Both the position numbers and the translations under genes were made by a program. The notes under the pieces are model-generated. The model did not search any database and was not told where the DNA came from. It saw nothing but the letters and a program-made list of their open reading frames with translations. DNA of 64,000 bases from Arenimonas caeni (GTDB lineage: Bacteria > Pseudomonadota > Gammaproteobacteria > Xanthomonadales > Xanthomonadaceae): assembly GCF_003024235.1 (NCBI RefSeq), contig NZ_KZ679096.1, positions 1 to 64,000 of the forward strand, in the 5' to 3' direction. Of the stretch, positions 1 to 64,000 are shown one piece after another. Every line of letters begins with the position of its first letter. The first letter of the stretch is position 1.

Positions 1-78
1 CTGGTCAATTTTCAGCGCGCCTCAACACCCAGGGGGCGACACCTTTTCCGCGCCCATGCCAGGAGCGGTGGCGTCGCA

Positions 79-549
79 TCAGGGCGCACTCCCGTAGAAG
101 TGGGCCCGGAACTCCGCCCGATGCGCTTGGTGGCAGGCAAGGCAGGCCTGCTGCACCTCTGCATAGGCCTGGATGACACCCTCGCCATCACGGCGCTGCG
201 CCGCCGCACCCATCTTCATGGCGGCGTCGTGGGCCTGGCGGTCGGCGGCACGGAACTCAGCAGCATGGCTTCCCAGGAACGCCATGATGCGGGCCTTCTC
301 GGTGAACGGTGGCGCCCGGTGCTTGGCGATTCTGGGCGCAGCTTCAGCCACTGCCTCCCAGTCCTCGCGGGAGATGGCGCCGGCGACGAGCTGCATCTGC
401 TCGCCGAGCTCCTGCATGATCTTTTGCAGCTCCAGCGGATCTTGATCCGCGGCGCCCACGGACGGGGCGAAGAAAAGCGAGAGCGCCAGAAGGACAGTGG
501 CCGCTCCCGAGCCCGAGGGGGATGGCGGGCAAAAAGGCTCAGTAGACAT
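79..549 (-). CDS. Cytochrome c'-like secreted haem protein
   Basis: A 156-residue protein with an N-terminal hydrophobic export signal (about residues 16-33, ending SVGAA) followed by a mostly helical domain. A single CxxCH haem-attachment motif (CLACH, residues 136-140) lies near the C-terminus. One C-terminal CxxCH behind a helical bundle is the arrangement of the cytochrome c' class II fold. It should be a periplasmic haem protein, in electron transfer or gas/redox sensing. It starts with ATG preceded by an AGGAG-like ribosome site. The gene follows the ABC exporter ATPase by 35 bases on the same strand, so it is probably the last gene of the tetR-led operon. Its link with the exporter is unexplained. 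Confidence 0.75.
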   Translation of the reverse strand: MSTEPFCPPSPSGSGAATVLLALSLFFAPSVGAADQDPLELQKIMQELGEQMQLVAGAISREDWEAVAEAAPRIAKHRAPPFTEKARIMAFLGSHAAEFRAADRQAHDAAMKMGAAAQRRDGEGVIQAYAEVQQACLACHQAHRAEFRAHFYGSAP

Positions 550-584
550 GGATCAGGATCTCCTGATGGTTGGAGGGATGAGCC

Positions 585-1310
585 TCAGGGGCCGTCGATC
601 GGCCTGCCCTCTCCCGCTTCTTCATGGGTTACCCCGTCGCGGATGTGATAGATGCGACGGAACGTCGGGATGATCTTCTCGTCGTGGGTCACCACGATGA
701 TTGCGGTTTCGAACTTCTTGGCCATGGCGTTGAGGATGCGAATCACCGCCATGGCGCGGTCACTGTCCAGCGGCGCCGTGGGCTCGTCGGCCAGGATCAC
801 CGGTGGCCGATTGACGAGACCACGGGCTATCGCCACGCGCTGCTGCTCGCCGCCGGAGAGCTGGGAGGGCATGGCCATCGCCCGGTGCTGGACGTCCAGG
901 GCCGTGAGCAGTTCCAGGGCCCGCTCGCGGGACGCACCGTTGGCCATGCCGGCGAGCATCGGAAGCAATGCGACGTTGTCGGTCACGTCCAGGAACGGGA
1001 TCAGGTACGGTGCCTGGAACACGAAACCGATCTTGTCGCGCCGCAGGGCGCGCAGGTCACGCGTGATCCAGCCATTGTCATAGATGACCTTGCCGCCGAG
1101 CGTCATCTTGCCGGCCGTGGGGTCGATCACCGCGCCCAGGCACTTGAGCAGCGTGCTCTTGCCGGAGCCCGAAGGCCCGATGAGTCCGACCACCTCGCCC
1201 GGGGCGACGTGCATGTCCACGCCCTTGAGGGCGTCCACGGCCGAGTCGCCAGAACCGTAGCGCTTGCGCAGGCCCTCGATCTTGATGCCCAGTCCACGTG
1301 ATTCAGCCAC
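585..1310 (-). CDS. ABC transporter ATP-binding protein (DevA/LolD/MacB type)
   Basis: This is the ATPase subunit (241 residues) of a tripartite-type exporter. Visible motifs are Walker A GPSGSGKST (45-53), Q-loop Q100, signature LSGGEQQR (151-158), Walker B VILADE (171-176) and switch H209. The length and the absence of a fused membrane domain match the LolD/DevA/MacB ATPase family, which powers mechanotransmission transporters rather than classical channels. It starts with GTG, overlapping the end of the permease gene by 8 bases, so translation is probably coupled. It should sit at the cytoplasmic face of the inner membrane with the adjacent FtsX-like permease. Confidence 0.93.
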   Translation of the reverse strand: MAESRGLGIKIEGLRKRYGSGDSAVDALKGVDMHVAPGEVVGLIGPSGSGKSTLLKCLGAVIDPTAGKMTLGGKVIYDNGWITRDLRALRRDKIGFVFQAPYLIPFLDVTDNVALLPMLAGMANGASRERALELLTALDVQHRAMAMPSQLSGGEQQRVAIARGLVNRPPVILADEPTAPLDSDRAMAVIRILNAMAKKFETAIIVVTHDEKIIPTFRRIYHIRDGVTHEEAGEGRPIDGP

Positions 1311-2508
1311 CGATCGCCTCCGCAGGATCCACCTTGAGGGCCATCCGGATGGCGATCAGGCTCGCCAGCGCGCAGATGACTAGAACCGAACCGAAGCCCA
1401 TGGCGGCGTCCACGGGCAAGAGCAGCACGTACTTCGGGAACAGTGGTGCGGCGAAGGTCGCCGTGATCTTGCCTACCACGAAGCCGATCACGCCGAGAAC
1501 CAGCGACTGCTGCAGGATCATCCAGGCGATGGTGCTGTTCTTCGTGCCGATGAGCTTGAGGACCGCGATCTCACGGATCTTGTCCATCGTCAGGGTGTAG
1601 ATGATGAAGGCCACGATGGCGGCACTGACGATCGCCAGGATCACCAGGAACATGCCGATCTGCTTGGACGATGTGGCGATGAGCTTGCCAACCAGAATCT
1701 TCTCCATGTCGAGCCGCGTGTAGGCCGTCAGCCGCTTCCACTTCTCGATCTCTTCCGCGGCTAGCTCGGGATCGACCCCCGGACCAAGCCGGACCAGGAT
1801 GGCGTTGACGAAGCTGTTGGTTGCCTGGGAAGCATTGACTGACTCGAGCAGATCAGGCACGCCGGGCCGGTTGAAGGTGGGGTTCTCGGCATTACGCCGG
1901 CGGCTCTGGTGGATGGCGTCGTTGTCGCGCAGGAACTGCGCCTCCTGGGCATCCTTTAGCGGGATGAACACCATCGGATCGCCGCTCGAGGACACCATGC
2001 GCCGCGTCAGGCCGACGACGGTGTACTGGTTTCGACGAATGGTGAGGCGGTCGCCGAGGTTAAAGCCGGTGGCCACGTCAGCCACGGCCTCGTAGTGGCT
2101 GCGCGTGATCTGGCGCCCCGCGATGAGGTACGGGGGCCAGCCGGCGCTTGTTCCGTTGCCACCCGGCGCGATGCCCACGACCATGGCGCGCACATCGGCC
2201 TCGCCCTTGCGCACCTGCATGGTCAGGTAGGTGACGTTGGAGGCCTCTTCCACTCCGGGCATGGCCGAAATTGCCCGATACATGTCGTCATTGACGCTCG
2301 AGGACTCGGCATACGGCCCGAGGGTGCCCTGCTGGACCACCCACAAGTCGGCACCGCTGTTATCAAGCAGGGCCTTGCCGTCGTCCACCATGCCACGATA
2401 GACACCCGCCATGACCAGGGTGACGCCAATCAGCAGACCCAGTCCGATGCCGGTGAAGACGAACTTGCCCCACGAGTGCAGGATGTCCCGGCCGGCCAGA
2501 CTGATCAC
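1303..2508 (-). CDS. ABC transporter permease, FtsX/DevC type
   Basis: A 401-residue inner-membrane protein. It has one N-terminal transmembrane helix (about 16-38), a large periplasmic domain (about 40-270) and three C-terminal helices (about 280-305, 330-355, 365-390). This is the four-helix plan of the MacB/FtsX/DevC permeases (MacB_PCD plus FtsX domains). The C-terminus ends KVDPAEAIGG, the characteristic tail of the family. It starts with GTG and overlaps the HlyD stop by four bases. With the ATPase and the adaptor it should form a tripartite exporter. The substrate cannot be told from sequence. DevBCA relatives export glycolipids, MacAB relatives export peptides and macrolides. Confidence 0.92.
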   Translation of the reverse strand: MISLAGRDILHSWGKFVFTGIGLGLLIGVTLVMAGVYRGMVDDGKALLDNSGADLWVVQQGTLGPYAESSSVNDDMYRAISAMPGVEEASNVTYLTMQVRKGEADVRAMVVGIAPGGNGTSAGWPPYLIAGRQITRSHYEAVADVATGFNLGDRLTIRRNQYTVVGLTRRMVSSSGDPMVFIPLKDAQEAQFLRDNDAIHQSRRRNAENPTFNRPGVPDLLESVNASQATNSFVNAILVRLGPGVDPELAAEEIEKWKRLTAYTRLDMEKILVGKLIATSSKQIGMFLVILAIVSAAIVAFIIYTLTMDKIREIAVLKLIGTKNSTIAWMILQQSLVLGVIGFVVGKITATFAAPLFPKYVLLLPVDAAMGFGSVLVICALASLIAIRMALKVDPAEAIGG

Positions 2509-3656
2509 GGAGCGGCTCCCGGCAGCGCTTCAACCTCACGAATCCGGGTGCGGGCTGTCAGGGTGGTCTCGCTGTAGAGAACGACCACGTCGCCTACCTG
2601 CAGGCCATCCAGCACCTGGACGTAGCCTTGGAGGTCCGTCGGACCGGTACGCACTGGTACGAATTCAATATCGCCGTCGACTACTTTCCAGACGCCGATG
2701 ACATGATCCACCCGGCGCAGCGCCGCCGAGGGAATGGCGAAGGCGGCCTTGCGCACCGGCAGGTGCACGGTCAGGTGAACAATCTCGCCCAGCGGCGGCA
2801 GCGGTTCGACCTCCTCCGCGAACGCGACCTTGGCGACGGTTTCCTCGGTCACCGGATCAGCCTTGGGTTCGACACGCACGACTTCGCCGCCAAAGAACTC
2901 GCCCTCACGGGAGCGCAACTCGATTACGGCCGGCAGCCCCGCCACGAGCCCATTGGCGCTGACCTGATCGAAGCGGGCGTTGAGCCAGACTTCGCCGGGT
3001 TCGATTACCTCGATCACCGACTGGCCAGCGACGACCGTCGTGCCCGGATCTGCCGTACGCGCGGCGACGATACCGTCGACCGGCGCACGCAGGATAAGGC
3101 TGTCTCGCTGCCTCTCCACGGCCCTGACGTCGGCACGGGCGCGGGCAATCTCCTTGTGACCGGCGTTGAGCGCCGACTCCGCGATCCGCAGCTCCTGCCG
3201 CTTGGTGATGACCTGCTCTTCGCTGACGACATGGGCCGTGAAGAGTTTTTCGTAACGATCCGCCTGGGAGGCCGCGAACGCATGGCGCGCCTCGAGCTCC
3301 GAGAGGGCGGCCTCGGCGCGGTCCGCTGCGGCTCGCAGGGCGTCGAGTCGCTGGTCCAGGTCGACGGGGTCCAACTCGGCCAGTATTTGGCCGGCTTCGA
3401 CCGGGTCGCCGGGCTGCACCTCGACCCGCAGCAGCCGGCCGGGGGTGATCGGTCCAACGCGATGGGCGTAGCGGGCTTCGACCGTGCCAACGCCAGCAAT
3501 CTGGGGCTTGAGCTCGCGCATGGTCACGGAAGACGTGGTGACCGACACCGGCGCCATCGGGCCGGATCGAATCACGACGTAAATGAACAGGGCAACGATG
3601 GGGATCGCCACTGCGATCAGGCCCAGGGTGCGCCGGGAAACGGCGGTGAATTTCAT
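2505..3656 (-). CDS. HlyD-family periplasmic adaptor (membrane fusion protein)
   Basis: A 383-residue adaptor with an N-terminal membrane anchor (about 10-28, LGLIAVAIPIVALFIYVV). A lipoyl half-domain (VGTVEARYAHRVGP...), an alpha-helical hairpin rich in Ala/Glu/Arg (about 100-190), the second lipoyl half and beta-barrel domains follow. It bridges the permease to an outer-membrane channel. No TolC-like gene is present in the window, so the exit channel must be encoded elsewhere. The gene starts with ATG in an ATGA overlap with the tetR stop, so it is co-translated with the regulator. Confidence 0.92.
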   Translation of the reverse strand: MKFTAVSRRTLGLIAVAIPIVALFIYVVIRSGPMAPVSVTTSSVTMRELKPQIAGVGTVEARYAHRVGPITPGRLLRVEVQPGDPVEAGQILAELDPVDLDQRLDALRAAADRAEAALSELEARHAFAASQADRYEKLFTAHVVSEEQVITKRQELRIAESALNAGHKEIARARADVRAVERQRDSLILRAPVDGIVAARTADPGTTVVAGQSVIEVIEPGEVWLNARFDQVSANGLVAGLPAVIELRSREGEFFGGEVVRVEPKADPVTEETVAKVAFAEEVEPLPPLGEIVHLTVHLPVRKAAFAIPSAALRRVDHVIGVWKVVDGDIEFVPVRTGPTDLQGYVQVLDGLQVGDVVVLYSETTLTARTRIREVEALPGAAP

Positions 3657-4261
3657 CGTTGTGCCTCCAGGCCGCGGCGATAGATCGCAAACGCCTTGGG
3701 CGCTTCAGCCTTGAGCACCTTGGGGTCACCCGCCAGCATCGACTGCATGACGATCCCCTGGATCAGGCCGATGAACAGGATCGACGCGGTATCCGGGTCC
3801 GTTTCGGGCGCGATCTCGCCCAGGGCGATACCGTGCTGGATCTGTACCCGCAGCCGGTCGGAATAGCGCGCCATCAGAGTCCGGGCCATTTCCTTCGCGG
3901 GACTGGACTCCTTGCGCTGCAGCTCACTGAACATCATGCGGGGGATGCCCGGATGCTCGGACACGAATTCGATATGGCTGAGGAACATGGCCTCCATGGC
4001 GGCCAACGGCGACTCGACGCCAGCGGCAGCGCGCTCGATGCGATGCAGGAGGCGGGTGGTCACCCACTCCATCACCGCTTGCCAGATGGCGTCCTTGGAG
4101 GGGAAGTGGCGGAACAGGGCGCCCTGGGTCAGCTTCATGTGCTTTGCGATGGCCGAGGTGGTGATCTCGGCTGGATTGCTCTCGCCCGCCAACGCCACGA
4201 CGGCTTCCACCGTGACGGTGCGGCGCTCGTCGGCGGGCAGGTGCTTGGGATGCGTGCTCAC
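3653..4261 (-). CDS. TetR/AcrR-family transcriptional regulator of the exporter operon
   Basis: A 202-residue regulator. The N-terminal helix-turn-helix (about residues 28-58, ending in the TQGALFRHFPSKDAIW signature) binds DNA, and the divergent C-terminal domain would bind an unknown ligand. It starts with GTG preceded by GGAG at good spacing. It is the first gene of the minus-strand exporter operon, so it is probably autoregulated. The imperfect palindrome at 4284-4297 lies about 23 bases upstream of its start, and a close copy at 4526-4539 precedes the divergent nuclease operon. I infer that this TetR controls both. Confidence 0.93.
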   Translation of the reverse strand: MSTHPKHLPADERRTVTVEAVVALAGESNPAEITTSAIAKHMKLTQGALFRHFPSKDAIWQAVMEWVTTRLLHRIERAAAGVESPLAAMEAMFLSHIEFVSEHPGIPRMMFSELQRKESSPAKEMARTLMARYSDRLRVQIQHGIALGEIAPETDPDTASILFIGLIQGIVMQSMLAGDPKVLKAEAPKAFAIYRRGLEAQR

Positions 4262-4283
4262 AGGTCGCTCCGTGATATGTGCG

Positions 4284-4297
4284 AGTGAGTGCTTACT
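4284..4297. promoter_or_regulatory. Putative TetR operator 1, upstream of tetR
   Basis: AGTGAGTGCTTACT is an imperfect palindrome (10 of 14 positions symmetric). It is 23 bases upstream of the tetR start codon. Twelve of its 14 bases match the site at 4526-4539 in the same divergent region. Size, symmetry and place suit a TetR-family operator. Binding is inferred. Confidence 0.6.
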
Positions 4298-4525
4298 ATC
4301 TTTGGTGGCGGTGACGACGTCAAGCCCTAGGGCCGGACTCCAACGTCTCGATGGGGAACGGTTCAGCCAACACCGGCCTATCTGCGGCTGACGAATCGGC
4401 CTTATACCCGCTATTTCAGGCGGTTTCCTTGAGCCGTCGAGCCCGATTTGGCCCGCTGTGACCGGGCCGCCGGTCCGGCCCTAAGGGCTGGTGCGCTTGC
4501 CGTCGCCAAGCGGTAGGATTAAGGT

Positions 4526-4539
4526 AGTGACCGCTTACT
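4526..4539. promoter_or_regulatory. Putative TetR operator 2, upstream of the nuclease-LOG-LpxR operon
   Basis: AGTGACCGCTTACT matches operator 1 at every position except the central two (GT replaced by CC). It follows a weak promoter-like element (4497-4525) and precedes the GTG start at 4692. This repeat suggests that the divergent plus-strand operon is in the same regulon as the exporter. Confidence 0.6.
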
Positions 4540-4691
4540 TTGCTCGACGGGATACCCCGCCGCCAGGTTCACCGCCGGCGCGCCGGCAGACTCCTCCCCT
4601 CCCCGCCCGGCGGGACGGAGGCGAGCCACCCTCCAGGCGCTGCGATCTCCCCGTGATCCCAGGCAGCGCCGGCCGAAGAAGGTCACCCCAC

Positions 4692-6104
4692 GTGAAGATC
4701 CATTTTCTCGGCGCAGCCCGTGAAGTCACGGGCTCCTGCTACCTCATCGAGACCGAACACGTCCGCTTCCTGGTCGATTGCGGCATGGTCCAGGGCGGGC
4801 GTGAGTCCATGGCACGCAACCATGCTCCCTTCCCTTTCGACCCCACCACCATCGACTTCGTGCTGCTCACCCATGCCCACATCGACCACAGCGGCCTCTT
4901 GCCCAAGCTGACCCGCCATGGGTTCGAGGGCCCGATCCACACGGTGTCGGCCACGCGCGATTTGCTCGAGGTGATGCTCCGCGATAGTGCCCACATCCAG
5001 GAGTCGGACGCCGAACGGGCGGCACGGCGCCGAGCCAAGCAGCGAAAGCCACCTCGCCCGGAGGAAGCAGCGATCTACGGCATGGCGGATGCAGAGCAAG
5101 CCTTGCGGCAGGTGCGTCCCTGCGCCTACGACCAGCGCGTGGAGCCCCGCCCTCACGTCATGTGCCTGTTCCGCGATGCCGGCCACATCCTGGGCTCGGC
5201 CATCATTGAGGTCTGGGTTTCCGAAGGCGAAAAGACCACCAAGATTGTCTTCAGCGGCGACCTTGGTCAGCCGGGACGCCCGATCCTGCGGGACCCCACC
5301 CCCATCGAAGACGCCGACCTGCTCTTCATCGAGTCAACCTACGGCGACCGCTCCCACAAGGACCAGGAAGCCACCCGCGAGGAATTGGCGGGCATCGTCG
5401 AGCACACCCTCGCCGGCGGGAACGTCATCGTCCCGGCTTTCGCCGTGGGGCGTACCCAGGAAGTCATCTACCACCTGCACCGGCTGACCCGTGAGGGCCG
5501 GATCGCCCCCTTGAATATCGTGGTCGACTCGCCCATGGCCACGCAGGCGACCCGCATTACGCAGAAACATGCGGCCCTGTTTGATGAAGCCGCCCGGGAG
5601 CTGGTGCAGTGGAAGGAGGCCGGCACGGGCCTGCCGCGCCTGCGGTTTACCGAGACGGCGCAGGAGTCCATGGCGCTCAACAACGTCCGCTCTGGGCTGA
5701 TCATCATCTCGGCCAGCGGCATGTGCGATGCCGGTCGGATCCGCCATCACCTGTTCCACAATCTCAGCCGGCGCTCGTGCGCGGTCCTGATCACCGGCTA
5801 CCAGGCACGCGGCACCCTGGGGCGGCGCCTGGTGGAGGGCCAGCAAACCGTGCGCCTGCTCGGCCAGGACGTGCGGGTCCGGGCCAAGATCCACACGGTC
5901 GGCGGTTTGTCCGCCCACGCAGACCGCGAAGCCCTGCTCGCTTGGGCGGAGGGGTTTCGAAAGCCGCCCCGACAGGTGTTCGTGGTCCATGGCGAGGATG
6001 CCTCGGCCCAGGCCTTGGCCAGCGCGCTCAATAGCCGCCCGGGTTGGACGGCGACCGTGCCTCGCGTGGGCGAGGTGTACGAGCTGCCGGGGGCCAGCGC
6101 ATGA
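4692..6104 (+). CDS. Beta-CASP metallo-beta-lactamase fold RNase-like hydrolase
   Basis: A 470-residue protein of the RNA-metabolising metallo-beta-lactamase group (COG1236, CPSF73/Ysh1-like). Visible are HAHIDHSG (HxHxDH zinc motif, 61-68), the GHILGSA and FSGDLG motifs, FIESTYGDRSH, a beta-CASP insert and the late SAHAD motif that defines the RNA-processing branch. The GTG start at 4692 is chosen because AGAAGG lies 9 bases upstream and the protein then begins KIHFLGAAREVTGSCYLIE, the usual family start. A longer reading frame back to 4491 adds only a low-complexity Pro/Arg leader. It should act on RNA or single-stranded nucleic acid in the cytoplasm. It overlaps the next gene by ATGA. Confidence 0.9.
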   Translation: MKIHFLGAAREVTGSCYLIETEHVRFLVDCGMVQGGRESMARNHAPFPFDPTTIDFVLLTHAHIDHSGLLPKLTRHGFEGPIHTVSATRDLLEVMLRDSAHIQESDAERAARRRAKQRKPPRPEEAAIYGMADAEQALRQVRPCAYDQRVEPRPHVMCLFRDAGHILGSAIIEVWVSEGEKTTKIVFSGDLGQPGRPILRDPTPIEDADLLFIESTYGDRSHKDQEATREELAGIVEHTLAGGNVIVPAFAVGRTQEVIYHLHRLTREGRIAPLNIVVDSPMATQATRITQKHAALFDEAARELVQWKEAGTGLPRLRFTETAQESMALNNVRSGLIIISASGMCDAGRIRHHLFHNLSRRSCAVLITGYQARGTLGRRLVEGQQTVRLLGQDVRVRAKIHTVGGLSAHADREALLAWAEGFRKPPRQVFVVHGEDASAQALASALNSRPGWTATVPRVGEVYELPGASA

Positions 6105-6994
6105 GCGCCGCCAATGACGAAGCCCTGGTGCCACCGGAGGGCCTGGCCGAGCAGATTGCCTCAGCCAGCGCCTACCGCCTGGCCCACGAGGATACGGATC
6201 TGCTGTCGTCCGACGACCTCAGGCCCCTGCGCCTGCAGCTCGAGTTCCTCAAGCCCGAACGGGCCATGCGGGCAGCCGGCATCCAGTCAACCATCGTGGT
6301 TTTCGGCGGGGCCCGGATCCTGTCACTGGAGGCGGCTGCGGCCCAGCTTGACGAAGTCCAGGCACTTCATCGGTCGGATCCTGACCGGCCGAACGCGCAC
6401 CGGGAAATGTTCGCCGCCCGGCGGGCGGTGAAGTACTCGCGCTACTACCTCGAGGCCCAGCGATTCGCGTCACTGGTCTCGAGCCGCTTTCAGCGGGAGG
6501 GCCGCCGTGAGTTCGTGGTGGTCACGGGCGGTGGCCCGGGCATCATGGAGGCGGCCAACCGGGGCGCCTACCAAGTCGGGGCTCGTTCGGTGGGCCTGAA
6601 CGTAACCCTGCCCCACGAACAGAAGCCCAATCCCTACATCACCCCGGAATTGGCTTTCCGGTTCCACTACTTCTCCCTGCGCAAGATGCACTTCCTGCTC
6701 CGGGCAAAGGCGCTGGTGGCTTTCCCCGGGGGCTACGGCACGCTCGATGAGCTCTTCGAGGTCCTCACCCTCGTGCAGACCGGGAAGATGCCCAAGGTCC
6801 CCGTGATCCTGGTGGGCTCGGCCTTCTGGAAAAGCCTGATCGACTTTGACTTCCTCGTTGAAGATGGGCTGATCTCGCCTGAGGACCTGAAGCTGTTCTC
6901 GTACGCAGAGTCCGCAGAAGACATCGTCCGGCAGCTCGAGGCTTTCTATGGTGGGCACGTGCCGGATGCCAGCCACCCGGAGTGGGTGCCATGA
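6101..6994 (+). CDS. LOG-family protein (nucleoside monophosphate phosphoribohydrolase-like)
   Basis: A 297-residue protein with the Rossmann-like LOG domain in its second half. GGGPGIMEAANRG and PGGYGTLDELFE are the two conserved motifs that bind the nucleotide and carry the catalytic Arg/Glu. The family cleaves the N-glycosidic bond of nucleoside 5'-monophosphates (cytokinin-releasing LOG, or PpnN-type pyrimidine/purine 5'-nucleotidase). An N-terminal extension of about 100 residues makes it longer than minimal LOG proteins of about 190. It starts by ATGA overlap with the nuclease and ends in ATGA overlap with the outer-membrane protein, so the three are translationally coupled. A link to RNA turnover through the nuclease partner is inference. 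Confidence 0.9.
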   Translation: MSAANDEALVPPEGLAEQIASASAYRLAHEDTDLLSSDDLRPLRLQLEFLKPERAMRAAGIQSTIVVFGGARILSLEAAAAQLDEVQALHRSDPDRPNAHREMFAARRAVKYSRYYLEAQRFASLVSSRFQREGRREFVVVTGGGPGIMEAANRGAYQVGARSVGLNVTLPHEQKPNPYITPELAFRFHYFSLRKMHFLLRAKALVAFPGGYGTLDELFEVLTLVQTGKMPKVPVILVGSAFWKSLIDFDFLVEDGLISPEDLKLFSYAESAEDIVRQLEAFYGGHVPDASHPEWVP

Positions 6995-8154
6995 GTCGCC
7001 GAACACCGAGCCCACCGGGGCTGCCATTATCCTTGGCGTCAATGCGACTGGCGGCGTGCGTAGTCGCGCTGGCTGGAGCGACCCTCAGCGAGTCCACCGC
7101 CCAGGCCACGGAATCGTGTGAGTCGGGCTCCGGCTTTGAGCTTCGGGGCGGCAGCCTACGCCTGGAGAACGACCTGTTTGCCGGGACAGATCAGAACTAC
7201 ACGAACGGCGTATCGGTCACCTTGGTCTCACAGGACCGCCGACCAGGCATGTCCCGGGATTGCCTGCCCGGGCTCTTGCGAGTCCAGGCCCGGCTCATCG
7301 ATGCCGTAAACCCAGGGTTCTGGGCAGGCGATCCGAGGACGACACGCGAGAATGTCGTGGTGAAATTCGGGCAGTCGATGTACACCCCCGAGGATTACGC
7401 GCGGACTGACCTGATCGAGAACGATCGCCCCTACGCGGGCCTGCTCTATGTCGGCTCGTCTTGGAACCGACGTCACCCGCTGCCAACCCCGGGGCGCGAA
7501 GTCCTCGACACGCGCGAGGTGACCCTCGGCGTGATTGGGCCGCTCTCGCTCGCCGAGCAGTCCCAGACCCTCGTCCACGAGCTGATCGGCGAGGACACCT
7601 TCCAAGGCTGGGAACATCAACTGGAGAACGAACCGGCCTTCCAGGTCGCTGCGGACCACAAGGTCCGGTATCGGAGCAATCCTTTTGGCCAGACTGGCGC
7701 ATGGGCCATGGACCAGATCACTAGCCGGGGGTTTCGGTTCGGCAATATTGAGACGTCAGCCACCCTGAGTTGGGAGGGGCGTTTCGGCCGGGACCTGCCG
7801 GACGATTTCGGTACCTACCCGATCCGCCCCGGCGCCGAGAACCGCTCGCCCATGGCGGCCGGGCAGACCCAAAGCCAGGATCTCACCACCTCTCTGGGCG
7901 GCCACTTCTTCGTCCTACTGGAGGCCAAGGCAGTTGGGTACGACTTCTCCCTGGATGGCAACCTGTTCGAAGACAGTCACGCGGTGAGCCGCCGCCCCTT
8001 GGTCGGACAGGTCGCGATCGGCTTCGCCCTGCAAGGCTCAATCTTCGGGCGACGAACAAAGTTCGCGGTCATGCGTGTCTTCAAGACTCGAGAGTTTGAT
8101 GAGCAGGAATCACGCCATGCCTACGGCTCGATTGCACTGAGCATGGACCTCTAG
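6991..8154 (+). CDS. LpxR-like outer-membrane protein (lipid A 3-O-deacylase family, DUF2219)
   Basis: A 387-residue exported protein. After a signal sequence (MRLAACVVALAGATLSESTA, starting at an internal ATG at 7042), it carries the DUF2219 signatures ENDLFAGTDQNYTNG, NDRPYAGLLY, and a VHELIG...GWEHQLENE segment that supplies the family's His/Glu. Salmonella LpxR removes the 3'-acyloxyacyl chain of lipid A in the outer membrane as a 12-strand barrel. ATG 6991 is preferred because it overlaps the LOG stop (ATGA), but 7042 gives a more usual signal-peptide length. Its TAG stop shares the CTAG sequence with the probable original stop of the convergent deacetylase gene. Confidence 0.85.
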   Translation: MSRRTPSPPGLPLSLASMRLAACVVALAGATLSESTAQATESCESGSGFELRGGSLRLENDLFAGTDQNYTNGVSVTLVSQDRRPGMSRDCLPGLLRVQARLIDAVNPGFWAGDPRTTRENVVVKFGQSMYTPEDYARTDLIENDRPYAGLLYVGSSWNRRHPLPTPGREVLDTREVTLGVIGPLSLAEQSQTLVHELIGEDTFQGWEHQLENEPAFQVAADHKVRYRSNPFGQTGAWAMDQITSRGFRFGNIETSATLSWEGRFGRDLPDDFGTYPIRPGAENRSPMAAGQTQSQDLTTSLGGHFFVLLEAKAVGYDFSLDGNLFEDSHAVSRRPLVGQVAIGFALQGSIFGRRTKFAVMRVFKTREFDEQESRHAYGSIALSMDL

Positions 8155-8986
8155 TCAACGCCGAACCAGAGCACCTGATCGCCCGCATCGTGTTGACGTG
8201 GATCCCCACCACCTTCGCCAGCGGATCCTGGTACCCGCCGGCCAGGTTCCAAGCCACCGGAATCCCCCGCTCGCGCAGCCCCGCGAACACCCGCCAATCC
8301 CGCAGCGCCAGCTGCGGCGTGGTGAGGAAGCCGCCCAGCGGGTCGTCCACGTGCGGGTCGGCGCCGGCCTGGTAGAGCACCAGGTCGCAGCCGTCGAGTT
8401 CGGCCAGGTCGCGGGAGATGTTCTCGAGGAAGGCGCGGGCGTCGGCGTGGTGGTGCCAGCGCTCGCCGGCGGTGATGTGCACCAGGCCGGCGCGGCCGAC
8501 GTGCTCCAGGATGTCGTCGGTGCCGTTGCCGTAGTGGTAGTCGTAATCAAGGATGCCCACGCGCAGCCCCGGGCGCTCGGCCTGCAGCACCCGCGCCGCC
8601 ACCATCAGGCCGTTGAATGTGCAGAAGTCGGCGGCCTCATCCCAGCTGGCGTGGTGGAAGCCCGACACCGGCGCCGCCACCGCGCCGCCCGCCTCCAGCG
8701 CCCAGCGCGCGGCGGTGAGCATGGCGCCGCTGGTGTAGGGCAGGCTGGCGACCACGGCGGCGTTGCGGGTGGCGAAGCCGTTGGGCCTGCGCAGCGAGAG
8801 CACGCCGTCGACGAAGTCGGCGTCGTGCGCCAGGCACAGCTGTTCGCGCGTCACCGGCACCGGCGCGCGCACCTGCAGCTGCGACCACGCGGCGAACCAG
8901 GCCGCCATCACCGCGGCCGGCTTGGCGGCGCTGGGCGAGTAGCCCTGCGCCGGGGCGTTGATCAGTTCGCTGTAGACCACGCGCAT
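8081..8986 (-). CDS. Histone deacetylase-like amidohydrolase (acetylpolyamine/HDAC superfamily), 3' end probably frameshifted
   Basis: The 301-residue reading frame has the zinc-dependent deacetylase core: GFHHASWDEA (tandem His), ILDYDYHYGNGT (Asp and His ligands) and YQAGADPHVDDPLGG (Asp ligand), then AGGY. Bacterial members deacetylate acetylpolyamines or other small acetyl-amides. The family-like sequence ends at IHVNTMR. The remaining 25 or so residues are antisense to the end of the LpxR-like gene. Adding one base to the CCC run at 8182-8184 would instead give a short tail ending LWFGVD and a stop at 8151. I therefore suspect a one-base deletion or a sequence error. The start at 8986 is chosen because the fold begins MRVVYSE. 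Confidence 0.82.
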   Translation of the reverse strand: MRVVYSELINAPAQGYSPSAAKPAAVMAAWFAAWSQLQVRAPVPVTREQLCLAHDADFVDGVLSLRRPNGFATRNAAVVASLPYTSGAMLTAARWALEAGGAVAAPVSGFHHASWDEAADFCTFNGLMVAARVLQAERPGLRVGILDYDYHYGNGTDDILEHVGRAGLVHITAGERWHHHADARAFLENISRDLAELDGCDLVLYQAGADPHVDDPLGGFLTTPQLALRDWRVFAGLRERGIPVAWNLAGGYQDPLAKVVGIHVNTMRAIRCSGSALTRGPCSVQSSRRHGVIPAHQTLES

Positions 8987-9122
8987 GGGCCAACCCTCCG
9001 CTCCGGGCCCCAGAGTCTCGCCAACGGCCGTCGCGGGGAATGAGACCAATTCGCCCCGGTTCACGTGCACCTAACATCTGCAGGCAAAGACTGCCCGGGC
9101 CCCCTGCAGCGGAGATCTCGCC

Positions 9123-9695
9123 ATGAAGACCTACAAGGCCGGTTACCTGGTCGGCAGCCTCGCCAAGGCCTCCATCAACCGCAAGCTGGCCCTGGCCCTG
9201 GCCAGGCTGGCCCCGCCGCAGCTGGCCATGCGCGAGATCCCCATCGGCGACCTGCCGCTCTACAGCTACGACTACGACGCCGATTTCCCGGAGCCGGCGC
9301 GCCGCTTCAAGGCCGCGCTGGCCGATATCGACGCCGTGCTGTTCGTCACCCCGGAATACAACCGCTCCATCCCCGGCGCGCTCAAGAACGCCATCGACTG
9401 GGCCAGCCGGCCCTGGGGCGAGAACTCCTTCACCCGCCTGCCCTCGGGCGTCATCGGCACCTCGCCGGGCTCGATCGGCACCGCCGTCGCCCAGCACCAG
9501 CTGCGCGGCGTGCTGTGCTTCTGCAACTCGCCGCTGATGAACACCGTCGAGGCCTACATCCAGTTCACGCCCGGCCTGATCGACGACGAGGGCAAGGTCA
9601 CCAACGAGCGCACCGAATCCTTCCTGCGCAAGTACATGGAGGAGTACGCAGCCTTCGTCGAACGCGTGCTCACGGTGCTGCCCCGCAACGCCTGA
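9123..9695 (+). CDS. NADPH-dependent FMN reductase (ChrR/azoreductase family)
   Basis: A 190-residue flavodoxin-like flavoprotein. The N-terminal GSLAKASINRKLA loop binds the FMN phosphate. TPEYNRSIPGALKNAIDWASRP is the family hallmark for flavin and dimer contacts. Members reduce quinones, chromate or azo dyes at the expense of NAD(P)H and are cytosolic. A good Shine-Dalgarno-like GGAGA lies just upstream of the ATG. It is divergent from the deacetylase and converges tail to tail with the nitroreductase remnant, with stop codons abutting in TGATCA. Confidence 0.93.
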   Translation: MKTYKAGYLVGSLAKASINRKLALALARLAPPQLAMREIPIGDLPLYSYDYDADFPEPARRFKAALADIDAVLFVTPEYNRSIPGALKNAIDWASRPWGENSFTRLPSGVIGTSPGSIGTAVAQHQLRGVLCFCNSPLMNTVEAYIQFTPGLIDDEGKVTNERTESFLRKYMEEYAAFVERVLTVLPRNA

Positions 9696-10121
9696 TCAGT
9701 CCTCCACGTCGCGCAGGGGCCGGCGCGGCGCCGCGGGCAGCATGGCGTCGACGTGGCCCCAGCGCATCACGAGCTGCGGCACGCCGGCCTCGGGCACCAG
9801 GGCTTGCACGCGGCCGCGCAGTTCGGGCAGTTCCACCGGCTGGTTGAGATAGGACGCCTGCAGCCCATGCACGACGCCGGTCAGCAGGGCGCGCTGCAGG
9901 GCCTGCAGGCCGGCGCCGGCCGCGGCGGCCCGCAGCGTCAGCAGCGCGGCGCCGCAGCTGATCACCAGCTCGCGGTCGTCGGGGTCGTTCACCGGCAGCG
10001 CACGCGTGCGGTCGGCCAGCAGCTCCACGTGGCCCTCGCCCGGGCGGAACAGCCAGGGCTGGGTGTTGTGGCTCGAGGGCGCCAGCACGGCGCGCGCGAT
10101 CAGGTCCTCGATGGTGGCCAT
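9696..10121 (-). pseudogene. Acg-like nitroreductase with an internal in-frame deletion
   Basis: The open 141-residue frame fuses the N-terminal part of an Acg/Rv2032-type nitroreductase (LAPSSHNTQPWLFRPGEG, then DPDDRELVISCGAALLTLR) directly to its C-terminal part (LLTGVVHGLQASYLNQPVE, PQLVMRWGH, then PRRP). Family members are about 300-340 residues, so roughly 180 middle codons appear to be missing. The join lies near 9894-9909, where CTGCAGG occurs twice nine bases apart. The frame is intact, so a short protein could still be made. It lacks the middle of the flavin-binding fold, so I do not expect activity. A genuinely short family member is the alternative. Confidence 0.65.
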
Positions 10122-10184
10122 GGCCTGCTCCGGTCGGACTCTGCGGCGAGCATAGGCAGCCGGGCCGGCACCGACAAGCGCGGC

Positions 10185-11168
10185 TCAGGCCATGCCGTCC
10201 ACCGCCTCGCGCCCGATCGCCGGGTCGTCGGTGAAGAAGCCGGCGATGCCGGTCGGCAGGTAGGTTCTTATCTCGCGCACCGAACCCGCCGGGTGGCGCG
10301 CGGCCGGGCCGTCGCCGCTGCGCAGCGCCTCGGGCAGGAAGTAGTTCTCGGGGCGGAAGGTGTACAGGTAAACGGCCAGTCCGGCCGAGCGCGCGGCGTC
10401 GACCAGCGCGCTGCGCTGGCCTTCCACGCCGGGCGCCAGCGGCAGCATCGCCGCCGGCAGGCCGAGGGCGTCGGCGTACCCGGCCACCCCGCGCAGGGCC
10501 TCGGGCGAGAGCAGGCTGGCGAAAACCGGCGACGCACCCACCAGCTGCAGCAGCCGCACCCGGCCGTCGCGCGGCAGTGCCGCACGCAGGCGGCGCAGCG
10601 TTTCCGGTTCGAAACACTGCACCAGCATTGGTGCCCGGCGCGCGTACGCATCCGTCGAGAGCACGCGCAGCAGGGCCGGCACCATGTCCAGGCCCAGCGC
10701 CGCGAAATGGCTCGGGTGCTTGAGCTCGGGCACCACGGCGATGTCGCGGCCCAGGCGCGCGGATTCCGCGGCCGCCAGCGCCAGCACGTCCTCGAACGTG
10801 GGCAGCGCGAAGCGGCCGTCGTTCGCGGTCGGGCGCAACCCGGGCAGGCGCTCGCGCGCGCGCAGCGTGCGCAGCTCGGCCAGCGTGAAGTCCTCGCTGA
10901 ACCAGCCTTCGCGCCATTCGCCGTCCACCTGCCGGCGGTAGCGGCGCGCGGCGAACGCCGGCCGCGTGGCCACGTCGGTGGTGTCCGAGAGCTCGTTCTC
11001 GTGTCGCACCACCAGCGCGCCGTCGCCGCTCATCACCAGGTCGGGCTCGATGGCGTCGGCGCCGTCGGCGATCGCCCGCGCGAAGGCCTCCAGCGTGTGT
11101 TCGGGCAGCCAAGCGCTGGCGCCGCGGTGGGCGATCACCCGGGCGGGTGGATGGTCGGGGCTGGCCAT
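10185..11168 (-). CDS. Glycerophosphodiester phosphodiesterase
   Basis: A 327-residue TIM-barrel enzyme of the GDPD family, which hydrolyses glycerophosphodiesters to sn-glycerol 3-phosphate and an alcohol. The catalytic signature is clear: VIAHRGASAWLPEHT (HRG plus the Glu-His pair), IEPDLVMSGDGALVVRHE (Glu-x-Asp metal ligands and the second His), and VVPELKHP (metal Glu and Lys). There is no signal peptide, so it is cytosolic (UgpQ-like) rather than periplasmic. It is divergent from deoC, with an FNR/CRP-like half-site pair in the 77-base gap. Confidence 0.93.
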   Translation of the reverse strand: MASPDHPPARVIAHRGASAWLPEHTLEAFARAIADGADAIEPDLVMSGDGALVVRHENELSDTTDVATRPAFAARRYRRQVDGEWREGWFSEDFTLAELRTLRARERLPGLRPTANDGRFALPTFEDVLALAAAESARLGRDIAVVPELKHPSHFAALGLDMVPALLRVLSTDAYARRAPMLVQCFEPETLRRLRAALPRDGRVRLLQLVGASPVFASLLSPEALRGVAGYADALGLPAAMLPLAPGVEGQRSALVDAARSAGLAVYLYTFRPENYFLPEALRSGDGPAARHPAGSVREIRTYLPTGIAGFFTDDPAIGREAVDGMA

Positions 11169-11196
11169 GCCCGGATCTTACCGGCCTCGCCCGAAA

Positions 11197-11210
11197 CTGA
11201 CCGGGGTCAA
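11197..11210. promoter_or_regulatory. FNR/CRP-type box between GDPD gene and deoC
   Basis: CTGACCGGGGTCAA reads, on the minus strand, TTGAC-CCCG-GTCAG: two inverted 5-base half-sites with 4-base spacing, as in FNR/ANR-type sites. It lies 36 bases upstream of deoC and 28 bases upstream of the GDPD start. A near copy sits upstream of cdd at 15760-15773. The regulator is unknown. Confidence 0.5.
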
Positions 11211-11245
11211 GGCCGGGGGCCCCGGAGCCCCGCAGACTGCCCGGC

Positions 11246-11989
11246 ATGGACGATCCCGCCTTCCTCAACCGCCTGCTGGCCTGCCTCGACCTCACCCGTT
11301 TGGGCGAGTCCGACACGCCGGCCGATATCGATGCGCTCTGCGACCTCGCCGCCCGCCTGCCGGTGGCGCCGGCGGCGCTGTGCGTGCACCCCGAGATGAT
11401 CACCAGCGCCCGCGCCGGCCTCGACCAGCGCGGCCTGGCCGGCGTGCCCATCGCCACCGTGGTGAACTTCCCCGACGGCGCCGACGACCCGGCCCGCTGC
11501 CGGCGCGAGATCCTCCGCGCCCGCGGCGCCGGCGCCCAGGAGATCGATGCGGTGCTGCCCTGGCGCGCCCTGGTCGCCGGCGACATCGACGCCGTGGTCG
11601 CCACCCTGCGCGCCACCCACGAGGCCAGCGGCCCGCTGCCGCTGAAGGTGATCATCGAAAGCGGCGAACTCGGCACCGAGGCGCGAATCCGTGAGGCCTC
11701 GCTGCTGGCCATCCATGCCGGCGCCGACTTCATCAAGACCTCCACCGGCAAGGCCCGCGTGCACGCCACGCCCGAGGCCGCCGAAGTGATGCTGGCCGCG
11801 ATCGCCGAAACCGGCGCACGCTGCGGCTTCAAGGCCGCCGGCGGCATCCGCACGCCGGAAGACGCGGCCCGGTATTTCGACATCGCCGCCCGCGTGCTCG
11901 GCCCGATCTGGGCGCGTCCCTCGCGCATGCGCATCGGCGCCAGCAGCCTGGCCGACGAAGTGCTCGCGCGGCTGGCCGCGCAAGGCTGA
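11246..11989 (+). CDS. deoC: Deoxyribose-phosphate aldolase
   Basis: This class I aldolase (247 residues) splits 2-deoxy-D-ribose 5-phosphate into acetaldehyde and glyceraldehyde 3-phosphate, the last step of deoxynucleoside catabolism. The Schiff-base lysine is in GADFIKTSTGK, the second active-site lysine in CGFKAAGGIRT, and the conserved VVNFPDG and KVIIESGEL segments are present. It is the first gene of the deoC-deoA-deoB-deoD operon. Its stop overlaps the deoA start by one base (TGATG). Confidence 0.97.
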   Translation: MDDPAFLNRLLACLDLTRLGESDTPADIDALCDLAARLPVAPAALCVHPEMITSARAGLDQRGLAGVPIATVVNFPDGADDPARCRREILRARGAGAQEIDAVLPWRALVAGDIDAVVATLRATHEASGPLPLKVIIESGELGTEARIREASLLAIHAGADFIKTSTGKARVHATPEAAEVMLAAIAETGARCGFKAAGGIRTPEDAARYFDIAARVLGPIWARPSRMRIGASSLADEVLARLAAQG

Positions 11990-13335
11990 TGCACGCCGTG
12001 GCCAGCCCGCAGGCCGTCATCCGGCGCAAGCGCGAGGGCCATGCACTGGCGGCCGGGGAACTGCGCGAGTTCATCGCCGGCATCGCCGACGGCTCGCTCT
12101 GCGACGGCCAGCTCGGCGCCTTCGCCATGGCGGTGTGCCTGCGCGGCATGGACCACGACGAAACCGTGGCGCTCACCCTGGCCATGCGCGACAGCGGCCG
12201 GCGCCTGGACTGGCGTGCGGCCGGCCTCGGCGGCCCGGTGCTCGACAAGCATTCCACCGGTGGCGTCGGCGACTGCACCAGCCTGCTGGTGGCGCCCATG
12301 CTCGCCGCCTGCGGCGCCTTCGTGCCGATGCTCTCGGGCCGCGGCCTGGGCCACACCGGCGGCACGCTCGACAAGCTCGGCGCGATCCCCGGCTATCGCA
12401 GCGCGCCCAAGCCCGATGAACTCGTGCGCGTGGTGCGCGATACCGGCCTGGCCATCGTCGGCGCCAGCGCCGACCTGGCGCCGGCCGACCGCCGGCTCTA
12501 TGCCGTGCGCGACGTCACCGCCACGGTCGATGCAATCCCGCTGATCACCGCGTCGATCCTGAGCAAGAAACTCGCCGCCGGCGTCGATGCGCTGGTGATG
12601 GACGTCAAATCCGGCAACGGCGCCAGCCTGCCCGACCACGACTCCGCGCTCGCGCTGGCGCGCGAACTGGTGGCTGTGGCCAACGGCGCCGGGCTGCGCA
12701 CCGAAGCCCTGGTCACCGACATGTCGCAGCCGCTGGCCCCCGCGGCGGGCAATGCGCTCGAACTGCGCATCGCGCTGGCCTGCCTGCGCGGCGAGCCGGT
12801 GGCGCCGCGGCTGGTCGCGGCCAGCATCGAACTGTGCGCGGTGGCCCTGCGCCAGGGCGGCCTGGCCGCGGACCTGGACGAGGCGCGCGCCCGCGCACGC
12901 GCGGCGCTGGCCAGCGGCGCGGCGGCCGAACGCTTCGCGCGCATGGTGCACGCCCTTGGCGGCCCGGCCGACCTGTTCGAGGCCACTGATCGCCACCTGC
13001 CGCCCGCCCCCTGCAGCGCGGACCTGCCCGCCACCGCGGGCGGCTGGCTCGCCGCCATCGACACCCGCGCGCTCGGCGAGGCCGTGGTGGACCTCGGCGG
13101 CGGCCGTCGCCACGGCGACGACCGCATCGATACGCGCGTCGGCCTGGACGCCATCGTGCCGGTCGGCAGCGCCATCGAGGCCGGCCAGCCGCTGCTGCGC
13201 GTGCATGCCGCCGACGACGCGGCGCTGTCGGCCACGCTGGCGCGGCTGGCGCCCTGCTTCCGGATCGACGAACGGCCACCGGCCGGGCAGCCGCTGGTGC
13301 TGGCACGCATCGATGCGAAGGCGGCGGGCGCATGA
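11989..13335 (+). CDS. deoA: Thymidine phosphorylase
   Basis: A 448-residue enzyme that converts thymidine and phosphate to thymine and 2-deoxy-D-ribose 1-phosphate. The phosphate-binding signature is exact for the family: DKHSTGGVGD, then GRGLGHTGGTLDKL. The helical N-terminal domain (AVIRRKREGHAL...) and the C-terminal beta domain (LGGGRRHGDDRIDTRVGL) are complete. Length matches E. coli DeoA (440). It is coupled to deoC by TGATG and to deoB by ATGA. Confidence 0.97.
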   Translation: MHAVASPQAVIRRKREGHALAAGELREFIAGIADGSLCDGQLGAFAMAVCLRGMDHDETVALTLAMRDSGRRLDWRAAGLGGPVLDKHSTGGVGDCTSLLVAPMLAACGAFVPMLSGRGLGHTGGTLDKLGAIPGYRSAPKPDELVRVVRDTGLAIVGASADLAPADRRLYAVRDVTATVDAIPLITASILSKKLAAGVDALVMDVKSGNGASLPDHDSALALARELVAVANGAGLRTEALVTDMSQPLAPAAGNALELRIALACLRGEPVAPRLVAASIELCAVALRQGGLAADLDEARARARAALASGAAAERFARMVHALGGPADLFEATDRHLPPAPCSADLPATAGGWLAAIDTRALGEAVVDLGGGRRHGDDRIDTRVGLDAIVPVGSAIEAGQPLLRVHAADDAALSATLARLAPCFRIDERPPAGQPLVLARIDAKAAGA

Positions 13336-14546
13336 GCCGCGCCATGGTGCTCGTGCTCGATTCGCTCGGCGTCGGCGCCCTGCCCGACGCCCCTGCCTAT
13401 GGCGACGAAGGCGCCAACACCCTGGGCCACATCGCCGAGTGGTGCGCGCGCCCGAAAGGCGAAGGCGGCCGCGGCCGCGCGCTGGCGATTCCGAACCTGG
13501 TGTCGCTCGGCCTGGGCGAGGCCGCGCGCCTGGCCTGCGGCCGCCCGCTGCCCGGCCTCGGCGGCGCGGTCGACCCGCACGCGATGCACGGCTGTGCGCG
13601 CGAGCGGTCGCGCGGCAAGGACACCGTCTCCGGACACTGGGAACTGTGCGGGCTGCCGGTGCCCTGGGACTGGGGCCTGTTCCCGCAGCGCGAGCACACG
13701 CTCACGCCCGGGGAGCTGGCGCGGCTGGCGGACGCCTGCGGCGTGCCCGGCTTCCTGGGCAACCGCCACGCCTCCGGCACCCAGGTCATCAACGACCTCG
13801 GCGCCGAACACCTGCGCACCGGCCTGCCGATCCTGTATTTCTCCGCCGACTCGGTGATCCAGATCGCCGCGCACGAGGAGGCCTTCGGCCTGGCGCGCCT
13901 GCTCGAAGCCTGCGCCGGCGCGCGCCGCCTCGCCGACGAGTGGCGCATCGGCCGCGTCATCGCCCGGCCGTTCACCGGGGACGCCGAACGCGGTTTCACC
14001 CGCACGCCCAACCGGCGCGATTACGCCGTGCCGCCACCGGAGCCGACCCTGCTCGACCTGCTTGGACAGGCCGGCGGCGAGGTGGTGGCGGTGGGCAAGA
14101 TCCGCGACATCTTCGCCGGGCGCGGCATCGGCCGCGCGGTCGGCGCGCACGGCCTCGAGGCGCTGGTGGAGGCCAGCCTGGCGGCGTTCGCCGGTGCCCG
14201 CGACCAGACCCTGGTCTTCACCAACCTGGTGGATTTCGACCAGGAGTTCGGCCACCGCCGCGACGTGGCCGGCTACGCCGACGCGCTCGAACGTTTCGAC
14301 GCGATGCTGCCGCGCCTGCGCGCCGCGCTCGGCCCCGACGACGTGCTGGTGCTGGTGGCCGACCACGGCAACGACCCCACCTGGCCCGGCAGCGACCACA
14401 CCCGCGAACACATTCCTTTCCTGGCCTGGGGCCCGGGCCTGCGCGGCGGCGATGCCGGCGTGCGCGCCAGTTTCGCCGACGCCGGTCAGTCGCTGGCGGC
14501 CTGGTTCGGCCTGCCGCCGCTCGCCCACGGCCGGGCCGCCTTCTGA
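13332..14546 (+). CDS. deoB: Phosphopentomutase
   Basis: An alkaline-phosphatase-superfamily mutase (404 residues) that interconverts (deoxy)ribose 1-phosphate and 5-phosphate, feeding DeoC. Metal-site motifs are LDSLGVGALPDA at the start and DHGNDPTWPGSDHTREHIP near the end. GKDTVSGHWE carries the catalytic Thr that receives the phosphate. Length is as in E. coli DeoB (407). It begins in ATGA overlap with deoA. Confidence 0.97.
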   Translation: MSRAMVLVLDSLGVGALPDAPAYGDEGANTLGHIAEWCARPKGEGGRGRALAIPNLVSLGLGEAARLACGRPLPGLGGAVDPHAMHGCARERSRGKDTVSGHWELCGLPVPWDWGLFPQREHTLTPGELARLADACGVPGFLGNRHASGTQVINDLGAEHLRTGLPILYFSADSVIQIAAHEEAFGLARLLEACAGARRLADEWRIGRVIARPFTGDAERGFTRTPNRRDYAVPPPEPTLLDLLGQAGGEVVAVGKIRDIFAGRGIGRAVGAHGLEALVEASLAAFAGARDQTLVFTNLVDFDQEFGHRRDVAGYADALERFDAMLPRLRAALGPDDVLVLVADHGNDPTWPGSDHTREHIPFLAWGPGLRGGDAGVRASFADAGQSLAAWFGLPPLAHGRAAF

Positions 14547-14553
14547 GGACACC

Positions 14554-15270
14554 ATGAGCCTGCACATCAACGCCGCCCCCGGCGACTTCGCGCCCACCGT
14601 GCTGCTGCCCGGCGACCCGATGCGCGCCCGCCACATCGCCCAGGCCTACCTGGCCGACGCGCGCGAGATCACCAGCACCCGCGGCATGTTCGGCTACACC
14701 GGCCTGTGGCAGGGCCAGCGCCTGTCGGTGATGGGCAGCGGCATGGGCATTCCCTCCTGCGTGCTCTACGCCACCGAACTGGTGCGCGAGCACGGCGTGC
14801 GCCGCCTGCTGCGCGTCGGCACCTGCGGCGCCGTGAGCCCGCGGGTGACGCTCGGCGACCTCGTGCTCGCCGTCGGCGCCGGCACCGACTCCGGGGTCAA
14901 CCGCCAGCGCTTCGGCGGGCACGATTTCCCGGCCACCGCATCCTGGCCGCTGCTGCGGGCGCTGGCCGGCACGGCCGAAAGCGCGGGCACGCCCCTGCAC
15001 GTGGGCAACATCTTCTCCACCGACCTGTTCCACCATCCGGACCCGGCGCTGGTGGCGCGCCTGTCGGGCATGGGCATCCTGGGCATCGAGATGGAGGCGG
15101 CGGGCCTGTTCGGCGCAGCCGCCGCGCTGGGCGTCGAAGCCGGCGCGCTGCTGGCGGTGTCCGACCATCTTCTTGATGGTGGCGCGATGACGCCCGAAGA
15201 GCGCGAACGTGGCCTGGACCGGATGATCCGCCTGGCCCTGGACGGCGCGGCGGCGATGCCCGCGCCCTGA
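14554..15270 (+). CDS. deoD: Purine nucleoside phosphorylase, DeoD type
   Basis: A hexameric-type purine nucleoside phosphorylase (238 residues, E. coli DeoD 239) that releases purine base and (deoxy)ribose 1-phosphate from purine nucleosides. Motifs: LLPGDPMRARHIA phosphate loop, GSGMGIPSCVLYATEL, RVGTCGAV, and the purine-site segment GIEMEAAGLFG followed by SDH. ATG 14554 is preceded by GAGGACACC and lies 7 bases after the deoB stop. It is the last gene of the operon and converges on cdd with a 6-base gap. Confidence 0.95.
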   Translation: MSLHINAAPGDFAPTVLLPGDPMRARHIAQAYLADAREITSTRGMFGYTGLWQGQRLSVMGSGMGIPSCVLYATELVREHGVRRLLRVGTCGAVSPRVTLGDLVLAVGAGTDSGVNRQRFGGHDFPATASWPLLRALAGTAESAGTPLHVGNIFSTDLFHHPDPALVARLSGMGILGIEMEAAGLFGAAAALGVEAGALLAVSDHLLDGGAMTPEERERGLDRMIRLALDGAAAMPAP

Positions 15271-15276
15271 CCGCGC

Positions 15277-15693
15277 CTACTGCGGCAGTTCGAAAGCTTC
15301 CGGCAGCAGGTGGCCGATGGCGTGCCAGGCCGCCGTGCGGTCGCCGGTGCGCCAGCCGACCTCGGCCTGTGGGCCGAACTCGCGGATCATCTGGCGGCAG
15401 CCGCCGCAGGGCGGCACCGCCATCACCCGGCCGTTGGCGTCGCGCGCCGCGATCGCCACGGCCACCACCCGCATGTCCGGGCCTTCCGCCAGCACCGCGG
15501 CGGCGATGGCATGGCGCTCGGCGCAGCCGCCCAGCGGGAAGGCCGCGCTTTCCACGTTGCAGCCGAAATGGATGCCGCCGTCGAGGGTCAGCACCGCAGC
15601 GCCGACCAGCAGGCCCGACCAAGGGGCGTGCGCCTGCTCAAGATGATGCTCGGCGAAGTCCACGAGCATTTCCCGCTGGCTGTTGTCGGGCAT
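15277..15693 (-). CDS. cdd: Cytidine deaminase
   Basis: A small, tetramer-type cytidine deaminase (138 residues from ATG 15693) that converts cytidine/deoxycytidine to uridine/deoxyuridine. Zinc-site motifs: GCNVES, CAERHAI (Cys plus catalytic Glu) and PPCGGCRQ (two Cys). An in-frame GTG at 15717 would add eight residues. Neither start has a strong Shine-Dalgarno, and I chose the ATG because the protein then has family length. It functions with the neighbouring deo operon in pyrimidine salvage. A perfect 21-base palindrome and an FNR-like box lie just upstream. Confidence 0.93.
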   Translation of the reverse strand: MPDNSQREMLVDFAEHHLEQAHAPWSGLLVGAAVLTLDGGIHFGCNVESAAFPLGGCAERHAIAAAVLAEGPDMRVVAVAIAARDANGRVMAVPPCGGCRQMIREFGPQAEVGWRTGDRTAAWHAIGHLLPEAFELPQ

Positions 15694-15720
15694 GGGCTTG
15701 GGCCTGGCAGGCGCCACATC

Positions 15721-15741
15721 GGCGCGATTCAGAATCGCGCC
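15721..15741. promoter_or_regulatory. Perfect inverted repeat upstream of cdd
   Basis: GGCGCGATTC and its exact complement are separated by a single A. It lies 27 bases before the cdd ATG and 3 bases before the alternative GTG. It could be a repressor operator over the core promoter, or a leader hairpin. It has no T-run, so a terminator is unlikely. Confidence 0.55.
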
Positions 15742-15759
15742 GCCGGGCCGGGGCCGTGA

Positions 15760-15773
15760 ATGACCTGCGTCAA
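15760..15773. promoter_or_regulatory. FNR/CRP-type box upstream of cdd
   Basis: ATGACCTGCGTCAA reads on the minus strand TTGAC-GCAG-GTCAT, two inverted half-sites with 4-base spacing. It resembles the site before deoC (11197-11210). If centred at -41.5 it would place transcription start near 15725, inside the palindrome at 15721-15741. Function is inferred. Confidence 0.5.
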
Positions 15774-15822
15774 GCGCAGGCCATCCAGCGGGCCGGGGGC
15801 GCGGGGCGCCCCGGGCCTTGGG

Positions 15823-16158
15823 TCACTCGGTGATGGTGAAGCTGCCCGTCTCGCAGATGTCTTCGGCCTCGACGACGGTCTCGGACTCATCGTCGAAGAC
15901 GAAACGCAGGTCGTACTCGCACTGCGTACGACCGTCGGCGATGACGATCTCCACGCTCTCGCCCGAGCCCAGGACGTCGGAACCCAGGATGTCCTCTTCC
16001 CACTCGCCCACGTCGGCCGGCGAGGCATAGAACTCGGTCAGGACGCTGTCGGTGTCGTTGACCAGGGTGAAATCAAGGTCCTCGGCGGTCGCGGGCGCGC
16101 TGGCAAGGGCCATGGCAAGCACGCAGGCCGCCGGAAGTCCGGTGATGCTCAACTTCAT
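15823..16158 (-). CDS. Small secreted acidic protein of unknown function
   Basis: A 111-residue precursor with a clear Sec signal peptide (MKLSITGLPAACVLAMALA, cleavage after ATA) and an 85-residue acidic mature part. The mature part has two Cys (in TQCEYDL and EDICETG) that could form a disulfide. The pattern FYASPADVGEWEEDILGSD is that of a widespread small periplasmic family with no established function. Some relatives carry the misleading name argininosuccinate lyase. ATG is preceded by GAGGAG. It stands alone between cdd and the TonB receptor terminator. Confidence 0.8.
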   Translation of the reverse strand: MKLSITGLPAACVLAMALASAPATAEDLDFTLVNDTDSVLTEFYASPADVGEWEEDILGSDVLGSGESVEIVIADGRTQCEYDLRFVFDDESETVVEAEDICETGSFTITE

Positions 16159-16189
16159 TTGTTACTCCTCTGGATTCCCCGCTGCGGGG

Positions 16190-16220
16190 TAAGAAAAGGG
16201 GCCGCCTTGCGGCGGCCCCT
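16190..16220 (-). terminator. Rho-independent terminator of the TonB receptor gene
   Basis: A perfect 9-bp stem (16198-16206 with 16211-16219, loop TTGC on the plus strand) is followed on the minus strand by TTTTCTT. It lies 23 bases past the receptor stop codon and upstream of the small secreted protein gene. Confidence 0.85.
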
Positions 16221-16242
16221 CTGGAACGGACCTGCCGGTGGC

Positions 16243-19200
16243 TCAGAGTGGTTCGCCGCCGAACTTGTGGGTGTACTGCAGGTAGAAGCTTCGGCCCTCG
16301 GTGTCGAACCACGAGATGTCGTAGTACGGGTACGAGGTGTAGGTCGGGTCGTGCGGCGGCGCCTTGTCCATCAGGTTCACCACCGCGAGGCTGATCTGCG
16401 AGTGGTCGTTGAACTGGAAGCCCACCGTGGCGTTGTAGCGGTAGGTGGCGCCGATCTTCGGACCCGGATCGCCCTCCTCCCACACCTCGTCGTAGGACCA
16501 GCCATTGGGCAGGCTGCCCAGGCGGCGGCCCTGGATGGCGGCGCTCCAGCCATTGCGCTGCCACGACAGGCGCAGGCTGGCCTTGCTGCGCGGAATGTCG
16601 AAGCCGCTGTTGACCGCGAACATGTCCACCACCGGCTCGTCCGGGTACTCCTGGATGTCATGCTCGCGCACCCAGGTGTAGGCACCGGACAGGCCGAAGT
16701 CGCCCAGGCGCGTCTCCATGCGCAGGTTGGCGCTGAAGTCCACGCCGCTGGTCTGCTCACGGGCGATGTTGATGGGGTTCACGTGCACGCCGTAGATGGC
16801 CCCCGAGGGCGTACGGGTCACGCGTCCCAGCACGTCGGCGCAGGTGGCCGACGATGGGCTCTGGCCGTTGATGCCCAGCCGGCAGTCACGCTCGCGCTGC
16901 ATCACGTCGTTGGCGCGCAGGTCCTGCACCTGGTTGCGCATGTCGATGCTGAAATAGTCCAGCGACAGGTCCAGCCAGGACGTCGGCGACCAGACCATGC
17001 CCGCCGTCCACGAATCGCTGGTTTCCGGCTCGAGGTCGCGGTTGCCGACGCGGCTGCGGATGATGCCTTCGTCGCCGTAGCTGCAGTCGTCGTAGTTCTC
17101 GCCCGCCTCCTCGGTGTCGCAGCGGTAGTAGTCCACCACCGAGGTCTCGTCGTTGCCCGGGCCGGTGAACACGTAGTGCAGGTCCGGGGCGCGGAAGGCC
17201 GTGCCGTAGGAGCCGCGCACCAGCAGGCTGTCGAGCGGACGCCACTCCATGCCGGCGCTCCAGGTGAACTTGCCCGGGTCGCGTCCGGCGAACCGGTACT
17301 GGTCGTAGCGACCGGCCACGCTCAGGTTGAGCGTCTCGAGCACGGGCAGGCGCATTTCGCCCGCCAGCGCCCACCGGTTGCGGCTGCCGGCGCCGTCCGA
17401 GTCCTTCCAGCTGTAGTAGTAGTACTCCGTGGCCAGCGGGTCGGGCTTGAGGTCGTAGGACTGGCGGCCCAGCTCGGCGGTGGCCGCGAAGCCGGCGCTG
17501 CCGCCGGCCATCTCGAACAGCGACGCGTTGGTCAGCGTGAACGACAGGTTCTGGGTCTCCGACTCCGGGTTGTACGTGGTGCGGGCGAAGATGGAGTCGT
17601 ACTCGGCGCGGGTCAGCGGCGTGTACATGCGCGAGTAGTCGGCGTCGTAGATCGGGTAGCCGTCGCCGTCGTAGCCCAGCAGCGGGCCAAGGAACAGGTC
17701 GTTGGCGGCCGAGGCCACGATCTGCGGCCAGCTGATGCGCGCGCGGTACTGCGAGTGGCTCAGCGCCGCCTCGTAGTCCCAGTCGCTGCCGATGGTGCCG
17801 GTGAAGCCGGTGGTCACGCCGAAGGTCTTCTGCACGGTGTTGACCATGCCGGTGCCCAGGCCGCCCATTTCCTCCACCGTGAACTGGCGCTGCCAGTACT
17901 CGAGCTGGTCGGTGTTCTGGTTGTAGAAGTAGTCCCACTCGATGCCGTCGGGCGTCATCAGCGACCAGCTGCGCGGCGCGCGGAACAGCGACACCTCGTG
18001 GCGGCCGGCCTGCACGTCGGCGAACCAGCGCATGCCGTTGGCCATGTCGTAGCCCATCGAGGCGAACAGGTTCACGCCGTCGCGCTCGCTCACCATCGTG
18101 CGGTAGGCCACCGCGCGGTCGGAGCCGCAGTAGTAGCCGTAGTTGCGGCGGTAGGCGTGCTGCATCGTGCCTTCGTTGAGGCCCGACAGCGCGGCGCAGG
18201 TGTCCTCGCCCGGGTCGATGTAGTCGTCCCACCAGTCGGTGATCAGGAAGTTGCGCGGCGGGTAGCCGTAGCGCGAGGGATTGGGCGCGTCGAAGCTCGA
18301 GTCCTGCTGCCGGCGCTGGAAGCCCCAGATCGGGTCCTGCGCCCGGTATTCCAGGCCCGCCACCACGTTGAAGTTGCCCTTGCCCAGGCCACCGGAGATG
18401 TTCAGGCGGTGCGAGGCACCGTCGCCGCGCTCGGTCTGGCCGTAGCGGTAGTCGATGGTGGTGCCGTCGGCTTCCCTCTTCAGGATCAGGTTGACCACGC
18501 CGGAGATCGCGTCCGAACCGTAGATGGCGGACGCACTGCCGGTGAGCACCTCGATGCGGTCGATCATGCCCAGCGGCAGGCTGGAGATGTCGGTGAAGTT
18601 GCTGCGGCCGCCGAAGGGCAACGGGAAGTCGGCGATGCGCCGGCCGTTGACCAGCACCAGCGTGTGGTTCGGGCCCAGCGCGCGCAGGTCCACCTGCTGC
18701 GCGCCCGGCGAGAAGTCGGCGCCACCGGCCGACTGCTGGCTCTGGGTCTCGCCGCCGTTCTGGGTGAGCGATGCCAGCACGTCCGGCACGCTGACGAAAC
18801 CGCCGGCCTTGATGTCGGCGGCGGTGACCACGGTGATCGGCGCCGGGCCTTCGATCTGGGTGCGCGGGATGCGCGAGCCGGTCACCTGCAGCGTCTCGAG
18901 CACCGCCGGCGGCTCCTCGGCCTGCGCGGCGGGCGCGGCCGGGGCCGGTTCGGCCTGGGCGCGCGGCGCCGGCGCGGGCGCCGCGGCGTCGCTGCGCACG
19001 ATCACCACCGCACCCGACTCCCCGCGCCGGGCGGCGAAGCCGCTGCCGGCCAGCAGCCGGTCGAGCGCCTGGTCCGAGGTCAGCGTCCCCTGCACGCCCC
19101 CCGTCTCCACGCCGCGCAGCTGGTCGGCCGGGTAGACCACCTGGGTGCCCGACTGGCGCGAGAGCGCGTCCAGTGCGCCGGCGAGGCTGCCGGCCGGGAT

Positions 19201-19293
19201 GTCGATCGGCCGGGCCGGCGGTTCCTGCGCGTGCGCGGAAAGCGCCGCGGAACAGGCCAGGCTCAACAGCAAGTGTCGAAACTTCAAGCGCAT
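16243..19293 (-). CDS. TonB-dependent outer-membrane receptor with N-terminal STN signalling domain
   Basis: A 1016-residue receptor. It has a signal peptide (about 1-22), then an STN domain (about 28-102, DIPAGSLAGALDALSRQSG...) of the kind that talks to a FecR anti-sigma factor. An Ala/Pro linker (about 102-128), a plug domain (starts near RIPRTQIEGPAPITVV) and a large 22-strand-type barrel with many aromatic loop residues follow. FecA-like receptors with STN domains import a substrate with TonB energy and signal its presence inward. FecR and FecI homologues lie immediately upstream on the same strand. The substrate is not evident. The extended loops and the neighbouring peptidase fusion suggest a peptide or polymer fragment rather than a simple siderophore. 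Confidence 0.93.
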   Translation of the reverse strand: MRLKFRHLLLSLACSAALSAHAQEPPARPIDIPAGSLAGALDALSRQSGTQVVYPADQLRGVETGGVQGTLTSDQALDRLLAGSGFAARRGESGAVVIVRSDAAAPAPAPRAQAEPAPAAPAAQAEEPPAVLETLQVTGSRIPRTQIEGPAPITVVTAADIKAGGFVSVPDVLASLTQNGGETQSQQSAGGADFSPGAQQVDLRALGPNHTLVLVNGRRIADFPLPFGGRSNFTDISSLPLGMIDRIEVLTGSASAIYGSDAISGVVNLILKREADGTTIDYRYGQTERGDGASHRLNISGGLGKGNFNVVAGLEYRAQDPIWGFQRRQQDSSFDAPNPSRYGYPPRNFLITDWWDDYIDPGEDTCAALSGLNEGTMQHAYRRNYGYYCGSDRAVAYRTMVSERDGVNLFASMGYDMANGMRWFADVQAGRHEVSLFRAPRSWSLMTPDGIEWDYFYNQNTDQLEYWQRQFTVEEMGGLGTGMVNTVQKTFGVTTGFTGTIGSDWDYEAALSHSQYRARISWPQIVASAANDLFLGPLLGYDGDGYPIYDADYSRMYTPLTRAEYDSIFARTTYNPESETQNLSFTLTNASLFEMAGGSAGFAATAELGRQSYDLKPDPLATEYYYYSWKDSDGAGSRNRWALAGEMRLPVLETLNLSVAGRYDQYRFAGRDPGKFTWSAGMEWRPLDSLLVRGSYGTAFRAPDLHYVFTGPGNDETSVVDYYRCDTEEAGENYDDCSYGDEGIIRSRVGNRDLEPETSDSWTAGMVWSPTSWLDLSLDYFSIDMRNQVQDLRANDVMQRERDCRLGINGQSPSSATCADVLGRVTRTPSGAIYGVHVNPINIAREQTSGVDFSANLRMETRLGDFGLSGAYTWVREHDIQEYPDEPVVDMFAVNSGFDIPRSKASLRLSWQRNGWSAAIQGRRLGSLPNGWSYDEVWEEGDPGPKIGATYRYNATVGFQFNDHSQISLAVVNLMDKAPPHDPTYTSYPYYDISWFDTEGRSFYLQYTHKFGGEPL

Positions 19294-19362
19294 GATTCCC
19301 TCCCCTGGTGGGCGCGCGAGGCGGCGCCCTCAAGCATCACGACGAACGAGCCGGGCAAATCC

Positions 19363-19382
19363 CCCCCTTCCCCGGGAGGGGG
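19363..19382 (-). other. Stem-loop between the fecR-like gene and the TonB receptor gene
   Basis: A 9-bp stem (CCCCCTTCC against GGGAGGGGG, one G-U pair) sits in the 92-base gap right after the FecR stop codon. No T-run follows on the minus strand, so it is not a strong terminator. It could partly attenuate or mark an RNA-processing point between regulator and receptor. Confidence 0.45.
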
Positions 19383-19385
19383 TGC

Positions 19386-20402
19386 TCAGCGGCAGGCGGC
19401 CGCGCCGGCCGAGTGCAGCACGATCGCCTGCTCCCGGCGCTCGGCGCACACCGGGAAACCGGCCTCGAGCAGTGCGACGAAGGTTTCGAGGTTGTCCCAG
19501 CGGAAGCTGCCGCCGACGCGCAGGGCGGCCGCGGTCGGGTCGCCCAGCTCCAGGCGGCGGGCGTTGTAGCGGTTGAACTCGTCGGCGGCCGCGGCCAGCG
19601 AGGTGTCCTGGAAGGCCAGGAAGCCCTCGCGCCAGTCCACCAGCCGCGCCACCTCCTCCAGCGACTGCCGGCGCACCAGCACGCCCTCGCCGCTGGTGCT
19701 GGCCACGCTGCCGGCCGGCAGCAGCGTGGGCTGCCCCTGGCGCTCGCCGCCCGGCTCGAGCCGCACGGTGCCCTCGGTCACCACCACGCGCAGTTCCTCG
19801 CCCTGGCGGCGCACCGAGAACGCGGTGCCCACCGCCACCACGCGGTAGTCGCCCACGGCCACCACGAAGGGGCGGGCGGCGTCCCTGGCCACTTCGAAAT
19901 AGCCCTCGCCGCGGGTGAGCTCGACCCGGCGCTGGCCGCGGTCGAGCCGCACGTGGATGCGGCTGTCGCTGCCGAGCGTGGCGCGCGAGCCGTCCGACAG
20001 CGGCACGGTGTCGAGCTTGCCCAGCGCGGTGCGGTAGTCGGCGGTTTCGATGCCGCTGCGCCACCAGGCGCCGGCCAGGCCGAGGCCCAGCACCAGCACG
20101 GCCGCCAGCCCCGCCGCACCCCGGATCCAGCGCCGCGGGCGTGCCGGCGTCGACGCCGGCCGGGGCCGGGGCGTCATCACGCTCACGCCGCCGCCGTTCG
20201 CCGCCGGCTGCACCGGTGCCAGCGCGCGCAGGCGCGCGGCCTGCTCCCAGGCCGCCTGCACGCGCAGGAAGGCCACGCGGTGCGCGGTGTCGGCCGCCAG
20301 CCACGCCTCCAGCGCCGCCGCCTGGGTTCCGTCCCAGTGGTCGCCCTCGCGGCGCGCCAGCCATTCGGCGGCGCGTCGGTCAGTCTGCGTGCTGGCGTGC
20401 AT
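19386..20402 (-). CDS. FecR-family anti-sigma factor / signal transducer
   Basis: A 338-residue inner-membrane regulator. The N-terminal cytoplasmic FecR_N helix bundle carries the WLARREGD...EAWLAADTAHRVAF pattern that binds the sigma factor. One transmembrane segment follows (about 92-112, GAAGLAAVLVLGLGLAGAWW), then the periplasmic FecR domain (LGSDSRIHVRLDRGQRRVEL, GEGYFEV, VAVGTAFSVR). The C-terminal part resembles a secretin/STN-like fold. It receives the signal from the receptor STN domain and controls the ECF sigma factor. It starts inside the sigma gene (23-base overlap). Confidence 0.92.
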   Translation of the reverse strand: MHASTQTDRRAAEWLARREGDHWDGTQAAALEAWLAADTAHRVAFLRVQAAWEQAARLRALAPVQPAANGGGVSVMTPRPRPASTPARPRRWIRGAAGLAAVLVLGLGLAGAWWRSGIETADYRTALGKLDTVPLSDGSRATLGSDSRIHVRLDRGQRRVELTRGEGYFEVARDAARPFVVAVGDYRVVAVGTAFSVRRQGEELRVVVTEGTVRLEPGGERQGQPTLLPAGSVASTSGEGVLVRRQSLEEVARLVDWREGFLAFQDTSLAAAADEFNRYNARRLELGDPTAAALRVGGSFRWDNLETFVALLEAGFPVCAERREQAIVLHSAGAAACR

Positions 20403-20973
20403 TGCGCTTCTCCCGTCGCGCCACGGCCGGCGCAAGCGCCGCCAGGTCGAGGCCGTCGCCGGTGCCGCCGTGGAAACCCTCGGCCATCAGGCGCATGCCC
20501 TTGGCCAGGTGCTTTTCCACCGTTTTCTCGCTGATGCCCAGGCGCGCCGCCACCTGCTTTTGCGACAACTCCTCCACCCGACGCAGCCACACCACCTGAC
20601 GGCAGCGGGCCGGCAGGCGGTCGAAGGCATCCGACAGCCGACGCAGCACCTGGCGGGCGCCGCAACAGTGCTCCGGCGACAACCCGTCCACCATCAGGAC
20701 GTTCAAGGCCTCGAAATCACCCATCGTCTCGATCGAAACCACCCGGCTGCGCCGCACCCGGTCGGCCAGCAGGTGCCGGGCGGTGGCGAAGAGGAAGGCC
20801 TTGGGTTGTTCGGGCAGCGCCTTGCCCGCGGCCTCGTAGACGCGCACGTAGACTTCCTGGCGCAGGTCGGCCAGTTCATCGCGGTGGGGCCAGCAGCGGC
20901 GCAGCAAATGCATCAGCGCCGCCTCGTGGACGAGGATTTCTCGGACGAACCAGTCGTCGTGGCAGGCGGGCAT
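20380..20973 (-). CDS. FecI-like ECF RNA polymerase sigma factor
   Basis: A 197-residue sigma-70-family ECF factor. Region 2 (DELADLRQEVYVRVYE...FLFATARHLLADRVRR) and region 4 (LPARCRQVVWLRRVEELSQKQVAARLGISEKTVEKHLAKG) are both present. This is the iron-starvation/FecI subgroup that pairs with FecR. ATG 20973 is chosen because GTGGGG precedes it. An in-frame ATG at 20985 is possible. It should direct polymerase to the receptor operon when FecR is triggered. It is divergent from the hydrolase fusion gene with an 88-base gap, so that gene may belong to the same regulon. Confidence 0.92.
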   Translation of the reverse strand: MPACHDDWFVREILVHEAALMHLLRRCWPHRDELADLRQEVYVRVYEAAGKALPEQPKAFLFATARHLLADRVRRSRVVSIETMGDFEALNVLMVDGLSPEHCCGARQVLRRLSDAFDRLPARCRQVVWLRRVEELSQKQVAARLGISEKTVEKHLAKGMRLMAEGFHGGTGDGLDLAALAPAVARREKRNARQHAD

Positions 20974-21061
20974 GCCCCACACCATAGCCCAAGGCCCGGG
21001 GTGGGGATATTGGACCTCCGTTCGTCCCATACTGGAGGATCAAAAAAAAGGGGAGCGCGGC

Positions 21062-23002
21062 ATGGCTGGACGTGGCAGGTGGCTTTGGACCCTGGGCTTG
21101 GCCCTGCTCGCACCGCTGGCCTCGGCCGCGGACTACGCCCACTACCAGCTCGGCGACCCGACCGCGCCCACGCCCGGCCAGGTGCGCCCCGGCCTGCTGC
21201 TCATGGGCGGCGGCGACCGCAACCACGACGCCCTGCGCTGGTTCTTCGAGCGCGCCGGCAACGGCCACGTGGTGGTGCTGCGCGCCTCGCTGGCCAACGA
21301 GGTCGCCGAGGAGTTCTACGGCGAGGTCGGCGGCCTGGCCTCGGTGGAAACCTACGTGGTGGCCAACCGCGAAGCCTCCACCGACCCGGCCCTGCTGCGC
21401 AGCCTGGCGCGCGCGGACGGCATCTTCATCGCCGGCGGCGACCAGTCGCGCTACGTGCGCTACTGGCGCGGCACGCCGGTGGCGGCGGCGCTCGAAAAGC
21501 ACGTTCGCGACGGCAAGCCGATCGGCGGCACCAGCGCCGGCCTGGCCATGCTGGGCGAATACGTCTACGGCGCGATGGACGGCGCCAGCCAGGTCAGCCC
21601 GCTGGCCCTTGAAGACCCGCTGGGCCCGGGCAACACCATCGAAACCGGCTTCCTGGACCTGGCGCTGCTCAAGGGCGTGCTCACCGACACCCACTTCCGC
21701 GAGCGCAACCGCCTGGGCCGGCTGGTGGCCTTCGTGGCCAAGGCCGAGGCGATGGCCGGTGAAGACCGCCGCATCGTCGGCCTGGGCGTGGACGAGGACG
21801 CGGCGCTGGCGGTGGACGCCGACGGCCGCGCACGTGTTTATGCGACCGCGCCGGGCGCCGGCGCAACGGTGGTGCCGGGCGGTTTCCCCCGCACCCAGCG
21901 CGAGGACGAGGCGATGCAGCTCGAACGCTTCGAGGTGCTCGGGGTCGACGTCGACTCGGTGCTGCACCTGCCGTCGGGTCGCGTCGAGAACCCGGCTTTC
22001 CGCCGCACCTATGCGGTGCGCGACGGCGTGCTGGTGGCGCTGGACTCGCCGCTGCTGGTCATCCACGGCGGTGCCGGCGTGGAGCGCGCCGGCCTCGACG
22101 CCAGCGACGAGGCCGCGGCCCGCGCCGCGCTCGAGGCGGCGCTGCGCGCCGGCCACGCCGAGCTGATGGCCGGCAAGCCGGCGCTGGACGCCGTCACCGC
22201 CGCGATCACCCTGCTCGAGGATGCGCCGCAGTTCAACGCTGGCCGCGGCGCGGTGTTCACGCACGAGGGCCGCAACGAGCTCGACGCCTCGCTGATGGAC
22301 GGCGCCAGCGGCCGCGCCGGCGCGGTGGCCGGCCTGCACCGGGTGCGCAACCCGATCCAACTCGCGCGCGCGGTGATGGAGAAGTCGCGCCACGTGATGA
22401 TGGTGGGCGACGGCGCCGAGGCCTTCGCGGCCGAGCAGCAGGTCGAGCTGGTCGATCCGTCCTGGTTCCGCACCGAGAAGCGCTGGCGCCAGCTGCAGGA
22501 CGCCCTCGCCGCCGAGGCCGACACCCAGGCCAGCGCGCCGCTGCCGGCCAAGGCCTTCTTCGGCACCGTCGGCGCCCTGGCGCTCGACAACGGCGGCCGA
22601 CTGGCCGCGGGCACCTCCACCGGCGGCATGACCAACAAGCGCTACGGCCGCGTCGGCGACTCGCCGATCATCGGCGCCGGCACCTGGGCCGACGAGCGTT
22701 GCGCGGTGTCGGGCACCGGCTGGGGCGAGTTCTACATCCGCGCCGCGGCGGCGCACGACATCTGCGCGCGCATGAAGTACCGCGGCGTGGACGTGCAGCG
22801 CGCGGCCGAGGCGGTGATCAACCGGACCATCCCGGCCAGCGGCGGCGACGGCGGCGCGATCGCGATGGGGGCCGACGGCAGCGTGGCCTTCCCGTTCAAC
22901 ACCGAGGGCATGTACCGCGGCTGGATCGGCGCCGACGGCGTGCCGCACGTGGCGGTGTTCCGCGGCGAAGAACTGCCGGAGCCGCGCTTCACGGGTCGCT
23001 GA
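21062..23002 (+). CDS. Secreted fusion: cyanophycinase (peptidase S51) plus isoaspartyl peptidase/L-asparaginase
   Basis: A 646-residue exported protein with a Sec signal peptide (1-22, ASA cleavage). Residues about 40-325 are a peptidase S51 domain: LLLMGGGDRN, FIAGGDQSRY, nucleophile Ser158 in GGTSAGLAMLG, and His211 in TDTHFRER. Cyanophycinase uses this fold to release beta-Asp-Arg dipeptides from the polymer cyanophycin. Residues about 332-646 are an Ntn-hydrolase of the IaaA/EcAIII type: VIHGGAGV, NAGRGAVFT, and autocleavage Thr502 in FFGTVGALALD, followed by GTSTGGMTNKRYGRVGDSP. IaaA hydrolyses beta-aspartyl dipeptides. One chain could thus carry both steps to Asp and Arg in the periplasm or outside. 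ATG 21062 has a strong AGGGGAG site. Fusion order and signal peptide are seen. The substrate is inferred. Confidence 0.9.
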   Translation: MAGRGRWLWTLGLALLAPLASAADYAHYQLGDPTAPTPGQVRPGLLLMGGGDRNHDALRWFFERAGNGHVVVLRASLANEVAEEFYGEVGGLASVETYVVANREASTDPALLRSLARADGIFIAGGDQSRYVRYWRGTPVAAALEKHVRDGKPIGGTSAGLAMLGEYVYGAMDGASQVSPLALEDPLGPGNTIETGFLDLALLKGVLTDTHFRERNRLGRLVAFVAKAEAMAGEDRRIVGLGVDEDAALAVDADGRARVYATAPGAGATVVPGGFPRTQREDEAMQLERFEVLGVDVDSVLHLPSGRVENPAFRRTYAVRDGVLVALDSPLLVIHGGAGVERAGLDASDEAAARAALEAALRAGHAELMAGKPALDAVTAAITLLEDAPQFNAGRGAVFTHEGRNELDASLMDGASGRAGAVAGLHRVRNPIQLARAVMEKSRHVMMVGDGAEAFAAEQQVELVDPSWFRTEKRWRQLQDALAAEADTQASAPLPAKAFFGTVGALALDNGGRLAAGTSTGGMTNKRYGRVGDSPIIGAGTWADERCAVSGTGWGEFYIRAAAAHDICARMKYRGVDVQRAAEAVINRTIPASGGDGGAIAMGADGSVAFPFNTEGMYRGWIGADGVPHVAVFRGEELPEPRFTGR

Positions 23003-23014
23003 GCGCCCGCCCCC

Positions 23015-23938
23015 TCAGCAACGGCCGGCGCGCTCCGCAAGCCAGTCGGCCAGCGCCCGGGCGTCCGCGCCGCTGCGCGTGAAGCCGAAGGCGTGTTCCG
23101 GGTCGCGCTGGCGGTCGAGCCAGATGCCCTCGGCCACCGGCGGGCGCGTGGCGGCCAGCCACAGCGCGGTGTCGGCGCCTTCGTCGGCACTGCGCAGTAC
23201 GCGCCGGAACACCTTGCGGAAGCCGGGCAGCGAACTGCGCACGCCGTCGGTGTCCACCCAGCCCGGGTGCATCACCCAGGCCTTGGGCGCATCGGGGCCC
23301 AGCGAATTCCAGTAGTGGGTCAGTTCGACCTGGGCGCGCTTGTGCTGGGCGTAGGCGAGGAAGCCGTCGTGCCGTCCGGCATCGGGGGCTTCGAGTTCAT
23401 CCAGCGACAGCGCGGCGCCGTACATGCCGCCCGAACTCATCGAGATGATGGCGCTGCGCGCATCGAGCGCGCCTTCGCGGCGCAGCGCGGCGTCCAGCAC
23501 CCAGTGCCCGAGCAGGTTGGTCGCGAAGCTGCGCTCCACGCCCTCTTCGGTGCGGCCGAACTCGTGCAGCATCACCCCGACGTTGTGCACCAGCACGTCC
23601 ACGCGGCCGGAGGCGGCGATGGCCGCGGCGACGCGGCGCAGCTCGGCCGCCAGCGACAGGTCCACCTGCACGGCCTCGATGCGGCCGGGGCCCTTTGCCC
23701 CGGCCACCAGGGCGTCGAGCTTGCGGCCGTCGCGGGCCAGGGCCAGCACGGTGGCGCCCCGGGCCGCCGCGCCCAGCGCGATGGCGCGGCCGATGCCGCC
23801 GGTGGCGCCGGTCACGACCCAGCGCTGGCCGCCGAAGTCGGCATCCAGCGGCGCGCGCACGCGCCGGCGGTGGCCGATCCGCGAAAACGGCACGGCGAAT
23901 CGCGCGTAGAAAATCAGGGCGCCGATGAGCTTTTTCAT
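23015..23938 (-). CDS. Short-chain dehydrogenase/reductase
   Basis: A 307-residue classical SDR. Visible are the cofactor motif TGATGGIG (43-50), NNAG-equivalent VHNVGVM, the catalytic Ser in IISMSSGGM and YAQHK (Tyr-x-x-x-Lys). The N-terminal 40 residues (KLIGALIFYARFAVPFSRIG) look like a short membrane-associating helix. This resembles DHRS12/retinol-dehydrogenase-like SDRs that sit on membranes. The substrate is unknown. It is transcribed downstream of pyrC with a 46-base gap and converges on the hydrolase fusion. Confidence 0.88.
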   Translation of the reverse strand: MKKLIGALIFYARFAVPFSRIGHRRRVRAPLDADFGGQRWVVTGATGGIGRAIALGAAARGATVLALARDGRKLDALVAGAKGPGRIEAVQVDLSLAAELRRVAAAIAASGRVDVLVHNVGVMLHEFGRTEEGVERSFATNLLGHWVLDAALRREGALDARSAIISMSSGGMYGAALSLDELEAPDAGRHDGFLAYAQHKRAQVELTHYWNSLGPDAPKAWVMHPGWVDTDGVRSSLPGFRKVFRRVLRSADEGADTALWLAATRPPVAEGIWLDRQRDPEHAFGFTRSGADARALADWLAERAGRC

Positions 23939-23984
23939 GGCGCCAAGATGCGCCGGCCGGTGCCGTCGCGAAGTGAAGACGGGC

Positions 23985-25034
23985 TCAGCCCGCCAGGCCT
24001 TCCACCCGCCAGGCCAGCTCGGTGCCGGCGCGCAGCGGCACCAGGGCGGTGGCGCCCTCGCCCAGCTCGGCCGGGACCACCCAGGGCTCGCGCACCAGGG
24101 TGATCGTGCCGGTGTTGCGCGGCAGGCGGTAGAAATCCGGGCCGTGGAAGCTGGCGAAGCCTTCGAGCCGGTCGAGCGCGTTCTCCTGCTCGAACACCTC
24201 GGCGTAAAGCTCGATGGCGCCGTGCGCGCTGTACATGCCGGCGCAGCCGCAGGCCGCTTCCTTGGCGCCGCGGGTGTGCGGGGCGCTGTCGGTGCCCAGG
24301 AAGAACTTCGGGCTGCCGCTGGTGGCGGCGGCGACCAGCGCCAGGCGGTGCTCCTCGCGCTTGAGCACCGGCAGGCAGTAGTGGTGCGGGCGGATGCCGC
24401 CGGTGAAGATGGCGTTGCGGTTCATCAGCAGGTGGTGCGGCGTGATGGTGGCCACCACGTTGGCCGGCGCCGCCGCCACGAACTCTGCGGCCTGCCGGGT
24501 GGTGATGTGCTCGAGCACGATGCGCAGCTTCGGGTAGCGCTGCACCAGCGGCCTGAGCAGGGTGTCGATGAACACGGCCTCGCGGTCGAACACGTCCACG
24601 TGCGCGTCGGTCACTTCGCCGTGGATGAGCAGCGGCAGGTCGTGCTGCTCCATCGCCGCAAGCGTCTCGTGGCAGCGGCTGATCTGCTGCACGCCGGAGT
24701 CGGAGTTGGTGGTGGCGCCGGCCGGGTACCACTTCACCGCATGCACGAAGCCCGATGCCTTCGCCTCGGCGATGTCGGCGGGCGTGGTGCGCTCGGTGAG
24801 GTAGAGCGTCATCAGCGGCTCGAAATCCAGGCCCGCCGGCAGCGCCTTGAGGATGCGCTCGCGGTAGGCGCCGGCCAGCGCGGCGTTGACCACCGGCGGC
24901 ACCAGGTTGGGCATGACGATGGCGCGGCCGAAGCGGCGCGCGGTGTCGGGCAGCACCCGCGCCAGCATGTCGCCGTCGCGCAGATGCAGGTGCCAGTCGT
25001 CGGGGCGGGTGAGGGTGAGGCGGGTGGCGGTCAT
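23985..25034 (-). CDS. pyrC: Dihydroorotase, class II
   Basis: A 349-residue zinc amidohydrolase of pyrimidine synthesis that cyclises N-carbamoyl-aspartate to dihydroorotate. Motifs: [10 protein letters not shown] (HxH), the carboxylated lysine in [25 protein letters not shown] and [11 protein letters not shown] (catalytic Asp). Size and motif spacing match E. coli PyrC (348). ATG start. The Wadjet operon lies 60 bases upstream on the same strand. Confidence 0.97.
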
Positions 25035-25094
25035 GGCGGCACGGGGGTGGGTCGGCGAGGCCCCTATTGTCGCCGATCCCGCCCGCTGCCGCCC

Positions 25095-26300
25095 TCAGCC
25101 GCCGACCGGCTGCGGCGGTTTGCCGGGATCCGGGGCAAGCCCCTCCTGTTCAAACAGGATCTGGAATTGGCCAAGGGACTCAGCGACTTCCGGCCATCCT
25201 GCCTTGATGGCGTTGGCCTTCATGCGGGAAAGGACGCCCGGCTCGGCCCGCGGACGCCCTGCCCTGAGCGAGGGCGGCAGGTCCTGGGGGGACATGGCCC
25301 ACGGAAGCAGGCTGCGCCCGGTGGCTGCCGTCTCGGCAGCGATCACCGCCGCGATGCGAAGCCCACCCTCGTCGATATCACCCCAGTGGTAGATGGAAGC
25401 CCGGGCCGGCAAGCCCGCCAGCAGGCAGCGATAAGCGCGGCGCCAGGCAGGTGACGGCATCCCGCCCGAGTAGACCAGCACGAGCGGCAGGTCGGCCCAG
25501 GCTTGCGTCGCCTGGTGGAAGCTCGTCAGGTTCTCGATGCTGACCAGGCAGGGCGCGGTGGTGGTGAATCCTTCGATCGCCCTGGCCGCGACCCCCAGAT
25601 ACGGCCTGGCCAGACGAACACCCTGCGTGGCCAAGATGAGCTCGCCCTCGCCCGCGACCAGCATCGGCTGCGGCTCACGCCGCAGGCCACAGGCCGCCCA
25701 GATGTCATCCCGGGAAAGGCCGGTGGGCGAGACCTCGCCCAAGGCCAGCACTTCCAGCCAGGGCGTCAGTCGCTCGATGCGCTTGCTGTCACCGAACAGA
25801 CGCGTGCTCTCCTGGCGCAGGATACGTTCCTCGCCCGGCACCTGCGCTTCGATCACGCGGACCGCATCGGCGACGTCGTCCAAGGCTTCCGGCCCCCGGC
25901 CACGCACCTTCCGGTTTTCGCGCCACGCCTGGAGGAGCCGGCCGATGACATCAAAGCGGCTGATCGAAGGGGCCAGGCACTTCTCGGCCGCGGCGACCTG
26001 GTCGCCGTGCGGGACGATCCCCAGGTGGGACGCCAGCCTTGCGATGTCGCGAACCTCGATCGACTTCAGCCTCTCGCCGTCGCCGCGAAGCCGGTCGCGA
26101 TCGACGACGATCGCGCCTTCGCGTTCGGCAAGGCGGACCTGCGCCTCGAAGGACTCAAGGTCCTCCAGCGTCGGCAGCGAGGTGTACTCGGGGCAGGACG
26201 CTTCGGTCATCTTCATTCGCACGGGACGGTCGCCGCCGCGCCGATGCGCGGCTTCTGCGCGCCGCAGCAAACGTTCAAGCGCCGTGCGCGCCGGCGTCAT
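25095..26300 (-). CDS. jetD: Wadjet protein JetD (DUF3322/DUF2220, topoisomerase VI-like nuclease)
   Basis: A 401-residue protein with an N-terminal DUF3322-type domain and a C-terminal DUF2220 Toprim-like domain. The metal-binding acidic residues are visible: Glu256 in VSIENLTSF and Asp308/Asp310 in HWGDIDEGGLRI, preceded by VYSGGMPSPAW. In Wadjet, JetD is the nuclease that cuts circular plasmid DNA once the JetABC motor has extruded it. It overlaps jetC by ATGA. Its codon and base use is visibly less GC-rich than that of jetA-jetC, which suggests a separate origin for this gene. Confidence 0.92.
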   Translation of the reverse strand: MTPARTALERLLRRAEAAHRRGGDRPVRMKMTEASCPEYTSLPTLEDLESFEAQVRLAEREGAIVVDRDRLRGDGERLKSIEVRDIARLASHLGIVPHGDQVAAAEKCLAPSISRFDVIGRLLQAWRENRKVRGRGPEALDDVADAVRVIEAQVPGEERILRQESTRLFGDSKRIERLTPWLEVLALGEVSPTGLSRDDIWAACGLRREPQPMLVAGEGELILATQGVRLARPYLGVAARAIEGFTTTAPCLVSIENLTSFHQATQAWADLPLVLVYSGGMPSPAWRRAYRCLLAGLPARASIYHWGDIDEGGLRIAAVIAAETAATGRSLLPWAMSPQDLPPSLRAGRPRAEPGVLSRMKANAIKAGWPEVAESLGQFQILFEQEGLAPDPGKPPQPVGG

Positions 26301-29300
26301 CCCGGGGCGACCTGCGCGGCGATCCGCGCGGCCTCGTCCGCCAGCAACTCCGGGTGCAGGTCGAACTGGTCGCTCTGCAGCAGCGCGCGGCCGGCCTCGG
26401 TGACCTCGATGCGCTCGACCTGCAGCAGGTCGCCGTCGCGGAACAGCTCGAGGTAGCTGTCGAGCACGCCGCTGAGCGTGCCCTGCGCGGTGTCGGGCGC
26501 CGCCAGCACCAGCTGCAGGCCCAGCGAGCGCAGGTAGTTGGTGGTGGCGCGGGCGTTCTGGGCGTCGATCTTGTCGCCGAACTCATCGAGCAGGATCAGG
26601 CCCAGCCCGCCGGACTGGCCCTCGGTCTTGCCGTAGGCGGCGGCCAGGGCCGCGCCGGCGATCACGTACAGCGGCGCACGGTGCTCGCCACCCGAGCCCG
26701 AGCGCATGCGCTCGCTGAGCGTGCCGACCACGCGCTCGTCCTGGCGGATCTGCACTTCGAAGCTGAAGAAACGCCGGTAGTCGTCCAGCGGCGAAGCCAC
26801 CGCGCCCTTGCCGCCGGCGCGCTCCTCGATCACATCGCGGAAGGCCGGAGGCAGCTCGCCGGCACTGCCGAACAGCCCGTCCTCGCCGCCCAGGTCGGCG
26901 GCGCGCTGGATGAAGCGGTGCAGCTCGCGGTACTCCGGCGCCACCTCGTAGTGGAACTGGTAGCGCTCGTTGTTGGAGAACGCCGGGCTGGCGCGCAGCG
27001 TGCGGTTGAGCGTGTTGATCTGCTCGCGCAGCCGGGTGAAGTTGTCGTAAAGCGCCGAGGCCACGTTCGAGCGGAAGGTCTCGACCGCGGTGGAGTAGGC
27101 CTGGTCGGCCTCGCCCTGGTACTGCACCAGTTCGGTATCGCGCAGGCGGGTGAGTTCGCGGTCGAGCACCGCGCGGGCCTCGCGCCAGGCATCGGGGTCG
27201 AAATCCAGCACCAGGCCATGGTCCTTGGCGTACTGGGCCAACTGGCTCCAGGCCTCGGGCAGCGCGCGCGCCAGGGTGGCGTCGGCATCGCGGGCGCGCT
27301 CCTCGCAGCGCTGCCGGCGTTCCTGCAGGCTGGGGTGGCGCTCGTCGAGCTCCTCGCGCTGGCGCTCCACCCGCGCCGGGTCGACGTCGGGATGGGCAAA
27401 GGCGGCGACCGCGCGGCGGGCCGCGCCCTCTTCCTGGGTGCGCAGCGCCTCGAGCAGGGACTCGGCGCGCTGGGCGGCGTCGTTGGCCAGCGCCAGCCGG
27501 CCCGACAGGTCCAGCACCTGCTGGTCGAAGCCGGCGGCCTCGCGCGACAGCGCCTGCACGCGCTCGGCCAGGCGCACCAGGTCGGGGTCGAGCGCCGCTT
27601 CCTGCTGTTCGCGCAGCAGGCGGTAGCGCGCCTCGGCCTGGCGGTGCTGCAGGGCGCGCGCGTGCAGCGCGTCGGCCGCGGCCTCGGGATCGGCCAGCGT
27701 CGCCAGCGCCTGGTGCACGGCCTCGGCGCGCTGCAGCAGCGGCTCGAGCCGGCGCAGGGTGCGTTCGGCGCCGTCGAGCTCGTCGTGCAGCACGCGCAGG
27801 CGGTCGCGGCCGTCGGCGGCGCCGATCTTCAGGTCGCGCGCGGCCGGCAGGCGCAGGCGCTCGATGCCGCCGCCCTTGCTGACCAGGCCGTCGCGGCTGA
27901 GCGCGTGGCGCGTGCGCACCAGCTCGCCTTCGGTTTCCACGCAGGCCATTTCGCCAAGCTGGCGGCGCAGGTAGGCCACGGCGTCGGCGTCCTTGCCCTC
28001 GACCAGCGCGGCGACCGAGCCCGCCGGCGCCGCGTCGGCGCCACGGCCGCGCCGGGCCTGGCTGGCGAGCGCGAGTTTCACGCCGTAGATGGCGTTCGGG
28101 CCCTTGAGCGAACGGTACAGGCGCACCGCCGCCTCCTCGTGTTCGGGCCGCACCAGTAGCGCCTCGACGTGTGGGCGCAGGTAGGCCTCGATCGCCGGCT
28201 GCCAGGCCGGGTCGGCCACGCGCACCAGGTCGCAGACCGGCGTGGCGGGGATGCCGGCGTCCTGCAGCAGGCCGACCAGGCGCATCACGTCCTCGCGCAG
28301 TTCGGCCTGGCCGGCGCTGACGCGCGACTGGTTGCGGCGCGCGGCATCACGCTGCTGGCGCGCCTGCTCCACCGCGGCGTGCAGCTGGCGCGCCTGCGCG
28401 GCCACGGCCACCAGCACCGGCAGGGCGGCGTCGAGCGCGGCGCGCACTTCGCCGTGCAAGGCCTCGGGGGTCCAGGGCAGGTCGGCGTCGGCCGGCAGCG
28501 CGCGCAGCGCGTCGTGCAGCGCCTGCCAGGGCGCCAGCGCGGCGGCGAGCGCCGGTGCGTCCACCGTCGCCAGTTCCAGCGTGGCGGCGGCGCGCAGCTG
28601 GTCGCGCACGAAGCCGACCTGGCGCAGCAGCTCCTGCTTGAGCTGGCCGAGCGTGTCGCGGTCGCGGCCGGCGACCTGGTCGAAGCTGGCCTGCTCGCCG
28701 TAACCGGCGCTGCCCTCGAGCCGCTGGCGCGCGTGTTCGTGCGCCTCGCGGGCACGGTCGCGCTCGGACTTGGCGGCGGCGAGCGCACGCGTGGTGTCGG
28801 CGGCCTGTCGCTGCGCCGCCTCCACCGCCTGGCCGGCGGCGTCGACCTGTTCGCCCAGCTGGTCGCGTTCGTATTCGGCCGCCAGCGCGCGGTACGAGGC
28901 CGAACGCACGGCCTGCGCGGCGACCTTGGCGTACTGCGACTCCACCAGCTCGGCGGCTTCGATGCGGCGCGCCACCTGCTCGATCTTCTCCTTGAGCAGG
29001 CGGAAGGTCTCGAGCACGGCGCGGAAGCGCTGCACGTCGGTGGGCCGGTCCTCGGCCACCAGGGTGCGCACGAAGATGTCCACGTCGTCCACGCGCTGCA
29101 GGTTGAGCGCGTTCTGGAAGGCCTTGCGATAGGCGTTGGCGTCCAGGTGCGCGGTCGGCGACGGCCGCAGGCGGTGCAGCAGGTCCTTCACGAAGCGGTC
29201 GGCGACGGCGTGGAACTCGGCCTTGGTGCCGGCGGCCTTGCAGCGGCGCGCGGCGAGCTCGCGGAAGGCCGGCCAGGCCAGCGGCAGCTGGCGGCCGTCG

Positions 29301-29731
29301 ACGGTCTCGAGGTGGTCTTCGAGCGCCAGGTCCACGCCCGGCAGCAGGTACAGGCCGTGCACGCGGTGCTCGGGCTCGTCGGCCGAGGCGCCGAGCGCCA
29401 CGCCGGCGGTCAGCGGCTCGCCGCTGGCTTCGTCGCGGAACACCAGGCTGATGTAGGTCGTCGCGGTGCGGCGCTTGCGGCCGTCCTCGCCGCTGCGGAA
29501 CACGCCCAGGCAGTAGTCGCGGATGCTGCGCGCGCGGGCGCTGCCGCCGGCCTGGGCGTTGAAGCGGATGCGGCTGCGGTCGGCGCCCAGCAGCACGATC
29601 TGCAGGGCGTCGAGCAGGGCGCTCTTGCCGGCGCCGTTGGGCGCGATGATGGCCGTGGTCGGGTCCAGCGCGAGGCTCTGCGCCTCGAACAGGAAGAACT
29701 GCACCAGGTGGACGCGCTCAAGCCGTTGCAT
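26297..29731 (-). CDS. jetC: Wadjet protein JetC (SMC/MukB-like ATPase)
   Basis: A 1144-residue SMC-type ATPase. Walker A PNGAGKSALLDAL (31-43) is at the N-terminus. Two long Ala/Glu/Arg/Gln coiled-coil regions flank a hinge-like globular part (about 500-660, containing AIYGVKLALA and SRDGLVSKGGGIE). The signature RSGSGGEHRAP (near 1005) and Walker B LILLDEFGDKID (1045-1056) are at the C-terminus. It is the loop-extruding motor of Wadjet, related to MukB. The start overlaps jetB by 14 bases and the stop overlaps jetD by 4. Confidence 0.95.
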   Translation of the reverse strand: MQRLERVHLVQFFLFEAQSLALDPTTAIIAPNGAGKSALLDALQIVLLGADRSRIRFNAQAGGSARARSIRDYCLGVFRSGEDGRKRRTATTYISLVFRDEASGEPLTAGVALGASADEPEHRVHGLYLLPGVDLALEDHLETVDGRQLPLAWPAFRELAARRCKAAGTKAEFHAVADRFVKDLLHRLRPSPTAHLDANAYRKAFQNALNLQRVDDVDIFVRTLVAEDRPTDVQRFRAVLETFRLLKEKIEQVARRIEAAELVESQYAKVAAQAVRSASYRALAAEYERDQLGEQVDAAGQAVEAAQRQAADTTRALAAAKSERDRAREAHEHARQRLEGSAGYGEQASFDQVAGRDRDTLGQLKQELLRQVGFVRDQLRAAATLELATVDAPALAAALAPWQALHDALRALPADADLPWTPEALHGEVRAALDAALPVLVAVAAQARQLHAAVEQARQQRDAARRNQSRVSAGQAELREDVMRLVGLLQDAGIPATPVCDLVRVADPAWQPAIEAYLRPHVEALLVRPEHEEAAVRLYRSLKGPNAIYGVKLALASQARRGRGADAAPAGSVAALVEGKDADAVAYLRRQLGEMACVETEGELVRTRHALSRDGLVSKGGGIERLRLPAARDLKIGAADGRDRLRVLHDELDGAERTLRRLEPLLQRAEAVHQALATLADPEAAADALHARALQHRQAEARYRLLREQQEAALDPDLVRLAERVQALSREAAGFDQQVLDLSGRLALANDAAQRAESLLEALRTQEEGAARRAVAAFAHPDVDPARVERQREELDERHPSLQERRQRCEERARDADATLARALPEAWSQLAQYAKDHGLVLDFDPDAWREARAVLDRELTRLRDTELVQYQGEADQAYSTAVETFRSNVASALYDNFTRLREQINTLNRTLRASPAFSNNERYQFHYEVAPEYRELHRFIQRAADLGGEDGLFGSAGELPPAFRDVIEERAGGKGAVASPLDDYRRFFSFEVQIRQDERVVGTLSERMRSGSGGEHRAPLYVIAGAALAAAYGKTEGQSGGLGLILLDEFGDKIDAQNARATTNYLRSLGLQLVLAAPDTAQGTLSGVLDSYLELFRDGDLLQVERIEVTEAGRALLQSDQFDLHPELLADEAARIAAQVAPG

Positions 29732-30368
29732 CGTCGGCCTCCAGGTCGGTGTCGGCGTCGCCCAGGTCGGCCAGGTCCTCGTCCTCGTCGCGGTTGTGCT
29801 GGTCCAGGCGCTGCAGCCAGGTGGCGCCGACGATCTCGACGATGGCCGGGCGCACCAGCAGGTGGAAGGGCTGCGGGTCGTCGGGCTCGGGCTCGAGCAG
29901 GCGGGCGACGCCCCAGCGGCGCATGGCGCGCAGCAGGCCGCGCAGCTGGCCCACGTCGGGCATCGGCCGCCCGGTCAGCGCGGGATAGGCCTCCTGCAGC
30001 ACGGGCAGTTCGACCAGCACTTCGCCGCCCTCCTCTAGTTCGCCCTGGCGGATGGCCTCGTCATAGCGCTGGCGCAGCACCAGCAGCAGCAGCGTCTCCT
30101 CCAGGCTCACCGGCGTACCCTCGCCATGCGCCGGCAGCGCCACCACGTAGCGGTGGTGTGCGTTGCGCTCGAGCCGGATGCCCAAGGGCGCCAGCGCCGC
30201 GGCGAAATCCTCCAGGTGCGCCTCGACCAGGTGGTAGGCGACGCGGCTGCCGCGGTCGGCGGCATACAGCACCTGCTCGGTGACCAGGCGATAGGCCGCG
30301 CGCTCGAAATCCTGCACGGCGTACAGGCCGTTGGAGAGCTGGCTGAGGGTGTTCCAGTTGCGCTTCAT
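29718..30368 (-). CDS. jetB: Wadjet protein JetB (DUF4194, MukE/KITE-like)
   Basis: A 216-residue protein with winged-helix character and an acidic tail (DEDEDLADLGDADTDLEADD). The order jetA-jetB-jetC and its size match the DUF4194 subunit. In the structure-based view of Wadjet this is the KITE-type (MukE-like) partner that binds the kleisin JetA and the motor JetC. It begins in ATGA overlap with jetA. The segment PVSLEETLLLLVLRQRYDEA is the family's most recognisable part. Confidence 0.9.
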   Translation of the reverse strand: MKRNWNTLSQLSNGLYAVQDFERAAYRLVTEQVLYAADRGSRVAYHLVEAHLEDFAAALAPLGIRLERNAHHRYVVALPAHGEGTPVSLEETLLLLVLRQRYDEAIRQGELEEGGEVLVELPVLQEAYPALTGRPMPDVGQLRGLLRAMRRWGVARLLEPEPDDPQPFHLLVRPAIVEIVGATWLQRLDQHNRDEDEDLADLGDADTDLEADDATA

Positions 30369-31798
30369 GCGGTTTTCCGAAGGCGGTGCAGCACGAAACG
30401 CGGCGCCCGCAGGTAGTCCGAATCACCCGGCTCGCCGGGCAACAGTTCGACCCGGAAGCCGCGCAGCACGCGGCCCAGGGGATCATCGCGGCGCAGGCCG
30501 CCGGGACGCTGGCTGCGCAGGGCGGCCGTCACCAACAGCTGGTAGGCACGGAAGTCACCGATCGAATCGATCGCCATGCCGGTCGATTCGATCCGGTCGC
30601 CCTGGCCGAGGTGGCGGCCGACATAGGCCGCCATGTCTTCCGGCGTCACCAGGCGCGCGCGCTTCATGCGACGCAGCAGCGACAGGCGCGCCAGCTGTTC
30701 GGGCGTGGGCGCCTGCACCTGGTTGGCGCTGCGCGGGATCGGCCGGGCGCGCTGGCGCGGCGGGCGCAGGCGCGTCTCATCCGCCAGCGTCCCGGGCCCC
30801 ACCGGCAGCCGCAGCGCCTCGGGCGCGGCGGCCAGGGCGCCGGCGACGGCACGGCGCAGCAGCACGTCAAGCCGGTCGGGAGCGCGCAGGCGATAGTCGA
30901 GGAAGGCCAGGGCACGGCGGTTGGCCTGCCGGATGTCCTCGTCCAGGCGCGCCAGGTACTCGTCGATGCGCTCGAGTTCCCGAAGGCGGTCGATGGCGCG
31001 CTGGAGGCGCGCCGCGGCGCGGGCGTCGTCGCCGGCCACCAGGTGCTCGCGGTACCAGGCCAGCAGGCGGGCGCGGTGTTCGGTCTCCAGCTGCCGCGCC
31101 ATCGCCAGGATGGCGCCGCGGCGGGCCAGCGGGTGGCCGGCGGCATGCAGATCGGCGTAGTCGCCAATGAAAAAGCGCGAGACGTAGTCCTCGAACAGCT
31201 GGCGGGCGAACTGGGCGGTGGACTCGGCGCGGCTGAGCTCAGGCATCAGGTCGCGCACCTGCAGGCTCATGGCCGCCAGCGCCGACAGCAGCCGGCGCGA
31301 CTGGTCGGCCGCCTCGTCCAGCGCATCGGCGCCGGCACGGCCCTCGACCACCTGCTGCAGCTGCAGCTCGATCGAGCGGATCCGCGCCGAGACGAAGGTC
31401 GGGCCGCGCTCGCTGAACTCGAGCAGCAGCGACATGAGCTGCGACACCACCGGCGACATCGACACCATCTCGCGCACGCCGACGCGCTCCTGGCGGAGCC
31501 AGCCGGCGGCGCGGAAGCGCTCGTAGATGGCCGCGGCGCGCTGGCCGGGCCCGGCGTCGGGCGCCTCGCCGTCCTCCTTCTCCCAGGGGTCGTCGGTGAG
31601 CAGGTAACGCTCGATCGCCGCCGTGATGTCCCGCCGCGGCAGGCCGGTGCTGGGCGGCAAGGGGGCGTCCGGGCCGAAGAATTCGTCGAACAGCCGGCAC
31701 AGAAGCAGCCAGTAGTGCTGCCGGTTGGGCGAGGCCAGCGGGCCGAAGATGCCCGGCGGCACGACCCGGAACAGTGCCGGCGGGGCGGCCGGGGTCAC
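30365..31798 (-). CDS. jetA: Wadjet protein JetA (DUF3375, MukF/kleisin-like)
   Basis: A 477-residue first gene of the operon. The N-terminus ALFRVVPPGIFGPLASPNRQ and the following HYWLLLCRLFDEFF are typical of DUF3375. The middle is helical and rich in Arg/Leu/Ala (kleisin-like), and the C-terminal part has a winged-helix-like segment. JetA links the heads of the JetC dimer. It starts with GTG without a good Shine-Dalgarno, so the exact start is less certain than the frame. A 100-base gap to the preceding cupin gene probably holds the operon promoter. I see only an AT-rich patch at about 31857-31864 there. Confidence 0.9.
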   Translation of the reverse strand: MTPAAPPALFRVVPPGIFGPLASPNRQHYWLLLCRLFDEFFGPDAPLPPSTGLPRRDITAAIERYLLTDDPWEKEDGEAPDAGPGQRAAAIYERFRAAGWLRQERVGVREMVSMSPVVSQLMSLLLEFSERGPTFVSARIRSIELQLQQVVEGRAGADALDEAADQSRRLLSALAAMSLQVRDLMPELSRAESTAQFARQLFEDYVSRFFIGDYADLHAAGHPLARRGAILAMARQLETEHRARLLAWYREHLVAGDDARAAARLQRAIDRLRELERIDEYLARLDEDIRQANRRALAFLDYRLRAPDRLDVLLRRAVAGALAAAPEALRLPVGPGTLADETRLRPPRQRARPIPRSANQVQAPTPEQLARLSLLRRMKRARLVTPEDMAAYVGRHLGQGDRIESTGMAIDSIGDFRAYQLLVTAALRSQRPGGLRRDDPLGRVLRGFRVELLPGEPGDSDYLRAPRFVLHRLRKTA

Positions 31799-31898
31799 GC
31801 GGGGACGGGGGTTCGTGCAGGCATCCCGTGAAGGTACCGCAGCGACCGCGGCCGGAAAATATTGACGGCGGACCGGGTTTGTGGGGCGCGCGGCGGGT

Positions 31899-32582
31899 CT
31901 AGCCGCCGACCCAGGCCCGCAGGCGATCCTCGTCCAGGTGCCCCACTTTCACCAGGATCCGCGCCCCCTCCCGCGTGAACGGCGCATGCCGCGACAAATG
32001 CGGGCTGCGCAGCCAGCTGCCGGCCGGGTAAGCACCGTGCTCGTCCTCGAACACGCCGCTGAGCACCAGGATTTCCTCGCCGCCGAAGTGGGTGTGCGGC
32101 TGGAACACCGTGCCCGGGGCCCAGTCCACCAGCGCGGTGTGTTCGGTGCCGAAGCTGTGCAGGGGCATCACCCGCAGGCCGGGCACCAGGCCGGGGCGCC
32201 ACTCGCCGCGGTCGGTGTCGATGGCCACGGTGGCGTCATCGCCCGGCGCGAACTGGCGCAGCTTCACGAACAGCGTGCAGCCCGGCCCGCTGCGCGGGGC
32301 ATGGCGCGAGCCGTCGGGGTTGCGCAGGTAGCTGCCGGGGCCGAAGTCGCCGCGTTCGTCGCTGAACACGCCCTCGAGCACCAGGATCTCCTCGCCCATC
32401 GGGTGGGCGTGCTCGGGAAAGGCCGAGCCCGGGGCGTAGCGCACCAGGCTGGTGGCGCGCGCCTGTTCGCCGCCGATGCGGTCGAGCAGGCGGCGCTCGA
32501 CCCCGGGGGACGGCGAGGGCTGCCAGGGGGCGTCGTCGGGGCGGACGACGACGCGCTGTTGGAAATCGGCGTTGATGCGCAT
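31899..32582 (-). CDS. Two-domain cupin protein (ChrR-like)
   Basis: A 227-residue protein made of two tandem cupin barrels. The first has FPEHAHPMGEEILVLEGVF then GSYLRNPDGSRHAP. The second has FQPHTHFGGEEILVLSGVF then GSWLRSPHLSRHAP. Each has the His-x-His/Glu/His metal-binding set, so each can hold a metal ion. This resembles the cupin half of ChrR anti-sigma factors, or quercetinase-like proteins, without the sigma-binding zinc domain. It follows the esterase/monooxygenase fusion by 45 bases on the same strand and may share its transcript. Function unknown. Confidence 0.82.
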   Translation of the reverse strand: MRINADFQQRVVVRPDDAPWQPSPSPGVERRLLDRIGGEQARATSLVRYAPGSAFPEHAHPMGEEILVLEGVFSDERGDFGPGSYLRNPDGSRHAPRSGPGCTLFVKLRQFAPGDDATVAIDTDRGEWRPGLVPGLRVMPLHSFGTEHTALVDWAPGTVFQPHTHFGGEEILVLSGVFEDEHGAYPAGSWLRSPHLSRHAPFTREGARILVKVGHLDEDRLRAWVGG

Positions 32583-32627
32583 CCGGGAAGTCTACGGCCC
32601 GGGCCGTGCAGGTTTCGTGGGGGCGGC

Positions 32628-34985
32628 TCAGCAGTCGAACCGGAAGGGCGACCAGCCCAGGCGGCGAAGCCCGGTCACGTATTCGCGCGTATAGCCGGGG
32701 AAGATCGCCACCACCTTGCCGTCGTCCATCCGGTACCAGCTGCGGCACTGCGCCCACACCGAGCGGCCCAGGCGCTCCTGCAGGGCCGCGTTGTGCCCGC
32801 GCATCGCCTCCTCGCGCACTTCGATGGCCTTGTGGCCACCGTCCGCCACCGCGCGCATGCAGGCGATGGCGTGCTGCACCGCCGGCTCGATGTAGAGCAG
32901 CGTGGAGGTGTGGCCGGTGGCGGTGTTCGGGCCCAGCATCAGGTAGAGGTTGGGGAAACCCGCCACGTGGATGCCGTGGAAGGCCTCGGGGCCGTCGCGC
33001 CAGGCCTCGGCCAGGGTGCCGCCGCCGCGCCCGTGCACCTGCAGCGACTGCAGCAGGTGCACGGTGTCGAAACCGGTGGCGCAGACCAGCGCGTCGAGCC
33101 CGATGTCCCGGCCGTCGGCGGTGCGGATGCCGGTGGGCGTGATGCACCCGATGCCCTCGGTCACCAGCTCCGCAGCGGGCCGGCCTCCCGCGGCCTGTGC
33201 GAAAACCGGGTAATAGTCGCTCGCGTAGATGATGCGCTTGCAGCCCAGCGGGTAGTCGGGCTCGAGCTTGCCGCGCAGCGCCGGGTCGGGCAGCTGCACG
33301 CGGCGATGGCGCGCGGCCCACCAGAGCATGAAGCGGCGCATCAGCGTGCCGTCCTGGAAACCGCGGCGGCCGAGCTCGAGGAACCACACCCAGCCGTGGC
33401 GCACGGCCCAGGCATAGGGCGGAAAGCGCGCCAGCCAGCCGTCGAACCAGGAGTAGCGGCGCTCGAGCCGCGGCAGGATCCAGTTCGGCGTGCGCTGGAA
33501 CACATGCAGGCTCGCCGCCTCGCGGGCGATCGGCGGGATCAGCTGCACCGCCGTCGAGCCGGTGCCGATCACGCCCACGCGCTTGCCGGCCAGTGGTGCG
33601 GCGGCGTCCCAGCGGGCGGAGTGCAGCTTCAGGCCCCGGAAGTCGTCGATGCCCGGGATGTCGGGCCAGCGCGGCTGGCTCAGCGGGCCGGTGCTGCAGA
33701 TGAAGTGGCGCGCCACCACGGTGTCGCCGCGGTCGGTGCGCAGGTGCCACAGGCCGGTGGCTTCGTCGTAGCGCGCCTCGGTTAGCCGCGTGCCCAGGCG
33801 CAGGCGCGCCGAGACGCCGTGCCGGTCGGCCAGCGACTGCTGGTAGGCGTGGATCTCGGGCGCGCTGGCGAAGCGCTGGCGCCAGTGCGGATTGGGCGCG
33901 AAGGAAAAGCTGTAGGCCGGCGCCGGCACGTCCACCTGCGCGCCGGGGTAGCGGTTGTCCCACCAGGTACCGCCCAGGCCCTCGGACTGCTCGAGCATCA
34001 CGAAGTCGTGCAGGCCGGCCTTGCGCAGCCCGATGGCGGCGCACAGACCGGACATGCCGGCGCCGAGGATCACGGTGTGGTGGGCCTGGACGTGAGGGGC
34101 TGCGCGATCGAGCACGCGCGCGACGAACCAACCCAGGCGCGCCAGCGCCGCATCCGCCGCCGCCAGCTGGCCGGCATGCAGCTGGAACACGTGCCACAGG
34201 CCCTCGTTGAAGTCGCGCACGACCTCCACGCCTTCGGCCCGCAGCGTTTCCACCAGCGCCTCGCTCTGCGGCCGCAGCAGGTCGTCGCTGCCGAATTGCA
34301 CCAGCGTCGGCGGCAGGCCGCGCAGGTCGGCCAGCAGCGGCGAGACCTTCGGGTTGGCCAGGTTGTCGCCGGCGTAGGCGCGGTGGTTGGCGCGCGCCCA
34401 TCCGGGGCTGAGCATCGCCTCGCCCTTCGGCGGCACCAGCGCGGTCTCTTCGCGCAGGTCGCCCAGCGGCGCCAGCAGCACGAGCGCGGCGGGCGCGGGC
34501 AGCTCCTGTTTGCGAAGCTCGAGGGCCAGCGCGAGCGCCAGCCCGCCGCCGGCGGAATCGCCGGCCACCACGACCGGGCCGCGCGCGGCCAGTTCGCGGT
34601 ACACGGCCAGCGCATCGTCCAGCGCCGCGGGGAAAGGGCATTCGGGCGCCAGCCGGTAGTCCGGCACGTGCACCGGCACGCCGCACTGGCGCGCCAGCCA
34701 GGCGGCCAGCGCGCGGTGCGTGCGCGGCGAGCCGGTGGTGTAGCCGCCGCCGTGCAGGTAGAGCACGGAACCTGCGCGCACCGCCGGCGCGCGGTCGTCG
34801 CGCCAAGACTCCGCGGGGATGCCGGCGATGGACTCGTCGTGTCGGCTGATGCCGCCGGGCAACACGCCGATGCCCGAGAGCGCGTGCATCCAGCGGCGCT
34901 GGAAGGGATAGCCGAAGCGCGGCCCGAGCACGGGCTTGAGCAGCAGGCGCAGTGTGTTGCGAAGCAGGAAGGCAGGCAGGCGCAT
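32628..34985 (-). CDS. Fusion: HSL-type alpha/beta-hydrolase plus type I Baeyer-Villiger monooxygenase
   Basis: A 785-residue bifunctional protein. Residues 1-295 are a hormone-sensitive-lipase family esterase: oxyanion motif HGGG (78-81), nucleophile Ser144 in GDSAG, likely Asp234/235 and His265. Residues about 300-785 are a flavoprotein monooxygenase: FAD motif GAGMSG (308-313), the type I BVMO fingerprint FRGLKLHSARWD (449-460, FxGxxxHxxxWD) and NADPH motif GTGSTA (474-479). A BVMO inserts oxygen next to a ketone to give an ester or lactone, which the esterase could then cleave. The ATG at 34985 is chosen because the hydrolase starts MRLPAFLLRN there. A longer frame upstream is low-complexity. 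Confidence 0.92.
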   Translation of the reverse strand: MRLPAFLLRNTLRLLLKPVLGPRFGYPFQRRWMHALSGIGVLPGGISRHDESIAGIPAESWRDDRAPAVRAGSVLYLHGGGYTTGSPRTHRALAAWLARQCGVPVHVPDYRLAPECPFPAALDDALAVYRELAARGPVVVAGDSAGGGLALALALELRKQELPAPAALVLLAPLGDLREETALVPPKGEAMLSPGWARANHRAYAGDNLANPKVSPLLADLRGLPPTLVQFGSDDLLRPQSEALVETLRAEGVEVVRDFNEGLWHVFQLHAGQLAAADAALARLGWFVARVLDRAAPHVQAHHTVILGAGMSGLCAAIGLRKAGLHDFVMLEQSEGLGGTWWDNRYPGAQVDVPAPAYSFSFAPNPHWRQRFASAPEIHAYQQSLADRHGVSARLRLGTRLTEARYDEATGLWHLRTDRGDTVVARHFICSTGPLSQPRWPDIPGIDDFRGLKLHSARWDAAAPLAGKRVGVIGTGSTAVQLIPPIAREAASLHVFQRTPNWILPRLERRYSWFDGWLARFPPYAWAVRHGWVWFLELGRRGFQDGTLMRRFMLWWAARHRRVQLPDPALRGKLEPDYPLGCKRIIYASDYYPVFAQAAGGRPAAELVTEGIGCITPTGIRTADGRDIGLDALVCATGFDTVHLLQSLQVHGRGGGTLAEAWRDGPEAFHGIHVAGFPNLYLMLGPNTATGHTSTLLYIEPAVQHAIACMRAVADGGHKAIEVREEAMRGHNAALQERLGRSVWAQCRSWYRMDDGKVVAIFPGYTREYVTGLRRLGWSPFRFDC

Positions 34986-35020
34986 GGGCTGAGCATAGGC
35001 GAGAGCGATATGCTTTTGGC

Positions 35021-35542
35021 ATGCAGATGCACGCCACCTACCCACCGCCGCCGGCCATGATGGCGTCGTTCGCCGACGCCGTTTACCGCGTTTACGACCA
35101 GGGCCGCCGCATCGACCTGCGCATCGGCCAGCCCAACCCCGACATGGCTGCGCTGCTGGCACGCTTCGGCGCCAGCCACGGCGGCCTGGTCACCGGCGAA
35201 AACCCTTTCGGCCAGCAGCAGTCCGCCGAAGCCAACGCCGCCGCCAACGCCGAACTGGCCGCGGCCATCGATGCGCTCGGCCTGCCCCGCCTGCCCTCGG
35301 ACGGCGGCAGCGAGGACGGGGCCTGGAACGAACCCGGCTTCCTGGTCGTCGGCGGCGAAGGCCAGCCGGCGGACGCGCTGGCCCGGCGCTTCCGCCAGGC
35401 CGCTTGGGTGCGCATCGAGGCCGACGGCAGCGCGCACCTCGCCGGCTGCGAGTACCCGCTGGCGTCGAGCGGCCTGGAGCCGTGCTGGCCGCCGCAGGTG
35501 TTTCCCGGCCCCGCTGGCGGAACCGGGCCGCAGCCTGCGTAA
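35021..35542 (+). CDS. DUF3293 domain protein
   Basis: A 173-residue cytosolic protein. GENPFGQQQSAEANAAANAEL, a Gly-Leu-Pro segment and EPGFLVVG are the conserved marks of the DUF3293 family, which has no assigned function. ATG 35021 and ATG 35027 are both possible. The gene is divergent from the esterase/monooxygenase fusion with only 35 bases between the starts, so the promoters must overlap. Translation runs to a TAA at 35540-35542. Confidence 0.82.
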   Translation: MQMHATYPPPPAMMASFADAVYRVYDQGRRIDLRIGQPNPDMAALLARFGASHGGLVTGENPFGQQQSAEANAAANAELAAAIDALGLPRLPSDGGSEDGAWNEPGFLVVGGEGQPADALARRFRQAAWVRIEADGSAHLAGCEYPLASSGLEPCWPPQVFPGPAGGTGPQPA

Positions 35543-35571
35543 GGAGGGAATCCCGTCACGGAGGTTCCCCG

Positions 35572-36228
35572 ATGAAGCCGACCCTGCTCGCCCTCGGCCT
35601 GGCCCTTGCCCTTCCCGCCCACGCCGCCGATCGCCTTGCCGACTGGACGCACGGCGAAGCGGGCATCTACACCTACGATCGCGGCGGCCCGGTGAAAGTC
35701 GGCCAGGTGGCCGCGGACGGCACGCTGGTGTTCGAGTGGCCCTCGGCGCCGTCCACGCAACAGACCCTGGCGCGCACCTACCCCTCCTGCCTGGAGGACG
35801 GTTCGCCGATCGCCCGGCCCGGGGCCGCGGAGTTCTGGCCCACCTCGCTGTTCATCGCCACCGACGACTCCGGCGACGAGGAACTGGGCTCACTGCACCT
35901 GGCCACCGCGCCCGGGGTGGTGGCCTGGCAGGCCAGCTACGGCGAGGCGGACGCCGTCGAGGGCGCCTGGTTCCAGTACGTCCACGTGAGCCAGGCGGCG
36001 ACGGTCGAGGCACGATGCGAGATGCCGACCTACACCGGCGAAGGCGAGGATAGCTACGTGCAGGCCACGGAGTTCGCGCTGGCCTTCGAAGCGGGCTGGA
36101 ACCTGGTGCGCAACGACATCACCACGCTGCACGCCGCGCCGTCGGGCCGCAAGCACGCGGCGGGCGTTCGCACCAGCGTCCAGTCCGGACCGGACGCGGA
36201 CGCGAGCTGGCATTTCCGCGCCTACTGA
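35572..36228 (+). CDS. Secreted protein of unknown function
   Basis: A 218-residue precursor with a clean Sec signal peptide (MKPTLLALGLALALPAHAA). The mature domain appears beta-rich (YTYDRGGPVKVGQVAADGTLVFEW) and contains two Cys (PSCLEDG and EARCEMP). It is probably periplasmic. I recognise no family. ATG 35572 is preceded by GGAGGTTCCCCG, a good ribosome site. It lies 29 bases after the DUF3293 gene on the same strand. Confidence 0.75.
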   Translation: MKPTLLALGLALALPAHAADRLADWTHGEAGIYTYDRGGPVKVGQVAADGTLVFEWPSAPSTQQTLARTYPSCLEDGSPIARPGAAEFWPTSLFIATDDSGDEELGSLHLATAPGVVAWQASYGEADAVEGAWFQYVHVSQAATVEARCEMPTYTGEGEDSYVQATEFALAFEAGWNLVRNDITTLHAAPSGRKHAAGVRTSVQSGPDADASWHFRAY

Positions 36229-36237
36229 ACCAGCGCC

Positions 36238-36927
36238 TCAGACCCGGCCGGTCACCGGGATCAGCGCGCCGGTGATGGCGCCGGCCTCGTCGGAAAGCAG
36301 GAAGGCGATGGTCGCGGCCAGCTGCGCGGGCTGCACCCAGGCGCCGAAGTCCGCGTCGGGCATGTCGGCGCGGTTGGCCGGCGTGTCGATGATGCTCGGC
36401 AGCAGCGCATTGACGGTGATGCCGCGCGGCTTGAGCTCCTCGGCCAGGGCTTCGGTCAGGCGCATCACGCCGGCCTTGGAGGCGGCGTAGGCGCCCATGC
36501 CGGCGCCCGCCTTCACCGCGCCGTTGGCGCCGATGTTGATGATGCGGCCGCCATCGGGCAGGTGCGGCAGCGCCGCCTGCGTGGCCGCCACGGCGGTGCG
36601 CAGGTTCATCTGGTAAAGCTTGTCCCAGGTGTCGAGCGAACCGCCCTGCACCTTCTCCCAGGCGAAGCCGCCGGCGATGTTCACCAGGCCGTCGAGGCGG
36701 CTGTGGCGCCGGGCGATGGCGTCGAGGGCAGCAGCCGCCGAAGCGGCGTCGCCCAGGTCCACGCCGCCGTGCAGGCTGGCGGCGCCAAGCGCGGCGGGAT
36801 CGCGCGGCGCATCGGCGCGGTCGATGGCGGCGACGCTGGCGCCGCGCGCCTGCAGCACCTGCACGACGGCGGTGCCGAGCGCGCCGAAGGCGCCGGTGAT
36901 GGCGATGGTCTTGCCGACGAGGGACAT
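36238..36927 (-). CDS. Short-chain dehydrogenase/reductase
   Basis: A 229-residue classical SDR. TGAFGALG is the cofactor motif, NIAGGF the NNAG equivalent, INIGANGA with AYAASKAGV the Ser/Tyr/Lys catalytic set, and LIPVTGRV the C-terminal end. ATG 36927 is supported by CCGGAG 7 bases upstream. A longer frame to 37017 has no such site. Substrate unknown. It converges on the secreted unknown protein with a 9-base gap and is divergent from the CPBP gene. Confidence 0.9.
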   Translation of the reverse strand: MSLVGKTIAITGAFGALGTAVVQVLQARGASVAAIDRADAPRDPAALGAASLHGGVDLGDAASAAAALDAIARRHSRLDGLVNIAGGFAWEKVQGGSLDTWDKLYQMNLRTAVAATQAALPHLPDGGRIINIGANGAVKAGAGMGAYAASKAGVMRLTEALAEELKPRGITVNALLPSIIDTPANRADMPDADFGAWVQPAQLAATIAFLLSDEAGAITGALIPVTGRV

Positions 36928-37049
36928 GAATGGCTCCGGTAGTCCGAACGCCCGCATGGTACCCGAAGTGACTTTCGACACTGCGCGAAAGGCCCGCCGA
37001 CCGGGCTTGATCGACATCCCGCCCGCCCGGGACGCCAGGAGTAGCCACC

Positions 37050-37772
37050 ATGGATGCCATCATCAACGCGTTCGTCATGGGCGCCGCCGCGTGGGCGCTG
37101 TTCCTGCTGATGCGCTGGCCGTCCCCGGCCTGGGCCTGGCGCGCCGGACTGCTGTTCGCGGGCTACCTGGCGCTCGACGACCTCGCCACCGCGCTGACGC
37201 AGTGGCTGCCTGCGGCCAACCTGCTGCCGGGTGGCTGGAACTGGGAAGGAAAGATCGCCAGTCTCGGCCTCGCGCTGCTGGTCATCGCCGCATTCGACCT
37301 CGACCGCAACGCGATCGGCTGGCAAGGCGTGCAGCGCAACACGCGCTCGACCTGGGTCGCCGTGGTTCTGCTGGTTGGCCTGAGCACGTCACTGGGCTTC
37401 GTGTTCCAGCCCGGCGCGCCCGACGCCGAAACCGTCGCCTTCCAGCTTTTGATGCCGGGCCTGGTCGAGGAGCTGGTGTACCGCGGCATCGCGCCGGCGC
37501 TGCTGCTGGGTGCGGTGCTGAAGCGCGGAGTTGCGCAGGGCATCCCGTGGCGCGCTGTCGTCGTGACGGGCCTGCTGTTCGGGCTCTGGCATGGCCTGTC
37601 GGTGAAGGGCGGCTTGCCCTCCTTCGACTGGATGCCCGCGGTGCTGCCGCTGGTGGGCGGCTTCGCCTACGGCTGGCTGCGCTTCCACTCCGGCAGCCTG
37701 CTGCCGGTGGTCATCGCGCATGCAGGCGGCAACCTGGCGTTCCACCTGCACGCGCTGTTCCCGGCGGGCTGA
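37050..37772 (+). CDS. CPBP-family intramembrane metalloprotease
   Basis: A 240-residue membrane protein with about seven hydrophobic segments. It has the three CPBP/Abi motifs in order: EELVYR (EExxxR), FGLWH (FxxxH) and HAGGN (HxxxN). Members are Rce1-like proteases, and some process bacteriocin-related or signalling peptides. No peptide gene is evident nearby, so the role is open. It is a single gene, convergent with prpF, and the two stops abut inside the palindrome GGCTGATCAGCC. Confidence 0.9.
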   Translation: MDAIINAFVMGAAAWALFLLMRWPSPAWAWRAGLLFAGYLALDDLATALTQWLPAANLLPGGWNWEGKIASLGLALLVIAAFDLDRNAIGWQGVQRNTRSTWVAVVLLVGLSTSLGFVFQPGAPDAETVAFQLLMPGLVEELVYRGIAPALLLGAVLKRGVAQGIPWRAVVVTGLLFGLWHGLSVKGGLPSFDWMPAVLPLVGGFAYGWLRFHSGSLLPVVIAHAGGNLAFHLHALFPAG

Positions 37773-38954
37773 TCAGCCGGCGGGCACGCGCACCGCGCCT
37801 TCCATCAGCACGCGCGCGCTGCGGCTCATGATGGCCTTGCGCACCTGCCACTGGCCGTCCACGTTCGCGGCCTCGGCGCCCACGCGCAGGGTGCCGCTGG
37901 GGTGGCCGAAGCGAACCGCCTGGCGCTCGCCGCCGCCGGCCGCCTCGTTCACCAGCGTGCCGGGGATGGCCGCGGCGGTGCCGATGGCCACGGCGCAGGT
38001 GCCCATCATGGCGTGGTGCAGCTTGCCCATGGACAGCGCGCGCACGCACAGGTCGATGTCGCCGGCGGCGATGCGCTTGCCGCTGCTCACGACGTGGTCG
38101 GTGGGCGGCGCGACGAAGGCGATCTTGGGCGTGTGCTGGCGCTTGCTTGCCTCGGACACATCCCTGATCAGGCCCATGCGCACCGCGCCATGGGCGCGGA
38201 TGGTCTCGAAGCGCGCCAGCGCGGCCGGGTCGCCGTTGATGGCGTCCTGCAGCTCGGTGCCGGTGTAGCCGATGTCCTTCGCGCGCACGAAGATGGTCGG
38301 GATGCCGGAGTTGATCATGGTGGCCTGGAAGCTGCCCACGCCGGGCACCTCGAGGAGGTCAACGAGGTTTCCGGTGGGGAAGAGCGCGCCGCCGTCCTCG
38401 CCCTCGTCGGCCGGGTCCATGAACTCGAGCACGATCTCGGCGGCCGGGAAGGTGACGCCGTCGAGCTCGAAGTCGCCGGTCTCCTGCACCTCGCCGTTGC
38501 TGAGGGGCACGTGGCAGACGATGGTCTTGCCGATGTTGGCCTGCCAGATGCGCACCGGGAACACGCCGTCCTTCGGCAGCCGCGCCGGGTCGATGAAGCC
38601 GTTGGCGATCGCGAACGGGCCCACGGCGGTGCTGAGGTTGCCGCAGTTGCCGGACCAGTCGACGAAGGCGGTGTCGATGGAAACCTGGCCGTACAGATAA
38701 TCCACGTCGTGGCCGGGCTGCGAGCTCCTGGAGATGATCACGCACTTGCTCGTGCTCGACGTGGCGCCGCCCATGCCGTCGGTGTGCTTGCCGTACGGGT
38801 CGGGCGAGCCGATCACGCGCATCAGCAGCGCATCGCGCGCCGGGCCGGGCACGCGTGCGGCCTCGGGCAGGTCTTCGAGGCGGAAGAACACGCCTTTTGA
38901 GGTGCCGCCGCGCATGTAGATGGCGGGGATGCGGAGCTGCGGGGCATGCGACAT
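37773..38954 (-). CDS. prpF: 2-Methylaconitate cis-trans isomerase
   Basis: A 393-residue protein of the PrpF family (DapF-like fold). The start RIPAIYMRGGTSKGVFF, then DGMGGATSSTSKC, and SGNCGNLSTAVGPFAI are family signatures. Lys and Cys of these segments line the active site. PrpF isomerises 2-methyl-trans-aconitate, the product of AcnD, so that the 2-methylcitrate cycle (propionate oxidation) can proceed. It is transcribed in the same direction as acnD, but a YhhN gene is inserted between them. No prpB or prpC is in the window. Confidence 0.95.
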   Translation of the reverse strand: MSHAPQLRIPAIYMRGGTSKGVFFRLEDLPEAARVPGPARDALLMRVIGSPDPYGKHTDGMGGATSSTSKCVIISRSSQPGHDVDYLYGQVSIDTAFVDWSGNCGNLSTAVGPFAIANGFIDPARLPKDGVFPVRIWQANIGKTIVCHVPLSNGEVQETGDFELDGVTFPAAEIVLEFMDPADEGEDGGALFPTGNLVDLLEVPGVGSFQATMINSGIPTIFVRAKDIGYTGTELQDAINGDPAALARFETIRAHGAVRMGLIRDVSEASKRQHTPKIAFVAPPTDHVVSSGKRIAAGDIDLCVRALSMGKLHHAMMGTCAVAIGTAAAIPGTLVNEAAGGGERQAVRFGHPSGTLRVGAEAANVDGQWQVRKAIMSRSARVLMEGAVRVPAG

Positions 38955-38973
38955 GGAAGAAGACTCCGGGAAA

Positions 38974-39630
38974 TCAGGGGGTCGGGGACGCCTGCGCGCG
39001 ATGGCGCAGCAGGCCGAGGGCGATCAGGGTCTGGCCGGTGAAGTAGATGCTGACGATCACCAGCACCGCGTTCGGGAACGGCGCGGCGAACTTGTTCACG
39101 CCGATCAGCGAATCGGCGAGCAGGAACAGCATGGCGCCCAGCCACAGCAGGCGCGGCGCGGCTTCCACCCGGCAGGCCATCACAACCATGCCGAGCAGGC
39201 AGGCGATGTAGACCGACACGTGCACCTGCAGCGCGCCGGCCTTGGGTATCAGCCAGAAGGCCAGCAAGACGCTGTAGACGATCGCGGGCGTCGCCCGCAG
39301 CCAGCGCCAGGGCGAGCCCGCCGCGAGCTTCGCGAACGCGACCAGGAAGGCGATCTGGTTCACCAGGAACGACGCCAGTGCCTGCCGGAACATGCCGTCG
39401 CGCTGCCCGTAGTCGAGGAAGAAATCGCCGGAGGCCGCGGCGACGTAGCCCAGCGCCAGCCAGCGGCCCGCCGCGCCCGGGAAGACCTGCCACATCAGCA
39501 CCGCGAAGATCAGCATCGGCAGCGGCTTGAGCACCCAGCTGCCGGGATACGGCAGCCACGGAATCAGCGCGATGTAGACCAGGCCAAGGCCGATGGCGAG
39601 GGCCATCATCCTGCGTTGCACCGGCGTCAT
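38974..39630 (-). CDS. YhhN-family lysoplasmalogenase-like membrane protein
   Basis: A 218-residue protein with about eight transmembrane helices and the YhhN features: KPLPMLIFAVLMW near the start, the conserved acidic SGDFFLDYG, and LADSLIGVNKF. Human TMEM86B of this family cleaves the vinyl ether of lysoplasmenyl lipids. Bacterial function is less clear. It lies between acnD (28-base gap) and prpF (19-base gap) on the same strand, so it probably shares their mRNA. No functional link to propionate metabolism is known to me. Confidence 0.88.
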   Translation of the reverse strand: MTPVQRRMMALAIGLGLVYIALIPWLPYPGSWVLKPLPMLIFAVLMWQVFPGAAGRWLALGYVAAASGDFFLDYGQRDGMFRQALASFLVNQIAFLVAFAKLAAGSPWRWLRATPAIVYSVLLAFWLIPKAGALQVHVSVYIACLLGMVVMACRVEAAPRLLWLGAMLFLLADSLIGVNKFAAPFPNAVLVIVSIYFTGQTLIALGLLRHRAQASPTP

Positions 39631-39658
39631 CGCGCGTCCTCCTTCCGGAAACAGGGCC

Positions 39659-42268
39659 TCAGGCGGCCTGGGTGGAGGCGAGGAAGTCCTGGGCGAAGCG
39701 CTGCAGCACGCCGCCGGCCTCGTAGATCGAGACTTCCTCGTCGGAGTCGAGGCGGCACTGCACCGGCACTTCGATGCGCTCGCCGTCGCGGCGGTTCACC
39801 ACCAGCGTCAGCGTGGCGCGCGGGGCACGCTCGCCGAGCACGTCGTAGGTTTCGGTGCCGTCCAGACCGAGCGTCTTGCGGGTGGTGCCGGGCAGGAACT
39901 CCAGCGGCAGCACGCCCATGCCGATCAGGTTGGTGCGGTGGATGCGCTCGAAGCCCTCGGCGACGATGGCCTCCACGCCCGCCAGGCGCACGCCCTTGGC
40001 CGCCCAGTCGCGGCTCGAGCCCTGGCCGTAGTCGGCACCGGCGACGATGATCAGCGGCTGGCCGCGATCCATGTAGGTTTCGATCGCTTCCCACATGCGC
40101 ATCACATTGCCTTCCGGCTCCACGCGCGCAAGCGAACCCTGCTTCACCTTGCCGCCTTCGAGCACCATCTCGTTGAACAGCTTGGGGTTGGCGAAGGTGG
40201 CGCGCTGCGCGGTCAGGTGGTCGCCGCGGTGGGTGGCGTAGGAATTGAAGTCTTCTTCCGGCAGGCCCATCTTCGCCAGGTACTCGCCGGCGGCGCTGTC
40301 GGCGAGGATCGCGTTCGAGGGCGAGAGGTGGTCGGTGGTGATGTTGTCGCCCAGCAGCGCCAGCGGGCGCAGGCCCTGCAGCGTGCGCGGCTTGGCCAGC
40401 GCGCCTTCCCAGTAGGGCGGGCGGCGGATGTAGGTACTCATTTCGCGCCAGTCGTACAGCGGGCTCACCTTCGCCGCGCTCTCGACCGCGATCTTGAACA
40501 TCGGCTCGTACACCGCGCGGAACTGCTCGGGCTTCACCGCCGCCTTCACGATCGCGTCGATCTCGGCGTCGCTCGGCCACAGGTCCTTGAGCAGGATGGG
40601 CGTGCCGTCGGCGCGGTGGCCCAGCGCGTCCTTCTCGATATCGAAGCGGATGGTGCCGGCGATGGCATAGGCCACCACCAGCGGCGGCGAGGCCAGGAAG
40701 GCCTGCTTGGCGTAGGGATGGATGCGGCCGTCGAAGTTGCGGTTGCCGCTGAGCACCGCGGTGGCGTAGAGGTCACGCTCGATGATTTCCTGCTGGATCT
40801 TCGGGTCCAGCGCGCCGGACATGCCGTTGCAGGTGGTGCAGGCGAAGGCGACGATGCCGAAGCCCAGCTTCTCAAGCTCGGTCTTCAGGCCCGCTTCCTC
40901 GAGGTAGAGCGCCACGGCCTTCGAGCCCGGCGCCAGCGAGGACTTCACCCAGGGCTTGCGCACCAGGCCCAGTTCATTGGCCTTCCTGGCCAGCAGGCCA
41001 GCGGCGATGACGTTGCGCGGGTTGGAGGTGTTGGTGCACGAGGTGATGGCGGCGATGATCACCGCGCCGTCGGGCATCAGGCCCTCGGCTTCCTGGGCGC
41101 GCGCGGCCTCGAGGTTGCCGGCGATGCCCTTGGCGGCGAGGTCCGTGGTGGCCACGCGCGCATGCGGGTTCGACGGGCCGGCCATGGTGCGCACGACGGA
41201 CGAGAGGTCGAAGTGCAGCGTGCGCTCGTACTGCGCCTTGCCCAGCGAATCGGCCCACAGCCCGGCGGTCTTCGCATAGTTCTCCACCAGCGCCACCTGC
41301 TCGTCGCTGCGGCCGGTCAGGCGCAGGTAGTCGAGGGTGTTGCCGTCGATGAAGAACATCGCCGCGGTCGCGCCGTACTCGGGCGCCATGTTGGAGATGG
41401 TGGCGCGGTCGCCCAGCGTCAGCGCGGCGGCGCCTTCGCCGCGGAATTCGAGCCAGGCGCCCACGACCTTCTGCTTGCGCAGGAACTCGGTGAGCGAGAG
41501 CACGATGTCGGTGGCGGTGATGCCCGGCTGCGGCTTGCCGGTGAGCTCGACGCCGATGATGTCGGGCAGGCGCATCCACGAGGCGCGGCCGAGCATGACG
41601 TTCTCGGCCTCCAGGCCGCCGACGCCGATGGCGATAACGCCCAGCGCATCCACGTGCGGCGTGTGGCTGTCGGTGCCCACACAGGTGTCGGGGAAGGCCA
41701 CGCCGTCCTGCACGTAGATCACCGGCGACATCTTCTCCAGGTTGATCTGGTGCATGATGCCGTTGCCCGGCGGGATCACGTCCACGTTGCGGAACGCGAG
41801 CTTGGTCCAGTCGATGAAGTGGAAGCGGTCGGCGTTGCGGCGATCCTCGATGGCGCGGTTCTTGGTGAACGCATCCGGGTCGAAGCCACCGCACTCGACG
41901 GCCAGCGAGTGGTCGACGATCAGCTGCACCGGCACCACCGGGTTGACCTGGGCCGGGTCGCCACCCTGGTCGGCGATGGCGTCGCGCAGGCCGGCCAGGT
42001 CCACCAGCGCGGTCTGGCCCAGGATGTCGTGGCAGACCACGCGCGCCGGGAACCACGGGAAGTCCATGTCGCGGCGGCGCTCGATGAGCTGGCGCAGCGA
42101 GTCGTCGAGCGTGGCCGGGTCGCAGCGCCGCACCAGGTTCTCGGCCAGCACGCGCGAGGTGTAGGGCAGGCCGTCCCAGGCGCCGGGCTGCAGCGCTTCG
42201 ACCGCCTCGCGGGCGTCGTACCAGTGCAGGGAGGTGCCGGGCAGCGGCTTGCGGTGCTTGGAGTTCAT
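39659..42268 (-). CDS. acnD: 2-Methylcitrate dehydratase, Fe-S dependent (AcnD)
   Basis: An 869-residue aconitase-superfamily enzyme. The 4Fe-4S cysteines are in SCTNTSNP and ACTTCNGMSG, GTDSHTPH is the substrate loop, and the swivel domain has GADYGQGSSRDWA. The N-terminus RKPLPGTSLHWYDAR and the ICxNxxP-free SCTNTSNP site are those of AcnD, not of the housekeeping AcnA (which starts about SFxxLxxG). With PrpF it replaces PrpD by dehydrating 2-methylcitrate. A perfect 10-bp hairpin ends 2 bases upstream of the ATG and there is no Shine-Dalgarno. The gene begins the acnD-yhhN-prpF set. Confidence 0.95.
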   Translation of the reverse strand: MNSKHRKPLPGTSLHWYDAREAVEALQPGAWDGLPYTSRVLAENLVRRCDPATLDDSLRQLIERRRDMDFPWFPARVVCHDILGQTALVDLAGLRDAIADQGGDPAQVNPVVPVQLIVDHSLAVECGGFDPDAFTKNRAIEDRRNADRFHFIDWTKLAFRNVDVIPPGNGIMHQINLEKMSPVIYVQDGVAFPDTCVGTDSHTPHVDALGVIAIGVGGLEAENVMLGRASWMRLPDIIGVELTGKPQPGITATDIVLSLTEFLRKQKVVGAWLEFRGEGAAALTLGDRATISNMAPEYGATAAMFFIDGNTLDYLRLTGRSDEQVALVENYAKTAGLWADSLGKAQYERTLHFDLSSVVRTMAGPSNPHARVATTDLAAKGIAGNLEAARAQEAEGLMPDGAVIIAAITSCTNTSNPRNVIAAGLLARKANELGLVRKPWVKSSLAPGSKAVALYLEEAGLKTELEKLGFGIVAFACTTCNGMSGALDPKIQQEIIERDLYATAVLSGNRNFDGRIHPYAKQAFLASPPLVVAYAIAGTIRFDIEKDALGHRADGTPILLKDLWPSDAEIDAIVKAAVKPEQFRAVYEPMFKIAVESAAKVSPLYDWREMSTYIRRPPYWEGALAKPRTLQGLRPLALLGDNITTDHLSPSNAILADSAAGEYLAKMGLPEEDFNSYATHRGDHLTAQRATFANPKLFNEMVLEGGKVKQGSLARVEPEGNVMRMWEAIETYMDRGQPLIIVAGADYGQGSSRDWAAKGVRLAGVEAIVAEGFERIHRTNLIGMGVLPLEFLPGTTRKTLGLDGTETYDVLGERAPRATLTLVVNRRDGERIEVPVQCRLDSDEEVSIYEAGGVLQRFAQDFLASTQAA

Positions 42269-42270
42269 GG

Positions 42271-42297
42271 GGCGGGCTCGTTTTGTTCGAGCCCGCC
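42271..42297 (-). other. Perfect hairpin abutting the acnD start codon
   Basis: GGCGGGCTCG pairs exactly with CGAGCCCGCC around a 7-base loop (AACAAAA on the minus strand). It ends two bases before the acnD ATG, occupies the place of the ribosome site, and lies 44 bases after the stop of the preceding gene. It may be that gene's terminator (a T-run is missing) or a leader structure controlling acnD. Confidence 0.6.
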
Positions 42298-42340
42298 ATT
42301 ATCCGGGTTCTGGCCTGGCCAGGCACCTGGTGGGCCGGGC

Positions 42341-43429
42341 TCAGCGCGCCTGGCTTTCGGCCTGCTCCAGCTCCGGGACCGTCTCGCCGGCCTCGCGGTG
42401 GCAGACGTGGGCGCCGATGGGAAAACCATGGCCGCTGGCCATCCTCGGCAACCAGCGGTCGCTGGCTTCGACCGGCGACCAATCGGCGAACTCCAGGGCG
42501 CGCCGCTCGGCCTCGGCGCGCTGGTCGGCGGTGGACAGTTCGCCCAGCAGGTCCAATTCCTCCGCGATCTGCTTCCTGAGCGCGCCCGCGCCCCGGCTGT
42601 CGTTGCCGTCGAGCGCCAGGTGGGCGCGCCGGTACAGCGCCAGCGCCATCGCGCGATCCTCGGGCAAGGCCTGGGCCAGCAGGCCGTAGCGGCTGCTATG
42701 CAGGCCCGCCAGCGCATGCGCCACCCGCAGCGTCGTCGGCAGGTCACCCTCGCGCACCAGCTGCCAGGCCATGTCGGTGGCCGTCGCGCGATAGAGCGCC
42801 AGCTCGCCGGTGCTGGCCAGCAAACCATCGGGCGGCAGCGCATCGCCCCCCGCCCAAATGCGGCGGGCCGACAGGCTGCCCAGGCGCGCCGCCTGGTACC
42901 AGCGCTGCGCCATCACGCCCGGATCAAGCTCGGTGTATCCGGCGCAGCGCTCGTTGCGCTCGGCCAGGCGCTGCTCGCGCCGGGCGAGATCGCGATCGAA
43001 CTCGCTGCGGAACCGGGTGATCGCGGCGCTGTTCTTCTGCGCCTCGAGGCGGTCGAGCTCCTGGGTCTTTCGGCGCAGCCAGCGCACGTGCGTCTCGTGG
43101 TCGCCGCTCGACCAGCGGCAGGCGGAAAGCTCGTAGGCCAGCCGGCAGGCGGCACCCGGCTCGCCGGCCGCGGCGCGGCGCTCGAGCTCCTCGGCCACCT
43201 GGGCGAGCGGCGCGTCCAGCGGCGGCAGCGGGCCGGCCGGCGGCACGGGCGTGGTGGTGCCCACCGCCAGCAGGGCCGGCAGCTCGACCGCAGGATCCAC
43301 GGCCGGCGCCGCGGCGACAGGCTCGGGAGCGGGTGGCGACGAGTCGGACCACCGCTCCCGCGAAAAGAACAGCACCGCGGCAACGACCACGGCGATGACG
43401 ATGGCGATCAGGCGCAGGAACAGGCGCAT
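42341..43429 (-). CDS. Membrane-anchored protein of unknown function
   Basis: A 362-residue protein. It has an N-terminal transmembrane anchor (LFLRLIAIVIAVVVAAVLFF), a Pro/Ala-rich linker (about 30-75) and a largely helical periplasmic domain with repeated Arg/Glu/Ala helices, e.g. EELERRAAAGEPGAACRLAYEL. Its helix pattern looks like a Sel1/TPR-type repeat scaffold, but no repeat is convincing. ATG 43429 directly follows a GGAG site. The upstream in-frame extension is low-complexity and was excluded. It is in tandem with acnD but separated by 72 bases and the hairpin. Confidence 0.7.
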   Translation of the reverse strand: MRLFLRLIAIVIAVVVAAVLFFSRERWSDSSPPAPEPVAAAPAVDPAVELPALLAVGTTTPVPPAGPLPPLDAPLAQVAEELERRAAAGEPGAACRLAYELSACRWSSGDHETHVRWLRRKTQELDRLEAQKNSAAITRFRSEFDRDLARREQRLAERNERCAGYTELDPGVMAQRWYQAARLGSLSARRIWAGGDALPPDGLLASTGELALYRATATDMAWQLVREGDLPTTLRVAHALAGLHSSRYGLLAQALPEDRAMALALYRRAHLALDGNDSRGAGALRKQIAEELDLLGELSTADQRAEAERRALEFADWSPVEASDRWLPRMASGHGFPIGAHVCHREAGETVPELEQAESQAR

Positions 43430-43496
43430 GGAAGGCTCCGGGGGGCGGAGCGAACAGCCTAGCCGAAGCGGGCGCCGAACCGGCGGCGAATCCTTC

Positions 43497-45551
43497 TCAA
43501 TCGTGGTGGAAATGCCGCTTGAACGGCACCGCGTCGGCGGCCGGTTCGCCCAGCGCCTGCGCCAGGCGGTGCCCGGCGTAAACCGCATGCGCGATCAGCC
43601 CGGGCGCTTCGCAATCGCCGATGCGCTGCACGCCGGCCAGGCCCGCGCCGGCCCAGTCGGCCTCGCGGGCCCGCAGTGCCTGGCAGAGCGCGTCTTCGGG
43701 CTGGCGCGAGGTGACGGTGACCAGCGCATCGATGGGGTGCAGGTGGGTCTCGCCGCTCCAGGCGTCCTCGAGCACCAGCTCGTGGCCGTCGAGCGCGCGC
43801 AGGCACTGCGACACCCGCACCTGCACGCCCAGCGAGGCCAGCCGCTTGCGCACGTGCCGGTATTCGAGCGTGTACTGGCCCCAGGGCGCCACCAGGTCCT
43901 CGGGCGTGACGAACAGCACCCGGCGGCCCGCGCGCGCCAGCGCCTCGGCCAGCACGGTGGCGTGGTAGCCACCGTCGTCGTCGTACACGGCCACCGTGCC
44001 TTCGGGCAGCGGGCCGTCCATCAGGTCGTCGGGCGTGAACACATTGGCCGCGTCGGCCAGGCCGGCGATGCCGGCGCCGTGCGTGCGGCCGGCGCCGTCG
44101 CGGCGCCAGCGCGCGCCGGTGGCGAGCACCACGTGGGCGGCGCCGAAGTCGAGCACGTCCTGGGCGCCGAGCATCGAGTCCAGGTACACCGCCACGTTGG
44201 GCAGCTTGTTGATCTGGCCCACGCGCCAGTCGCGCACCCGCGCCCACTCGGCCAGGCCGGGCAGTTTCGCCTCGCGGGCCACGCGGCCGCCCAGCGTTTT
44301 CGAAGCCTCGGCCAGCGCCACCTCGAAGCCCCGCTGGCCCAGCGCCCGCGCCGCCTCCAGGCCCGCCGGGCCGGCGCCGACCACCAGCACCTTCTCTGGC
44401 TTGCGCGCCGGCGCGATGCGCTCGGGGTGCCAGCCCTTGCGCCACTCCTCGCCCATCGACGGGTTCTGGGTGCAGCGGATCGGCGAGATGGTGTTGTCGC
44501 CCGAGACGCAGACGTTGCAGCCGATGCACTCGCGGATGTCCTCGAGCCGGCCCTCTTCGATCTTGCGCGGCAGGAAGGGATCGGCGATGGACGGCCGCGC
44601 GGCGCCGATCATGTCGAGCACGCCGCGGCGGATCTGCGAGACCATGGTGTCGGGCGAAGTGAAGCGGCCCACGCCCACCACCGGCTTGCTGGTGGCGCGC
44701 CTGACGAAGTTGACGAAGGGTTCCTGCGCCGCTTCGCCGCCGAAGCGCGAGGGCAGCGAGTCGTTGTACCAGGCGCTCACGTTCACGTCCCACAGGTCCG
44801 GCAGTTCGGCCAGCATGGCGACGATGTCGCGCGCTTCGGCCAGCTCCACGCCGTCCGGGCCCAGCATTTCCTCGGTGGCGAAACGCAGGGCCACGCCGCA
44901 GCGGTGGCCGACGGCGTCCTTGGTGTCCTCGATGAGCTCGCGCAGCAGGCGCACGCGGTTTTCCAGCGAGCCGCCGTATTCGTCGGTGCGCTGGTTACGG
45001 CGCCGCTGCAGGAAGTGCATGGCCAGCGACAGGTCGTGCGCCGCGTACACGTAGACGATGTCCATGCCGGCCTTCATGCCGCGCACGGCGGCCTCGCGGT
45101 GCCAGCGCCGGTACTCGCGGATGTCGGCCTTGTCCATCGCCCGCGCCTGCTGCGGGTAGCCGTACTTGGTGGGCTGGTGCGAGGGCGCGAGCAGGATCTC
45201 GCGCGAGAACAGGTTCGAGGCCGCCGGGCCGTTGTGGGTGAGCTCCACCGCGGCAAGCGCGCCATGCGCATGCACCTTCTCGCACATCAGCGCCAGCGCC
45301 GGGATGTCGCGGTCGTCCCACAGCCGCGCCTCGACGTAGGGCGTGAGATCGGAGCTGGGGTGGATCTCGCATTCCTCGGTGGAGATCACCGCCCAGCCGC
45401 CCTCGGCCTTCACCTCGCGCATGGCCGCGTGCGCCAGCGGCATCTGGTGGCCCATGCCGTTGCAGTGCGGCACCTGGAAGAAGCGGTTCTTCGCGGTCAC
45501 CGGGCCGATCCGGACCGGCTCGAACAGGATGTCGTAGCGCGAGTCGCGCAT
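43497..45551 (-). CDS. DgcA/TMADH-like Fe-S flavoenzyme (N-demethylase)
   Basis: A 684-residue old-yellow-enzyme/NADH:flavin oxidoreductase fused to a 4Fe-4S site and a second dinucleotide-binding domain. The N-terminal OYE barrel starts YDILFEPVRIGPVTAKNRF. The cluster ligands are in CIGCNVCVSGDNTISPIRC, followed by VVGAGPAGLEAARALG (FAD/ADP site). This plan is shared by trimethylamine dehydrogenase, dimethylglycine demethylase DgcA (about 686 residues) and stachydrine-pathway N-methylproline demethylases. It would oxidatively remove an N-methyl group in the cytoplasm. The Rieske oxygenase gene just upstream overlaps by one base (TGATG), as expected for two sequential demethylation steps. 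The substrate is not proven. Confidence 0.85.
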   Translation of the reverse strand: MRDSRYDILFEPVRIGPVTAKNRFFQVPHCNGMGHQMPLAHAAMREVKAEGGWAVISTEECEIHPSSDLTPYVEARLWDDRDIPALALMCEKVHAHGALAAVELTHNGPAASNLFSREILLAPSHQPTKYGYPQQARAMDKADIREYRRWHREAAVRGMKAGMDIVYVYAAHDLSLAMHFLQRRRNQRTDEYGGSLENRVRLLRELIEDTKDAVGHRCGVALRFATEEMLGPDGVELAEARDIVAMLAELPDLWDVNVSAWYNDSLPSRFGGEAAQEPFVNFVRRATSKPVVGVGRFTSPDTMVSQIRRGVLDMIGAARPSIADPFLPRKIEEGRLEDIRECIGCNVCVSGDNTISPIRCTQNPSMGEEWRKGWHPERIAPARKPEKVLVVGAGPAGLEAARALGQRGFEVALAEASKTLGGRVAREAKLPGLAEWARVRDWRVGQINKLPNVAVYLDSMLGAQDVLDFGAAHVVLATGARWRRDGAGRTHGAGIAGLADAANVFTPDDLMDGPLPEGTVAVYDDDGGYHATVLAEALARAGRRVLFVTPEDLVAPWGQYTLEYRHVRKRLASLGVQVRVSQCLRALDGHELVLEDAWSGETHLHPIDALVTVTSRQPEDALCQALRAREADWAGAGLAGVQRIGDCEAPGLIAHAVYAGHRLAQALGEPAADAVPFKRHFHHD

Positions 45552-46621
45552 CAGGCGGCCTCGTCGGCGGCGTAGGCGGCGCGCAGCTGCTGGTGGAAAT
45601 GCCACAGCGCCGATTCGCGCTTCGGGCACAGGCGGCCGGCGTCATAGCTGCCCGACTCGAGCCCGCGCTGCACCGCCTCGCAGATGGCGATGTCCTCGGC
45701 CTGCACTTCGTCGCTGAACCCGCGGTCGACGGCAGCCAGGGCCTCGCCGGCCGGGCCGGGTGCGTAGAAATAGTCGAACTCCACCCGGCAGCGGCCCGGC
45801 CCCAGCGGCAGCACGCGGTTGGTCTGCAGGCGCCCGGGCAGGATGTTGAGCATCACGTTCGGGTAGACGAACCAGTAGAAGGCCTGGCCCTCGCCGTAGG
45901 CACTGGTCCCGCCGGCGTCGCGCAGCGGCGAGTGCTGCAGCGATTTCCAGGACAGCAGTTCGGTGTCGTAGGCACGGTAGTCGAGCACCTTCGACAGCCC
46001 CGGGTGCACGTGCGGCAGGTGGTAGCCCTCGAGGAAGTTGTCGACGTAGACCTTCCAGTCGCAGGCGATGTCGTAGTGGTCGCGGCGGGCGAAGCGCAGC
46101 GCCGCAAGGTCGATGGGCGCGATGCGTTCGGCGATGCCGCCGTACACCTCGTCGAAGCCGGGCGCCGCGTCGTCGGCGCAGACGAACACCAGGCCCTGCC
46201 ACTGCGCCACGCGCAGCGCCGGCAGGCGGATGCCGGCCACGTCGAAATCCTTGGCGCCCTGCATCTCGGGCGCCGAACGCAGCTGGCCCTCGAGCGTGTA
46301 GGTCCAACCGTGGTACTTGCAGGTCAGCGCACGGGCGCCGCGGCCGTTGCACAGGGCCAGTGGCCCGGCGCGGTGCCGGCAGACGTTGGCGAAGGCGCGC
46401 AGCGTGCCGTCGGCGCCGCGCACCACGAGCACCGGCAGCCGGCCGACGGTGTCGACCACGTGGTCGCCGGCGCCTTCGAGCTGGTCGGCGCGCGCCACCA
46501 GCTGCCAGCTGCGCCCGAACACGGCGCGCAGGTCGCGCGCGTGCGCCGCCTCGCCGGCGTAGTGGCGGGCGGGCAGCGCGGTGGCCAGCTCAAGCGGGGT
46601 CGTGGGGGTCGCGGTTGGCAT
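45551..46621 (-). CDS. Rieske non-haem iron oxygenase alpha subunit (betaine/choline-monooxygenase-like)
   Basis: A 356-residue oxygenase. Rieske 2Fe-2S ligands: C81-x-H83 in CRHRAG and C101-x-x-H104 in CKYHGW, with the spacing typical of the family. The mononuclear iron site is in DNFLEGYHLPHVHPGL (two His). No beta subunit is present, which suits the single-subunit carnitine/choline/glycine-betaine type (GbcA, Stc2) rather than an aromatic dioxygenase. The partner reductase (GbcB-like) is not in the window. ATG 46621 lies inside the recD gene (32-base overlap), so it is downstream of recCBD on one transcript. Confidence 0.87.
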   Translation of the reverse strand: MPTATPTTPLELATALPARHYAGEAAHARDLRAVFGRSWQLVARADQLEGAGDHVVDTVGRLPVLVVRGADGTLRAFANVCRHRAGPLALCNGRGARALTCKYHGWTYTLEGQLRSAPEMQGAKDFDVAGIRLPALRVAQWQGLVFVCADDAAPGFDEVYGGIAERIAPIDLAALRFARRDHYDIACDWKVYVDNFLEGYHLPHVHPGLSKVLDYRAYDTELLSWKSLQHSPLRDAGGTSAYGEGQAFYWFVYPNVMLNILPGRLQTNRVLPLGPGRCRVEFDYFYAPGPAGEALAAVDRGFSDEVQAEDIAICEAVQRGLESGSYDAGRLCPKRESALWHFHQQLRAAYAADEAA

Positions 46622-48368
46622 CGGGCGAGTGTATCGCCAGCGCCGCCAGCCGCGCCGCGAGCCCGCCGGCGCGCGCCATGCGCCGCACCAGCGCAGCCAG
46701 GGTACTCGAGGCCGGCGCCCACAGCTCGACCGAGCGCTTGGCGCGCGACAGGCCGGTGTAGAGCAGCTGGCGCGAGAGGATGCGGTGTTCCGGGTCGGGC
46801 GGCAGCAGCACCGCCACGTGCCCGTACTCGCTGCCCTGGGCTTTATGGATGGTGATGGCGAAGGCCGGCGCATGCGCCGGCAGCGCCGCCGGCGGCAGCG
46901 CACGCACGCCCTCGCCGCCGGCCGCGGCGAACCACACGCGCAGGCGGCCGTCGGCGTCGCGCAGGCACAGGCCGACGTCGCCGTTGAACAGGCGCGCGCC
47001 GTAGTCGTTGCGGGTCACCATCACCACCCGGCCCGGGTACCAGGCCAGGTCGGCGGGCACGCCCCAGGCCTGGCGCAGGCGGCACTCGATGGCCTCGTTG
47101 GCGGCTTCGGCGCCGAAGGGCCCGTCGCGCAGCGCGCACAGCAGCTGGCGCGCGGCCAGCCCGCCGAGCGCGGTGGCGGCGACCGCGCCGGCCTCGTCGC
47201 CCGCGGGGAGCGGGGCCGGCGGACCATCCGCGGCCAGTGCGTCGCTCCAGTGGCGCAGGCGGCGGGCCAGCGCGCCGGCGTCTTCCACGGCGAAGGAGCG
47301 GGCCAGGCCCTCGCTGCCGGCGAGCGCCGCCTGCAGCGCATCCGGATCGCCGCCGCGCACGGCTTCGTTGAGCGCCACCAGCGGCGCCACCGCGCGGAAG
47401 CTGTGGCGCAGCCGGACCAGCGCCGGCGATTCGCGCGCCTCGAGCACGGCCACCAGGTCCATCAGCACCGAGCCGGCGCCGACCGGGTCGAGCTGGTCGG
47501 CGTCGCCCACCAGCACCAGGGTGGCGCCGGGGCGCAGCGCGGCGAGCAGGGCGCGCAGCTGGTGCAAGTCGAGCATGGAGGCTTCGTCGATGACCACCAC
47601 GCCGGCGTCCACCGGGTTTTCGGCGTCGCGCGAATAGCGGTTGCGGCTCGGCGACCAGCCCAGCAGGCGGTGCACGGTGAGCGCATGCGCGGTGGGCAGC
47701 GCGTCGAGGTGTTCGGCCCAGGCCGCGGGCAGCACGTCGCGCAGGCGCTCGCCCTCCTCGCGCAGCGACTGCACCAGGCGCTGCGCGGCCTTGCCCGTGG
47801 GCGCGGCCACGGCGATGCCGTCGCGGGCGGCGATGCCGTCGCGCAGCAGGCGCAGCAGCATGCGCAGCACGGTGGTGGTCTTGCCGGTGCCGGGGCCGCC
47901 GGTGAGCACCACCAGCCGGCGTCCGCCGACGGCGCGCACGGCCTGGCGCTGGGCGCCGTCGGTGGCCGGGTCGCCGCCGGGGAACAGCGCCGCGAGTTCC
48001 GCCTCGTCCATGCCCAGCGGCGTGGCGTCGGCCAGGCGCGCGGCCAGCGCGGCCGCCACTTCGCCTTCGTGCAGGTGGTTGCGCCACAGGTAGAAGCGGC
48101 CTTCGGCGTCGAGCACGAAGGGCGTGCGCACGCGGCCGTCGCCCACCAGCGGCTCGGCGCGCAGCGCGGCGGCCTCGTCGGCCGGCAGCGGCGGCAGCGC
48201 GGTGTCGCCGCGCAGCTCGGCCACGGCGGCGCGCGCGGCCAGCGCCGCCAGCGCCTCGCTGCCGCCATGGCCCAGCACCCAGCGCGCCAGCGCGCGTCCC
48301 AGCGCCCGCTCGGGCAGGCGGCCCTCGATGTCCACGCGCGGCTGCAGGCGGAAGTCGACGTGGCTCAT
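46590..48368 (-). CDS. recD: Exodeoxyribonuclease V subunit RecD (helicase)
   Basis: A 592-residue SF1B helicase subunit. An N-terminal helical domain is followed by Walker A GGPGTGKTTT, Walker B VVIDEASMLD, VGDADQLDPVGAG, RHSF and the late AITIHKAQGSEYGHV and LYTGLSRAKRSV motifs. With RecB and RecC it forms the double-strand-break processing and Chi-recognising nuclease, and degrades linear foreign DNA. Length is close to E. coli RecD (608). It is coupled to recB by ATGA. Its 3' end overlaps the start of the Rieske gene. Confidence 0.96.
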   Translation of the reverse strand: MSHVDFRLQPRVDIEGRLPERALGRALARWVLGHGGSEALAALAARAAVAELRGDTALPPLPADEAAALRAEPLVGDGRVRTPFVLDAEGRFYLWRNHLHEGEVAAALAARLADATPLGMDEAELAALFPGGDPATDGAQRQAVRAVGGRRLVVLTGGPGTGKTTTVLRMLLRLLRDGIAARDGIAVAAPTGKAAQRLVQSLREEGERLRDVLPAAWAEHLDALPTAHALTVHRLLGWSPSRNRYSRDAENPVDAGVVVIDEASMLDLHQLRALLAALRPGATLVLVGDADQLDPVGAGSVLMDLVAVLEARESPALVRLRHSFRAVAPLVALNEAVRGGDPDALQAALAGSEGLARSFAVEDAGALARRLRHWSDALAADGPPAPLPAGDEAGAVAATALGGLAARQLLCALRDGPFGAEAANEAIECRLRQAWGVPADLAWYPGRVVMVTRNDYGARLFNGDVGLCLRDADGRLRVWFAAAGGEGVRALPPAALPAHAPAFAITIHKAQGSEYGHVAVLLPPDPEHRILSRQLLYTGLSRAKRSVELWAPASSTLAALVRRMARAGGLAARLAALAIHSPDANRDPHDPA

Positions 48369-51300
48369 GCCGCGGCCTCCTGCGCCGAGAACACGGCATT
48401 CACCGCGCGCACCAGCGCCGGGTCGAAAGCCTGGGTCCAGACGCCGGCGCCGGGTGCGTGGCCGGCGGCGCGTACGAAGAGATAAATCGCTTCGCCCAGG
48501 TGCTTCTCGGGCGAATACGCGGCCAGGCGCTGGCCCAGGTAACGATGCACGGCCACGGTGTAGAGCAGCGCCTGCAGGCGGTAGTGGTGCTGGTCCATGG
48601 CCTGCGCCAGCGCCGCGCCCTGGTAATCGCCCAGGCGCTCGCCCAGCCAGTTGCCCTTGTAGTCGAGGACGTGCACGCGGCCGGCGTGTTCGAACACCAG
48701 GTCGATCTTGCCGGTCATCAGGCCGCGCAGCTCGCCCCAGGCCAGCGGCGGCACCAGCCCGGGTTCGCCGTGCGCTGCACACGCCGCGCGCAGGGCCTCG
48801 AGGCGGGCGCCGTCGAGCGCGAAGTGGAAGGCCATCTCGGCGCGCTGCTTCGCCGGCGGCACGTCGCCCAGGCGCAGGCCCGGCAGCAGTTCGGCCTGCA
48901 GGGCGGCGTCGAGCTGGGCGGCGAGGCGCGGCACCAGCGCCTCGAGTGGCTCGCCGCTGGCGCGCACGCCGTGCAGGGCCAGCTGGCGGGCCAGCAGCGC
49001 GGGCTGCCGGGCGAAGGGTTTGTCGTGGTCGCGGGTTTCGAAGGCCAGGTGCACCGCGTTGCCGAAGGCCGGGCCGCGCACGGAGGCCAGCGCGAGCAGG
49101 GCCGGGTGCGGGGTGTCGTCGATGTCCTCCACCGGCTCGGGTGCGAGCGGCTCGGCCTCGTCGTCGGCCGGCGCTTCCTCCTCGGCGCTGCGGCGGGCGC
49201 CGCCGACCAGGGCCGAGAAGCTCAGGCGCTGGCGCAGGCGCGCGGGCGTCGGCATCGGCAGCGCCTCGCGGGCCGCGTTCCCGCCGGCATCGCGTGCCAG
49301 CGGCGCGGCGTCCGCCGGCCAGCCTTCGAGCCACGACGCGCCGGGCAGCGCCGGCAGCGCGGCAGGGACGCCCAGGCGCTCGAGCATGGCGTCCAGCGGC
49401 GAGCGCTCGGGATCGGTCGGCGCGGCGGACGAGCGCTTGTCCTTGGGCCGGTCGGGCGGCAGCGCATACACGTGGCAGGCGTGGATGGCGCGGGTGAGCG
49501 CGACGTAGAGCACTCGGAAGCGTTCGTCCTGCGCCTCGTGCTTGGCCAACTCGCGCGCGGCCGGGTCGAAGCGCGCCTCGCGGCCGGGCTGGCCGCCCGC
49601 GGGCAGCAGGTAGGGCGCGCCCTGGCGGTCGCTCCAGGCGTGCGCCCACATCAGCGGCAGGAACACGATGGGGAACTCGAGGCCCTTGGCGCGATGCAGG
49701 GTCATCAGCTGCACGCGGCGCGCGTCGGACTCGATGCGCAGCTGGCGCTCCTCGCTGTCGGGCGCCTCGCCGTCCTCGTCCAGGCGCTGTTCGGCCAGCC
49801 AGGCCAGCAGCGCGTGCGGGCCGAGGCCCGCCTCGGCCTGCTGCTGCAGCAGCTCGCCCAGGTGGCGCAGGTCGGTGAGGTCGCGCTCGCCGCCGGCGTG
49901 GGCCAGCAGGCGCGGCGCCGCGGCTTCGGCCAGGGCCAGCACCACGGGCAGTACGCCCTCGCGGCGCCAGAGCGCGCGCAGCTGCTGCAGGCGCTCGCCG
50001 ATGGCGTCGCCCGCGTCTTCGCCCGCGGCCAGCGCGGCCACCTGCGCCAGCGTGCCGCCCCACAGGCGCGTGAGCACGGCGGCGCGCAGCACGCCTTCGT
50101 CCTCGGGGCTGGCCAGGGCCTGCAGCAGCACCTGCAGCTCGAAGGCCCAGTCGCTGTCGAACACGCTGGCGCGCGCGCCGCCGACGCAGGGTACATTCAG
50201 GCGCAGCAGCTCGGTACGCAGGGCGCTGATGTCGTTGTTGGTGGGCAGCAGCACGGCGATGTCGCCCGGCGCCACGCGCTCGCGGACGATCTTGCCGGCG
50301 CGCTTGTGGTCGATGGTCTGCGCCGGATCGGCCAGCAGCGTGGCGATGTGCGCGGCGCAGGCCTTGAGCGCGGCGCGCTTGCGCTCGGGCTGCGCGGCGG
50401 GCGGGTTGCGCCACAGGTGCAGGGCCAGCGGCGCGGCCACGGGCTGGCCATCAATGAGGTAAGGCGTTTGCGCCTGACGGTCGCTGGCCTTGACCGCCTC
50501 GTAGCGGATGGCGTCGTCCTCGCGCGAGCTCAGCCGCTCGCCCGCCGCGGCGTAGAGCCCGTTCACCGCCTCGACCAGGGTCGCCGAGGAGCGATGGTTG
50601 GTGTCGAGCGAGAGCCGGTGCCCGGCGTGTTCGCGCGCGCGCAGGTAGGCGTGCACGTCGCCGCCGCGGAAGCCGTAGATGGCCTGCTTGGGGTCGCCGA
50701 TCATCACCAGCCGGCCGCGCGGCTCGTCGTCAGCGCCGCGGTAGAGGCGGTCGAGGATGCCGTACTGCTGGTCGTCGGTGTCCTGGAACTCGTCCACCAG
50801 GGCCACCGGCCAGTCGGCGAACAGCGCGTCGGCCAACGCCGGGCGCGAGGCCACGGCCGCGTGGGCCTGGCGGATCATCTCGTCGAAGGTGGTCTGCCCG
50901 CGCGCGGCCAGGCGCTGGTCGCGCCAGGCGGTGACGCGGGCGAGTTGCTCGAGCCAGAAACGCTGCTCGGCGACGTGGCGGCTGTCGAGCAGGCGCGGCA
51001 CCGCCGCGCGCAGCGAAGCGAGCACGGGCAGGGCCGCGAACTCGTCCAGACGATCGGGCTTGACCTGGCCGTCGAGCTCTATCGCCAGCAAGGTCTCGAG
51101 GTTGTCGTCGCGGTTCTTCCAGGGCTGTCCGCCCAGACCCTCGACCAGACCAAGCAGGGCATTGCGAAGCTTGGCGTTCTTGCGCGTGAACCAGGCCGGC
51201 TCGTCGGCGAGCTCGCGCAGCGGCGCGAGCAGCGTCGGTGCGAGGTCGGCGACCACCTCCGCCCAACTCTCCTTGCCCGCGACGATGCGCACGCCCGGCC

Positions 51301-51913
51301 GCAGCAGCGAACGCAGCTTGGCGCTGAAGCCCGAGAGCTTCATTTCCGGGTCGCCGGCGCGTCCAAGCGCGCCGCCATCGGACTGCCGCAGCACGCGCCA
51401 GGCGTCGCGCGCGAGTTCATCGAGCAGCGCGGCGCCCGAGGTGGGCTCGGCCGGCTCGGTGCCGTGGCCGCTTTCCAGCGGGTGCTCGGCCAGGATGCCC
51501 TGGCACAGCCCGTGCAGCGTGCGGATCGGCGCGCGGTCGAAATCGGCCAGCGCCAGGCGCAGGCGGCGCAGGTCTTCGGCGTGGGTGGCGTCGTCGTTCG
51601 TCCAGCGCGACAGCAGCCAGGCTTCGTCCTCGCCCTTCGCGGCCTCGGGCGCGGGGCGCTCCGCCGCCAGCGCCAGCGCCTGGTGCAGCCGCTGGCGCAG
51701 GCGCTCGCGCAGTTCCTGCGCGGCGGCGTCGGTGAAGGTGGTGACGACGATCTGCTGCACCGACAGCGGCTCGGTCGGCTCGAGCAGCAGCCGCCACCAC
51801 AGCACGCCGATGGTCCAGGTCTTGCCGGTGCCGGCGCTGGCCTCGACCAGGGCGCGGCCGCCGGGGCCCAGCGGGAGATCACGCCAGTGGGCGACTGTGA
51901 CGGGGCCGCTCAC
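48365..51913 (-). CDS. recB: Exodeoxyribonuclease V subunit RecB (helicase-nuclease)
   Basis: A 1182-residue UvrD-type SF1A helicase with a C-terminal nuclease. Motif I EASAGTGKTWT, VDEFQDTDDQQY, IGDPKQAIYGFRGGD, TNHRSS, LMTLHRAKGLEFPIV and VALTRA give the helicase. The PD-D/ExK-type nuclease site is GKIDLVFEHAGRVHVLDYKGN (Asp...Asp-Tyr-Lys). It starts with GTG overlapping the recC stop by four bases (GTGA) and ends in ATGA overlap with recD. Order recC-recB-recD on the minus strand; no ptrA lies between recC and recB. Confidence 0.96.
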   Translation of the reverse strand: MSGPVTVAHWRDLPLGPGGRALVEASAGTGKTWTIGVLWWRLLLEPTEPLSVQQIVVTTFTDAAAQELRERLRQRLHQALALAAERPAPEAAKGEDEAWLLSRWTNDDATHAEDLRRLRLALADFDRAPIRTLHGLCQGILAEHPLESGHGTEPAEPTSGAALLDELARDAWRVLRQSDGGALGRAGDPEMKLSGFSAKLRSLLRPGVRIVAGKESWAEVVADLAPTLLAPLRELADEPAWFTRKNAKLRNALLGLVEGLGGQPWKNRDDNLETLLAIELDGQVKPDRLDEFAALPVLASLRAAVPRLLDSRHVAEQRFWLEQLARVTAWRDQRLAARGQTTFDEMIRQAHAAVASRPALADALFADWPVALVDEFQDTDDQQYGILDRLYRGADDEPRGRLVMIGDPKQAIYGFRGGDVHAYLRAREHAGHRLSLDTNHRSSATLVEAVNGLYAAAGERLSSREDDAIRYEAVKASDRQAQTPYLIDGQPVAAPLALHLWRNPPAAQPERKRAALKACAAHIATLLADPAQTIDHKRAGKIVRERVAPGDIAVLLPTNNDISALRTELLRLNVPCVGGARASVFDSDWAFELQVLLQALASPEDEGVLRAAVLTRLWGGTLAQVAALAAGEDAGDAIGERLQQLRALWRREGVLPVVLALAEAAAPRLLAHAGGERDLTDLRHLGELLQQQAEAGLGPHALLAWLAEQRLDEDGEAPDSEERQLRIESDARRVQLMTLHRAKGLEFPIVFLPLMWAHAWSDRQGAPYLLPAGGQPGREARFDPAARELAKHEAQDERFRVLYVALTRAIHACHVYALPPDRPKDKRSSAAPTDPERSPLDAMLERLGVPAALPALPGASWLEGWPADAAPLARDAGGNAAREALPMPTPARLRQRLSFSALVGGARRSAEEEAPADDEAEPLAPEPVEDIDDTPHPALLALASVRGPAFGNAVHLAFETRDHDKPFARQPALLARQLALHGVRASGEPLEALVPRLAAQLDAALQAELLPGLRLGDVPPAKQRAEMAFHFALDGARLEALRAACAAHGEPGLVPPLAWGELRGLMTGKIDLVFEHAGRVHVLDYKGNWLGERLGDYQGAALAQAMDQHHYRLQALLYTVAVHRYLGQRLAAYSPEKHLGEAIYLFVRAAGHAPGAGVWTQAFDPALVRAVNAVFSAQEAAA

Positions 51914-54900
51914 GAGGCACCCTCCTCGTCGGGGTCCATCGCCTGCTTCAGGGCCAGGCCGAGGTCGGACAGCGCAACACGCCAACTCTCGTCCTCGCCG
52001 GGCTCGATGCCGCGGCCGAGCAGGCGCGTGTAACCCGGCGCGTAGCGGCGCTCGCGCGGCCATGCCTCGTCGGCGTCCTTGTCGTTGGCCACGGCCCAGC
52101 TGGTGCGCGGGAAATAGGGCCACGGGTCGGTGGCCGGGCGCGCGGCGGCAGACAGCAGGAAATGCAGCTTGGTTTCGAGCGTGGCGAGCAGGTCGGCGCG
52201 CTTGCCTGCGTCGGCGGACAGGAGGCGCTCGTCCCACGCCGCCAGCGCATCCTGCCAAGGCGTCGCCGGCGGCTTGCCGACCTTGCCCACCAGGGCCACG
52301 ACGCGCACGCGGCGCTGCGCATTCTCCGGCGCCAAACGGCACAGCGCCCAGGCCAGGAACAGCGGCAGGCGCTGGCGGAAATCGAGCGACGATTCCTTGT
52401 CCACGTTCGGGAAAACGCCCGTGGCGAACAACCAGCCCTCGCGGCCGCGCACGTTGTCGAGCTCGCCGGTCAATTCGAAGCCGGCGACCGAACGGGCGAT
52501 GGCGGGCTGCACCGGCGGCGCCAGCGCGGGCTCCAGCAGCGGCCGCGCGTCGTCGCGCCCGCGCGCCACCTCGACCAGCGCCTCCGCCGCCTTGAGCTCC
52601 TCCTTCCAGGCCTGCTTGCCGAACTCGCCCGGCGGCAGCACGCCGCCCAGCACCAGGTGCTCGGGCGCGGGGCCGTCGAGCTTGAAGGACGGATCCGAGA
52701 GCGCCGCCTCGCACAGCGCGCGCGCCTGCCGGTCGAACACGTCGAGCTTCGACTCCAGCGGCTCGTCGGCCGACAGCCGGCGCTCGCCCAGGGCATCGAG
52801 GCGCACGCCGAGCTCGTCGGCCAGCAGCAGGCGCGCCGGATCGCGGCACCAGGTGAGCACGCGCCGGAGCGACAACTCGCCGCCGCCCACCATCGCGCCG
52901 GGCAGCGGCGTGAGCAGCGCGGGCGCATCCGGCGCGCCGCCCACCATCGCCGCAAACGCGGGATTGAAGCTGCGCAGCGCAGGATCGGTGCCGAAGTACG
53001 CACCGTCGAAGGGCTGCAGCGGATGGTCCACGCGCCAGGGCGGCGCAGCGCCGGCGTCCGCGGCCCGCGGCAGCACCGCCATCAGCTCGGCCAGCGGCGC
53101 GGCCGGGTTGCGCGGCGAGCCGTCGCGCGCATCGAAGCCCAGCCATGACAGGTGCAGGCGGTCGCGCGCGGCCATCACCGTTTCCAGGAACAGGTAGCGG
53201 TCGTCGCTGCGGGTGTCGCGGTCGCCGAGGCGGCGCAGGCCTTCGCGGCGGATCGGGTCGAGGCCGGCGTCCGGATCCTGGCGCGGGTAGTCGCCTTCAT
53301 TGAGGCCGAGCACGGCGACGACACGGAAGGGGATGGCGCGCTGCGGCACCATGCCGCACACCGTCATGCCGCCGGCCAGGAAGCGCTGGCGCTCGGGCAC
53401 GGCAGCCAGGCGCTCCTCGACCCAGGCGCGGACGATGGCGAAATCCAGCGGCGGATCGAGGCCGGCCTCGGCGGGCTCGGTGGCCAGCGCGCGCAGCGCG
53501 GCGCGAAGCGTGTCGAGGGCATCGCGCGCGCCGTCGTCGGCGGGGTCGGGCTGGAACAGCGCGTCGAGCAACGACTCCAGGCGCGCGGCCCAGGCGCTGG
53601 CCGGGCGCGGCCGCGCGGCGTCGGCGCGCAGCTGGGCGATCTGCGCCAGGGCGTGGTCGAGCGCACCCAGCACCACGCCCGCGCCGGCCACGCCGGGCAC
53701 CGGCGCGATGCGCTCGCCGCCGACGTCGAGCACGCTGGCCGGGTCGTCCTCGCCGTGCACGTGGCTGGCGATGAGCCGGTCCATCGCCCACGACAGCGTG
53801 TGCGCGGCGATGCCCGGCACGCCCAGCGCGGCACGCGCGTCGGGATCCAGGCCCCAGGCGGCGCGCGCGCCGGCCAGCGCCTGCTCGAGACGCAGCAGGC
53901 CGTCCTCGTCCAGGCCCAGGCGGCGGGCGATGTCGGGCTGGGAGAGCAGGTCGAGCAGCTCGGGTGCGGTGCCGCGCGAGACCACGAAGCCGAGCAGCTG
54001 CCGGAACGCGGCCAGCAGCGGCTGCGCGCGGCCGGTGGGCACGTCGGCCAGGTGGTAGGGCAGCGGCACCGACGGATCGCCCGGCGCGCCGAACACCGCC
54101 GGCAGCAGCGGCAGGTAGGCGCGGATGTCGGGCGCCATCACCACGATGTCGCCGGGCAGCAGCGTGGGGTCGTCGCGGCGCGCCTGCAGGATCGCGTCGC
54201 GCAGGGCCTCGAGTTCGCGCAGGCGGGTGTGGCAGGCGTGCACGCGCAGCGAGGCGTCCTCACGTCGCGCGGCCTGCGGGCGCGGATCGGAAGCCAGCAG
54301 CGCCGGGTCGAGGCGGCGCAGGCTTTCCTGCAGGCGCTCGAGCAGGGTCGCGGGCTCGCGGTCTTGGTCGTGCTCGTCGCGGTAGTGGCGCATGTCCACG
54401 GCGGCGTCGAGCGCCTGCACCTGCAGCATGAAGTGCTGGCCCAGCCGGCCCCAGGCCGCCAGTAGCGGGTGCGCCTGGCCTAGGAAGGTGTCCTCGGCGC
54501 TGCGCGAGTGCGGGTCGGCGGCCAGCTCGAGCAGGCGCGCACGTTCGGTCCTAAGGCCGCCCCAGAACTCGCGGCAGGGGTCGGGCACGTAGAACACCAC
54601 CGGCCGGTGCGCGGCCAGCGCGTGCAGCACGCGCAGCTCGGCGGGCGCGAGATGGCTGAGGCCGAACACATGCAGCGGCTCGCGCGCGCCGATGTCGGGC
54701 TGCCCGCCGGTGAGCGCCTGCTCGAGCTCGGCCAGGCGCTCGCCGCGGTGCGGCAAGCCAACCGCCTGGCGCAGCGCGCGCCACAGCGCCGGGTGGAAGC
54801 CGGCCTGCTCGAAGCTCGGCCGCCCGCGGGCCCACTCGCGCAGCCAGTCGGGGCGGTAAGCCATGTATTGCGAGTAGATGCGCGCCAGGCGGTCGGCCAG

Positions 54901-55311
54901 CTGGAAGCGGCGCCGGCCGCTGTCGTCACCCTCCAGGGCGGCGCGCAAGGTGGGGTCGTCGCTGGCCTCGAGCAGGGTGAACAGGCGCCAGCGCAGGTGC
55001 TCGCGGCGCCAGGCCGCGGGCGAGGTGGCGCCCTGCCCCAGCACCTGGCCGGCCAGGCGGTCGAGGAAGCCCGAGGGCAGCAGGATGTCAAGGTTGGCGA
55101 CGATGCCGCCCGCGCCGCGCCGCGAAGCCAGCGCGCCGGCCAGCCACTGGCGCATGCCCGGGTGCGCGGCCACGACGGTTTGCGGCGCCAGCAGCCCCTC
55201 GGGCGGCTGCTGCACCAGCAAATGGTCGAGCGGCACCAGCAGCGCCTCCAGGCGGCTGGCCCGGAACACCGTGATCCCCTCGCTGGCGCGCTGCTTCCAG
55301 TCCCCGCTCAT
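51910..55311 (-). CDS. recC: Exodeoxyribonuclease V subunit RecC
   Basis: This is the Chi-recognition subunit (1133 residues; E. coli RecC 1122). The N-terminus ITVFRASRLEALLVPLDHLL and the conserved PLEPQ..-equivalent LLAPQTVVAAHPGMRQWLA, then HVFGLSHLAP, mark the family, together with C-terminal segments FPNVDKESSLDFRQRLPLFL and RYAPGYTRLLGRGIE. It contains degenerate helicase folds without intact Walker A. It starts with ATG and is the first gene of the recCBD operon, about 100 bases from divergent queD. Confidence 0.94.
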   Translation of the reverse strand: MSGDWKQRASEGITVFRASRLEALLVPLDHLLVQQPPEGLLAPQTVVAAHPGMRQWLAGALASRRGAGGIVANLDILLPSGFLDRLAGQVLGQGATSPAAWRREHLRWRLFTLLEASDDPTLRAALEGDDSGRRRFQLADRLARIYSQYMAYRPDWLREWARGRPSFEQAGFHPALWRALRQAVGLPHRGERLAELEQALTGGQPDIGAREPLHVFGLSHLAPAELRVLHALAAHRPVVFYVPDPCREFWGGLRTERARLLELAADPHSRSAEDTFLGQAHPLLAAWGRLGQHFMLQVQALDAAVDMRHYRDEHDQDREPATLLERLQESLRRLDPALLASDPRPQAARREDASLRVHACHTRLRELEALRDAILQARRDDPTLLPGDIVVMAPDIRAYLPLLPAVFGAPGDPSVPLPYHLADVPTGRAQPLLAAFRQLLGFVVSRGTAPELLDLLSQPDIARRLGLDEDGLLRLEQALAGARAAWGLDPDARAALGVPGIAAHTLSWAMDRLIASHVHGEDDPASVLDVGGERIAPVPGVAGAGVVLGALDHALAQIAQLRADAARPRPASAWAARLESLLDALFQPDPADDGARDALDTLRAALRALATEPAEAGLDPPLDFAIVRAWVEERLAAVPERQRFLAGGMTVCGMVPQRAIPFRVVAVLGLNEGDYPRQDPDAGLDPIRREGLRRLGDRDTRSDDRYLFLETVMAARDRLHLSWLGFDARDGSPRNPAAPLAELMAVLPRAADAGAAPPWRVDHPLQPFDGAYFGTDPALRSFNPAFAAMVGGAPDAPALLTPLPGAMVGGGELSLRRVLTWCRDPARLLLADELGVRLDALGERRLSADEPLESKLDVFDRQARALCEAALSDPSFKLDGPAPEHLVLGGVLPPGEFGKQAWKEELKAAEALVEVARGRDDARPLLEPALAPPVQPAIARSVAGFELTGELDNVRGREGWLFATGVFPNVDKESSLDFRQRLPLFLAWALCRLAPENAQRRVRVVALVGKVGKPPATPWQDALAAWDERLLSADAGKRADLLATLETKLHFLLSAAARPATDPWPYFPRTSWAVANDKDADEAWPRERRYAPGYTRLLGRGIEPGEDESWRVALSDLGLALKQAMDPDEEGAS

Positions 55312-55409
55312 CCCCTACAGCCTAGCCGATGACGGTGGCCAGCTTGCCGCGAGGATGTCTCAGGGCGCGAGACCGGCGCCGGGCGCGGCCGCCCGGTAGA
55401 ATGCCGGCC

Positions 55410-55769
55410 ATGGACATCTTCAAGTCATTCACCCTGGAGGCCGCGCACCGGCTGCCGAACGTGCCCGAGGGGCACAAGTGCGCGCGCGTGCACGGCCACA
55501 GCTTCCGGGTCGAGCTGCACGTCTCGGGCGAGGTCGGCGAACGCACCGGCTGGGTGATGGACTTCGGCGACATCAAGGCCGCCTTCAAGCCGCTCTACGA
55601 CCAGCTCGACCACCACTACCTCAACGACATCGCCGGCCTGGACAACCCGACCAGCGAGAACCTCGCGATCTGGATCTGGGACCACCTCAAGCCCGCCCTG
55701 CCCCTGCTCAGCGCCGTGGTGGTGCACGAAACCTGCACCTCGGGCTGCCGCTACACCGGGCCGCGCTGA
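55410..55769 (+). CDS. queD: 6-Carboxy-5,6,7,8-tetrahydropterin synthase
   Basis: A 119-residue enzyme of queuosine (tRNA modification) synthesis that forms 6-carboxy-tetrahydropterin from dihydroneopterin triphosphate. Family motifs: [18 protein letters not shown] (zinc His and catalytic Cys), VHGHSF (two zinc His) and LDHHYLNDI, ending ETCTSGCRY. It aligns over full length with E. coli QueD as recalled. ATG 55410 gives family length. An in-frame ATG three codons earlier (55401) is possible. It is a single gene, convergent with tetR. Confidence 0.95.
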
Positions 55770-55770
55770 C

Positions 55771-56388
55771 TCAGGCGCCCAGGCGGGCGAGTACGCGGCG
55801 CAGGCTGGTGCCCACCTGCGCGCAGTCCATGTTGGGGTCGCGCACGCAGGCGGTGATGACGCCGTCCACCAGGCAGCGCAGGGTCATGGTGCGGCAGCGC
55901 AGGGCTTCCTCGCTCAGCTCCAGCCCGCGCGACTGCGCATCGCGCCGCACGATGTCGGCGAAGTCGGCACTGATCTCGCGCTCCTGCTCGGCCACCATCG
56001 CCGCCACTTCCGGGTCGCGGCTCGATTCGGCGCTGATCTCGAGGAACAGCGCCGGATCGAAGGTGTCGTCCTCGTCGCCGGCGCGCCAGCGGTGCAGCTT
56101 CTCGACCAGCTTGTCGACCAGGTCGTCGAAGGTGGCGATGGCGCACAGGTCTTGGGTGCGGCGCGCGCGCTGCTCCTCGGTGATGGCCTGGATGATCGCC
56201 GCCTTCGAGGCGAAGTAGCGGTAGATCAGGCCCTGGCTCATGCCCGCTTCCTTGGCGATGGCCGACATGGCCGCGCCGTGGAAGCCCTTCTCCGAGAAGC
56301 ACTTGCGCGCCGCCTCGAGGATGCGCACGCGCTGGCTTTCCTGGCGCTCGCGCGCCTTGGCTCCGCCGCCGGCCGGCATCGGGCTCAC
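55771..56388 (-). CDS. TetR-family regulator of the RND efflux operon
   Basis: A 205-residue repressor with a clear N-terminal HTH ([20 protein letters not shown], then [19 protein letters not shown]). The GTG start at 56388 is chosen over ATG 56379 because AAGGAG lies 8 bases upstream and the codon overlaps the pump stop (GTGA). The gene is last in the adaptor-pump-regulator operon, an unusual position compared with the divergent arrangement of acrR. It probably binds the palindrome at 60726-60743 and so regulates itself and the pump. Confidence 0.93.
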
Positions 56389-59300
56389 GCAGCGCGCTCC
56401 TTGCGATAGAAGACGCGGCGCACCACCACGAAGAACAGCGGGATGAAGAAGATGCCCAGGAAGGTGCCGCTGAGCATGCCGCCGATCACGCCGGTGCCGA
56501 TCGCCCGCTGGGCGCCCGAACCGGCGCCGGTGGCGATGACCAGCGGCAGCACGCCGAAGCCGAAGGCGATCGAGGTCATCAGGATCGGGCGCAGGCGGTC
56601 GCGGATGGCGGCCAGCGTGGCCTCCACCAGCTCCATGCCGCTCTCGAGGTTGGACTTGGCGAACTCGATGATCAGCACCGCGTTCTTGCTCGACAGGCCT
56701 ACCGTGGTGAGCATGCCCACCTGGAAGTACACGTCGCGCTCCAGCCCGCGCAGCCAGGTGAAGGCCACCGTGCCCAGGATGCCCAGCGGCACCACCAGCA
56801 GCACCGAGGTCGGGATCGTCCAGCTCTCGTAGAGCGCGGCCAGGCACAGGAACACGATCAGCAGCGACAGCGCGTACAGCAGCGGCACCTGCGCATCGGC
56901 CACGCGCTCCTGGTAGGACGCACCCGACCATTCGAGGCCGAAGCCCTGCGGCAGCTGGCCGGCCAGCCGCTCCATCTCGGCCATGGCCTCGCCCGAGCTC
57001 ACGCCCGGGGCGGCCATGCCGGTGAGGTTGACCGCCGGCACGCCGTTGTAGCGCTCCAGGCGCGGCGAACCGTATTCCCAGCGCCAGCTGGCGAAGGACG
57101 CGAACGGCACCATCTCGCCGGCATTATTGCGCACGTACCAGAGGTTGAAGTCCTCGGGAACCATGCGGTACGGCGCGTCGGACTGCACGTAGACGCGCTT
57201 GACCCGGCCGCGGTCGATGAAGTCGTCGATGTAGCGCCCGCCCCAGGCCAGCGACAGCGTGTTGTTGATCTCGGCGATCGACACGCCGAGCGCGGCGGCC
57301 TTGGCGTTGTCCACGTCGATGCGGAACTGCGGCGTGTCTTCCTGGCCGTTCGGGCGCACCTGCATCAGCAGCGGGCTCTGCCCGGCCATGCCCAGCAGCT
57401 GGTTGCGCGCCGCCATCAGCGCCTCGTGGCCCTGGCCCTGGTTGTCCTTCAGGTACAGGTTGAAGCCACCCGTGGTGCCGAGCTCGGTGACCGGCGGCGG
57501 CGCCAGCGCGAACACCATCGCGTCCTTGATCTGCATGAAGCGGCCCATGGCCCGGCCGACCAGCGCGTCGACGCTCGACTCGGGCGTGGTGCGCTCGTCC
57601 CACTCCTTGAGCTTCACGAACACCATGCCGTTGTTCTGGCCGCTGCCGGCGAAGCTGAAGCCCTGCACCGAGAAGGTCGACTCGATGTGCTCGGCCTCGC
57701 TCTCGAGGTAGTGCGCCTCGACCTGCTCCATCACCGCCTGCGTGCGCTCCTGGGTGGCGCCGACCGGCGCCTGCACGATGGTGAAGAGCACGCCCTGGTC
57801 TTCGTCGGGCAGGAAGGACGAGGGCACGATGCGGAACAGGCCCACCATCACCACCGCCAGCACCAGGTAGATGGCCAGGAAGCGGCCGCCGCGGCGCAGC
57901 ATGCCGCCGACGAAGCCCTGGTAGCGCTTGTTGCCGGCGTCGAAGCGGTTGTTGAACCACTTGAAGAAGCCCTTCTCGCCGTGGTGCTCGCCCTTCTTGA
58001 GCGGCTTGAGCATGGTGGCGCACAGCGCCGGCGTGAGGACGATCGCCACCAGCACCGACAGGCCCATCGCCGAGACGATGGTGGCGGTGAACTGGCGGTA
58101 GATGACGCCGGTCGAGCCGGTGAGGAAGCCCATCGGGATGAACACCGCCGCCAGCACCAGGCCGATGCCGACCAGGGCGCCGGTGATCTGGTCCATGGAC
58201 TTGCGCGTGGCCTCGACCGGGCTCAGGCCCTCCTCGCTCATCACGCGCTCGACGTTCTCGACCACCACGATGGCGTCGTCCACCAGCAGGCCGATGGCCA
58301 GCACCATGGCGAACATGGTGAGCATGTTGATCGAGAAGCCCAGCGCCAGCAGGATGCCCAGCGTGCCCAGCAGCACCACCGGCACGGCGATGGTGGGGAT
58401 GAGCGTGGCGCGGAAGTTCTGCAGGAACAGGAAGATCACCAGGAACACCAGCACCACCGCCTCGAGCAGGGTCTTGACGACCTCGTTGATCGAGACGCGC
58501 ACGAAGGGCGTGGTGTCGAACGGCACCACGACCTCGAGGCCGGGCGGGAAGCTCGGCTTCATCTGCTCCATCAGCGCGGCCACGCCGTCGGCGGTGGCCA
58601 GGGCGTTGGCGTTGGTCGCCAGCGACACCGCCACGCCCGAGGCGGGCTTGCCGTTGTAGCGGCTGATGACCGAATAGTTCTCGGAACCCAGCTCCACCCG
58701 GGCCACGTCGCCCAGGCGCAGGGTCGAGCCATCCGGGTGGGCGCGCACGATGATGTCGCGGAACTGTTCGGGGGTCTGCAGGCGGTCCTGCGCGGTGATG
58801 GTGGCGTTGATCTGCTGGCCGTCGATGGCCGGCGTGCCGCCGAGCTGGCCGACCGCCACCTGGGCGTTCTGCGCCTGGATGGCCGCGACCACGTCGGAGG
58901 GCGCGAGCTGGTAGGTGTTGAGCTTGCCCGGGTCGAGCCAGATGCGCATGGCGTACTTGCCGCCGAACACCTGCACGCTGCCGACGCCCGGCACGCGGCT
59001 GAGCGGGTCGACGATGTTGGCCGAGACGTAGTCGGAGATGTCGTTGCGGTCCATCGAACCGTCGGACGACACGAAGCCCAGCACCTGCAGGAAGCCCGAG
59101 GAGGCCTTGTTCACCGAGATACCCTGCTGCTGCACGATGCCGGGCAGCAGCGCGGTGGCCAGCTGCAGCTTGTTCTGCACCTGCACCTGGGCGATGTCGG
59201 GGTCGGTTCCGGTGGCGAACGTCAGCGTCACCGACACCGAACCGTTGGAGTCGGAGGTCGAGGACAGGTAGTCGAGGCCGTCAAGGCCGGTCATCGCCTG

Positions 59301-59498
59301 CTCGATGATCTGGGTCACCGAGTTCTCGGCCGCCTGCGCCGAGGCGCCGGGGTAGCTGGCGTTGATGGTGATGGTGGGCGGCGCGATCGTCGGGTAGCGG
59401 GAGATCGGCAGCTGGGTCAGCGCCAGGGCGCCGGCCAGCATGATGATGATGGCGATCACCCAGGCGAAGATCGGGCGGTCGATGAAGAACCTTGCCAT
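56385..59498 (-). CDS. RND multidrug efflux pump, HAE1 type (AcrB/MexB-like)
   Basis: A 1037-residue inner-membrane transporter. It starts [17 protein letters not shown], has 12 transmembrane helices in two repeats, and the proton-relay acidic pair in [13 protein letters not shown]. The duplicated periplasmic domains with the family segment [14 protein letters not shown] are present. Length matches AcrB (1049). It expels hydrophobic drugs or detergents with its adaptor through an outer-membrane channel encoded elsewhere. It starts with ATG 15 bases after the adaptor stop. Confidence 0.95.
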
Positions 59499-59513
59499 GA
59501 TCGGATCCCCTGC

Positions 59514-60671
59514 TTATTCGGCGACGTTGGCGTCGGCCGGCGCTTCGCCGGCTTCGACCGCCCGCGCCGGGGCGCCGGGCTGCACTTTCTGCAGGCCCTC
59601 GATGATCATGCGGTCGCCGGCCTGCAGGCCCGCGTCGACCAGCCACTGGTCGCCGATGGTGCGGCTGACCTGCACCACGCGCGCTTCGACCGTGCCTTCG
59701 GCGGTGACCACCAGCGCGGTGGCGTTGCCCTTCGGGTCGCGGCTGATGCCCTGCTGCGGCGCCAGCACGCCTTCCGGGCGGGTGCCCAGTTCGACCACCG
59801 TGCGCACGTACATGCCCGGCAGCAGCAGGTGGTCGGGGTTGGGCACGCGCACGCGCAGGGCGTAGCTGCCGGTGCCCGGGTCGACGGTGACGTCGGTGAA
59901 CTCGAGCACGCCGGCGTGCGGGTAGGCGCTGCCGTCCTCGAGCAGCAGGGTCGCGCCGATGCGGTCCTGCTCGAGCCGGCCGGCTTCGATGTCCTTGCGC
60001 AGCTGCATCAGCTCGCTGGCCGACTGGGCCAGGTCGACGTACATCGGGTCGAGCTGCTGCACCGTCACCAGCGCCTGGGCCTGGTTGGCGTTGACCAGGG
60101 CGCCCTGGGTGACGCTGGACTTGCCGGCGCGGCCGTCGATGGGCGAGCTGATGCGGGTGTAACCCAGGTTCACCTCGGCCGACTGCAGCGCGGCGCGGTA
60201 GGCGGCCACGTCGGCGGCGGCCTCGGCGGCGGCAGCCTGGGTGCGCTCGTGGTCCTGCTGGCTGACCAGGTTTTCCTTGACCAGCTCGGTGGAACGCTCG
60301 GCGGCCAGGCGCGCCGACTCGGCCGAGGCGCGGGCACGGGCCAGGTTGGCGGCGGCGGCGTCACGCGCGGCGCGATAGGTGGCGTCGTCGAGCTGGTAGA
60401 GCACCTGGCCGGCCTTGACCAGGCCGCCTTCGTCGAACAGTCGCTCGCGGACGATGCCGGTGGCCTGCGGGCGAACCTCGGCGACCACGAAGGGCACGGT
60501 GCGGCCGGCCAGTTCGCGGGTGAGCGGCACGGGCTGGCTCTTGAGCGTCACCACGGTGACTTCGGGCGCGGGCATCTGCATCTGCCCGGCTTCGCCGGAG
60601 CAGCCAGCCAGCGCGACGCCGGCACCGAGCAGCAGCGCCAGCGGGCGCCAGGAGCGGGGGGAAACGGACAT
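59514..60671 (-). CDS. RND efflux periplasmic adaptor lipoprotein (AcrA/MexA-like)
   Basis: A 385-residue adaptor with a lipoprotein signal (lipobox LAGC, Cys about residue 24), a lipoyl domain (EVTVVTLKSQPVPLTREL), a coiled-coil hairpin with ALQSAEVNLGYTRI, then ISSPIDGRAG and a beta-barrel. ATG 60671 is chosen because the signal peptide starts there; the frame upstream is not signal-like. First gene of the operon, with promoter and operator just upstream. Confidence 0.94.
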   Translation of the reverse strand: MSVSPRSWRPLALLLGAGVALAGCSGEAGQMQMPAPEVTVVTLKSQPVPLTRELAGRTVPFVVAEVRPQATGIVRERLFDEGGLVKAGQVLYQLDDATYRAARDAAAANLARARASAESARLAAERSTELVKENLVSQQDHERTQAAAAEAAADVAAYRAALQSAEVNLGYTRISSPIDGRAGKSSVTQGALVNANQAQALVTVQQLDPMYVDLAQSASELMQLRKDIEAGRLEQDRIGATLLLEDGSAYPHAGVLEFTDVTVDPGTGSYALRVRVPNPDHLLLPGMYVRTVVELGTRPEGVLAPQQGISRDPKGNATALVVTAEGTVEARVVQVSRTIGDQWLVDAGLQAGDRMIIEGLQKVQPGAPARAVEAGEAPADANVAE

Positions 60672-60725
60672 GGGAAAGCCTCGGAAAGGGAAAGCGGCGG
60701 CCGCGCCAAAAGGCGCCGACCAGAA

Positions 60726-60743
60726 AGAATGAACGGTCATTCT
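60726..60743. promoter_or_regulatory. Putative TetR operator of the RND operon
   Basis: AGAATGAACGGTCATTCT is an inverted repeat with 7-base arms (AGAATGA/TCATTCT). It overlaps the -10 element of the promoter at 60739-60766 and lies about 55 bases upstream of the adaptor ATG. It is the likely binding site for the operon's own TetR protein. Confidence 0.75.
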
Positions 60744-60766
60744 ATTTTTGGATCCGGGCCTGTCAA
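60739..60766 (-). promoter_or_regulatory. Sigma70-type promoter of the RND efflux operon
   Basis: On the minus strand TTGACA (60766-60761) is followed by 16 bases and TAGAAT (60744-60739). The -35 is consensus and the -10 matches five of six. Transcription would start near 60732. The -10 lies in the arm of the palindrome, so a bound repressor would block polymerase. Confidence 0.75.
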
Positions 60767-60818
60767 GTGCCGGAACCCACCTCCGGCGCGGTTCTCCCGC
60801 CCCCGGCGGGCCGGTGGT

Positions 60819-61490
60819 TCAGTCGGCGGACAGGTTCAGGGCCAGATCTGCCGGGTCGGCACCGGGGGCATACGGAAGCAGGCCCAGGCAGGGGGCCGGC
60901 AGGGCCGCGCGCAGCAGGCCGAGGTAGGCGTCCGAATGCGGGCCCGGGGGCTCGACGGCATTGCCGATCCAGCCGGCGAGGCGGCAGCCGTCGGCGGTGA
61001 TGGCCCGGGCCGTGAGCCGGGCGTGGTTGAGGCAGCCGAGCTTGAGCCCGACCACCAGCACCACCGGCAGGTCAATCGCACGCACCAGCTCGGACTGTTC
61101 CAGTCCGTCGGCCAGCGGCGCCAGCCACCCGCCCACGCCCTCGACCACGACCCTGCCACCGGCCATCCCGGCGAGCGCGGAATGCGCGGCCAGCAGCGTC
61201 GGCAGTTCGACCCGCACCCCCGCCAGCGCCGAGGCGATCTGCGGCGCGGTCGGCTCGGGCAGCGCGTAGGGATTGACCAGCAGGTAGTCGGGCCGCGGCG
61301 CGCTGGCCGCCTGCAGGGCCAGCGCGTCCTCGTTGCGCCAGCCCTGCGGCGTACGGACGCTGCCGCTGGCCACCGGCTTCATGCCGACCGCCGGCCCACC
61401 GTCGCGACGCAGCGCGTGCAGCAGCGCGACGGCGGCGAAGGACTTGCCCACGCCGGTGTCGGTGCCGGTGACGAAACAGCCGCGCTTCAT
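60819..61490 (-). CDS. bioD: Dethiobiotin synthetase
   Basis: A 223-residue ATP-dependent carboxylase that closes the ureido ring to make dethiobiotin. Motifs: GTDTGVGKSFAA (P-loop), KPVASG and VEGVGGWLAPL. ATG 61490 is the family start; extension of the frame upstream (to 62246) is not like BioD. No other biotin gene is in the window. Downstream, a GC-rich inverted repeat without T-run (60796-60810) may help end transcription. Confidence 0.96.
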   Translation of the reverse strand: MKRGCFVTGTDTGVGKSFAAVALLHALRRDGGPAVGMKPVASGSVRTPQGWRNEDALALQAASAPRPDYLLVNPYALPEPTAPQIASALAGVRVELPTLLAAHSALAGMAGGRVVVEGVGGWLAPLADGLEQSELVRAIDLPVVLVVGLKLGCLNHARLTARAITADGCRLAGWIGNAVEPPGPHSDAYLGLLRAALPAPCLGLLPYAPGADPADLALNLSAD

Positions 61491-61583
61491 GGCGCTTTCC
61501 CAACGGTGCATTGCATGGCGTCCTCCCGCGCGCGTCCGCGCGAGCCCATACAATAGCGTCCCACCCACGATCCTGGAGCGCCG

Positions 61584-62072
61584 ATGTTCGCGCAGTCCGC
61601 CCTCACCGGCACCAAGGCCGAGCAGTACGCCCAGTTGCTCGAACAGGCCCGCGGCCTGATGCACGGCGAACGCGACCGCATCGCCAATGCCGCCAACCTC
61701 TCGGCCCTGGTCTACCACGCCCTGCCCGACCTGAACTGGGTGGGTTTCTACTTCTTCGACGGCACCGAGCTGGTGGTCGGCCCCTTCCAGGGCCATCCGG
61801 CCTGCGTGCGCATCGCGCTTGGCCGCGGCGTCTGCGGCACGGCCGCCGCCACCCGCGAGACGCAGCGCGTGCCCGACGTCGATGCGTTCCCGGGCCACAT
61901 CCCCTGCGACTCGGCGTCGCGCTCGGAACTGGTGGTGCCGCTGTACGCCGGCGACGCGCTGCTGGGCGTGTTCGACCTCGACAGTCCCCTCCCCGATCGC
62001 TTCGACGCCGAGGACCAGGCTGGCCTCGAAGCCATCGCTGCTGCGTTCATACAGTCGCTGCAACCGGCCTGA
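61584..62072 (+). CDS. msrC: Free methionine-(R)-sulfoxide reductase (GAF domain)
   Basis: A 162-residue GAF-domain enzyme. LNWVGFYFFDGTELVVGPFQG and the catalytic cysteines in ACVRIALGRGVCGTAA and HIPCDSASRSELVVP are those of fRMsr (E. coli MsrC/YebR), which reduces free methionine R-sulfoxide with thioredoxin. Cytosolic. It is divergent from bioD and followed by a TfoX-C domain gene 22 bases later. Confidence 0.94.
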   Translation: MFAQSALTGTKAEQYAQLLEQARGLMHGERDRIANAANLSALVYHALPDLNWVGFYFFDGTELVVGPFQGHPACVRIALGRGVCGTAAATRETQRVPDVDAFPGHIPCDSASRSELVVPLYAGDALLGVFDLDSPLPDRFDAEDQAGLEAIAAAFIQSLQPA

Positions 62073-62094
62073 ACCCGCCGGGAGAGACAGGACG

Positions 62095-62487
62095 ATGAGC
62101 GAGGGGAACAAGCTGCGCAACATAGGGCCCAAGTCGGCGGCCTGGCTGCGCCAGACCGGCATCCGCACCCACGAGGACCTCGTGGCGGTCGGCGCGCTGG
62201 CGGCGTTCGTGCGCGTCAAGCGCGCCGGCTTCAAGCCCAGCCTCAACCTGCTCTACGCGCTCGAAGGCGCGATCCTGGGCTGCCACTGGCAGGACGTGCC
62301 GGACGAGCGCCGCAACGAGCTGGTGGCCGCCGCCGGCGAGGAAGTGGCCAAGCTGCCGCTGCCCAAGGGCAAGCGCATGCCCGCCGCCGCGCCGGTGAAG
62401 ACCGTGCACCTCGACGGCGACGACGAAGGCGCCATGGCCGAACCGGACTTCGGTTTCGACGACCCCTCGTCCTCGCGCGACGACTGA
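62095..62487 (+). CDS. TfoX C-terminal domain protein
   Basis: A 130-residue protein. Residues about 5-85 (LRNIGPKSAAWLRQTGIRTH...GAILGCHWQDVP) are the TfoX_C helix-hairpin-helix-like domain found at the end of the competence regulator TfoX/Sxy. An acidic tail follows. The N-terminal TfoX domain is absent, so it is a stand-alone version. ATG 62095 is preceded by GGGAGAGACAGGA. Likely co-transcribed with msrC. Function unknown. Confidence 0.88.
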   Translation: MSEGNKLRNIGPKSAAWLRQTGIRTHEDLVAVGALAAFVRVKRAGFKPSLNLLYALEGAILGCHWQDVPDERRNELVAAAGEEVAKLPLPKGKRMPAAAPVKTVHLDGDDEGAMAEPDFGFDDPSSSRDD

Positions 62488-62491
62488 GGCC

Positions 62492-63070
62492 TCAGCGCAC
62501 CACCGCGTACTCGCGCGCGTCCTCGCGCCACTTCGGCGTGGCGCGGATCGTCGGCAGCACCTGGTCGACGGCGTCCACCAGCTGCCACATGGCCGCGTGC
62601 TCCGGGTTCATGAAGCGCTCCTCGATCACCTGCTGCATGAAGCCCTGCAGCGGCGCGTAGAAATTGCGCACGTTGAGCAGGATGATCGGGTTGAAGTAGA
62701 TGCCCAGGCGCTTGAGCGTGATCGCCTCGAACAACTCCTCGAGCGTGCCGCAGCCGCCCGGCAGCGCCACCACGGCGTCCGAGCCGGTGAGCAGCTTGTG
62801 CTTGCGCTCGCGCATGTCCTCGACCAGCTCGAGGTGGGTCAGGCCCGGGTGGCCCCATTCGAGGTCGGCCATGAACCTGGGCAGGATGCCGACTACCTCG
62901 CCGCCCTTCGACAACGCGCCGTCGGCCAGCGAGCCCATCAGGCCCTGGGAGCTGCCGCCGTAGACGATCGAGCAGCCCCCGGCCGCCAGCGATTCGCCCA
63001 GCGCGCGCGCGGCGGCGTGGAATTCGGGCGCCACTTTGGCGCTGGAGGCGGCGTAGACGCAGACGCGCAT
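62492..63070 (-). CDS. LOG-family protein (cytokinin riboside 5'-monophosphate phosphoribohydrolase-like)
   Basis: A 192-residue minimal LOG protein: VYGGSSQGLMGSLADGAL and ALPGGCGTLEELFEAITLKRLG carry the nucleotide site. Full family length, unlike the longer LOG protein at 6101-6994. It should release free base from a nucleoside 5'-monophosphate. ATG 63070 is chosen since the Rossmann strand (MRVCVYAAS) starts there. Convergent with the TfoX-C gene, with a 4-base gap. Confidence 0.93.
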   Translation of the reverse strand: MRVCVYAASSAKVAPEFHAAARALGESLAAGGCSIVYGGSSQGLMGSLADGALSKGGEVVGILPRFMADLEWGHPGLTHLELVEDMRERKHKLLTGSDAVVALPGGCGTLEELFEAITLKRLGIYFNPIILLNVRNFYAPLQGFMQQVIEERFMNPEHAAMWQLVDAVDQVLPTIRATPKWREDAREYAVVR

Positions 63071-63150
63071 GGTTCGACCCGTGACCTGTGGGGGAGGCCA
63101 TTGTGCCACCGGCGGGGCTATGGTCCGCGCACCATCCAACGGGATCCTGT

Positions 63151-64000
63151 ATGCGCCTGGCCTGCCTGCTGTTCGCCGCCGCCCTGGCGACCCTCCCCAT
63201 CTCCCCGGCCACGGGCGCGCAGGCGCCCGCCGCGCGCCGCATCGCCCTGAGCTTCGACGATGCGCCCCGCGCCGACGGCGCCTTCTTCACCGGGGCCGAG
63301 CGGACCCGCCGCCTGGTGGCCGGGCTCGACGCGGCGGGCGTGCAGGGGGCGCTGGTCTTCGCCACCACCTCCAACCTCGATGCTGCCCCCGACGGCGCCG
63401 CGCGCCTGCGCGCCTATGCCGACGCCGGCCACGCCATCGGCAACCATTCGCACGCGCATCCCTGGCTGCGCCGCTCCGAAGCAGACGCCTACCTGGCCGA
63501 CGTGCGCGCCGCCAACGAGCGACTGTCGGCCCTGGGCTTCGCCCCGGCGTTCTTCCGCTATCCGTTCCTTGACGAAGGCAAGGATGCGGCGCAGCGCGAC
63601 GCGGCGCGCGAGGGCCTGTCGGCGCTGGGCCTGCGCAATGGCTACGTGACGGTGGACAACTACGACTGGTACCTGGACGTGCTGGCCGCCGAGGCGCTGG
63701 CGGCCAACCCGGACTTCGACCGCGATGTCCTGCGCCGGCTCTACGTCGGGGTGCTGCTCGATGCCGTGCGCTTCTACGACGGAATCGGCCGCGAGACCCT
63801 GGGTCGCTCGCCGGCGCACGTGCTGCTGCTGCACGAAAACGACCTCGCCGCGCTGTTCATCACCGACCTGGTGGCCGCCCTGCGCGCCGACGGCTGGCAG
63901 GTCGTCCCGGCCGCGGAGGCCTACGAGGATCCGATCGCCGGTTCCGCGCCCGACACCCTGTTCAACGGCCAGGGCCGCGTCGCGGCGCTGGCCCGCGTCG
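63151..64000 (+). CDS. Polysaccharide deacetylase-family protein, partial
   Basis: A NodB-fold enzyme whose 3' end lies beyond the window; 283 codons are visible with no stop. It has a signal peptide (MRLACLLFAAALATLPISPA). Motif 1 LSFDDAP (catalytic Asp and metal Asp), motif 2 GNHSHAHPW (metal His pair), motif 3 FFRYPFLDEG and the late LLHEND (catalytic-side His) are in family order. The family removes N- or O-acetyl groups from polymers such as peptidoglycan or biofilm polysaccharide. Exported, so it acts in the envelope. ATG 63151 is preceded by GGGATCC and the signal peptide starts there. Confidence 0.9.
   Translation, partial: MRLACLLFAAALATLPISPATGAQAPAARRIALSFDDAPRADGAFFTGAERTRRLVAGLDAAGVQGALVFATTSNLDAAPDGAARLRAYADAGHAIGNHSHAHPWLRRSEADAYLADVRAANERLSALGFAPAFFRYPFLDEGKDAAQRDAAREGLSALGLRNGYVTVDNYDWYLDVLAAEALAANPDFDRDVLRRLYVGVLLDAVRFYDGIGRETLGRSPAHVLLLHENDLAALFITDLVAALRADGWQVVPAAEAYEDPIAGSAPDTLFNGQGRVAALARV

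Follow-up and report, generated by a model that had tools for sequence, protein, structure and literature searches.

The locus described here raises the question of whether two consecutive steps of ketone breakdown can be housed in one bacterial protein, and whether such a protein is peculiar to one genome. The window, meaning the whole stretch of DNA analysed, comprises 64,000 nucleotides of an Arenimonas caeni contig. A first-pass annotation had described one reading frame on its minus strand as an N-terminal HSL-type esterase (HGGG, GDSAG, Ser144) fused to a type I Baeyer-Villiger monooxygenase (BVMO) with the fingerprint FxGxxxHxxxWD, and had suggested that the two together turn a ketone, through an ester, into an alcohol and an acid. 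The coordinates, strand and frame it gave for the fusion were exact. The features of the protein are as follows:

32628–34985 (-): esterase–BVMO fusion CDS, 785 aa, ATG start (ORF translation; same single ORF in ~60 related loci)
34107–34985 (-): HSL/family IV esterase domain, residues 1–293, with N-terminal helices followed by an alpha/beta hydrolase core (Pfam and AF2 model)
34554–34556 (-): catalytic Ser144 in GDSAG (invariant, 43/43 fused homologues)
34284–34286 (-): probable catalytic acid Asp234 (Asp in 42/43; assigned from motif position)
34191–34193 (-): catalytic His265 in WHVF (43/43 fused homologues)
32631–34088 (-): type I BVMO domain, residues 300–785 (best PDB matches PAMO/OTEMO/STMO; AF2 model)
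33930–33974 (-): long BVMO fingerprint GGTWWDNRYPGAQVD, residues 338–352, in which D352 corresponds to PAMO D66 (motif and alignment)
33606–33641 (-): short BVMO fingerprint FRGLKLHSARWD, residues 449–460 (motif and conservation)
33234–33236 (-): catalytic Arg584, corresponding to PAMO R337 (PDB alignment; 43/43)

Integrity and distribution of the fused reading frame

The 785-codon ORF is free of internal stops, and a search of the A. caeni genome returned the fusion protein as the sole match at E <= 0.001. Overlapping unfused esterase and BVMO genes occur elsewhere, so a single indel could mimic a fusion, and we therefore weighed the reading that a frame or assembly artefact joins two genes, which the first-pass annotation had itself named as an outcome that would undo its claim. 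Among the best 80 of 375 relatives from a scan of GTDB genomes, about 60 have both domains in one ORF. Carriers of the fused ORF are found in Arenimonas, Silanimonas, Hydrogenophaga, Rubrivivax, Methyloversatilis, Piscinibacter and Tibeticola, several of the carriers being isolates, and many of the fused relatives are Burkholderiales. More specifically, the same single ORF is present in the independent isolate genomes of A. metalli CF5-1, A. donghaensis DSM 18148, A. malthae CC-JY-1, Tibeticola sediminis DSM 101684 and Rubrivivax albus ICH-3, and the catalytic residues are conserved throughout. This conservation across relatives refutes the artefact, the probability of which we regard as negligible, and it was rejected.

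The BVMO half is the slower of the two to diverge: against the window protein, the fused homologues average 67% identity there and 53% in the esterase half. The interdomain stretch, residues 286–304 in the window protein, ranges from 17 to 48 residues. In the homologue from Arenimonas sp. SCN 70-307, an in-frame palindromic CCCCTCTCCC repeat element lies inside the linker (L033:6883–6984), with further copies of the element just before and just after the gene (5882–5970 and 8431–8481). The variable length of the linker and its tolerance of an insert indicate that a rigid tunnel between the domains is not required.

Active sites of the two halves

Abhydrolase_3 is found by Pfam at residues 74–268 (E 1.7e-51, above cut-off) and encloses an HGGG oxyanion motif at 78–81, in which 38 of 43 relatives have Ala at the fourth position, and a GDSAG nucleophile elbow at 142–146. 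In the AlphaFold2 model of the fusion (mean pLDDT 85.5, pTM 0.87), residues 1–293 superimpose on E40 and EstD11 with Z ~40 and an rmsd of ~2 Å over 288–290 aligned residues. These two bacterial HSL/family IV esterases and a third, Aes72 9izt, share with the esterase half the HGGG and GDSAG motifs, the His, the core fold and the N-terminal helices (Z ~40, 34–38% identity); they are single-domain chains of ~300 residues, whereas the window protein has two domains. Scores against the named NCBIfam HSL subfamilies lay below the curated cut-offs (GESAG 160/430, GTSAG 133/380 and GCSAG 77/410 bits). Pfam, motifs, conservation and model fold all bear out the N-terminal HSL-type esterase: residues 1–293 belong to the HSL/family IV esterases and are predicted to hydrolyse esters.

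In the second half, Pyr_redox_3 and FMO-like FAD/NAD(P)-binding domains score above the Pfam cut-offs from residue 304 onwards, with Rossmann motifs GAGMSG at 308–313 and GTGSTA at 474–479 (A in the last position) and a CATGF motif at 635–639. The FMO-like and Pyr_redox matches are general, and would also suit a flavoprotein that acts mainly as an FMO-like S-/N-oxygenase beside an esterase working separately on unrelated esters. We consider this very improbable, given that 43 homologues retain both BVMO fingerprints as well as D352 and R584, and that all of the best PDB matches are BVMOs. The short fingerprint FxGxxxHxxxW(P/D), already noted in the first-pass annotation, is matched by FRGLKLHSARWD and deviates among the 43 fused proteins only at F449 (Tyr in one) and D460 (Pro in two, Ala in one); the long fingerprint (A/G)GxWxxxx(F/Y)P(G/M)xxxD, which had gone unmentioned, is matched by GGTWWDNRYPGAQVD, with its key positions kept in 43/43. 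A phmmer alignment with PAMO places R584 on R337, K583 on K336, R498/T499 on R217/T218 and D352 on D66, all PAMO residues of well-known role, with R498, T499 and K583 as the NADPH residues. The 43 aligned fused proteins show no variation at S144, H265, R498, T499, K583 or R584, or at the key positions of the long fingerprint.

Residues 296–784 of the model align with PAMO (4d03) over 470 residues with Z ~36. PAMO, OTEMO, STMO and CHMO have in common with the BVMO half the FAD/NADPH Rossmann motifs, both fingerprints, the R337 and D66 equivalents and the fold (Z ~36), at ~30% identity, and the solved BVMOs align solely to residues 290–785 of the fusion, leaving the esterase half unmatched. The NCBIfam equivalog for PtlE neopentalenolactone D synthase scored 202 of 1100 bits, below the curated cut-off. 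The stretch from residue ~300 to 785 is a type I BVMO, predicted to convert a ketone to an ester.

Predicted reaction and gene neighbourhood

From these features we consider it likely that the protein is a bifunctional enzyme that depends on NADPH and O2 and cleaves ketones, taking a ketone to an ester and the ester to an alcohol and an acid in one chain. The C-terminal FAD-dependent type I BVMO would use NADPH and O2 to insert oxygen beside the ketone carbonyl, yielding an ester (or lactone), and the N-terminal HSL-type serine esterase would split this product by hydrolysis, giving an alcohol plus a carboxylic acid (or a hydroxy acid). The ketone would probably be provided from a secondary alcohol by an SDR, the gene for which lies just upstream of the fusion in several Arenimonas. 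The fusion itself would most likely keep the two activities in 1:1 dosage and let a labile or inhibitory ester be captured locally. We infer both catalytic activities, as well as the action of the esterase on the product of its own BVMO. The one-chain reading is supported by two complete conserved active sites, the folds, a conserved neighbourhood within Arenimonas and repeated independent fusion.

The same two steps are known from unfused systems. In the sad cluster of Acinetobacter, a separate BVMO and esterase convert a ketone to an ester and then to an alcohol and an acid (PMC12753306); in T. oleivorans, TOL_0709/TOL_0906 are separate proteins to which both steps were assigned by inference from proteomics (PMC6304351); and in bisphenol F degradation, BpfC/BpfD of Sphingobium are a separate BVMO and esterase or hydrolase (PMC12724174). 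Each of these pathways employs two proteins, whereas the window holds one ORF that may still work alike. Together with the conserved active sites and the recurrent fusions and gene pairs, these precedents lend good support to the reaction logic suggested in the first-pass annotation.

Two variants of the predicted reaction were weighed. The nearest solved BVMOs include OTEMO, STMO and CHMO, which would suit a cyclic ketone, with the BVMO forming a lactone and the esterase acting as a lactonase to give a hydroxy acid. This is unlikely, since identity to OTEMO/STMO/CHMO is only ~30%, much like that to PAMO, and HSL esterases act mostly on linear short-chain esters. The other variant places the esterase upstream, where it would free a secondary alcohol from an ester for oxidation by the SDR to the ketone, which the BVMO would then oxidise, the new ester being handled elsewhere. 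An SDR does adjoin the pair in several loci, and HSL esterases are broadly specific; however, fusions without any conserved neighbour are common and the esterase comes after the BVMO in the known pathways, and we judge this order of events decidedly improbable.

The neighbouring genes that bear on the ketone-cleaving reading are:

31899–32582 (-): ChrR-type bicupin, 45 bp downstream of the fusion (Cupin_7 twice in Pfam; match to 3o14)
36238–36927 (-): FabG-like SDR, candidate alcohol dehydrogenase, upstream of the fusion (profile matches, locus comparison)

The order SDR–fusion–bicupin recurs in Arenimonas and is nearly contiguous in three loci (L036, L039 and L098); in A. malthae, among others, there is hardly a gap between the SDR and the fusion. 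Of 10 Arenimonas loci, 9 contain the bicupin; six of these have it near the fusion and three at a distance of 1.6–2.6 kb, and only in some is it directly adjacent. Almost all of the bicupin aligns with the ChrR-like 3o14, and the anti-sigma domain is missing. A ChrR-type double cupin that adjoins the fusion in only some Arenimonas loci lends no support to the earlier suggestion of a part in handling a downstream product, and a role as a dioxygenase was rejected, the best PDB relative being a ChrR-type protein and not an oxygenase.

In the window, two small ORFs on the plus strand (35022–36228) separate the SDR from the fusion; they are poorly conserved and confined to the nearest relatives, neither has a Pfam match, and the second begins with a signal-peptide-like stretch. 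The tRNA-Ala that ARAGORN places within the SDR CDS (36781–36872 (-)) is probably a false positive. Also nearby are PrpF and an aconitase-family gene (37773–42268 (-)), probably part of a methylcitrate cluster, of which prpF (37773–38954) remains near the fusion throughout Arenimonas. Propionate as a product, hinted at by these methylcitrate-type genes, was set aside: the synteny is that of one genus only, and here an opposite-strand gene intervenes. Nor is there support for an alkane as the source of the ketone, as the A. caeni genome gave no match to P450 and no clear AlkB, its two FA_desaturase-family matches resembling desaturases (histidine motifs judged by eye). Just downstream, the window carries a complete Wadjet-type set (25095–31798 (-)):

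25095–26300 (-): JetD-like
26297–29731 (-): SMC-like JetC
29718–30368 (-): DUF4194 JetB
30365–31798 (-): JetA

Outside Arenimonas the neighbourhood of the fusion is not conserved, the neighbours in Burkholderiales being scattered and mostly unrelated, so that the substrate cannot be read from context. This lack of conserved neighbours suits a self-contained enzyme.

Recurrence of the esterase–BVMO pairing

Profile searches distinguish four fusion lineages: N1, the family of the window protein; N2 (L171–173); N3 (L174–176); and C1, in which the order is reversed and the BVMO precedes the esterase, found in Burkholderia glumae (L031) and in L155, L160, L166 and L167. The B. glumae fusion lies on plasmids behind genes for an aldehyde dehydrogenase and a GMC oxidoreductase, an arrangement that fits oxidation of the released alcohol. 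The long fingerprint reads GGTW(F/Y)WNRYPGARCD in N3, which is PAMO/CHMO-like, and GGTWDLFRYPGVRSD in N2, a form that we take to be that of EthA/AlmA; such differences among lineages indicate that different BVMO subclasses have been used. A tree of the BVMO domain separates the fusion lineages, and the grouping of N1 and C1 as one clade is rejected on this domain (p-AU 7.6e-5). In the esterase tree C1, N2 and N3 each form one well-supported clade, apart from N1. By this phylogenetic evidence, fusion has produced the pairing on at least four occasions, in three lineages with an N-terminal and one with a C-terminal esterase.

Profile searches of the loci also revealed unfused neighbouring esterase and BVMO genes in both orders. 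In a phylum-wide sample, 12 of the 29 best BVMO loci were fused to (1) or next to (11) an esterase of the HSL family, rough counts taken within flanks of 1.5 kb and for no more than the best few matches per genome. In Methylobacterium (L032) and in L178 the stop codon of the esterase gene overlaps the start codon of the BVMO gene (GTGA-type), and in L013 it is the end of the BVMO gene that runs into a possible esterase start, suggesting that from such coupled pairs only a small indel is needed for fusion. We tentatively propose, with slightly less than even confidence, that these proteins form a convergent ketone-cleaving class in which tethering itself has been selected, for capturing the product or relieving inhibition by the ester, with at least four origins, probably from overlapping pairs, in both orders and with different BVMO subclasses.

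In the open-licence literature we found no published description of a natural BVMO–esterase fusion, and a paper may exist elsewhere. Both halves belong to known families; what is new is that they form one chain and that this architecture has originated repeatedly. ALDH–ADH gene fusions are reported as convergent fusions of pathway-adjacent enzymes (PMC12454647) and parallel the esterase–BVMO case with different enzymes. Cascades of a BVMO and an esterase are used in biocatalysis and have been proposed for breakdown of oxidised polyethylene and alkanes, usually with separate enzymes; natural one-chain versions of several origins and both orders would be ready-made catalysts. Moreover, the unfused close relatives would serve as natural controls in a clean test of whether flux gains from the tethering of sequential enzymes.

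Such unfused relatives include stand-alone BVMOs, their ORFs devoid of an esterase domain, that are 54–65% identical to the BVMO half of the window protein (L087, L088, L090, L091, L094–L096, L100–L103, L105–L107, L111 and L112). Part of this set (within L087–L112) is nested in the N1 clade of the BVMO tree without an esterase, suggesting that the esterase is dispensable for some relatives. One N1-clade member (L099:5905–8287) carries the esterase and the BVMO as two overlapping ORFs, either a natural split or a frameshifted assembly. We read the esterase-free BVMOs and this split locus within N1 as probable loss or fission; the tree alone does not distinguish loss from gain.
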